Part shown: positions 1-37,816 of the stretch, in pieces | Layout: every line of letters starts with the position of its first letter | How positions within the stretch are numbered: position 1 is the stretch's first letter | Assembly: GCA_024690485.1 (NCBI GenBank) | Contig: JAILPB010000029.1 | Span: 1-37,816, forward strand | Length of the DNA: 37,816 nucleotides | Source: Butyrivibrio sp. | Lineage (GTDB): Bacteria; Bacillota; Clostridia; Lachnospirales; Lachnospiraceae | Direction: 5' to 3' | The notes under the pieces: generated by a model | Told to the model about the DNA's origin: nothing | Databases searched by the model: none | What the model saw: only the letters and a program-made list of their open reading frames with translations | Translations under genes and position numbers: made by a program

Positions 1-977
1 AGCCTGTCCTTATCGCCTCTAACAAGAACGTCTGAATAGGAATCAATAGTAAAGTCGGTGCCAAGTGGCTTTAGCTTATCCGCATAGTACTCCCTTATGG
101 GATTTACGGCTTCCGCTAAATAAAACTCCTCTTCCTTAACGCTTAGATCAAGGAACTCATCCCCTGATGATGAGATGATTCGTGCAACATACTTTTCGAT
201 TTCCTCTGCGTTATTCTCTATCTTATCTCCGACTTCGCGAAGCTTTTCTTCATCCCTATACAGATTTTTTCTAAGTGCCGCAGCATAGAGCTTTATGGCA
301 GAAATAGGTGTCTTCATATCGTGGGACAGGGACAAAAGAAACACATTCTTTTCCTTTTGAAGCTCCAGGTTTCTTCGCTTTTCTTCCTCAAGCTTTTCAC
401 GGAGCATATCAAGCCCCCACAGAAACCTTCCAAAGTATTTGTTCTTCTCCTCGGCAAGGGGAATGGACAGGTTTCCTTTCGATAACTGAGCAGGATACTC
501 GGATATCTTATTAAAAGTCCTGATAATGGAATTGTAGATATATATAAGGAAAAGAATAAGCGTACAAACAACAACTGCTACCACAACCAGCGAAGATCTA
601 AAGAATCCCTCTCTCTCCTTTGACAGGTCAACTCTATATTCTATGCGGTACAGATCCCCGTCTATATCAGCTATGTGGTAGTCATTTCCCGCATTAAAAA
701 AGCTATCGCTGTTTTCAGAGGTTCTTAAAAATACTCCGGTTATGGTGTCATACCTACCTAAATCAAAATCCACTTCCCCGTCAGCATCATTCACCTCAAT
801 GCTCTTTCCGGCATCTGCAAGCTCCCTTAACTCATTTTCCACTCTGTTTATTTCTATCTTGTATAAATTAAGGAACTCTCCGCTTTTTTTGCGCGCAAAA
901 AGCAGTACTGTTCCTGTTATAAGAAGCAGTACTACCACTAGTATTATGCACATCCTAAGATAGCTTCTTAGGACCAC
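1..977 (-). CDS. Sensor histidine kinase, truncated at left window edge (C-terminal ATPase domain missing)
   Basis: Manual minus-strand reading gives VVLRSYLRMCIILVVVLLLITGTVLLF (TM), a second TM (VVVAVVVCTLILFLIYIY) and the H-box SLSHDMKTPISAIKLYAAAL; lies just downstream of a response regulator. Start uncertain (GTG at 977 or ATG at ~957). Absent from the ORF track because it runs off the window. Confidence 0.85.
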   Translation of the reverse strand, partial: MVLRSYLRMCIILVVVLLLITGTVLLFARKKSGEFLNLYKIEINRVENELRELADAGKSIEVNDADGEVDFDLGRYDTITGVFLRTSENSDSFFNAGNDYHIADIDGDLYRIEYRVDLSKEREGFFRSSLVVVAVVVCTLILFLIYIYNSIIRTFNKISEYPAQLSKGNLSIPLAEEKNKYFGRFLWGLDMLREKLEEEKRRNLELQKEKNVFLLSLSHDMKTPISAIKLYAAALRKNLYRDEEKLREVGDKIENNAEEIEKYVARIISSSGDEFLDLSVKEEEFYLAEAVNPIREYYADKLKPLGTDFTIDSYSDVLVRGDKDR

Positions 978-993
978 GTTTTTTTCTTCAGGA

Positions 994-1656
994 TTATTCG
1001 TACCGGTACCCCTTTCCCCAGACAGTCAGGATCTTCTTTGGATTTTTAGGATCATCCTCAAGTTTTTCCCGTAGCCACCTGATGTGAACTGTGAGAGTCT
1101 GGGCTTCCGATTCAGAATCTGAACCCCAGACCGTGCTGAATATATATGATTTTAAAAGTGTCTGCCCTTTATTTTCCATAAGGAGCTTTAAAAGCTCAAA
1201 CTCCTTGGCAGTTGCATCCACTATTTTTCCGTCCTTTAAAATCTGCTCATGAACCACGTCCAGCGTGATATTGCCATCTGTGAATTCATCTGTTGCAAGT
1301 CTTCTTTTAAAAATGCCCTTTATCTTGGCTATTAAAATATCTATGTCGTAGGGCTTTTCAATATAGTCATCTGCCCCGTTAATAATGGCAGATAGCTTGT
1401 CATCCTTACCAAGCTTTGCACTCACCATTAAAACAGGAGTGTTTGATTTCTCCCTGACCTTATTTAATATCCTCATGCCACTTGCCCCGGGGAGCATGAT
1501 ATCAAGCACAAGAAGCCTTGCTCCGTATTTTTCATACAGAGCAAGGGCCTTGTCACCGTCCCCTACACAGGATACGGTATATCCTTCGTTTCTCAAAAAA
1601 TCTGCAAGAACTTCCCTAAGTTCCTCGTTATCTTCAACCACCAGGATATCAGTCAT
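994..1656 (-). CDS. OmpR/PhoB-family response regulator
   Basis: Receiver domain (VVEDNEELREVL, LLVLDIMLPG, VLMVSAKLG) and winged-helix output domain (TVHIRWLREKLEDDPKNPKKILTVWGKGYRYE). Confidence 0.95.
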   Translation of the reverse strand: MTDILVVEDNEELREVLADFLRNEGYTVSCVGDGDKALALYEKYGARLLVLDIMLPGASGMRILNKVREKSNTPVLMVSAKLGKDDKLSAIINGADDYIEKPYDIDILIAKIKGIFKRRLATDEFTDGNITLDVVHEQILKDGKIVDATAKEFELLKLLMENKGQTLLKSYIFSTVWGSDSESEAQTLTVHIRWLREKLEDDPKNPKKILTVWGKGYRYE

Positions 1657-1663
1657 ACAATAA

Positions 1664-2431
1664 TTACCATCCCATCTCCATGAGCCAGTTGTTTAAGTTT
1701 CTCTCCCTGTCTCTTAAATCTTCAGCTTTTTCATAGCTTCCAAGCTTGTACTCACCCTGAATATTGCCATCTACTATATATAAAACTCTTGAACACTTGG
1801 CAGCGACCTTGGCATCGTGAGTTACAAGCATCACTGTTGTTCCCTCTCTGTTTAGCTTAACCATCTCACACATTACTTCATCGGAGGCTGTGCGGTTCAA
1901 GGCTCCTGTTGGCTCATCAGCAAAAATCACCTTGGGGCTATTTATCATACTTCTGCAGATGCAGGCTCTCTGAAGCTGTCCGCCGGACACCTCATTTATA
2001 TCATTCTCAGCGGTATCCTCGATTCCAAGCTTTTTCATAAGTGCTCTTCCTCTCTTTTCAGTGAAGGCTCTGCTCTCCTTGGCTTTTTTGGACTTAACAG
2101 CCGGCAATATTATATTATCTAAAATAGAGAGGTTTTTCATCATATACATCTGCTGAAAAATAAATCCCATGTCATCAAGTCTTACATCTGCCATCTCATT
2201 ATCACTAAGGGCTGAGAGCTCCTTTCCGCAAAAGGAGACGCTTCCTGCAGTCATTCTGTCCATGCCGGACACAGTATATAAAAGTGTTGATTTTCCTGAA
2301 CCGGAGGGACCCATAACAGCAACCATCTCGCCCTCATCTATTGAAAAGTTCACGTTCCTAAGCACATTGTTCTGCTTTTTATTTACCACATAGGTCTTGC
2401 AAAGATCCTTAACATCTATAACTGTTTTCAT
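1664..2431 (-). CDS. ABC transporter ATP-binding protein (MacB/LolD-type exporter)
   Basis: Walker A GPSGSGKST, signature VSGGQLQRACICRS, Walker B VIFADEPTGAL. Start placed at ATG 2431 (MKTVIDVKDL), preceded by AAGGAG, rather than ORF-track 2458. Confidence 0.95.
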   Translation of the reverse strand: MKTVIDVKDLCKTYVVNKKQNNVLRNVNFSIDEGEMVAVMGPSGSGKSTLLYTVSGMDRMTAGSVSFCGKELSALSDNEMADVRLDDMGFIFQQMYMMKNLSILDNIILPAVKSKKAKESRAFTEKRGRALMKKLGIEDTAENDINEVSGGQLQRACICRSMINSPKVIFADEPTGALNRTASDEVMCEMVKLNREGTTVMLVTHDAKVAAKCSRVLYIVDGNIQGEYKLGSYEKAEDLRDRERNLNNWLMEMGW

Positions 2432-2461
2432 AATCGAATTCTCCTTATCTGTAATCACTAA

Positions 2462-4834
2462 TCACTCAATATTTCCCATGTCCTCGGGGCGTACAGTCCC
2501 TGCATATAAAGATGTGACAAAGGTTGAAACAACAACTGCTGCCGACAAGATAACCGGGTATATAACAAATACTTCAAGGGGCTTAACATTGTATTCAATG
2601 CCTGAAAGCGCACCCATTATGGCAAAAATCCTGTCGCAGACAAGTCTTGTAAAGGGAACTGTAAGTATCCCTGAAACAGCCGTTGCAATCACCATAAGAA
2701 CCACAAATCTCAGGGTGTGCTGCAAGCTTACGGATCTTGACTTAAATCCGATAGCCTTCATAAGGGCGATCTCGCCGGTCTCTTTACTTATGAAAGATCT
2801 CTCCATAAGAACGCTTACTAGGGCTGCGATTATAACTGCGATTATCAGAACCAGATTTTTAGCGTAGTTTACTGCTGTTGCAGAATTAGTGGATATGTCT
2901 ACATATTCTGCCTTGTTATAGATTTTATCTGTATCAAAGACATCCTTAAGTTTCAGGATTCTCTCATTTATTACTTCTTCCGAAGGATCATCATCAAAAT
3001 CAATCTGGAAAGCATGGGCTGATGATGCATCAGTGTCATTTAGGGGCACATCCTGGTGAAGTCTTCCCACACGTCCAAGCTGGTTGAAGGATGAAAAAGT
3101 TGCGGTTATAAGATAATCCTTTTTCTCGCCGCCTATTTCGAGAGTGATCTTATCTCCAATTGATGCTCCAAGGTCATCCAGAATCTGCTGGGTAAAAGCA
3201 ACTTCATTCTCGTATAAAGGAGCTGTTCCTTCGCTGTATACATAGTCAGTTGTCTTTGTGCGCTTGCACTGCTGCATTACGATCTGAGTCTTTTCATTTT
3301 TAAACTCAGCAGGAATCGTATACATAAGCTCTACATGTACTTTTCCGGGCATGCCGTTTTCCTTAAGATCATCCTCAATGTCGCTGATTGTCTTATTTAG
3401 TACATCCTCATCAGTAGATCCCATGGCATCCATGATTTTTTCAGTGGAAGCATAAAAAACATCACTGTAGGTTGTTCCCATAAGGAAAAGGAGTCTCTCA
3501 CTAACCAGTGTATTTGCTGTATTTGCAAGCATTGTTATAAGAAGGAGACATACAGTAAAGGTTACGAGCATGCTTATATACTGCTTTGGCTTACTTAATA
3601 CATCATTTAATGCAAGGAAAAGATTTCCGGGGAGCTTGCTCTTTGAGAGCTTAAGCGCCGACTTTTGCTGGTATCTCTCACCGGTCTCACCGTTTCTTAC
3701 AGCATCTATCGGAGAGAGCTTTTTAATGCTCCTTGTGCAGCCGTAGCAGAAGGAAACTATGATCACAACAACTGCTATAGCGCTTACAATTCCGATAAGA
3801 GTGTTGTCGTCATTTCCAAGAACCATTCTCTCGCTTACGCTTTTAAGAAGGAATGCTCCAAAGGGAATACTAAGGAAGTATCCGATAACTGCACCTACGC
3901 AAGAAATGAACAGATACTTTATAAGGTAAAGTCCTCTGATGGCTGAAGTCTTAACTCCAACAGCTTTCATAACGCCGATCTCTCTAAAGTCCTCTGAAAG
4001 TGTAAACTTAATTGTGAATGACAGCATCGCAAAGGATATGAGAATAAGACAAATGCTGACTATCATAAGAAGTCCCGCTGTGATCATATCAAGCATATAT
4101 GTAAGCTTAAATACTGATCTCTCATTTGCAAAAAGTGCACCCTGAATATCTGAAAGGTCCTTTTTAAGGCTCTTTAAATCATCTGTGAAAATGTAGTTAA
4201 TGCTTCCGCTGTAGGAAAGTCTGATTTCTTCTTTTTCAAGATACTTTTCAACGTCGCTGCCGTTCATGAGGATTCTGGGATTTCCCATGTAAGGTGAGCC
4301 AAAGAGCACATCCTTAATATATCCATCCAGAACAAACTCCTGCTCCACGCCTTCCATCTCAAGGGTAACCGTATCGCCTATGTGAGTTTTACTCTCATCT
4401 GCAAGAAGTCCTCCAACATAGATATGTCCCTTTGGAACCTCAGTTATCTCTTCATCATTTCTGTTAAAGTACGTCAGTTTTGCATCATCTATAGAAGTGA
4501 TAACTCCGGGATTTTCGAAATCCACATACTTCTTACCGTTCTTTTTGATATTCTTTGAAGCGATAAAAAGTATATCCTCTCTCCTGTTTTCCTTAACAGA
4601 AGGCGCCTCATCGATTGCCTTTTCTGCCGGGCATTCGCCGCCTGTTCTAAGGGCAACTACTACGTAATCGGACATCCCTGCCTTATCGCAGAAGTAGTCG
4701 ATACCACCGTAAACGGAAAACATATTGTTGACACTGCTTGATGCAAACATTGCTGACATGATTACAAAAAGCAGCAAAACCGTATTCATGATCTTTTTTC
4801 GTTTCAGATCATTTTTTAGAATTCTGAAAAACAT
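2462..4834 (-). CDS. ABC transporter permease with duplicated FtsX-like domains
   Basis: Two FtsX-like modules (..EDFREIGVMKAVGVKTSAIRGLYLIKYLF.. and ..KETGEIALMKAIGFKSRSVSLQHTLRFVVLM..). Start at ATG 4834 (MFFRILKNDLKRKK), preceded by AGAGAGGA. Confidence 0.92.
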   Translation of the reverse strand: MFFRILKNDLKRKKIMNTVLLLFVIMSAMFASSSVNNMFSVYGGIDYFCDKAGMSDYVVVALRTGGECPAEKAIDEAPSVKENRREDILFIASKNIKKNGKKYVDFENPGVITSIDDAKLTYFNRNDEEITEVPKGHIYVGGLLADESKTHIGDTVTLEMEGVEQEFVLDGYIKDVLFGSPYMGNPRILMNGSDVEKYLEKEEIRLSYSGSINYIFTDDLKSLKKDLSDIQGALFANERSVFKLTYMLDMITAGLLMIVSICLILISFAMLSFTIKFTLSEDFREIGVMKAVGVKTSAIRGLYLIKYLFISCVGAVIGYFLSIPFGAFLLKSVSERMVLGNDDNTLIGIVSAIAVVVIIVSFCYGCTRSIKKLSPIDAVRNGETGERYQQKSALKLSKSKLPGNLFLALNDVLSKPKQYISMLVTFTVCLLLITMLANTANTLVSERLLFLMGTTYSDVFYASTEKIMDAMGSTDEDVLNKTISDIEDDLKENGMPGKVHVELMYTIPAEFKNEKTQIVMQQCKRTKTTDYVYSEGTAPLYENEVAFTQQILDDLGASIGDKITLEIGGEKKDYLITATFSSFNQLGRVGRLHQDVPLNDTDASSAHAFQIDFDDDPSEEVINERILKLKDVFDTDKIYNKAEYVDISTNSATAVNYAKNLVLIIAVIIAALVSVLMERSFISKETGEIALMKAIGFKSRSVSLQHTLRFVVLMVIATAVSGILTVPFTRLVCDRIFAIMGALSGIEYNVKPLEVFVIYPVILSAAVVVSTFVTSLYAGTVRPEDMGNIE

Positions 4835-4988
4835 GCTTGTGTCCTCTCTTTCTTTATCGATCGTACACAATATAGCAAGGAAATTATTAAACAATCCTTA
4901 AATGGAAATTCGCAGTAAATGCGGGTTTCTGTATGAACGTTCAAGAAGTCATACTCCATAAGTATAATACAAATGCCTGTTTTTATGC

Positions 4989-5020
4989 ATAAAAAGCGGC
5001 AGAGCTTAAACTCTGCCGTC
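4989..5020 (-). terminator. Rho-independent terminator of the downstream-facing 5042-5884 gene
   Basis: Minus strand reads CGGCAGAG-TTTAAG-CTCTGCCG followed by CTTTTT; perfect 8-bp stem directly after the stop codon region. Confidence 0.8.
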
Positions 5021-5041
5021 TTGAAAATCTTTATTATATGA

Positions 5042-5884
5042 TTATCTCTTGATCTTGGTCTTGATTGAATACTCACCGCAACGGCTCTGTTTCTGTACGC
5101 CGTGCATATTGATCTTAACGTAAACGATCTGACCCTTCTTTACCTTGATAGACTTTTTGCCTGTAACAGTTTTCTTCAAAGTTTCAGTACCCTTTGCCAC
5201 TCTTGACTTATTATAAACTGTGAAATCAAGCTTACTGAAAAGATCATCTCCGACATCATTGTTGCTAACCTTAATGGTCATCTTACCAGTCTTGTTAGCC
5301 TTGATTTTGAAAATATCAACGTCTCCTGCGTAATCAAGCTTACCGTAGATTCTCTTACCTGCTTTATAGGTCTTTGCCTTCTTAGCTGTGTTAAAGCTGT
5401 TAGACTCATCTCCTGCGTTTATTGTAAGAGAAGTCATCCATGCTACATTCCAGTCTTTCTTATCAATTCTGATATACTTTGTCTCGCCGGCTTCAAGACC
5501 TACATTAACTGTGAGTCCGCTACCTGTGAAGTATCCTGAATAGTCAAGTCCCTCAATTGCTTTACCATTCTTGCTGTAGAAAGCATATCCGGGCCAAACG
5601 TCTCCGCCTGTCTGAGAAAATGTCACTTCAGCCACTGCCTCTGTTGCATAAGGATTGGTAAACTTATACCATCTCTCGCCATAAAGGTCTTTGCTTGATA
5701 ATGAACCTTCCTTAAATGCGTTATTTCCAATCTCTTCTGCTGTTGCGATTGAAATGTTTGTTGCAGGGCTATCAAAATTCTTTGGTGCAGCAGCCTCTAC
5801 TGTTAACTTCTCTGCTCCTGCGAATGTTCCCCCTGTGATTGCCAGTGAAAGCGCAAGCATGACTCCCAAAACTTTTTTAAACAT
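5042..5884 (-). CDS. Secreted protein with PPC-like (bacterial pre-peptidase C-terminal) beta-sandwich repeat
   Basis: Signal peptide MFKKVLGVMLALSLAITGGTFAGA; GKLDYAGDVDIFKIKANKTGKMTIKV is typical of PPC-like domains. Start at 5884 with GGAGG. Confidence 0.6.
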   Translation of the reverse strand: MFKKVLGVMLALSLAITGGTFAGAEKLTVEAAAPKNFDSPATNISIATAEEIGNNAFKEGSLSSKDLYGERWYKFTNPYATEAVAEVTFSQTGGDVWPGYAFYSKNGKAIEGLDYSGYFTGSGLTVNVGLEAGETKYIRIDKKDWNVAWMTSLTINAGDESNSFNTAKKAKTYKAGKRIYGKLDYAGDVDIFKIKANKTGKMTIKVSNNDVGDDLFSKLDFTVYNKSRVAKGTETLKKTVTGKKSIKVKKGQIVYVKINMHGVQKQSRCGEYSIKTKIKR

Positions 5885-6026
5885 TTTTTCTTCCTCCATC
5901 AATATTAAGTTTTTTTGGAACGAAATATGTATACCATAATATGCGGCTTTGTAATGCGCCTATTTGGCGAGATGAAGGATTTTATTTGATTTATTGAACC
6001 ATATATCGCATAAATACAGATATATT

Positions 6027-6914
6027 CTACTCTTTTCGCGGAATATCTTTTCCGGATAAGTCTATATAGTATTCTTTAAGGGCCTGTGCCCAATATTTCT
6101 CAGGAATTGCGGGCCATCTCACAACTCCCAGTTCGTCTTCGCAAAGGCGCATGGCTTTAAGAAGAACCGCCTCACTTAAGTCCACGCCTGTCCTTATGGT
6201 ATGCATTGCAAGAGCAGCCCAGGCGGGAGCGTATTCCTTAAGGCCGCTTTTTTCAAATTCCTTTAAAATCTGGGATTTATCGTATTTTATCTGAATAAGC
6301 TCATCTTCCCAGCCGGTTCTTCCGCTGTGGATTATGGCAAACTGCGCCATTCCGTCATAGTTCCATGGGATTCCCACAGATCCGGGGTTTATTGCCTTTT
6401 TATCACGATATGAAAAGCTCTCCTGAACGTGAGTATGCCCGTGAAGAAGAAGCCCTGTCTTTTGCTTATTTAAAATGCGCTTTGTGTTCCTTTTATCGCC
6501 AAAAAGCAGCTCCGTTGTTGATGTCGGTGAACCATGACAATACTCAAAGCCCGGCGCTTTCTTTGGATCAAATATGCCGTAGACCGGAAGTGATTCAAAA
6601 AAATCAAAATCTTTGTCGGTAAGTCTCTCATAGGTATATAAGAGATTGCCGCTGCCTGAACCTTTAGACCAGGTGTCCTCACCTTTTTTTCTATAATCAA
6701 GAAGATAATCCTCTCTGTTTCCCCTAACGATATAACAGTTAAAATACTGTTTTAAAACGTATATAAGTTCCATGGTTTTTTGAGGATTGGGACAATCTGA
6801 CACATAGTCGCCAAGTAATATGTAGTTTGTAATGCCTTTTTTCATGCAGTAGTCTATGCATGCCTGAAGTGCAACGTGATTACTATGCACATCGCTGAAA
6901 ATTGCTATATCCAC
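6027..6914 (-). CDS. Metallophosphoesterase (YfcE / symmetrical Ap4A-hydrolase-like)
   Basis: IAIFSDVHSNHVALQA, LLGDYVSDCPNP, VRGNRED, LLHGHTHVQ, NPGSVGIPW. Start placed at GTG 6914, which has GGGGAGG five bases upstream; the ORF-track start at 7058 adds ~48 aa of implausible sequence. Confidence 0.88.
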   Translation of the reverse strand: MDIAIFSDVHSNHVALQACIDYCMKKGITNYILLGDYVSDCPNPQKTMELIYVLKQYFNCYIVRGNREDYLLDYRKKGEDTWSKGSGSGNLLYTYERLTDKDFDFFESLPVYGIFDPKKAPGFEYCHGSPTSTTELLFGDKRNTKRILNKQKTGLLLHGHTHVQESFSYRDKKAINPGSVGIPWNYDGMAQFAIIHSGRTGWEDELIQIKYDKSQILKEFEKSGLKEYAPAWAALAMHTIRTGVDLSEAVLLKAMRLCEDELGVVRWPAIPEKYWAQALKEYYIDLSGKDIPRKE

Positions 6915-7144
6915 AGCTTCCTCCCCGGAAAATCTCTTTTTTACTATAGTACCATCTTTTTCTTTGATTTTTATATTTTTATAATAAGCAGTTAATATAC
7001 AAAAAATATCCTCTGTGCGAAAATATATTATGATATAGGAGAAAAGGTCAAAATGCATACATGTTAAGCATTTTAACTTTATGGTCTAAGCAAATATGAG
7101 GATATTCTTTTTCCCGCATTCATGCAGTTAAATGGAGGTAAAAC

Positions 7145-7438
7145 ATGGGAAATCGTGAAGATTTGATTCGCTCTTTGGCAGGTGTTATGGGAATGAGTGG
7201 CGAAGCCACAAAAAAGGATTCACACTTTGATCCCGCAACAGGAACATTATACTGTGGAAGCGTTGTTTTTTCACAGAGCGATATTAAGGCAGCCAGAGAA
7301 TTCTGCGAGAATAATATGAAAAAAATGAATGATATCCAGGACGCTGCAGCAATGTATTACGAGATAGCTGCTTCTGCTATCGCTCTTCTTGAGCAGGATA
7401 GCGTAAAGAATGGCGGCCGAGTTGTTATGAAGGAATAA
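7145..7438 (+). CDS. Small conserved-looking protein of unknown function (97 aa)
   Basis: ATG preceded by AAATGGAGGTAAAAC; ordinary composition; ends just before a convergent terminator. Confidence 0.7.
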   Translation: MGNREDLIRSLAGVMGMSGEATKKDSHFDPATGTLYCGSVVFSQSDIKAAREFCENNMKKMNDIQDAAAMYYEIAASAIALLEQDSVKNGGRVVMKE

Positions 7439-7477
7439 ATTATTGTGAAGAAATATATATAGAAATCGTTTCTATGC

Positions 7478-7513
7478 AAAATCGGTACTGCAATCGCTTG
7501 CAATACCGATTTT
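7478..7513. terminator. Bidirectional rho-independent terminator between the small ORF (+) and nagB (-)
   Basis: AAAATCGGTA-ctgcaa-TCGC-ttgcaa-TACCGATTTT: 10-bp outer stem plus 5-bp inner stem, flanked by A/T runs, in a convergent gap. Confidence 0.85.
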
Positions 7514-7540
7514 CGTTTATCAGTTCATTAAGTTTTCAGT

Positions 7541-8278
7541 TCAGATAAGATCCTTTATCTTGGAAAATGCAGCCTCATCTCCAACTATTGTAAAGTCAGG
7601 ATGCATCTGCAAAATAGACGCGGGAACCTCCGGTGTTACGGGGCCAAACAAAGCTGCTTTTACGATATCTGCCTTGTTTTCACCGTTTACAACCATGAGA
7701 ACTTTCCTTGCCTGCATGATTGATTTAATGCCCATTGTATAGGCCTGCTTTGGCACTTCGCCCTCACTTCCAAAGAATCTGGTGTTGGACTTAATTGTGC
7801 TCTCTGTGAGATCAACGCAATGTGTGCGAAGTTCGAAGGCTTCTCCGGGCTCATTGAAACCGATATGACCATCTGTTCCGATTCCAAGGAGCTGCAGGTC
7901 AATTCCTCCTGCTTTTCTGATAATTTCTTCATACTCCCTGCAGGCTTCATCGCTGTCAGGATTGGCTCCGTCAGGCACATGAATGTTCTCCTCTGGCACA
8001 TTTACATAGTTAAAGAAATTATCATGCATAAAATACCAGTAGCTCTGCTCGTGATCTCTCTTTAATCCTCTGTACTCATCAAGGTTGATCGTTGTTACTT
8101 CCGAAAAATCAATATCTCCCTTATTGTACCAGTCAATAAGCTGCTTGTAGGTTCCAACAGGAGTTCCTCCCGTAGCAAGTCCAAGAACACAACCGGGCTT
8201 CATAATGACCTGTGCGGAAATAATATTTGCGGCCTTTCTTGACATATCATTGTAGTCTTTTGCACTGACTATCTTCAT
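7541..8278 (-). CDS. nagB: Glucosamine-6-phosphate deaminase
   Basis: LGLATGGTPVGTYKQLI, TINLDEYRGL, LLGIGTDGHIGFNEPG, AYTMGIKSIMQARKVLMVVNGENKADIVKAALFGPVTPEVPASILQMHPDFTIV. Confidence 0.96.
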   Translation of the reverse strand: MKIVSAKDYNDMSRKAANIISAQVIMKPGCVLGLATGGTPVGTYKQLIDWYNKGDIDFSEVTTINLDEYRGLKRDHEQSYWYFMHDNFFNYVNVPEENIHVPDGANPDSDEACREYEEIIRKAGGIDLQLLGIGTDGHIGFNEPGEAFELRTHCVDLTESTIKSNTRFFGSEGEVPKQAYTMGIKSIMQARKVLMVVNGENKADIVKAALFGPVTPEVPASILQMHPDFTIVGDEAAFSKIKDLI

Positions 8279-8481
8279 TTTCTTATCCTCCAGAATTTGT
8301 ATTCATTCTGTGACTTTCCGGTCTTTCGCTGCAGAATGTCAACTATTCCTATCTGATATCCACTTGCCTAAAATAAAAGTTCCCCTCCTTTTATCTGGCA
8401 AATATCCGGATAATTAGTGAGCCCGCTCATACTCACATCACATATTGTACTCGTAATTTCGTCTACTATCCAGTGATAGTT

Positions 8482-9795
8482 TTAACACATTCCGTAATAA
8501 TCAAGAACGTAAAGAGCAAACAGTGAGTTGGACCATGCAAACCAGTCTCTTGTGTACTTCTTTGGATCATCCTTATGGAAGCCCTCGTGCATATAGAAAG
8601 TATCTGCATCTGTGCTTACAAGCATATCCAGAAGTTCTTTCCTCTCCTTATCATCAGCACTTGTAAGTCCCTGCATTGAAAGGGCAATATGCCAGATGTA
8701 ATTATCAGGAGTATGGGGTGAACCGATACCCTTTGCGGCTTCTCCGACGTAGTAATACGGATTGTTCTGACTAAGGACATCCGCTCTTGTTCTTAAGTAA
8801 ACAGTATCCTTTTTATCAATTGATGTGATCCATGGAATAGATAAAAGACTTGGCACATTGGCATCGTCCATCCTGTTTGTGTGTCCCATGGCATCTGTCT
8901 CGTAGACATATATCTTTTCGCCGGCTTCATTGGTTATGAAAGCATGCTCGCTTAACCCCTTTTCCACTGCATCCCTTATTATGTCTGCCTTATTTGCCAT
9001 CTCCTGCTCACCTATATGAGCAGCGATTTTCTTAATATATGTAAGGACATCTACCGCAAAGAGATTTGCAGGAATGAGGTATCCATACTTGCAGGCATCA
9101 TCACTTGGTCTAAAGCCTGACCAGATAAGGCCGCATCGGGCAACCTCGGCACCTTTTCCGTTATTTATAAGGGTATCTGAAGGTGGGCAGTTATCTCTTT
9201 CAAAGTAGTAGGTTGAATCCGCAGAATGATTCTGCTCTGTTGCCATAACCTTCAGGATGATCCTAAGGCCCTCTTTTATCTCATCATCGATTATTCCATA
9301 ATCGTCTGTGATCTCCAGATAATGATCAAGAAGTCTTACAGGGTAACATAAGGAATCAAGCTCGTACTTTCTCTCCCAGTCCCAGGGATTGTCGTCAGTT
9401 CTGTCCTTTGCCCAGCATCTGCCGTTTGCTTCAGTATTAAAAGCGTTGGCGTAAGGGTCGATATTTATCTGCTCAAACTGCTTTCTTATAACGCCGCCAA
9501 CAATATCCTTTAAGGGCTCGCAGCCTTCCTTCATCATAAAAGGAGCATAGTGGCATACCTGAGCACTTGAGTCTCTAAGCCACATAGCTTCAATATCTCC
9601 GGTAATAAGGAAAGTCTTACCATCTGTAAGGCACTGCATTGTCGTTTCTGCAGTATTTACAAAGCACTTTTTAAACATGGTAACAAGCTTACTGCTTGCA
9701 CCCTTCTCTTCAATTTCCTTTGAAAGCTCCTCTGCAAGGTTCTTTACGCAGGTAATTATCTCTTTTTCTTTTTGGTTGTCTCTTATATAGCTCAC
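8482..9795 (-). CDS. GH125 exo-alpha-mannosidase (metal-independent, DUF1237 family)
   Basis: GDIEAMWLRDSSAQVCHYAPF, DPYANAFN, WERKYELDSLCYPVRL, THTNRMDDANVPSLL-type motif and KYTRDWFAWSNSLFALYVLDYY. GTG start with GGGAGG upstream. Confidence 0.9.
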   Translation of the reverse strand: MSYIRDNQKEKEIITCVKNLAEELSKEIEEKGASSKLVTMFKKCFVNTAETTMQCLTDGKTFLITGDIEAMWLRDSSAQVCHYAPFMMKEGCEPLKDIVGGVIRKQFEQINIDPYANAFNTEANGRCWAKDRTDDNPWDWERKYELDSLCYPVRLLDHYLEITDDYGIIDDEIKEGLRIILKVMATEQNHSADSTYYFERDNCPPSDTLINNGKGAEVARCGLIWSGFRPSDDACKYGYLIPANLFAVDVLTYIKKIAAHIGEQEMANKADIIRDAVEKGLSEHAFITNEAGEKIYVYETDAMGHTNRMDDANVPSLLSIPWITSIDKKDTVYLRTRADVLSQNNPYYYVGEAAKGIGSPHTPDNYIWHIALSMQGLTSADDKERKELLDMLVSTDADTFYMHEGFHKDDPKKYTRDWFAWSNSLFALYVLDYYGMC

Positions 9796-9826
9796 CCTTA
9801 CACCTCCCTACGCATTTTTCTTATTT

Positions 9827-10822
9827 TCAAGCTTCAAAATTATTTGCTTTTGCAAACTCTATAAGTCTGTCCACTGTAGTAAATGCAAGTCCTGTAACTG
9901 TATCTGCGCAGCCATAGTAAATTGCGATTCTGCCTGTTGATGCATCTGTAAGAGCAGCGCAGGGGAATACAACGTTTGGCACGTCTCCGCATAGTTCATA
10001 GAGTTCTCTTGGAGCAAGGATATAATACTTTGATCTATACTTAACCTTCCAGGGCTCGTCCTTATCAAGGATTGCACAGCCCATGCGATATACAAAACCG
10101 TTACAGGTGTTTATTACGCCGTGATAGATAAGAAGCCATCCCTCATCAGTCTCGATAGGTGAAGGTCCGGGGCCGATCTTGGTTGACTGCCATGCGGATT
10201 CATCTCCTTTTATTGTTCCCATAACATATCTGTGGTGTCCCCAGTACTCAAGATCAGGGCTCTGGCTGTAGAAAATATCTCCAAAAGGAGTGTGCCCTGT
10301 ATCAGAAGGTCGGCTAAGCATCGCATACTTTCCGTTTATTTTTCTTGGGAAAAGCACGCCGTTTCTGTTATAAGGAAGGAATGCATTTTCCAGCTGTACA
10401 AAGGTCTTAAAATCATAGGTATATGCAATTCCGATTGTGGGGCCGTGGTAGCCGTTGCACCATGTAATATAGTATCTGTCCTCGATGAATACGCATCTTG
10501 GATCGTATCTGTATTCTCTTTTTGCAATCTCTCCATCTTCGCAGACAAACTGAATAGGCTCGTGATTTATCTCCCAGTGAATGCCGTCCTTACTAAAACC
10601 TGCAAAGATATCCATGCTGATTGAAAGTGAATCACATCTGAAAACACCTGCATATCCATCCCCAAAGGGAACCGCAGCACTGTTAAAAATACTGTTAGAT
10701 GTAGGGATCTCATATCTTTCGATTATGGGATTTTCAGAATATCTCCATACAGGCCCCTTCTCTCCCTCAGGGCAATCCTGCCAGGGAATGTTCTTCAACT
10801 CTTTTCCTATGATCTTACTCAT
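9827..10822 (-). CDS. GH130 beta-mannoside phosphorylase (candidate for Man-beta-1,4-GlcNAc phosphorolysis)
   Basis: [103 protein letters not shown] 10822 preceded by GGAGG. Confidence 0.88.
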
Positions 10823-10863
10823 AAACAACAACCTCCAATTATATAAAGTCTTTTTGTTTTTCT

Positions 10864-12252
10864 TTAATTTTTGCTCTCCCCAAAAGAGCCTTCCCCTTCA
10901 TTTGTGAAAGATCCAATAAAGGCTTTCACTTTATGTAGAAACATTTCTCCAAATCCTGCTTCCGCCTTAGGAAGCTTTGCGCCCTCTCCCGCTGCAAAGA
11001 TATAGTCAAGAATAAGGGGCTGCGGATAATGTGTATTTTCCATATTTTCAGCGCTACCATCCATGGCAACTGTTAGTGACAGTGTGTTAATTCCTTCCTT
11101 TAGATAAAAGTAATAGGCATCTTTTTCATCATTTGCAAAAAGGCTTGCCTGAAAGCCACTGCCATAGCTAAATTTCAAATTACCTGCTTCCTTAAAAGGA
11201 ACCTTTCCATCTATCTTTAATTCTCTTATGCAATAAGAGTCCTTGTTTTCATTTTGTAAAAATCTTGCTCCGATCCTGTAAAGTCCCCTCTTAGGAGCAT
11301 GTATACGCCAGGTAATTCCCATCCCCGGATCCTGCCAGCTATCACCGCCTATGGTGTTTAGAACCACATTACTTGGGTGATAGGGAATTGTAAGGGGCGA
11401 CGTTCTGTCATTCATGGCTACAATTTCAGCACTTGTTGTGCTATATACATTTTCAGCCTGAACTACGATAAGTCCGTCATTTGAAAGCGACTCTTCGGAA
11501 ATTTTTGATTCATCTGCATGGGAAGCTAAATATTCTTCGTAACTTAATAGCCCGTTTGAGCCTGTAATACTTACAACTTCTATTGCCATGGATGCTTCAA
11601 CAGATTCAAAAGTAATGGTGTTATCGCCCTTTTCAAAGTAAAAAAGGAATGGACCGGTAACTTTCTTTTCTGCTGAGTCAATGCTTTTTATCTGGGTTCC
11701 GCCTTTTGGTATCTGGGGCGGAGCTTTATAATCTGTATCAGTCTTATTTAGGAAGTCCTTATTTTCAGGCTCCCACTGTCTCTCAAAAACAATTCCACAG
11801 GCCTCGTTAAAAGGCACCTCTCCGTTTATGTAGAGATTTCTTTTTACATCTTTATCACTGTCAGAAAGCGGCATGTAGGTCACATCTATGGTGTAATAAC
11901 CTGTCTTTTGTATGTTAAATAAGTAGCTGACTTTTCCCTCATCTCCGGTAATAAGTGTGTTAAATTCAAGTTCAGATTTTGCAGGAAAAGTTGAATCTAA
12001 GTACTCCGTTCCTGTGCGGCTTATAGACTCTCCTAAGGTATCAGCAGTAATATCATGTTCTGCAAGATACTCCGCATAAGTAATACCTGGCGAAGGCTTA
12101 CAGTAATAGCCACCCTTATCATCGACTGCCTCTTTGTCTGATATTTTTGCAAAAGAAGTCAAGGCAGCTACGCCCTGCAAAGAATTACCGAAAATCCCTG
12201 CAAGGATAGCTGATACCACTATAAGAATTTGTCCACTTTTCTTCGTCAGCAT
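10864..12252 (-). CDS. Secreted or membrane-anchored protein with two carbohydrate-binding-like beta-sandwich modules; resembles the N-terminal half of large Firmicute solute-binding proteins
   Basis: N-terminal hydrophobic segment [30 protein letters not shown]; two modules opening with [11 protein letters not shown] and [12 protein letters not shown] and carrying [14 protein letters not shown] / [14 protein letters not shown]. Start at ATG 12252 after GGAG. Confidence 0.7.
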
Positions 12253-12312
12253 AATAGGCTCCACGTTTTGTATTATGTAGCTCCCTGTCTGTTGTTACTA
12301 ACAAATATGTTG

Positions 12313-14205
12313 TCACTCAAATAGACTGTCTGTATTCTTCTCTCTCAAAATATCCGCTGCCCTGCAGAAGATATTGGAAATGCGGTATAATTCGCTCTCT
12401 TTAGAGGTTATCCTCCAAACCTGCTTGTAGTGATATAACCACTCTTCAAGTTCTGTGGCGGTATTAGTATTTTCTTTTGGCGTATCACCTGCGAAAATCT
12501 TTTGTCCCATCTGATACAATGCCTTGCACATGAGCTTTTGTCCCTCTGCAAAGAGGACGAGCCTTGTTATCAGTTCTCTTCCTTCTGTGCCTACACCTGC
12601 TAAAAGTGGCAGAAGCTCTGCTGTTTTCTCGTCTATCTTTTTATTATTTTCAAAAGGATCCTTAACCGTAAGCCTGTCGTAAAACTCCTTTGCAGCATCC
12701 CTTGCGGGCTTTTTTTGCATAAGCTCTATGAACTGAACAAACTGCTCCCAGTTGCTTGCTTCAAGCATTGCAAGTTCTCGCATAGAACATACGATGCTCT
12801 CTGTATCATCCCCGTAGTACAGACGGGATATCTGCCTGTTTATTTCATCCTCATCCTTGACTCCGGACCAGGAAAAAGCTGCTCCGTAAATGAGTCCCGG
12901 TACTGAAAACAGCGGATCCTGAAGGTGTCCGTAGTCACCCCAGTCGGTATTTAAAAATCCTTCAGCCTTGTATTTCAAAGCGTAACTGCACATGACACTG
13001 ATGTTTTTATATGCCATCTCAAGGTGATTTATCATATGTCTCCAGCCGTGAACTCCGGGGCAGAGATACTGTCTTACAGGAACCTCTGCAAGTTTCCTTG
13101 TGTTATCTTCTTTCTCGCAGTCGCTGTACCCCCAGTTAAGGCATATGACATCCTTTGGAAGTTCCCCCACATATTCAGGAAAGCCCACAATTATGTCTCC
13201 CCAGAACATGGGCTTTTTGCCCTTTAAAATGCAGTAATGCATTATCTTATTAATAAAATCAACGTAGATTCTGGCTATTCCGACTTCATCTGCAAGGGCT
13301 TTGCTCTTACCCTTTCCAAGGTCGAAGGTCTCATCTGCGCAGATATTTACGTAGTCAGATCTAAAGAGAGGCAAAACCTCATCAAGCATCTTTTTAACAA
13401 ACTCTATGGACTTCTCATTTGTCACATCCAGAGTGTGATGCTGCATCCTCTGATCAAAGGAGAACTTATCGGCTCCGGGATTATCTAATTCGCAAAGCTC
13501 CTCATAGGTCTTGGTCCTAAGAACCTTATAGAGGTGTCCGAAGGTCGAAAATGAAGGAATAAGCTCTATTCCAAGGCTAAAGCAGTACTCATCAAGTTCT
13601 AAAATGTCCTCTGCTGTAAGAGGAGTGTCATCCCTGTAGACCTCGCTAAAACCTTCAAAGGCAAAGGTGTGCTCAACATAGAGCTGAAGCTGATTAAGTT
13701 TAAAGTAGCTGCAAATATCAGCAAGTTTTTTATAAGAAGAAAGCTTTTGAACCCTGCCCCTTGTGGCATCGTGATAAAAGCCTCTGTTTGGAATAAGTGG
13801 TTCATCCTCTATGATGCAGGCAGGAATAAGGCCTCCGCTTAGTGAAATGATCTGCCTAAGTGTCTGAATCCCGTAGAGTATTCCCCTGTTTGTGGAAGCA
13901 CAGATTTCTACAGCTTTATCAGATACTGTGAGGATGTAGGCTTCTTCACCGCTTAGGGTGCTGTCCTTTTTTATGAAAAAACTTCCGCAACTTTCTCCGG
14001 AGCCGGTTTTAGTAATAGAAAGCCTAATCCCAAGCTTTTCTTCTATATCATTTTTCAAAATCCGGGCAAAGCCAAAATCTCTGCTGTCACAGGTATCTGA
14101 CAAAACGATCCTGGTCTTAAAGTCAATTCTAAATTCCCCTTTGCCTATCTTTACGCTTTTAGGCGCAGGAATTAAGTATTCAAGTGCATTTGCAGTTTTT
14201 TTCAT
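12313..14205 (-). CDS. GH20 beta-N-acetylhexosaminidase (no signal peptide)
   Basis: LIPAPKSVKIGKGEFRID, GILYGIQTLRQI, IEDEPLIPNRGFYHDATRGRVQK, LNQLQLYVEHTFAFEG, YVNICADETFDLGKGKS (catalytic D-E pair). Confidence 0.9.
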   Translation of the reverse strand: MKKTANALEYLIPAPKSVKIGKGEFRIDFKTRIVLSDTCDSRDFGFARILKNDIEEKLGIRLSITKTGSGESCGSFFIKKDSTLSGEEAYILTVSDKAVEICASTNRGILYGIQTLRQIISLSGGLIPACIIEDEPLIPNRGFYHDATRGRVQKLSSYKKLADICSYFKLNQLQLYVEHTFAFEGFSEVYRDDTPLTAEDILELDEYCFSLGIELIPSFSTFGHLYKVLRTKTYEELCELDNPGADKFSFDQRMQHHTLDVTNEKSIEFVKKMLDEVLPLFRSDYVNICADETFDLGKGKSKALADEVGIARIYVDFINKIMHYCILKGKKPMFWGDIIVGFPEYVGELPKDVICLNWGYSDCEKEDNTRKLAEVPVRQYLCPGVHGWRHMINHLEMAYKNISVMCSYALKYKAEGFLNTDWGDYGHLQDPLFSVPGLIYGAAFSWSGVKDEDEINRQISRLYYGDDTESIVCSMRELAMLEASNWEQFVQFIELMQKKPARDAAKEFYDRLTVKDPFENNKKIDEKTAELLPLLAGVGTEGRELITRLVLFAEGQKLMCKALYQMGQKIFAGDTPKENTNTATELEEWLYHYKQVWRITSKESELYRISNIFCRAADILREKNTDSLFE

Positions 14206-14251
14206 AACACACCTACCCTTTCATTGAGACATAAGTCTCTATGCAGACCTT

Positions 14252-16549
14252 TTATTCCTCAGGAAGAATTGTAGTTTTCGCTTTTAACTCTCCCTGATCC
14301 ATAACAAGAATTTCGTAGTCTTTAGCCTTTGTGCTAAGTTTCATTTCGTAGTTATAAAAAGCAAAGTCCTTAAGTTTAAGTTCTAAGCTTATTTCTTTTT
14401 CTTCTCCTGCTTTAAGGAAGCATCTGTCAAAGTTCTTTAGTTCAAGGACTCTTGCAGTAACTCCGCCTCCATGTCTTTTTAAGTAAATCTGAGGGACTGC
14501 TACAGCCTCCATATCTCCCGGGTTCTTAACACTCATTTTTATAGCGATGACAGAGTTTTGTAGTCTTCCGCTATCCTCTGAATTTTGCGCATTTTCAAAG
14601 ATTTCGGGTGTTAAGGCGCCTGTCTTTTCAAAAGAAACATTTTTATATTCAATGTCTGAATACATAAGGCCCATGCCGAATGTATAGTCGGTACCCTGCT
14701 GCAGGTTACAATACTTCATTCCATCGTAGGAGGACTTAAAATTATAGTAGCAGGGAATCTGTCCCTCTTCCTTTGGAAGGGACGCAGGCATCCTTCCTGT
14801 GGGGCTTATGACGCCCTTAATTATTTCGGCGATAGCAGGTCCCCCGAAAGGCCCCGGATAAAAGGCATACAATAATCCGTCACTTGCAGCTGCAATATCA
14901 GTTATGACATAAGGTCTTCCAGCTACGCATACAGTAATCACAGGGGTTTTGCCCTTTATGTAGCTGTTAATAAAAGCAGCTTCATCTTTTCCAACTTCAA
15001 GGGATGATCTGTCCATTCCCTCTCCGCACTCCATAACGCCGCTTGTTGTCAGGGCTGCTCCGTTTTTATCAAACTCTGCTCCGCCATATCTTGATGAGCT
15101 TCCGCCTGTAACAAAGAGAAGAAAATCATATCCTTTTATTTCATCAGCAAGAGCCTGCTTATCCTCATAGTCATCAAAAGAGAAATACTTAACCTTAGAT
15201 CCGGCATATTCTTCTCTTATTCCGGATAGAACAGAAACCATTTTTGATTCATCTCTTGGAGGAGTGTAGTCTCCCATAAGTGCATATCCGGAATCCGCAT
15301 TTTCTCCCATAACAGCTATTTTCTTAGCTTCCCTGACCGGCAGGATGTTATTCTGATTTTTTAATAGAACAACTGATTCCTCAGCCATCTTAAGGGAGAG
15401 TTTATCTATACCGTAATCTGCTTCTCTTCCCATATTCTTTGTCATATAGGGTTTCTCAAAAAGTCCCCTCTCAAATTTAAGTAAGAGAACCGGGAAAACA
15501 GCATCGTCTATATCTTTTTCAGTAATTATTCCGCGACTTACTGCTTCCTCAAGTTTTGTAAAGCCATAGTCCCAAAGGCTTATGTTTACGCCACTCTTTA
15601 AGGCAAGTGCTCCGCTTTCTGTGTTGCCTGAGGTTACTTTATCAAGGCTGTCTATAGCAAAACCGTCAGCCATGACAACGCCCTTAAAGCCCATCTCGTC
15701 TCGAAGTATATCACTTAAAAGATGGGGATTTCCGTGACAGTAAACTCCGTCAATCTCGTTGTAGGCTGCCATTATGCCGTCGCATCCTGCATCAACTGCG
15801 GCTTTCGTAGGAGGAAGATGAATTTCTCTAAGCTCCCTCTCTCCGATTCTTGCAGCGCTGGCATTTACTCCGCCTGTGCCTTCGCCCTGAGCACAAAAGT
15901 GCTTGGCAACAACTCCTGTTCCGCTTTTTTTCATGCCCTTTGTAGCTGCACGGGCCATCCTTGCAGAAAGGACAGGATCCTCAGAGTAGCACTCTTCGCA
16001 CCTTCCCCATCTTGGATCTCTCATAACATCAAGCATGGACATCAGTGCAAAATCAACATGTCCGTCAGAAAGCTGCTTTCCACAGGCCTCATAAGCATCT
16101 TCCAAAAGCTTTTCATCAAAGCTTGCAGCTGCCGCAGCATTAACCGGAAGAATTCCGCCTCCAAGAGCCTGATGTCCGTGGGGGCATTCAGTTGACATAA
16201 GTGCCGGAATACCTAACCTTGAATGCTCTATAACATATCTTTGAACTTCGTTATAGGCTTCCATGCTCTTTTTGGGGGTTATGCCATTTTCTTCTGTTTT
16301 ACCGGACCATGGATCAGCTCTGTATAGTCCGTACAAAGTTCCAAGTCCTCCCCATTTTTCCACTTCTTCTTTAAACTCATCCGTAAGGGAAAAATCCGGA
16401 CTGTAATCATATATGGAAAAACCGTAGAGACGCTGGTTTAACTGCCCTACCTTCTCTCTTAATGTCATTTTGGAAAGAAGGTCTGATGCTCTTTCCTTCG
16501 GGCTTTTTGCAGCATCTTTATAAATCTCGTAATTATCTCCGGCATTCAT
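14252..16549 (-). CDS. GH3 beta-glycosidase (glucosidase/xylosidase-type architecture, no signal peptide)
   Basis: VVMADGFAIDSL (nucleophile region), GTGVVAKHFCAQGEGTGG, GIMAAYNEIDGVYCHGNPHLLSDILRDEMGFKG, C-terminal-domain GEGMDRSSLEV and Fn3-like tail. Confidence 0.92.
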   Translation of the reverse strand: MNAGDNYEIYKDAAKSPKERASDLLSKMTLREKVGQLNQRLYGFSIYDYSPDFSLTDEFKEEVEKWGGLGTLYGLYRADPWSGKTEENGITPKKSMEAYNEVQRYVIEHSRLGIPALMSTECPHGHQALGGGILPVNAAAAASFDEKLLEDAYEACGKQLSDGHVDFALMSMLDVMRDPRWGRCEECYSEDPVLSARMARAATKGMKKSGTGVVAKHFCAQGEGTGGVNASAARIGERELREIHLPPTKAAVDAGCDGIMAAYNEIDGVYCHGNPHLLSDILRDEMGFKGVVMADGFAIDSLDKVTSGNTESGALALKSGVNISLWDYGFTKLEEAVSRGIITEKDIDDAVFPVLLLKFERGLFEKPYMTKNMGREADYGIDKLSLKMAEESVVLLKNQNNILPVREAKKIAVMGENADSGYALMGDYTPPRDESKMVSVLSGIREEYAGSKVKYFSFDDYEDKQALADEIKGYDFLLFVTGGSSSRYGGAEFDKNGAALTTSGVMECGEGMDRSSLEVGKDEAAFINSYIKGKTPVITVCVAGRPYVITDIAAASDGLLYAFYPGPFGGPAIAEIIKGVISPTGRMPASLPKEEGQIPCYYNFKSSYDGMKYCNLQQGTDYTFGMGLMYSDIEYKNVSFEKTGALTPEIFENAQNSEDSGRLQNSVIAIKMSVKNPGDMEAVAVPQIYLKRHGGGVTARVLELKNFDRCFLKAGEEKEISLELKLKDFAFYNYEMKLSTKAKDYEILVMDQGELKAKTTILPEE

Positions 16550-16681
16550 TTAAGGATAACCCCCAAAACTTTTTTCTGTCTGAACATGAACAAAATAACG
16601 TTTTATATAATTCTATTTTATAATCCCATCCATATTTTTACATCTGATATTTTTGGGATAATTTGGATATTTATGGCGCTT

Positions 16682-19600
16682 TTAAAATCTAACTCTGTAA
16701 GTCTTGATCTCGTAAGGCTTGATCTCAAATGAAACCTTGTTTCCTGCTGCTGTCACATCGCTTCCGGAAACCTTCTCTTCAATGAGATTGGTCTCTTCAA
16801 CAGACTTAACAGCATTTGCAAATGAAAGTTCTGCCTTTGTTCTGGAATTTTCAACTTCGTAAAGTCTTACGATAATTCCATCACCATCTTCAGCCTTCTT
16901 GATCGTCTCAAGAACAACGTTCTTTTTATCAACTGATGCAAAGGAGAACTCGGCACCCTTCTCGCCTGACTTTACAGCCTTAAGAGGAACGTTAACATTG
17001 AAGCTTTCCTTGTAAACATCAGCGTCCTTCCAGGTTCCCTGGTGAGGAAGAAGTGAATATGTAAAGCTGTGTACCTCAAGGTCAGCAGTCTCGTTAGGCT
17101 CTGTTCCTGCCTTAAAAAGTGTGATTGAAAGGTTTCCGTTAATTGCGGAATAGCCATACTTACAGTCATTCATCAGGCTGACACCGTAGTTACCCTCTGA
17201 CATATCAGCAAACTTATGAGCACAGCTCTCGAATCTAGCCTCATCCCAGCTTGTATTCTGATGGAACTTACGGGTAAGGTTACCAAACTGAATATCGTAA
17301 GTTGCTTCATCAGTATGTACATCCACAGGGAAGTGTACCTTACAAAGGTGCTGACTAAGCTTCCAGTCAACAACTGTTTCAAAGTCAATTCTTGCAGAGT
17401 CTGCGTAGAAGTGAATGAGCTGCGTAAACTCGTTATCAAGCATTCTCTTTGTAACCTTAAGAGTTGCTCTAACAGGTCCTTTTTCTACCCAGGTAAGCTT
17501 TGCATCATCTGCTACGGGCCATGATTTTTCCTGATAGAATACATCTACATTCCAGTTATCAAAGCTTCTCGGCTTATCCTCGTATACACGAAGCTCGTTT
17601 CCGATTTTTCCTTCCTTAAGAACTTCTCTTTCTTCTCTCTTATCATAGATAGAAGTAAACTGTCCAAGGTTATCAATCGCTACCTTATAGAAAGGAGTTT
17701 CGATTCCCTCTGCTGTGATATTAAGTGCGTTCTCACTGCCTTTAGCATCGCAGGTTTCAAGTCCCTTGAATCCCTTTGAAGGAATGTTCTTAACGAATGC
17801 AACTACGCCATTTTCTGTCTTCTGAGCAGGATATACTTCTTTTCCGTCAGTAAGAGCTGCTGCTTCAATGCCCTCGATTTCAACGATGTCGTCTCTGTTA
17901 AAGCCAAGGGTATTAAATACAGTTACGCCCTCTCCCTTAGGTGCAACAACAGATAGTCTCTCATCAAGAAGCTTTCCGCTCTTTTCAAAGATCTCTTCGT
18001 ATTCAACCTTGGTAACATCATAAACTTCCTTAATGGATGATCCGGGAAGGATGTCATGGAACTGGTTTCTAAGGATTGTCTCCCACATTTCATCAAGCTC
18101 TTCCTTAGGATAAGCAAGTGCAGCCTCAGCAAGAACTGAGAGAAGCTCAAGCTCCATCATGCGGTACTCACTCTTTCTGTTAGCTTTCTTATTTCTAGCC
18201 ATAGAGGTGTAGGTTCCTCTGTGGAACTCAAAGTAAAGCTCACCAACCCATGAAGGAAGTCTCTTGGAATCCTTAACCTTTTCATATAATTCATCAAAAT
18301 ATGTCTTAGAGAATTCCTGACGAACCTTAGGAATACCCTTAATTCCTTTTTCCATGCGGACAGAGGTCTCAAGCATATCTCTTGTGGGGCCGCCGCCTCC
18401 ATCACCGTAGCCGAAGGATACAAGGATGTCGTTGTTAATATCCTTCTGCTGATATCTGGTCCATCCACCCATGATTGAATCAGGGTTAAGCATTCCGTTA
18501 TATGTTGTAAAGAAATCACTTGTGGGCTGGCCAACACCAAGGGTTGTAATGAGGTGAGTAAATATCTTACTTCCGTCGATACCTTCCCACATAAAGGTGT
18601 CCATAGGTACCTTGTTGTACTCATTCCATGCAAGCTTTGTTGTCATGAAGTAGTTGATACCACTCTTTTTCATGATCTGTGGAAGAGCTGCGCTGTATCC
18701 AAATACATCAGGAAGCCAGAGCTCTTCATTATCTTTTCCAAACTCATCCTTGAAGAACTTCTTACCAACAAGGAACTGTCTAACCAGTGACTCACCGCTT
18801 GTAAGGTTACAATCTGCTTCAACCCACATGCCGCCTTCTGGCTCCCATCTGCCTTCTGCAACTCTGTCCTTGATCCTCTGGTATAGATCTGTGTGGCGCT
18901 CTTTTACAAACTTGTAGAGCTGGGGCTGGCTGGACATGAACTTATAATTTGGATACTCATCCATAAGCTTAAGAACAGTAGCAAAGCTTCTGCAAGACTT
19001 CTGTCTAACCTGGGCAACAGTCCAGAGCCAAGCCACATCAATGTGAGTATGACCGATACAGGTTGCGATCACATCATCAAAGCCTGACATCTCAGGGTTC
19101 TCATAGAGATTAACTCTGATGTACTCTCTTGCAGCTCTTACTGAAGCATAGAAGGCCTCGCTCTTAACATCTCTAAGGTCGATGAGGTTAATTGTCTCGT
19201 TGATGATATCAAGAATTCTTCTCGCTGTTCTCTCATCTTCATCCATTCTGTTAAGTCCCCAGAGAGGAACCTGAATGTCGTAGTAGAGATCCTTTATTTC
19301 ATCATCTCTTACTTCGATATCTGCAAGAAGCTTGAACTCGTTGTGGAGAGTACCTGTATATGACTGCATATCAACGCGGATAGTTTCTCCGGCTTTTGCC
19401 TTCTCAAAAAGAAGGATCTCTCTGTGGTTGATATCAAGTCCCTGAACAGGGCTTCCGTTTACAAAGACGAGGAACTGAGGATTTCTTCCATCATCCCACT
19501 CTTCAAGCTGAGTTCTCACATGGAGCCAAACCTTTTTGCCCTCCATTGAATCAGGTATTGTAATATCACTTCTAAACCAGTAGTGAGTATCCTTTCCATA

Positions 19601-19777
19601 CCATCTCATTGTCTCAGAATCAAACTCCTCCCACTTTTCAGGTGCCTTGTCAGCATCCTCGGGAGTAATGTAACAGCCGTCTTTTTTCTGCCACTTCTGT
19701 ATGCGTACCTGTTGTCTTGTGATCTCTTTTTTGAGCTGCATACAAATAACATTTGCTCTGTCCTTTAAAAACTTCAT
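16682..19777 (-). CDS. GH38 alpha-mannosidase
   Basis: CIGHTHIDVAWLWTVAQVRQKSCRSFATVLKLM (metal site), WEPEGGMWVEADCNLTSGESLVRQFLVGKKFF, ELWLPDVFGYSAALPQIMKKSG, FHDILPGSSIKEVYD. Start ATG 19777 (MKFLKDRANVI) overlaps the upstream stop. Confidence 0.95.
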   Translation of the reverse strand: MKFLKDRANVICMQLKKEITRQQVRIQKWQKKDGCYITPEDADKAPEKWEEFDSETMRWYGKDTHYWFRSDITIPDSMEGKKVWLHVRTQLEEWDDGRNPQFLVFVNGSPVQGLDINHREILLFEKAKAGETIRVDMQSYTGTLHNEFKLLADIEVRDDEIKDLYYDIQVPLWGLNRMDEDERTARRILDIINETINLIDLRDVKSEAFYASVRAAREYIRVNLYENPEMSGFDDVIATCIGHTHIDVAWLWTVAQVRQKSCRSFATVLKLMDEYPNYKFMSSQPQLYKFVKERHTDLYQRIKDRVAEGRWEPEGGMWVEADCNLTSGESLVRQFLVGKKFFKDEFGKDNEELWLPDVFGYSAALPQIMKKSGINYFMTTKLAWNEYNKVPMDTFMWEGIDGSKIFTHLITTLGVGQPTSDFFTTYNGMLNPDSIMGGWTRYQQKDINNDILVSFGYGDGGGGPTRDMLETSVRMEKGIKGIPKVRQEFSKTYFDELYEKVKDSKRLPSWVGELYFEFHRGTYTSMARNKKANRKSEYRMMELELLSVLAEAALAYPKEELDEMWETILRNQFHDILPGSSIKEVYDVTKVEYEEIFEKSGKLLDERLSVVAPKGEGVTVFNTLGFNRDDIVEIEGIEAAALTDGKEVYPAQKTENGVVAFVKNIPSKGFKGLETCDAKGSENALNITAEGIETPFYKVAIDNLGQFTSIYDKREEREVLKEGKIGNELRVYEDKPRSFDNWNVDVFYQEKSWPVADDAKLTWVEKGPVRATLKVTKRMLDNEFTQLIHFYADSARIDFETVVDWKLSQHLCKVHFPVDVHTDEATYDIQFGNLTRKFHQNTSWDEARFESCAHKFADMSEGNYGVSLMNDCKYGYSAINGNLSITLFKAGTEPNETADLEVHSFTYSLLPHQGTWKDADVYKESFNVNVPLKAVKSGEKGAEFSFASVDKKNVVLETIKKAEDGDGIIVRLYEVENSRTKAELSFANAVKSVEETNLIEEKVSGSDVTAAGNKVSFEIKPYEIKTYRVRF

Positions 19778-19782
19778 TTCAC

Positions 19783-21897
19783 TTACCCTTTCTGAATCCA
19801 TGCGGCACTATGTGCCATTATTATATTATCAGGCATTCCTTCTTTAGCTCCGAAGGTGGCATCTGCATAATGCATTCCCTCTGGCAAAACATAAGGAACA
19901 GACCTGTGATTCACAACTATGTATCCGCTATCAAAAACGCCTACCTCTATACCTTTTTCGCATATAGGAGATTCCGGCTTTATGGCTTTATGGATTATAT
20001 CCTCAAATATCTTCGACTTTGAAAGTGCAAAGGGATACATCTCTTTATTTCCCTGATCATAGGGAACATGTGGAATGTTCTTGGAAGCATAGGAAGCTCC
20101 AAGCATAACTCCCATGGAGTAAACCTTTCCGCTGCCTATTTTCCTGCAGGTTATGCAGTTTTTGCCATCCACATATTTTGCAATCACTTCGTCGCCTTCA
20201 TAGCTGCAGAACTTATTTCCCTGAGCTATGATGACTTTTTCGCCCTCTTTATAAAAAGGCTTCTTCTCAGTATTTTCGCCGTGTATATCAAACACTGACT
20301 CTGAAAGCTGATCCATCGGACCGTGGACAAGAATTCCTCCATCCATAACCCATTTGCGGATAAGGCTTTCAGATTTTTCATGAGGAAGTGCCTTGTAGCA
20401 ATCGTTTGCAGGAACTATCAAAATCTTATAATCATCAAGGCAGCCCTTCTCAATTTCATGGGTGCTGATGACATCTGTCTGAGTTCCAAGGTCGCAGCAC
20501 ATCTTGTAATATCCAAGAAGGTCAAGTCTCCTTGTGGTATTTCCACTTACCTCGAAGGGCTCAAAATCTGACATCTCAAGAGGGAAAAGAATTGCTGCTT
20601 CTTTTGTTCTCTTTCCCGCTCTCTTAGGAACAACTCTTGTAAACCAGTTATTTCCCCTAGTCAGAGATTCCATGAAAGTATCATCCATTCTGTTTACAAC
20701 ACCGCCGTCATCAAGTCCGTTTATTCCATAGGCGTTATATCCGTCAGCGCCGCATACTGCCATGGTTCCTACTATTTCTTCGGGTGTTATGAGATTAAAA
20801 ATATCTCTGTAAATATATCTGCCAAAATAGGTCCCACCTATCATGGTCCTTTTCTCATTCATAACTCTCATCATGCTGTGCTGAAGAGATGTCACGTAAG
20901 CATCCGGATGTCCGTCCGGCAAAACAGGAACCGTTATAAAATGCGTGCAGTCAAGGTGATCTGACAGTCCGTACATATCAATTCCGCGAACCGATGTATC
21001 CCACAGGTCACTATAGTCATTATCATCATCCACCTGGGTTCTGCCATCTATGTTCATGAGGTATCCCCACTGGGATAAGTCAGGGCAAAGGAAAAGATCG
21101 TCTACCTTATGTAATCTGTCTTTCATGCTTTCAAAATAATTTGAAAGCTCGTATATCTTCCACAAAAGATTATCTCTTCTTACCATGAACCTGGGAGTTA
21201 AGTTTTCCACATCACTCTCTGTGAAAACTCCCTCGTATTTAAGCTCATAGTGATATTCTTCGGGGGATAATGTTTCAAAATCTTTAGCTTTTATTCCGTA
21301 AGCTTTATTTAGCTTTTCAATATCGCCGTCATATATTTTTTTCAAGAAAGCTCTGTATCTGTTTCTGCCCTCTTCGTCGAAGCTTGGAGCCACAACCGGG
21401 TCCCACATGCTGCATACAGGCTTTACCAATTTTCCATCGTTATCACAGACACAATAATTATCACTGTACAATTCCATCATCTGTTTTACGTGCTCAGTCA
21501 TTGTGTCCCTGGCCTTATCTGACCAGTATTTATACCACCTTGCAGGTGTTCCGTCATAATAGCTTATACCCTCTCCAAGTACCGGAGGGCTGAGTCTTAT
21601 ATGGGGATAGAGGTTATCTCCATTTAAATATAGAAGAAGAAAGTTAAAAGTAAGACCGTTCTTCTTTGCTGATTTCATCATGAATTCCTGCATCTTTACA
21701 TAGATGCTGGAATCTGCGCCTGCTACTCTTTCTCTGAAATCCTCAGAGTCTTTTGTATCAAGCATCACACTGTTAAATCCAAGCTTTCTGATAAGTCCCA
21801 TTGTTTCATCCACAAACTTCTCATCATCGTAGCCCGGGCAATAAAAGTTTCCGAATATTATGTTTATGTATGGTTCTTTTGTAGCAATATCGATCAT
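19783..21897 (-). CDS. Putative clan GH-A (GH42/GH164-like) protein with beta-galactosidase trimerisation-like domain; exact family unassigned
   Basis: SFDEEGRNRYRAFLKKIYDGDIEKLNKAYGI resembles the GH42-like 'aFreWLkekYgtieaLNkawGt' block; YKILIVPANDCYKALPHEKSESLIRKWVMDGGILVHGP resembles the GH42 trimerisation domain. Start ATG 21897 after AAAGGA. Confidence 0.55.
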   Translation of the reverse strand: MIDIATKEPYINIIFGNFYCPGYDDEKFVDETMGLIRKLGFNSVMLDTKDSEDFRERVAGADSSIYVKMQEFMMKSAKKNGLTFNFLLLYLNGDNLYPHIRLSPPVLGEGISYYDGTPARWYKYWSDKARDTMTEHVKQMMELYSDNYCVCDNDGKLVKPVCSMWDPVVAPSFDEEGRNRYRAFLKKIYDGDIEKLNKAYGIKAKDFETLSPEEYHYELKYEGVFTESDVENLTPRFMVRRDNLLWKIYELSNYFESMKDRLHKVDDLFLCPDLSQWGYLMNIDGRTQVDDDNDYSDLWDTSVRGIDMYGLSDHLDCTHFITVPVLPDGHPDAYVTSLQHSMMRVMNEKRTMIGGTYFGRYIYRDIFNLITPEEIVGTMAVCGADGYNAYGINGLDDGGVVNRMDDTFMESLTRGNNWFTRVVPKRAGKRTKEAAILFPLEMSDFEPFEVSGNTTRRLDLLGYYKMCCDLGTQTDVISTHEIEKGCLDDYKILIVPANDCYKALPHEKSESLIRKWVMDGGILVHGPMDQLSESVFDIHGENTEKKPFYKEGEKVIIAQGNKFCSYEGDEVIAKYVDGKNCITCRKIGSGKVYSMGVMLGASYASKNIPHVPYDQGNKEMYPFALSKSKIFEDIIHKAIKPESPICEKGIEVGVFDSGYIVVNHRSVPYVLPEGMHYADATFGAKEGMPDNIIMAHSAAWIQKG

Positions 21898-21920
21898 AAT
21901 AATATCCTTTAAATGAAACA

Positions 21921-21949
21921 CAGGACCGTTACAAGCCGTAACGGTCCTG
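21921..21949 (-). terminator. Intercistronic stem-loop after the substrate-binding protein gene (partial terminator or mRNA-stabilising hairpin)
   Basis: CAGGACCGTTAC-AAGCC-GTAACGGTCCTG: perfect 12-bp stem, followed on the minus strand by only a weak T run (TGTTTCATTT). Confidence 0.75.
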
Positions 21950-21961
21950 CAATAAAACTAA

Positions 21962-23509
21962 TTATTTATTTGCAATAAAAGCATCAACCTGTGCCTGTGC
22001 TGCATCTACAACATCCTGCCATCCTGCTGCTTCAAGCTCTTCCTTCATCTCCGGAACAGCTGTCTCAGGATCAAGGACACCTGTTGTGATCTCGCTCTTA
22101 TATCTTGACCAGATCTCTGTGCAGTTAGCAAGCTGATCAGATACTTCTGAGTAATCAAATGTGAATCCAAGAAGAACTGAAGGTGTAGCCTTCTCGTTGA
22201 GCTCCTTAACTTCATCCCACTGATTGAACTCATCAGCTGCGTTCTGAGTTACTGTGAAGAATGTACCCTGTGTATAACCAGCCATTGTCCAGTCTTCGTT
22301 GAGCTTCTCAACCTTGCCGTCATCTGTATACTTGAAGTTAACACCCTCTTCACCATAGTAGAACATGTCTCTTACCTTAGTATCTGTGTTAACAAGATCA
22401 AGGAACTGCAAGCACTTCTCAGGATACTGTGTGTTAGCTGAAATCATGTTGAGTGATCCTCTAACAGTATCGTTTGAAAGAATTGTCTCACCGATCTGAG
22501 AAACAACAACATCCTTACCCATCTGAGGGCCCCAAGATGTGATTGCTGCTGAAGGCCATCCCTGAGCTACTCTCCACATGTTGTATACGCGGCCTTCTGA
22601 AAGTGTTGAAGCATCTGAGTTGATGATGCCATCCTGGTACCACTCGTGAATTGTCTTAAGCTCTGACATGATGTCGTCCTGCTCAAGAGTAAGGCAAACC
22701 TTAGCATCCTTGTCGTCATATCTTACGCCAAGAATCTGGAGACCTGCGCCAAGCTGATCATACTTATCAAAGATGTAGTAAAGACCATCGTTCTTTACAT
22801 ATACAGGGTAGTCACCCTTCTCTTCCTTGAGCTGCTTGAAGATGTCTGTCTTAGCGTCAAGGCTCTTAGCCATCTCATCGATGTCAATGCTGTACTCGTC
22901 TACAAGCTCAGCATCCCAGATGTCATAGTTTGAAAGTGAGCTGTCCTTGTATGTAGGTACACCATATACTTTTCCGTCTACAGTTACTGCATCCCAGTAT
23001 TCCTCAGGCATAAGTGCTGTAAGGCCGGGCATGTTGTCTTTTACAAGGTCTGTGATGTCATAGTATGCACCAAGTGCGATGTCAGATGTGAAGTTTCCGC
23101 CGTTACCAAATATGATGTCGTAAGGCTCGTTTGTGCTGATGATGATGTTTCTTCTGTTATCCCAGTCACCCCAAGAGATAACTTCCATCTCGATGTTTAC
23201 ACCGATCTTCTCAGCGAGGTACTCGTTAAGAGTAGCTGCCCATGAATCGTAGTTGTCAGGCATACCTGAACCGATTGTAACCCACTTAAGTGTAACTACG
23301 TCACCGGAAGCCTCTGTTGTTGTTTCCTCAGTAGTTTCAGCAGCCTCTTCTGTGCTCTCTGTAGCCTCTGCTGCTTCTTCTGAACTTGCTTCAGCTGTGG
23401 TATCTGTGCTCTCCTTTGTCTCAGATCCACTTCCTGATCCGCCGCAGCCTGCAACCATTGAAAGCCCCATTGTGCAGGTAAGCAGCATTGCTAATACCTT
23501 CTTTTTCAT
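21962..23509 (-). CDS. ABC transporter substrate-binding lipoprotein (CUT1-type oligosaccharide binder)
   Basis: Lipobox MVAGCGG after MKKKVLAMLLTCTMGLS; acidic S/T/E/A linker; VTLKWVTIGSGMPDNYDSWAATLNEYLAEKIGVNIEMEVISWGDW..; next to two permeases. Confidence 0.93.
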   Translation of the reverse strand: MKKKVLAMLLTCTMGLSMVAGCGGSGSGSETKESTDTTAEASSEEAAEATESTEEAAETTEETTTEASGDVVTLKWVTIGSGMPDNYDSWAATLNEYLAEKIGVNIEMEVISWGDWDNRRNIIISTNEPYDIIFGNGGNFTSDIALGAYYDITDLVKDNMPGLTALMPEEYWDAVTVDGKVYGVPTYKDSSLSNYDIWDAELVDEYSIDIDEMAKSLDAKTDIFKQLKEEKGDYPVYVKNDGLYYIFDKYDQLGAGLQILGVRYDDKDAKVCLTLEQDDIMSELKTIHEWYQDGIINSDASTLSEGRVYNMWRVAQGWPSAAITSWGPQMGKDVVVSQIGETILSNDTVRGSLNMISANTQYPEKCLQFLDLVNTDTKVRDMFYYGEEGVNFKYTDDGKVEKLNEDWTMAGYTQGTFFTVTQNAADEFNQWDEVKELNEKATPSVLLGFTFDYSEVSDQLANCTEIWSRYKSEITTGVLDPETAVPEMKEELEAAGWQDVVDAAQAQVDAFIANK

Positions 23510-23585
23510 TTCTTACCCTCCTATGAAAAATGAATTTATATATCTAATCCCCTGTAAGGAAAAAGATTCATATGAAGTTCTGCTC

Positions 23586-24497
23586 TCAGCCTTTAACTGA
23601 TCCAATCGTGAGTCCGGAAATAAAGTATTTCTGGAAGAACGGATAAACACATGCGATCGGAACAATAATCACTATTGCTATAGCCATTCGTACACTCTCT
23701 GTCGGCATTGTTGATTTGTACTGCTGCATTGATAATCCACCATAGGGATTATTTGCAAGGTACTCTATGTTGTTCTGAATGTTGTTAAGCATTGACTGAA
23801 GTGACTGCAGGTTTTTATCTGAAATATACAGTGAAGCCTGGAACCAGTCATTCCAATAACCAAATGCCGCAAAAAGTCCGATTGTTGCAAGGATTGGCTT
23901 AGAGATAGGTAAAATAATCTGGAAGAAAATTCTAAGCTGACTTGCGCCGTCCATCTTGGCGGATTCTACGATTGAATCCGGTATGGTGGATTTAAAGAAT
24001 GTCTTACAGATAACAACATTGAAGGATGAAACCGCCAGTGGCAGGATCAATGCCCATATTGTATCTCTAAGGTGCAGGATGTTTGAGTTAACAACGTATC
24101 CTGCAAGCATACCGCCGTTAAATATCATTGGTATAAATACAAGCCATGTGTAAAAATCCTTAAGTGCATATGTAGGTCTTGAAAGTACATATCCCATTGT
24201 TGTTGTCAAAAGAACTGAGATGATGATACCAAGTGCTGTTACAACAACTGAGATGAACAGTGCATGGAGGATTGTTCCTCTCTCATTCCACAGGAACTGA
24301 TAAGCTGCATTTGACATCTCTGTGGGAATTATCTGATATCCGTATTTCTGTATGCTTGTCTCACTTGATATTGAAATCGAAAAAACAAATACCGCAGGAA
24401 GCACACATAAAAGCGAAAGTATTATGAATACTATATTAAAGAAGATATCCGTTCCTCTTTTTATCTGGTTAATTGGTTTAGCCTTTTGTTTACTCAT
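23586..24497 (-). CDS. Carbohydrate ABC transporter permease (MalG/YtcP-like)
   Basis: EAA-type loop PDSIVESAKMDGASQLRIFFQIILPISKPILATIGLFAAFGYWNDWFQASLYI; six TM-like segments. Confidence 0.93.
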   Translation of the reverse strand: MSKQKAKPINQIKRGTDIFFNIVFIILSLLCVLPAVFVFSISISSETSIQKYGYQIIPTEMSNAAYQFLWNERGTILHALFISVVVTALGIIISVLLTTTMGYVLSRPTYALKDFYTWLVFIPMIFNGGMLAGYVVNSNILHLRDTIWALILPLAVSSFNVVICKTFFKSTIPDSIVESAKMDGASQLRIFFQIILPISKPILATIGLFAAFGYWNDWFQASLYISDKNLQSLQSMLNNIQNNIEYLANNPYGGLSMQQYKSTMPTESVRMAIAIVIIVPIACVYPFFQKYFISGLTIGSVKG

Positions 24498-24524
24498 TTC
24501 ATTACCTTCTGTTTTCTAGCTAAG

Positions 24525-25493
24525 TTAAATAATTGCGCTGTCTTCATCAATCTTGCTTACAACCCAGTTAGCAATAAGGATTGTTACGCAGCAGCAAACT
24601 GACTGGAAGAATGATGCCGCAGCTGTCTTTCCGATTGGTGCACTGGACTGAATAGCTTTGTAAATGTATGTATCAAAGGTTGATACTGTAGTATAAAGTG
24701 ACTGAGGTATTCCTCCTGTTACCTGATAGAAAAGACCGAAGTCTGAGTAGAAGATCTTTCCTGTATCAAGGATAAGCATCATTACAAGTACTGTCTTAAT
24801 GGAAGGCATTGTAATGTATTTTGCCTGTTGCCACTTTGTCGCTCCATCCATAACTGCCGCCTCATATAAGGAAGGATCAATACCGGTTATGGCAGCAAGG
24901 TAAATTACCATTCCGTATCCCATGCCCTTCCAGATCTTCATGAATGTAAGGAAGAACGGCCAGTACTGCGGTGACTGATACCACATCACTTTTTCGCCCC
25001 CAAGGCTTGTGATGAAAGCGTTCAGATAGCCTTTGTCAGGAGTAAGAATCGCGTAGACGATGTAGCTTACTACTACCCATGACATGAAGTAAGGAAAGAA
25101 CATCATGGTCTGATATGTCTTGGATAAGAACTTACTTCTTAAGTTGCTAAGCATAAGTGCGAACCCTACCGCTACCGCTGCTCCAAGGATGATGAACAAA
25201 ATATTGTAAAGTATTGTGTTCCTAAGAAGCATTACAAAGGCGTTGGATTTAAAGAAGTATGTGAAGTTATTCCAGCCAACCCATTTACTATGGAACAAAC
25301 TGTACAGAAATCCATGTCCACCGCTCAGCTTATATTCCTTAAAAGCTATTACGATACCAAACATCGGAAAATATGCAAAAAGCACAAACCAGATTACTGT
25401 TGGTAAAGATATAAGGGTAAGATCCAAGTCATCCCTTGTAAATTTCCATTTACGTTTTTTCTGACTCGTCTTAACTTTTTTCATGATTAACAC
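24525..25493 (-). CDS. Carbohydrate ABC transporter permease (LplB/UgpA-like)
   Basis: PSLYEAAVMDGATKWQQAKYITMPSIKTVLVMMLILDTGKIFYSDFGLFYQVT. Start either GTG 25493 or ATG 25484. Confidence 0.93.
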   Translation of the reverse strand: MLIMKKVKTSQKKRKWKFTRDDLDLTLISLPTVIWFVLFAYFPMFGIVIAFKEYKLSGGHGFLYSLFHSKWVGWNNFTYFFKSNAFVMLLRNTILYNILFIILGAAVAVGFALMLSNLRSKFLSKTYQTMMFFPYFMSWVVVSYIVYAILTPDKGYLNAFITSLGGEKVMWYQSPQYWPFFLTFMKIWKGMGYGMVIYLAAITGIDPSLYEAAVMDGATKWQQAKYITMPSIKTVLVMMLILDTGKIFYSDFGLFYQVTGGIPQSLYTTVSTFDTYIYKAIQSSAPIGKTAAASFFQSVCCCVTILIANWVVSKIDEDSAII

Positions 25494-25503
25494 TTACCTT
25501 TCC

Positions 25504-25533
25504 GTTAACAAAACCGCTTAACTTTTTGTTATC
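25504..25533. promoter_or_regulatory. Inverted repeat just downstream of the predicted ABC-operon start site; candidate operator
   Basis: GTTAACAAAA-ccgcttaact-TTTTGTTATC, 9 of 10 arm positions matched, next to a divergent LacI-family gene. Confidence 0.4.
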
Positions 25534-25546
25534 ATTTGATGAGCAA

Positions 25547-25575
25547 ATTTTAATATTTGTTTAACCCGGTGTCAA
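25547..25575 (-). promoter_or_regulatory. Sigma-A-type promoter of the glycan operon
   Basis: Minus strand TTGACA - 17 nt - TAAAAT. Confidence 0.75.
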
Positions 25576-25812
25576 CAGGATTTATTAACATTTTCTCTTG
25601 TGCATAAAATCAAAGAGCAAGATTTGTGCACTTTTATCGTACTTCTTTCTTGATTTTAACTTTTTTTACATTTTTATCATTTATATGTTTACATTATGTT
25701 AAATATGTGCTATTTTCAAGATAACAATTTTAACATGAAATATAATCTAGAAATAAGATTTTTGTACTTTAAATTATCAACAAGTTTAATCGTAAATCAG
25801 GGGAGAGAACTT

Positions 25813-26826
25813 ATGCGAAAAGTGACCATGCAGGACATTGCTGATGCCTTGAATGTTTCCAGAGTAACGGTCTGGAAGGTATTCAACAATCAGCCGGGTG
25901 TATCAGATGCTTTAAGAGAAGCTGTACTTAGTAAGGCTGCAGAAATAGGTTATATAAAAACAGGCGCAGAACCTGCTGCAATGCCGGAAACAAAAAATGT
26001 ATCAGTCATAGTATCGAGACCGGAATCTTCTACTTTCTGGACCACAATAATACATAATATGGCTGAAGAATTCTCTGCTAACAATATCAATCTTATCTAT
26101 ACAAGTATTGATCCGATCTATTCTCCCGGTTTTCAGCTTCCAAAAACCTTACAGAACAATTCTTTGTCCGGCGCCGTAGTTATGAACATATATGACTATG
26201 AGATCGCAAAAAGAATAAACAAAATAGATATTCCAAAGGTATTTTTGGACGTTGTTCCAGGAATGAAATTCATTGATATGGAGGGTGATCTCATCCTTAT
26301 TGAGGGCTATCACACCACCTACAAAATTACAGAATCTGTAATCAAGAAGGGCAAGAAAAATATCGGATTTATCGGAGATATCCAGTACGCCCGCACAAAT
26401 ATGGACAGATATAAGGGATACCTCGATGCCATGAAAGATAACGGTCTTAAGGTAAATGAGAAATTCTGTAAGACCGACAGCATTGATATCTTTGAGTACA
26501 AGCAGGAATTATACTCATATCTTGACTCCCTTTCAAAGCTTCCTGACGCATTTATCTGTGCCAGCGACTTTATTGCTCACTTCGTGCAGTTCTACTTAAG
26601 TGAACATCCCGGTGCCAACCCTGGCGGCATTATACTTACCGGATTTGACGCAAGTGATGAATATGCTAACATTGACGGTCTCTTAACCACCGCCGATGTA
26701 AGCACTGCCCTTCTGGGAAGACGCCTTGCAAGACAGTGCATCTACCGCATGAACAATCCGGAAGCACCTTACGAGCTTACATATATCAGCTCCAGGATCA
26801 TGTACAGAGATTCAGTGATTTACTAA
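25813..26826 (+). CDS. LacI-family transcriptional regulator
   Basis: HTH MRKVTMQDIADALNVSRVTVWKVFNNQPGVSDALREAVLSKAAEIGYI plus periplasmic-binding-like domain. ATG 25813 preceded by GGGAGAG; ORF-track extension to 25696 judged spurious. Confidence 0.95.
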   Translation: MRKVTMQDIADALNVSRVTVWKVFNNQPGVSDALREAVLSKAAEIGYIKTGAEPAAMPETKNVSVIVSRPESSTFWTTIIHNMAEEFSANNINLIYTSIDPIYSPGFQLPKTLQNNSLSGAVVMNIYDYEIAKRINKIDIPKVFLDVVPGMKFIDMEGDLILIEGYHTTYKITESVIKKGKKNIGFIGDIQYARTNMDRYKGYLDAMKDNGLKVNEKFCKTDSIDIFEYKQELYSYLDSLSKLPDAFICASDFIAHFVQFYLSEHPGANPGGIILTGFDASDEYANIDGLLTTADVSTALLGRRLARQCIYRMNNPEAPYELTYISSRIMYRDSVIY

Positions 26827-26841
26827 TTTTCGAACATAATT

Positions 26842-26887
26842 AACGGCATGCATATCCGTTTCCCTTTCCGGATATGCATGCCGTTTT
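26842..26887 (+). terminator. Rho-independent terminator of the lacI-family gene
   Basis: AACGGCATGCATATCCG-tttccctttc-CGGATATGCATGCCGTT, 17-bp perfect stem followed by TTTT. Confidence 0.85.
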
Positions 26888-26907
26888 CATCATTTTTCTA
26901 CCATGTA

Positions 26908-26948
26908 AAAAACCCGGTATCGCAAAATCAATCGCAATACCGGGTTTA
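26908..26948 (-). terminator. Rho-independent terminator downstream of ppdK
   Basis: Minus strand AAACCCGGTATTGC..GCGATACCGGGTTTTTT; 14-bp arms with one mismatch plus T run. Confidence 0.85.
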
Positions 26949-26982
26949 AATTTTTACATTCTATATGCTTTCAGAACAATGA

Positions 26983-29805
26983 TTAGTTCTTCTTGCTATC
27001 GTTGTAAGCCTTTTTAGCCTCTTCGATACCAGCCTTAAGACCAGCAAGACCAGCCTTAGCAACCTCAGCAGATGTGTTAGCAAGGTCCTTTGCAAGAGCC
27101 TGAGCCTTCTCAGCAGCCTCGCAAAGCTTTTCCTTTGTCTCATCATCTACGATGCCAGACTTCTGTGCGCTCTTCTGAGCGATAGCAGCCTGTGCAGCAG
27201 CAAGACGTGCAACAGGTACACGGAAAGGTGAGCAAGATACATAGTTAAGTCCGATCTCGTTGCAGAACTCAACTGATGAAGGATCTCCACCGTGCTCACC
27301 ACAGATTCCGAAGTGAAGCTTAGGATTTACAGGCTTACCAAGAGCAATAGCTGTCTTCATAAGCTTACCAACACCATCTCTGTCAAGCTTAGCGAAAGGA
27401 TCGTTCTCGAAGATCTTCTCATCATAGTAAGCACCAAGGAACTTACCAGCGTCATCACGTGAGAAGCCGTATGTCATCTGAGTAAGATCGTTTGTACCGA
27501 AGCAGAAGAAATCAGCCTCTGCAGCGATCTCATCAGCTGTGATAGCCGCTCTGGGGATCTCGATCATTGTACCAACTTCGTACTTAAGGTCAGAACCAGC
27601 AGCCTTGATCTCAGCGTCAGCTGTCTCAACAACTACCTTCTTAACGAACTTAAGCTCCTTAACATCGCCTACAAGAGGGATCATGATTTCAGGAACTACT
27701 GTCCAAGCTGAGTGCTTCTTCTGTACGTTAAGAGCAGCACGGATAACAGCCTTTGTCTGCATCTTAGCGATCTCAGGATATGTTACAGCAAGACGGCATC
27801 CTCTGTGACCCATCATAGGGTTGAACTCGTGAAGACCAGCGATGATAGCCTTGATTGTATCTACGCTCTTGCCCTGAGCATCAGCAAGCTTCTTGATCTC
27901 ATCTTCTTCTGTAGGAACGAACTCGTGAAGCGGAGGATCAAGGAAACGAATTGTAACCGGGTTACCTTCAAGTGCCTCGAAGAGCTGCTCGAAATCGCTC
28001 TGCTGATAAGGAAGAATCTTCTCAAGAGCTGCTTCTCTCTCTTCTACTGTATCTGAGCAGATCATCTCGCGGAATGCAGCAATTCTGTCTTCCTCGAAGA
28101 ACATGTGCTCTGTACGGCAAAGACCGATACCCTCAGCACCGAGCTCACGAGCCTTCTTAGCGTCAGCAGGTGTATCAGCGTTTGTACGAACCTTCATTGT
28201 ACGGAACTTGTCAGCCCATGCCATGATACGTCCGAACTCACCAGCGATCTGAGCGTCAACAGTCTTGATGATTCCATCATAGATGTTACCAGTTGTACCG
28301 TCGATTGAAAGGAAGTCTCCCTCGTGGAACTCTTTTCCACCAAGTGTGAACTTCTTGTTCTCCTCGTCCATGTTGATGTCGCCACAACCAGATACGCAGC
28401 ACTCACCCATACCACGAGCAACAACAGCAGCGTGTGATGTCATACCACCACGAACTGTGAGGATACCCTCAGCAGACTTCATACCTGTGATATCTTCAGG
28501 AGATGTCTCAAGACGAACAAGGATAACCTTCTCGCCCTTAGCAGCCCATTCTACAGCGTCGTCAGCTGTGAATACAACCTTACCGCAAGCAGCTCCGGGT
28601 GATGCACCAAGACCCTTTCCGATAGGTGTAGCAGCCTTAAGCTCTGCAGCATCGAACTGAGGATGAAGAAGTGTATCAAGGTTACGAGGATCGATCATTG
28701 CAACTGCCTCTTCCTCTGTCTTGTGTCCTTCATCAACGAGGTCGCAAGCGATCTTAAGAGCAGCAGGAGCTGTTCTCTTACCGTTACGGCACTGAAGCAT
28801 GTAAAGCTTCTTGTTCTCTACTGTGAACTCCATATCCTGCATATCGTGATAGTGGTTCTCAAGAGTCTCACAAACCTTGATGAACTCAGCATATGCTTCA
28901 GGGAATTCCTTCTCCATCTGAGCGATAGGCATAGGTGTACGAACACCAGCAACTACGTCCTCACCCTGAGCGTTGATAAGGAACTCACCCATAAGTTTAT
29001 TCTCACCTGTTGCAGGGTCACGAGTAAATGCAACACCTGTACCAGACTCATTGTTAAGGTTACCGAATACCATAGGCATTACGTTAACAGCTGTTCCCCA
29101 AGAATAAGGGATATCGTTATCACGACGATAAACGTTAGCACGAGGGTTATCCCATGAACGGAATACAGCCTCGATAGCAAGCTTAAGCTGCTCTACAGGA
29201 TCTGAAGGGAAATCTTCACCAAGCTGTGTCTTGTACTCAGCCTTGAACTGCTCAGCAAGTTCCTTAAGATCAGCTGCTGTAAGGTCAACGTCGAACTTAA
29301 CACCCTTCTCTTCCTTCATCTTGTCGATGAGCTGCTCGAAGTACTTCTTACCTACTTCCATAACAACGTCAGAGAACATCTGGATGAATCGACGATATGA
29401 ATCGTATACGAAACGCTCAAATGCAGGATCAGGATTGCCCTTGATCATTGCATCTACTACCTCGTCATTAAGACCAAGGTTAAGAATTGTGTCCATCATA
29501 CCAGGCATTGATGCACGAGCACCTGAACGAACAGATACAAGAAGAGGATTCTGAAGATCACCGAACTTCTTACCGTTGATCTCTTCCATCTTCTTAACAC
29601 CTTCCATAGCCTGAGCCATGATCTCATCATTGATCTTGCGACCATCATCATAATACTGTGTACAAGCTTCTGTAGAAATTGTGAAGCCCTGAGGTACAGG
29701 AAGACCAATACTTGTCATTTCAGCAAGGTTTGCACCTTTTCCACCCAACAAGTTACGCATGGTCATGTCGCCTTCGCTAAACATGTAAACGTATTTTTTC
29801 GCCAT
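26983..29805 (-). CDS. ppdK: Pyruvate, phosphate dikinase with ~65-aa C-terminal extension
   Basis: GGKGANLAEMTSIGLPVPQGFTIS, GGMTSHAAVVARGMGECCVSGC (phosphohistidine), GLCRTEHMFFEEDRI, FCFGTNDLTQMTYGFSRDD, CGEHGGDPSSVEFC. Confidence 0.98.
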   Translation of the reverse strand: MAKKYVYMFSEGDMTMRNLLGGKGANLAEMTSIGLPVPQGFTISTEACTQYYDDGRKINDEIMAQAMEGVKKMEEINGKKFGDLQNPLLVSVRSGARASMPGMMDTILNLGLNDEVVDAMIKGNPDPAFERFVYDSYRRFIQMFSDVVMEVGKKYFEQLIDKMKEEKGVKFDVDLTAADLKELAEQFKAEYKTQLGEDFPSDPVEQLKLAIEAVFRSWDNPRANVYRRDNDIPYSWGTAVNVMPMVFGNLNNESGTGVAFTRDPATGENKLMGEFLINAQGEDVVAGVRTPMPIAQMEKEFPEAYAEFIKVCETLENHYHDMQDMEFTVENKKLYMLQCRNGKRTAPAALKIACDLVDEGHKTEEEAVAMIDPRNLDTLLHPQFDAAELKAATPIGKGLGASPGAACGKVVFTADDAVEWAAKGEKVILVRLETSPEDITGMKSAEGILTVRGGMTSHAAVVARGMGECCVSGCGDINMDEENKKFTLGGKEFHEGDFLSIDGTTGNIYDGIIKTVDAQIAGEFGRIMAWADKFRTMKVRTNADTPADAKKARELGAEGIGLCRTEHMFFEEDRIAAFREMICSDTVEEREAALEKILPYQQSDFEQLFEALEGNPVTIRFLDPPLHEFVPTEEDEIKKLADAQGKSVDTIKAIIAGLHEFNPMMGHRGCRLAVTYPEIAKMQTKAVIRAALNVQKKHSAWTVVPEIMIPLVGDVKELKFVKKVVVETADAEIKAAGSDLKYEVGTMIEIPRAAITADEIAAEADFFCFGTNDLTQMTYGFSRDDAGKFLGAYYDEKIFENDPFAKLDRDGVGKLMKTAIALGKPVNPKLHFGICGEHGGDPSSVEFCNEIGLNYVSCSPFRVPVARLAAAQAAIAQKSAQKSGIVDDETKEKLCEAAEKAQALAKDLANTSAEVAKAGLAGLKAGIEEAKKAYNDSKKN

Positions 29806-29818
29806 TTCACTACCTTTC

Positions 29819-29839
29819 TTACCGATTCCGAATCGGTAA
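29819..29839. promoter_or_regulatory. Perfect dyad symmetry immediately upstream of ppdK
   Basis: TTACCGATTC-C-GAATCGGTAA, 10-bp arms with a 1-nt centre, ~14 nt upstream of the ATG. Confidence 0.55.
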
Positions 29840-29889
29840 AACCCTTTCCATTAATGCTACTATTTATAATTAACTATGATACATAGTAA

Positions 29890-30783
29890 TTATCTTGATT
29901 TGATAGCCGGGATAAATCCCTCAAAAATAAAGACATCGAATTTGCCTATATTATTATCTAACTCCTCCTGGCTTCGGATAGTCCAAGCCGCTGCCACATT
30001 GTGATATAAGCCGTGGCAAAGCTTTCTAGATATATTAAATGAATGATTATGGTTATATGCCACAAAATCCGGTTTTGTCCAGAAATTGAAAAGCAAAAAG
30101 GCAAGCGCATAATACATAGGTGTATGCATGATTTTGTCTATCTCGTGGAAGAACTCCTCCGAGAGCTGGCCGCGCATTACATCCCCATGATTTTTGCGAT
30201 ACCATCTAACCCCTAAAGGATTAAATGACTCGATACAATACACTCCCTTATAATTACGAAGGAGCGCATCAGCCTTAGGACAGACGGACAGATCAAACAT
30301 CTCTATCTTAAGCTCCACAATAAGCGGAACCCTGCCGTCAACCATATTTAAGAAATCTTCAAAACGTGGAATCTTTTCCTCAGAATTAAGCAGATGGAAA
30401 TTCTGAAGTTCTTCGTAGGTATAATCAATGACCTTACCGGAAACGCCAATACTGCCATCTTCATTCTTCACAGCGTCTGAAGGTGCGTCGCCATCATATC
30501 TGGCAACTCTGGCAAGTGTAAAATCATGAAATACTACCGGAACTCCATCTTTGGTAAGTTGTACATCAAGTTCTATGCCATACCCCGCTTCCACAGCCTT
30601 GCGAAAAGCAGCCATTGAATTCTCAGGGGCATCACTATTATTGTCATGAAGTCCTCTATGAGCATATAAAACATGTGATGTTATACTCTCGGAAGCAGCC
30701 TTCCCGGTCATCCTAGGCATAATAGCCAAAAAATAAAGAATAACCAGACAGATTATGATAATCATTACTACTTTTAACAACAT
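29890..30783 (-). CDS. Glycerophosphodiester phosphodiesterase family protein, N-terminally membrane anchored
   Basis: N-terminal [58 protein letters not shown]. Confidence 0.93.
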
Positions 30784-30826
30784 TTCCTTTGCTTCCTACA
30801 TATAATATTAAAAACTTGCCTCTGAT

Positions 30827-30855
30827 ATTTTAATACCGAACGAATAATGTGACAA
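30827..30855 (-). promoter_or_regulatory. Sigma-A-type promoter of the GDPD gene
   Basis: Minus strand TTGTCA - 17 nt - TAAAAT, ~45 nt upstream of the GDPD start. Confidence 0.6.
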
Positions 30856-30952
30856 GTAAAAATTACTAAATTATGACATCAATTTTGGTGACTTCTTGCG
30901 AAAAAATCGAAAATGCCTGTGGGATCCTGCTGCGCAGATAAATATCCATTTC

Positions 30953-31909
30953 TTATCCCAAGGCGCTTAAATATGACGTAAACTCTTCAAGCGTCATGTG
31001 TTTTGCCGACGGAGTGGAGTTCCACAATAGTTCCGACCTGAAATCATAGTCTCCGTCAGCCATCATGGCTTCACTTATGAAAAAGCTTCTGAAATTATCT
31101 TCTCCTATAAACTCCCTGAATCTCTTTTTGTATTCTTTTTTCTCTATTTTTTTCCCATCAGCGTCATAAAATTTATATTTGTATTTTTCGCCGGAGCCGC
31201 TTCTTACAAATTTAAGGCTACCCATCAGCACCGGTGCTCCGCTTACTACATCAATACTGTAAAAGCTGCTTGTAACGGTCTGTTTGTATTTATGCTCAGG
31301 CATAAGAACCTGCTTTATTCCGCCATAGCCGCTCTCCGCATAATTATTGGAAAACTCATACTTTATGTACAGATTCATATTCTTATATAAAGTAGCATAG
31401 GCTCCGTAGTTCTGAACTGCAGCCTCCTGCTCTGCATTATCATAGATGGAAAAAACATCGGATACCACTCCGTTTTTGTATGTGCAATACGAAGCATGCT
31501 CTCCGGCAACATCGTGCATTATAAGCTCCGGTACTCCGTCAAGGTCCATATCCATAAGGCAGAATCTGGCGAGGTCATCCTCCGCTCCGGCAAACCTCTG
31601 CGCACACTCAGCCTGAAAGGCCTGGGCCCTCTGAAGGTAAACCGTTTTGTAGTCCTGCGTTGCAGCTTCATTTGCATCTACTCCGGCTTCACCTTCATCT
31701 GCTGAGACTCCTGCTTCTGCCTGAGTTCCTCCTGCTGCATCAGCATCCTCCTGCCACTCCGTTATCTGCTCTGTCTCACTGACAGTTTCGCCCTTTTTTT
31801 CTCCGCCTCTTATCACAAAGAAAAATATGCATAAATAGATGAAAATAACCAATGAGAAAAAGGCAATTATAAGCAATGTAATAAGTGCGCTGTTTGGTCT
31901 TTTTTTCAT
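30953..31909 (-). CDS. Membrane-anchored extracellular protein of unknown function with EF-hand-like/VCBS-like loop
   Basis: Start MKKRPNSA followed by TM (LITLLIIAFFSLVIFIYLCIFFFVI); acidic A/E/D linker; FCLMDMDLDGVPELIMHD loop. Start codon at the upstream stop codon. Confidence 0.65.
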   Translation of the reverse strand: MKKRPNSALITLLIIAFFSLVIFIYLCIFFFVIRGGEKKGETVSETEQITEWQEDADAAGGTQAEAGVSADEGEAGVDANEAATQDYKTVYLQRAQAFQAECAQRFAGAEDDLARFCLMDMDLDGVPELIMHDVAGEHASYCTYKNGVVSDVFSIYDNAEQEAAVQNYGAYATLYKNMNLYIKYEFSNNYAESGYGGIKQVLMPEHKYKQTVTSSFYSIDVVSGAPVLMGSLKFVRSGSGEKYKYKFYDADGKKIEKKEYKKRFREFIGEDNFRSFFISEAMMADGDYDFRSELLWNSTPSAKHMTLEEFTSYLSALG

Positions 31910-32991
31910 TATTTCCACTCCCAGCCGGCTTCGCTTACCTTCTGTCTGATTTCCTCCACATGCTTATCCCATGAACTATATTTTTCATCTCCCCTGTGGT
32001 CAGGAAGAAGCTCTGTTCCGTATCTGTTTCTGAGATCACCTGCAAGGTAACCTGTGAACTTCACGCTGCCATTGTAATTAAGATGTGAGTTGCCGTCAGC
32101 CGTATCAGCGCCGCTCTCAAAGTCAATACCAATGTCTCCGATATGCTTGAAGGTATAATCAAAATACACGCTTCCTATGCCCTGCTCATGGAGCTTGTTA
32201 ACGTACCCCTCAAGCCAGTTATACCTTGCATCCTCTTCCTGAACAATTCCTTCCTGCTGTGTGACATTCAGGGTATACGGAATGACTGTGATGTAGAGTT
32301 CAATTCCGTTGTCGACAGTGTAGTCCACAATTTTCTGCAGGTACTTAACCGACTTATCAGAAGGAGCCTTTGCTTCATCAGTTGTTATCATCGGATTAGA
32401 GTTTTCCTGATTTCCAAAAATAGGCGTAAAGCCCTTAAATGAGCTATAATCCGCGCCCCAGGCTTCCTTTAAATCCTTCTCCTCAAGCTGGTCATATCTG
32501 TCATGATAGCCTGCGTATGAAGGAAAAAACTTATCCCAATTCTCAACCTTGCCATCAAAGCACGCTCTCATCATTTCCAGTTTGTTTGCTGAAAACTTCA
32601 TGCCATATAAAGTATCATCAAGGAAATGATATTTATAATCATAATTATCCAAAAATGCTGCGGGGCCAAAGAAGTCGAGAACTACAACCTTGGGCTTTTG
32701 ATATTTGCACATCTCTCTAAGATAGTGATAAGAAACCCACAGTGACTGCTCCGCTGATGAGTAGTCATAGGCAGCAATGCCGTAATCACTCCAGAGCTTT
32801 GCGGTATTTACTCCGCAGTGAACATGACTTGTTCCCAAAACAAGCATATCAACAGTGTCCTCGGGCTGACTGTAAACAGCAAGACATTGCTTGATTCCGC
32901 TTTCTGATTTTTCCTTAAACAAATTATCCGTAACCGAAACTGAGGTAGCAATAACGGTCACGCTTAAAAGTGTCGCAATTAGTGTTTTCAT
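31909..32991 (-). CDS. SGNH-hydrolase-like (DltD/AlgX/AlgJ-type) O-acylation partner protein
   Basis: Signal anchor MKTLIATLLSVTVIATSVSV; VDMLVLGTSHVHCGVNTAKLW (GxSH-type block I); DGNSHLNYNGSVKFTGYLA (D..H block); directly downstream of an MBOAT. Confidence 0.78.
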   Translation of the reverse strand: MKTLIATLLSVTVIATSVSVTDNLFKEKSESGIKQCLAVYSQPEDTVDMLVLGTSHVHCGVNTAKLWSDYGIAAYDYSSAEQSLWVSYHYLREMCKYQKPKVVVLDFFGPAAFLDNYDYKYHFLDDTLYGMKFSANKLEMMRACFDGKVENWDKFFPSYAGYHDRYDQLEEKDLKEAWGADYSSFKGFTPIFGNQENSNPMITTDEAKAPSDKSVKYLQKIVDYTVDNGIELYITVIPYTLNVTQQEGIVQEEDARYNWLEGYVNKLHEQGIGSVYFDYTFKHIGDIGIDFESGADTADGNSHLNYNGSVKFTGYLAGDLRNRYGTELLPDHRGDEKYSSWDKHVEEIRQKVSEAGWEWK

Positions 32992-33020
32992 ATTTTCACC
33001 TTTTTCCCAAATGTAATCCC

Positions 33021-34478
33021 TTAAAACTGCATGTATACAAAGCTTCTTATTTCATCGCCCGAGCCATATCTTCCAAATATAATTACTGCGATCATGGCAA
33101 GTGTCAGCAAAACAGTCCTGCCTGCTACGCCCCACTTTCCGCTGATGAGCTCCGGCGGAATAAGCTTCTTTTTCCATGCCGCAACGTCCATAACAACAAG
33201 GAGCAAAACGGCGATAGCTGCAATCCACCACTCCATAACAGATATTCCTAGAAGCGCCTTTTCCTCTACGGCAAATCCCGTAAATGCTGCAAGTTCCGCT
33301 CCAAAGGGCAACATTCCCTTAATAAAAACAAGTGCCTGTCCAATTGATGATGCTCTGAAAAATATCCAGGCAAAGGACACAAGGCAAAATGATATAAATC
33401 TTCCGATTGCACCTTTTATCAGGAATTCTGCCTTAGTTTTCCTAAGAAAGCTTGCTATCACGTTAAAAATCCCATGCCACAATCCCCAGACGATAAAGCT
33501 AAGTCCGACGCCGTGCCAGATTCCACATATAATGAATACAACCAGTGTGTTTATGGCTTTTTTAAAACTTCCCTTCCTGTTTCCACCAAGGGGTATATAT
33601 ACGTAGTCTTTTAGGAAATTACTCAATGATATATGCCAGCATCTCCAGAAATCAACGATGTTTTCAGCCATGTAGGGCACCCTGAAATTCTGTGTCAGCT
33701 CTATTCCGTAAAAGCTTGATACACCGATCATGGTGTTGGTATATCCTGCAAAGTCGCAATAAATCTGTATTGAATAAAGAAGGGCTGTGAGAATAAGTAC
33801 GCCAAATCCGTAAACTGAAGGATCCTCATAAACCTTATCAACCACAACTCCCAGACGATCCGCGATCATAAGCTTCATGAAAAGTCCCCACACAATATAG
33901 GTAACTCCTCTCTCATATCTCTTCTCATCAAGAAGCCTTGTGTTTCCGCAGGAATCCAATTTTTCAATAAAATCCCCTGCTCTCTCAATAGGACCACTCA
34001 TCCACTTAGGAAACCACATCATGTAAATTGCATATTTGAACGGATTCTTTTCTGCCTCTGTTTTTCCCATCCATACATCTGCAACGTAGCTTATAGCCTG
34101 AAATGTGTAAAAGGAAAGGCCTACAGGTATTCCGGCATTGGTTATCCTATCCGGAATGTGCACAGATAAAAGAGAGGCAGCAAGCTCCATGTACTTCCAG
34201 CCAAAAAGAACAACTGCAAAAAATGCGATGTTAAAAACGGCAACTGACTTAACAAGGGTCGCACTATCTGATTTTTTTAAAGCTTCTATAATAAGACCTG
34301 CTCCGTAGGATAATAATGAAATCAAAAGGAGCACCACAAGACCGAAGTTTTTTCCCTGCCAGTAAACAAAGAGCGTACTAAATAAAAGAAGACTCCACTT
34401 CCTTATTTTTACAGGTAATAAATGAAACAGTATCAGTGATACTGTAAAGAAACATATCATTGAAAATTGAAAAAGCAT
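33021..34478 (-). CDS. MBOAT-family O-acyltransferase (AlgI/DltB-like)
   Basis: GLSFYTFQAISYVADVWMG, MWFPKWMSGPIERAGDF, NFRVPYMAENIVDFWRCWHISLSNFLKDYVYIPLGGNRKG, IICGIWHGVGLSFIVWGLWHG. Confidence 0.95.
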   Translation of the reverse strand: MLFQFSMICFFTVSLILFHLLPVKIRKWSLLLFSTLFVYWQGKNFGLVVLLLISLLSYGAGLIIEALKKSDSATLVKSVAVFNIAFFAVVLFGWKYMELAASLLSVHIPDRITNAGIPVGLSFYTFQAISYVADVWMGKTEAEKNPFKYAIYMMWFPKWMSGPIERAGDFIEKLDSCGNTRLLDEKRYERGVTYIVWGLFMKLMIADRLGVVVDKVYEDPSVYGFGVLILTALLYSIQIYCDFAGYTNTMIGVSSFYGIELTQNFRVPYMAENIVDFWRCWHISLSNFLKDYVYIPLGGNRKGSFKKAINTLVVFIICGIWHGVGLSFIVWGLWHGIFNVIASFLRKTKAEFLIKGAIGRFISFCLVSFAWIFFRASSIGQALVFIKGMLPFGAELAAFTGFAVEEKALLGISVMEWWIAAIAVLLLVVMDVAAWKKKLIPPELISGKWGVAGRTVLLTLAMIAVIIFGRYGSGDEIRSFVYMQF

Positions 34479-34516
34479 TATCCCTCCATCAAAACTTCTG
34501 CCTGTTTATTCAAAAT

Positions 34517-34645
34517 GTTAAACGTTTTTTTACATTAACGATGCCTATCTTAACATTTATTGACATGCTATGTCCAATTTGCAAAAGTTTCCTTGTTACA
34601 AAACAGGTTTAAACTTATAATCAAAATGTATGAAAAAACGTTACC
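34517..34645. promoter_or_regulatory. Divergent intergenic region with two mirrored AACGTT-centred motifs
   Basis: Minus strand AATGTAAAAAAACGTTTAAC (34517-34536) and plus strand AATGTATGAAAAAACGTTACC (34625-34645) point outward toward MBOAT and MFS. Confidence 0.5.
34593..34621 (+). promoter_or_regulatory. Candidate promoter of the MFS gene
   Basis: TTGTTA - 17 nt - TATAAT. Confidence 0.55.
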
Positions 34646-34659
34646 GGGGGTAATTTTAT

Positions 34660-35991
34660 ATGAAGCTTAATTACAAAAGAACCATACTAATTGGTCTGGC
34701 ATTTATGTCTATCTGCGCATTCTGGCAGTTCTATGACAATGAAATTCCAAAAATCCTGACATATCACTTTGGACTTGGAGAGACTTTTACGGGTGTTATC
34801 ATGGCTCTTGATAATGTCCTTGCTCTTTTCCTTCTTCCTTTATTTGGCGCTTTTTCCGATAAAGCGGACACTAAACTTGGAAAGAGAATGCCCTTTATAT
34901 TAGTAGGTACAGGTTTATCCGTTGTGCTTTTATTTACGCTTATTACCACAGCACACTCAAGCACCAACCTTATAGCATTTATCGTTATCCTGTTCCTTCT
35001 ACTCATAGCTATGGGCACCTACAGATCTCCTGCTGTTTCACTTATGCCGGAGCTGACACCTGCAAAGCATAGAAGTAAGGCAAACGCCATAATCAATCTT
35101 ATGGGTACTCTTGGTGCTGTTTACACCCTTGTTATGATCAAGGTACTGCTTAAGTCAGCAGAGAACGAAGCCGATACCAACTACATACCGCTTATGATCT
35201 CTCTTGTGGTATTTATGGTGCTTACTGTCGCTATTTTGTTCTTCACTATTCCTGAGAAAAAGCTTATGACTTCCGTTAGAGAAGGCGTAGATGATTTCGA
35301 CGGAGAAGGCGGACTTATAGAAAAAGAGCTCGTAAACGCTGATGTCTTAAAATCTGATGGTTCCGTAAAAGAGGTTCTGACCAAAGATGTAAGAAGAAGT
35401 ATGTCCTTCCTTTTGGTATCAGTATTTTTATGGTTTACAGCTTATAATGCCGTAACTACAGCTTTTTCAAGATATGTAACCGAAGTGTGGAATCTTCGTA
35501 ACGGTGCTTATGCTGACTGCCTCATGATTGCCACAATTGCAGCCGTTTTAGCATATATTCCCATAGGAAATATTTCCACAAAAATCGGAAGAAAGATCAC
35601 AATCCTGCTTGGCGTAGGTCTCATGAGCCTTTGCTATCTTGCCGCAGCCCTTATGCCAACATACAATCCCGCACTAAACTTTTACTTCGCAATTATCGGC
35701 ATTGGCTGGGCAGCTATAAATGTAAATTCTTATCCCATGGTTGTAGAAATGGGCAGAAGTTCTGTTATCGGTAAATATACAGGTTTGTACTACACATTTT
35801 CCATGGCAGCCCAGGTATTTACACCTATCTTCTCAGGCTTTTTACTGGAACATGTATCCTACAGAACATTGTTCCCTTACGCTTTTGTCTTCTCCTGCCT
35901 TGCTCTTATCACAATGTCCATGGTAAAGCACGGTGACACCAAGCCTCTTAAAAAGAAACATATTCTGGAAAACTTTGATGTAGACGATTGA
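34660..35991 (+). CDS. MFS transporter (SLC45/GPH-like sugar transporter)
   Basis: ~12 hydrophobic segments; LFGAFSDKADTKLGKRMPFILVGT, YRSPAVSLMPELTPAKHRSKANAIINLMGTLGAV. Confidence 0.88.
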   Translation: MKLNYKRTILIGLAFMSICAFWQFYDNEIPKILTYHFGLGETFTGVIMALDNVLALFLLPLFGAFSDKADTKLGKRMPFILVGTGLSVVLLFTLITTAHSSTNLIAFIVILFLLLIAMGTYRSPAVSLMPELTPAKHRSKANAIINLMGTLGAVYTLVMIKVLLKSAENEADTNYIPLMISLVVFMVLTVAILFFTIPEKKLMTSVREGVDDFDGEGGLIEKELVNADVLKSDGSVKEVLTKDVRRSMSFLLVSVFLWFTAYNAVTTAFSRYVTEVWNLRNGAYADCLMIATIAAVLAYIPIGNISTKIGRKITILLGVGLMSLCYLAAALMPTYNPALNFYFAIIGIGWAAINVNSYPMVVEMGRSSVIGKYTGLYYTFSMAAQVFTPIFSGFLLEHVSYRTLFPYAFVFSCLALITMSMVKHGDTKPLKKKHILENFDVDD

Positions 35992-36792
35992 TCAGACAGT
36001 AATAAAAGGAACAAGCCCGTCGTTGTTATTATCAGTTTTGGTAATGACATCGGCGGCTTTTTTCACCATGTCTGTGCCGTTAAGCATGGCAACGCCAAGG
36101 CCTGCAGCCTGAATCATGGAGATATCATTCTCCTCGTCACCTGCCGCTATGGTGTCCTTTATATCTATTCCAAGGTGGGTTGCAAGGCGGACAACGGCAC
36201 TGCCTTTTCCTGCTTCTTTATTGAAAATCTCAAGGTAATTGGGATTTGAATAAAGGAGCGTAAGCCTGTCACCTGCCATTTTCTCAACAGCAGCCTTAAA
36301 CGCATCGATCTTTGCTCTATCATGGAGCTCGATTCCGATTATTTTACAGGGCTCTGCTTCAAGCTTTGATACCACATCCTCGCAGACAATATAGGGTGTC
36401 TTGATAACCCTTCTGTAATAGGCAAGTTCCTCGTCCTCCGCAGGAGTAACCAGCGAGCTGTCATTGTATGCGTGGCAGTGAATTCCATGCTCCTTGGCCA
36501 TCCGGATTATTTTTGACACCATATCCATCTGTATACCGGATCTGAAAACGTCCCTCCCTGCATCGCAGTCGTAGATCTCAGCTCCATTAAAAGCTACAAG
36601 ATATGTGCCCTTAAAGAAAAGTCCGTGTTCCTTCTGAACAGCCTTTGCACTGTCCAAAGCCCTTCCTGTATTTATAACAAAATGATTACCTGCATTTGTA
36701 AAACTCTTAAGCGCCTGCATGGTTGCAGGTGATATCTTCTTATCATCTGTTAAAAGTGTTCCGTCTAAATCTGTAAAGAAAATCTTTCTCAT
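35992..36792 (-). CDS. HAD-superfamily Cof-type phosphatase
   Basis: FFTDLDGTLLTDDKKIS, FVINTGRAL, IDIKDTIAAGDEENDISMIQAAGLGVAMLNGTD. Confidence 0.95.
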   Translation of the reverse strand: MRKIFFTDLDGTLLTDDKKISPATMQALKSFTNAGNHFVINTGRALDSAKAVQKEHGLFFKGTYLVAFNGAEIYDCDAGRDVFRSGIQMDMVSKIIRMAKEHGIHCHAYNDSSLVTPAEDEELAYYRRVIKTPYIVCEDVVSKLEAEPCKIIGIELHDRAKIDAFKAAVEKMAGDRLTLLYSNPNYLEIFNKEAGKGSAVVRLATHLGIDIKDTIAAGDEENDISMIQAAGLGVAMLNGTDMVKKAADVITKTDNNNDGLVPFITV

Positions 36793-36994
36793 AGTAAATC
36801 TCCATTAGTTCATATCTATATTTTATCAGGTCCTGACATGAAAGTTATTCATTCCATTTTGACCGCAGATTCATCATATATTATTATAGAAAATGTCTCA
36901 TGACTTACACTTTAATCTGCTGGTTTTGCACTAAAATGATGATACGAATTACTTCGCTTCCATCTTAGCATAACTGTCAACTAAGGAGATCAAA

Positions 36995-37816
36995 TTGAAA
37001 ACTATAGATTTACACACTCATTCAACAGCATCAGACGGCACTTTAACACCATCAGAGCTCATTGACCACGCAGCCAAGGTTGGTCTTTCAGCAATCGCCG
37101 TGACAGACCATGACACCGTTTCAGGTTTGCAGGAAGCCATAGATCATGGTAAAAAGGCTCATCCGGAGCTTGAGGTTGTACCAGGAATAGAATATTCGGC
37201 AGTAAGAAATGACAAGGACGTACATATCGTCGGCCTCTACATAGATTACACAAATCCTGTTTATCAGCAGGAACTTGACGTCTTTATGCAATCAAGAATA
37301 ACAAGAAACATCAGAATGTGTGAGAAGCTATCCGCAGCAGGAATGCCCATAACCTACGAAGAGCTTACAGAGGCATATCCCGGAATAGTCATAACAAGAG
37401 CTCATATCTCTCGCATGCTTCATGCCAAGGGCTATGTAAAAAGCATCAAGGAGGCCTTTGACAGATATATCGGAAACCGCTGCCCTTACTATATCCCAAG
37501 AGCAGGCCTTTCACCAGAAACTGCAATTGCCCATATCTTAAAATACGGCGGTGTGCCTATTCTTGCCCATCCTGTACTATACGGCCTTGGGAAGGATGCA
37601 CTGGACAATCTTGTCAAATCCCTAAAAGATGTGGGTCTCGTGGGCATCGAGGCACTCTATGGCACCTACACAAACCAGGACGAGCGAGATATCAAACGCC
37701 TTGCAGAAAAGTACGACCTCCTTATCAGCGGAGGCTCAGATTTCCACGGAGCAAACAAACCGGACATTGAACTTGGAAAAGGCACAGGACATATGGTTGT
37801 ACCCATGGAAGTACTA
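36995..37816 (+). CDS. PHP-domain phosphoesterase, truncated at right window edge
   Basis: Manual translation from TTG 36995 (AAGGAG upstream): MKTIDLHTHSTASDGTLTPSELIDHAAKVGLSAIAVTDHDTVSG...VVPGIEYSA...ILAHPVLYG...LLISGGSDFHG. Open to the window end, absent from the ORF track. Confidence 0.93.
   Translation, partial: MKTIDLHTHSTASDGTLTPSELIDHAAKVGLSAIAVTDHDTVSGLQEAIDHGKKAHPELEVVPGIEYSAVRNDKDVHIVGLYIDYTNPVYQQELDVFMQSRITRNIRMCEKLSAAGMPITYEELTEAYPGIVITRAHISRMLHAKGYVKSIKEAFDRYIGNRCPYYIPRAGLSPETAIAHILKYGGVPILAHPVLYGLGKDALDNLVKSLKDVGLVGIEALYGTYTNQDERDIKRLAEKYDLLISGGSDFHGANKPDIELGKGTGHMVVPMEVL

Follow-up and report, generated by a model that had tools for sequence, protein, structure and literature searches.

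A putative N-glycan scavenging operon in Butyrivibrio encodes a GH42-related protein of a previously undescribed family

Described N-glycan loci and the Butyrivibrio operon

The gpPUL Ros-10 of R. intestinalis XB6B4, published in 2016, was predicted to act on N-linked glycans and encodes GH3, GH38, GH85, GH125, GH130 and GH20 enzymes (PMC5320581). Mucin did not sustain growth of R. intestinalis strains, one of which carries this related locus. The N-glycan set of S. pneumoniae, published in 2017, comprises the CPL locus (GH20C, ROK, GH38, GH125, GH92, GH29), the importer NgtS/P1/P2 and EndoD (PMC5215778). NgtS imports the products of EndoD and has been solved with Man1GlcNAc and Man5GlcNAc (PMC5215778); NgtS-type sites offer space for one reducing-end GlcNAc and none further.

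The window analysed here is a stretch of 37,816 nucleotides from Butyrivibrio sp., a gut bacterium, probably of the rumen. Eleven of eleven open reading frames between 7541 and 25493 are encoded on the minus strand, mostly with gaps of <80 bp. The locus consists of the following features:

25696..26826, plus strand: divergent LacI-family regulator (Pfam LacI and Peripla_BP_3)
25547..25575, minus strand: sigma-70-type promoter (TTGACA-17-TAAAAT, 11/12 consensus, best of 32 matches)
24525..25493, minus strand: CUT1 ABC permease 1, NgtP1-like (Pfam BPD_transp_1)
23586..24497, minus strand: CUT1 ABC permease 2, NgtP2-like (Pfam BPD_transp_1; synteny)
21962..23509, minus strand: solute-binding lipoprotein (SBP), NgtS homologue (PDB 5SWA/5MLT/5SUO, E ~1e-46)
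21919..21951, minus strand: SBP/P8 intergenic hairpin, probable attenuator (-23 kcal/mol, z -5.8)
19783..21921, minus strand: P8, GH42-related family, 712 aa, without signal peptide (AF2, Foldseek, hhalign)
16682..19801, minus strand: GH38 alpha-mannosidase, Ams1 (cytosolic/vacuolar) type (Pfam, four GH38 domains; Ams1 E 3e-148)
14252..16549, minus strand: GH3 enzyme, beta-xylosidase-like (Pfam; top PDB match beta-xylosidase 7ZB3, E 6e-106)
12313..14205, minus strand: GH20 beta-N-acetylhexosaminidase (Pfam GH20b and GH20)
10864..12264, minus strand: P4, 466 aa, secreted or anchored, without known domain
9827..10831, minus strand: GH130_2-type Man-beta-1,4-GlcNAc phosphorylase candidate (UhgbMP 4UDG, E 1.5e-157)
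8482..9795, minus strand: GH125 exo-alpha-1,6-mannosidase (Pfam E 2e-142; CPE0426 2NVP E 5e-143)
7541..8278, minus strand: NagB glucosamine-6-phosphate deaminase (TIGR00502, 304.8 bits, cut-off 236.9)
7478..7513, minus strand: terminator hairpin 3' of nagB (-22.2 kcal/mol, z -6.6)

Given Ros-10 and the pneumococcal set, the latter already named as comparable in the first-pass annotation of this DNA, the locus is not new in kind; it adds Butyrivibrio to the bacteria with N-glycan loci of this published class. Ros-10 shares GH3, GH38, GH125, GH130, GH20, an ABC transporter and LacI regulation with it. Ros-10 additionally carries GH85, CE1, MFS and NagC regulators, whereas the window adds nagB, P8 and P4 and has no linked GH85. 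No P8 homologue from R. intestinalis was found among the 80 loci listed. With S. pneumoniae, the window has in common an NgtS-type importer accompanied by GH38, GH125 and GH20. It differs in being a single operon and in the presence of GH130, NagB, an Ams1-type GH38, GH3 and P8, while GH92, GH29, ROK and EndoD are missing from the locus. The GH130 shares its sequence and catalytic Asp with enzymes of Man-beta-1,4-GlcNAc phosphorolysis of the UhgbMP/BT1033 type but, unlike these, sits behind a Gram-positive ABC importer. The really new part of the locus is P8, a conserved enzyme-like protein from a previously undescribed family.

Importer and catabolic enzymes

SBP residues 67-515 match NgtS (E 2.6e-46), in keeping with full-length homology, and the protein carries DUF3502 (Pfam). 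In the alignment, the NgtS ligand residues Trp81 and Trp386 correspond to W113 and Y412, and position 412 is aromatic in 34/34 relatives. The NgtS-type stacking aromatic is kept, and the SBP is a candidate N-glycan binder. Permease 1 is 67-93% identical to the permeases of 25 syntenic loci. Neither a transporter ATPase (MsmX-type) nor NagA or a sugar kinase is encoded within the locus. NagA was not recovered from the window assembly, a 72.9% complete genome, and is present in relatives.

Pfam agrees with the families initially assigned to NagB, GH125, GH130, GH20, GH3, GH38 and the two BPD permeases, and the one-strand arrangement of eleven genes was likewise recovered, with a promoter close to consensus in front and a strong hairpin at the 3' end. 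The GH125 belongs to the characterised alpha-1,6 clade, and the GH20 diverges from solved GH20s. The nearest relative of the GH130 is the mannosyl-N-glycan phosphorylase UhgbMP, whose catalytic Asp104 aligns with D110; the enzyme is of the UhgbMP/RaMP2 type, not of the beta-1,2 type. This suggests a Man-GlcNAc phosphorylase of subfamily GH130_2, which includes beta-1,4-mannan phosphorylases too.

P4 had been described as CBM-like; no match was found in Pfam, NCBIfam or PDB. Homologues were found in two relatives only, and the fold model, computed from single-sequence input, was unusable (pLDDT 30). The idea that P4 is the N-terminal piece of a large lipoprotein was discarded, as the genes in question proved to be GH85s.

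Related loci and genomic context

The synteny search proposed in the first-pass annotation showed that the locus is conserved in >20 other genomes, and chance is therefore ruled out. Across 27 related P8-bearing loci, an NgtS-like SBP is found in 26, GH38 in 21 and GH130 in 18. A GH85 endo-N-acetylglucosaminidase is directly linked in nine of the 27, and several carry a ROK kinase and/or PMI. One locus (L027) encodes a GH2 beta-mannosidase and no GH130. Butyrivibrio sp. WCD3002 carries an identical set of genes apart from P4. Lachnospiraceae whose SBP is 46-50% identical have adjoining GH130 together with GH38 or GH125, without P8.

A search of the window genome, which is 72.9% complete, gave no GH85, no GH92 and no endo-N-acetylglucosaminidase (ENGase)-like GH18. 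GH92 is also absent from four relatives, and the genome carrying locus L015 has no GH85. The single GH18 was considered as ENGase and rejected, being a membrane-anchored SH3-type protein; each of the five genomes searched has a single GH18, always of this length. No other GH18 is present in G447, the likely counterpart of L015 (99% complete, same locus). It seems that this form of the locus depends on glycans released by others.

P8 as a GH42-related protein

In Pfam, P8 matches the GH42 trimerisation domain only. Its AF2 model (pLDDT 93.8) retrieves GH35, GH42 and GH164 structures with Foldseek, and comparison with GH42 by hhalign (98.8%, E 5e-17, 560 columns) indicates full-length homology. 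A search of a viral fold library gave no relevant match. P8 resembles glycosidases of the GH42, GH164 and GH35 IaSGT type in combining a TIM barrel with a trimerisation-type (Rossmann) domain, but identity is ~14% and the catalytic positions differ. Positions 361-371 on beta7, the nucleophile strand of the clan, hold no D or E in 60/60 homologues, and position 174, the beta4 acid, is Asp in 53/60 and Glu in 7/60. The GH42 arrangement of a Glu on beta7 and a Glu acid/base on beta4 is thus not found. Similarity to the GH164 beta-mannosidase is confined to structure (11% identity), and the P8 family profile yields no GH164 match among PDB sequences. The first-pass annotation, which had labelled P8 GH-A-like, overlooked that this undescribed GH42-related protein is the most unusual component of the locus.

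Assignment as a GH164 beta-mannosidase or a true GH42 galactosidase was therefore rejected, the fold being similar but the catalytic positions different. An obligatory beta-mannosidase is unlikely as well: GH130 is the usual companion of P8, and GH2 replaces GH130 in L027. The family ranges over Lachnospiraceae, other Clostridia, Spirochaetes, Verrucomicrobia, Planctomycetes and Actinobacteria, and is confined to some of these N-glycan loci and to pectin-type loci elsewhere. Tentatively, and at slightly less than even confidence, P8 may found a new glycoside hydrolase family with a GH42-like fold that, lacking the beta7 nucleophile of the clan, would use a different mechanism (either inverting or based on an Asp of strand beta2, beta3, beta4 or beta8), in which the Lachnospiraceae members would serve a specific N-glycan residue and the others a pectin-type side chain. 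Well folded, widespread, with a strictly conserved yet non-canonical active site and linked to N-glycan import through synteny, P8 is a bounded target for new glycosidase activity.

Proposed pathway and alternative substrates

From gene identities and synteny, the locus is very probably an operon for scavenging N-glycans that is controlled by a LacI-type repressor; substrates, the order of steps and the activity of P8 are inferred. Published loci with the same gene set have been read likewise, and support for the N-glycan reading is stronger than the first-pass annotation could tell. An extracellular endo-N-acetylglucosaminidase would release N-glycan fragments that terminate in one GlcNAc, which would be imported by the NgtS-like lipoprotein and the two CUT1 permeases, powered by an ATPase encoded elsewhere. 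In the cytoplasm, GH20 would take off antennary GlcNAc, GH3 would strip a substituent in beta linkage that is plausibly xylose, GH38 and GH125 would cleave the alpha-mannoses, and P8 would remove or modify one more residue. GH130 would finally convert Man-beta-1,4-GlcNAc to Man-1-P and GlcNAc by phosphorolysis, and the amino sugar would enter glycolysis via NagB, together with a NagA and a kinase encoded outside the locus.

Import followed by intracellular degradation ending in this phosphorolysis, as first suggested, remains the best-supported reading in view of the NgtS-like SBP, the UhgbMP-type GH130 and the synteny. Counting against it are the negative searches for GH85, GH92 and ENGase-like GH18 in the window genome, the NagA not recovered from its assembly, the beta-1,4-mannan phosphorylases within GH130_2 and the mucin result for R. 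intestinalis. Two qualifiers had to be dropped: the system is not self-contained, as the search of the 72.9% complete genome gave no ENGase and the locus encodes no MsmX-type ATPase, NagA or kinase, and "cytoplasmic" conflicts with the SBP lipoprotein and the secreted 466-aa protein.

A specialisation for plant complex N-glycans, in which GH3 removes core beta-1,2-xylose, GH20 antennary GlcNAc and P8 antennary galactose before the mannosidases and GH130 act, is conceivable but rather doubtful. The closest solved relative of the GH3 is a beta-xylosidase, a B. massiliensis GH3 is published as a beta-1,2-xylosidase on plant N-glycans, GH3 and GH20 co-occur in Butyrivibrio-like loci, and distant P8 homologues adjoin the plant-glycan enzymes GH88 and GH43. 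However, the locus has no fucosidase, the GH3-bearing Ros-10 was assigned to mucus N-glycans (PMC5320581), and NgtS-type sites fit one reducing-end GlcNAc, whereas the plant glycans of B. massiliensis are freed by PNGase. Degradation of fungal alpha-mannan or beta-1,2-mannan is very unlikely: published yeast-mannan systems do include GH38, GH125 and GH130, but the GH130 is not of the beta-1,2 type, GH92 was not found in the 72.9% complete genome, GH76 and GH99 are absent from the locus, GH20 and NagB require GlcNAc, and the SBP is NgtS-like with GH85 linked in relatives. Least probable of all is linear beta-1,4-mannan with GH130 as mannooligosaccharide phosphorylase, since resemblance to RaMP2, a beta-1,4-mannooligosaccharide phosphorylase, is set against GH38, GH125 and GH20, which have no role on this substrate, and against the different gluco/galactomannan locus of R. 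intestinalis (GH1, GH36, GH76, GH113, two GH130; PMC5320581).

Regulation of the putative N-glycan operon

In many syntenic loci, a divergent LacI gene adjoins permease 1, and the LacI-family regulator is likely the local repressor. No clear common palindrome was found as a LacI operator across relatives, and an Rfam search of the window gave no match. The genes for P8 and GH38 share 19 bp, and nagB is preceded by a 203-bp gap. This gap and the hairpin between SBP and P8 make it likely that the operon yields more than one transcript level. Shuffled sequence contains more promoter-like sites overall than the real sequence; TTGACA-like boxes line up in four relatives.

Gene layout and surroundings of the locus

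All eleven genes of the first-pass annotation were confirmed; they are encoded by the minus strand and span 25493 to 7541. The promoter and 3' hairpin reported there were recovered as well. Its family assignments hold except for P8 and P4, which have no family beyond a match of P8 to the GH42 trimerisation domain. Features referred to below are:

7541-25493 (-), eleven-gene locus
10864-12264 (-), P4, 'CBM-like' protein, 466 aa
19783-21921 (-), P8, 'GH-A-like' protein, 712 aa
21962-23509 (-), solute-binding lipoprotein (SBP), forming the importer with two CUT1 permeases

The nagB leader comprises 203 bp. An additional strong hairpin is found directly after the SBP gene, which would be the usual site for reducing enzyme expression relative to the binding protein.

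A PPDK-like PEP-utilising enzyme and GDPD adjoin the locus (26983-30783), as they do in the related locus L016; in L125, a PPDK homologue (66%) follows an SBP homologue (40%). An O-acetylation-type cassette, consisting of an MBOAT acyltransferase and then two proteins without a Pfam family, is located at 30953-34478. The two-component system, ABC transporter and FtsX permease at 3-4894 resemble antimicrobial-peptide response modules.

Comparison with related loci

The locus is a Butyrivibrio variant of an already published type. Ros-10 of Roseburia intestinalis XB6B4, predicted in 2016 to target N-linked glycans, encodes GH3, GH38, GH85, GH125, GH130 and GH20 (PMC5320581), and similar loci in other Firmicutes were already pointed out for the pneumococcal N-glycan system (PMC5215778). 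Compared with Ros-10-type loci, P8, P4 and nagB are added and GH85 is lost or unlinked.

Scanning the P8 alignment against ~85,000 species genomes yielded 80 loci, of which 27 with P8 at ≥52% identity were compared closely. An SBP resembling the pneumococcal NgtS is present in 26 of the 27, and the permeases wherever the contig extends that far. GH38 is found in 21/27 (16 at 54-81%; five, located upstream, at 31-43%), GH130 in 18/27 (L016 included) and a GH85 endo-N-acetylglucosaminidase (ENGase) in 9/27, two of these identified by Pfam. ROK kinase and/or phosphomannose isomerase genes come next, fused once as a 677-aa protein adjoining GH85 (L031:15207-17240); joint matches of similar kind occur in L038 and L053. 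L027 lacks GH130 and encodes a GH2 beta-mannosidase. In Butyrivibrio sp. WCD3002, the full gene set minus P4 is found in unchanged order. In three relatives, GH38 and GH3 are separated by an insertion that runs on the opposite strand and consists of a gene for a CBM9-like protein plus an additional LacI gene (L016:16386-17543, L018:17337-18431, L035:16370-17425); this insertion is not found in the window.

Among six Lachnospiraceae selected by SBP identity (36-70%), P8 is present only in the one with the 70% SBP and in none at 36-50%. Beside the importer, the P8-less genomes G051, G320 and G118 encode GH130 and GH38 (two) or GH125 (one). Importer, GH130 and GH38 therefore form the core, to which one subset of loci adds P8 as an accessory. 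Within the genus, the distribution of the locus is patchy, as P8 is present in 4 of 79 genomes; two genomes of this genus, with P8 matches of 72% and 68%, can be equated with Butyrivibrio sp. WCD3002 and NC2002, which places the window in Butyrivibrio.

Importer and enzymes

The SBP matches S. pneumoniae NgtS, whose structures with Man1GlcNAc and Man5GlcNAc bury the lone reducing GlcNAc. By sequence alignment, NgtS Trp81 corresponds to W113 and the stacking Trp386 to Y412 (numbering offset of 23, deduced from how far apart these tryptophans lie); all 34 aligned relatives have Tyr or Trp at position 412. GH130 matches UhgbMP (E 1.5e-157), whose catalytic Asp104 (PMC10619541) aligns with D110 after subtraction of an inferred 20-residue tag. 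GH38 is far closer to fungal Ams1 (3e-148) than to streptococcal GH38 (~1e-18). GH125 matches the alpha-1,6-mannosidase CPE0426 and keeps the Asp that is Asn in the deposited variant 5M7I. The nearest match of GH3 is a beta-xylosidase.

A second GH38 of the window's genome (L013:12126-15266, contig C74; 34% identical), flanked by SBP_bac_5 oligopeptide-type ABC transporter genes and with a GH13-like gene downstream, belongs to a different mannoside system.

In the 2.26-Mb, 72.9% complete assembly that includes the window as contig C103, neither GH85, GH92 nor NagA was found; ROK kinases are present, and NagA is found in relatives. Its sole GH18 is a membrane-anchored SH3-type protein. GH85 was not found in the L015 genome either, and in G447 (99% complete), which probably represents the L015 organism, the only GH18 is again of this SH3 type. 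NC2002 encodes a distant GH85 outside the locus. Because neither GH85 nor an ENGase-like GH18 was found, the organism likely scavenges glycans released by others or possesses an undetected ENGase.

Characterization of P8

The AlphaFold2 model of P8 (60 homologues) reached a pLDDT of 93.8. Foldseek returned IaSGT (GH35), GH42 and GH164, with TM scores of about 0.6-0.7 and sequence identities of 10-15%; the profile search detects chiefly the trimerisation-type domain, and hhalign against GH42 aligned 560 columns. The beta4 carboxylate D174 is Asp or Glu in 60/60 homologues, and D55, D61, E79, D102, D182, D250, D404 and D405 are invariant. Position 174 is Glu in 7/60, and position 308 is Gln instead of Asp in 7/60. 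None of the 60 aligned sequences has an acidic residue on strand beta7 or just after it (361-371), the site of Glu343 in IaSGT and of the nucleophilic Glu in GH42. P8 is therefore GH42-like in fold, yet not to be filed as GH42.

Among 99 proteins encoded immediately next to more distant P8 homologues, 11 GH88-type and nine GH43 matches were found, which suggests that the substrates are beta-galactosides, arabinosides or comparable side chains. Both gene contexts would be compatible with P8 acting like a beta-galactosidase on N-glycan antennae. P8 homologues also occur in Verrucomicrobia, Planctomycetes, Spirochaetes and Actinobacteria (L084-L094).
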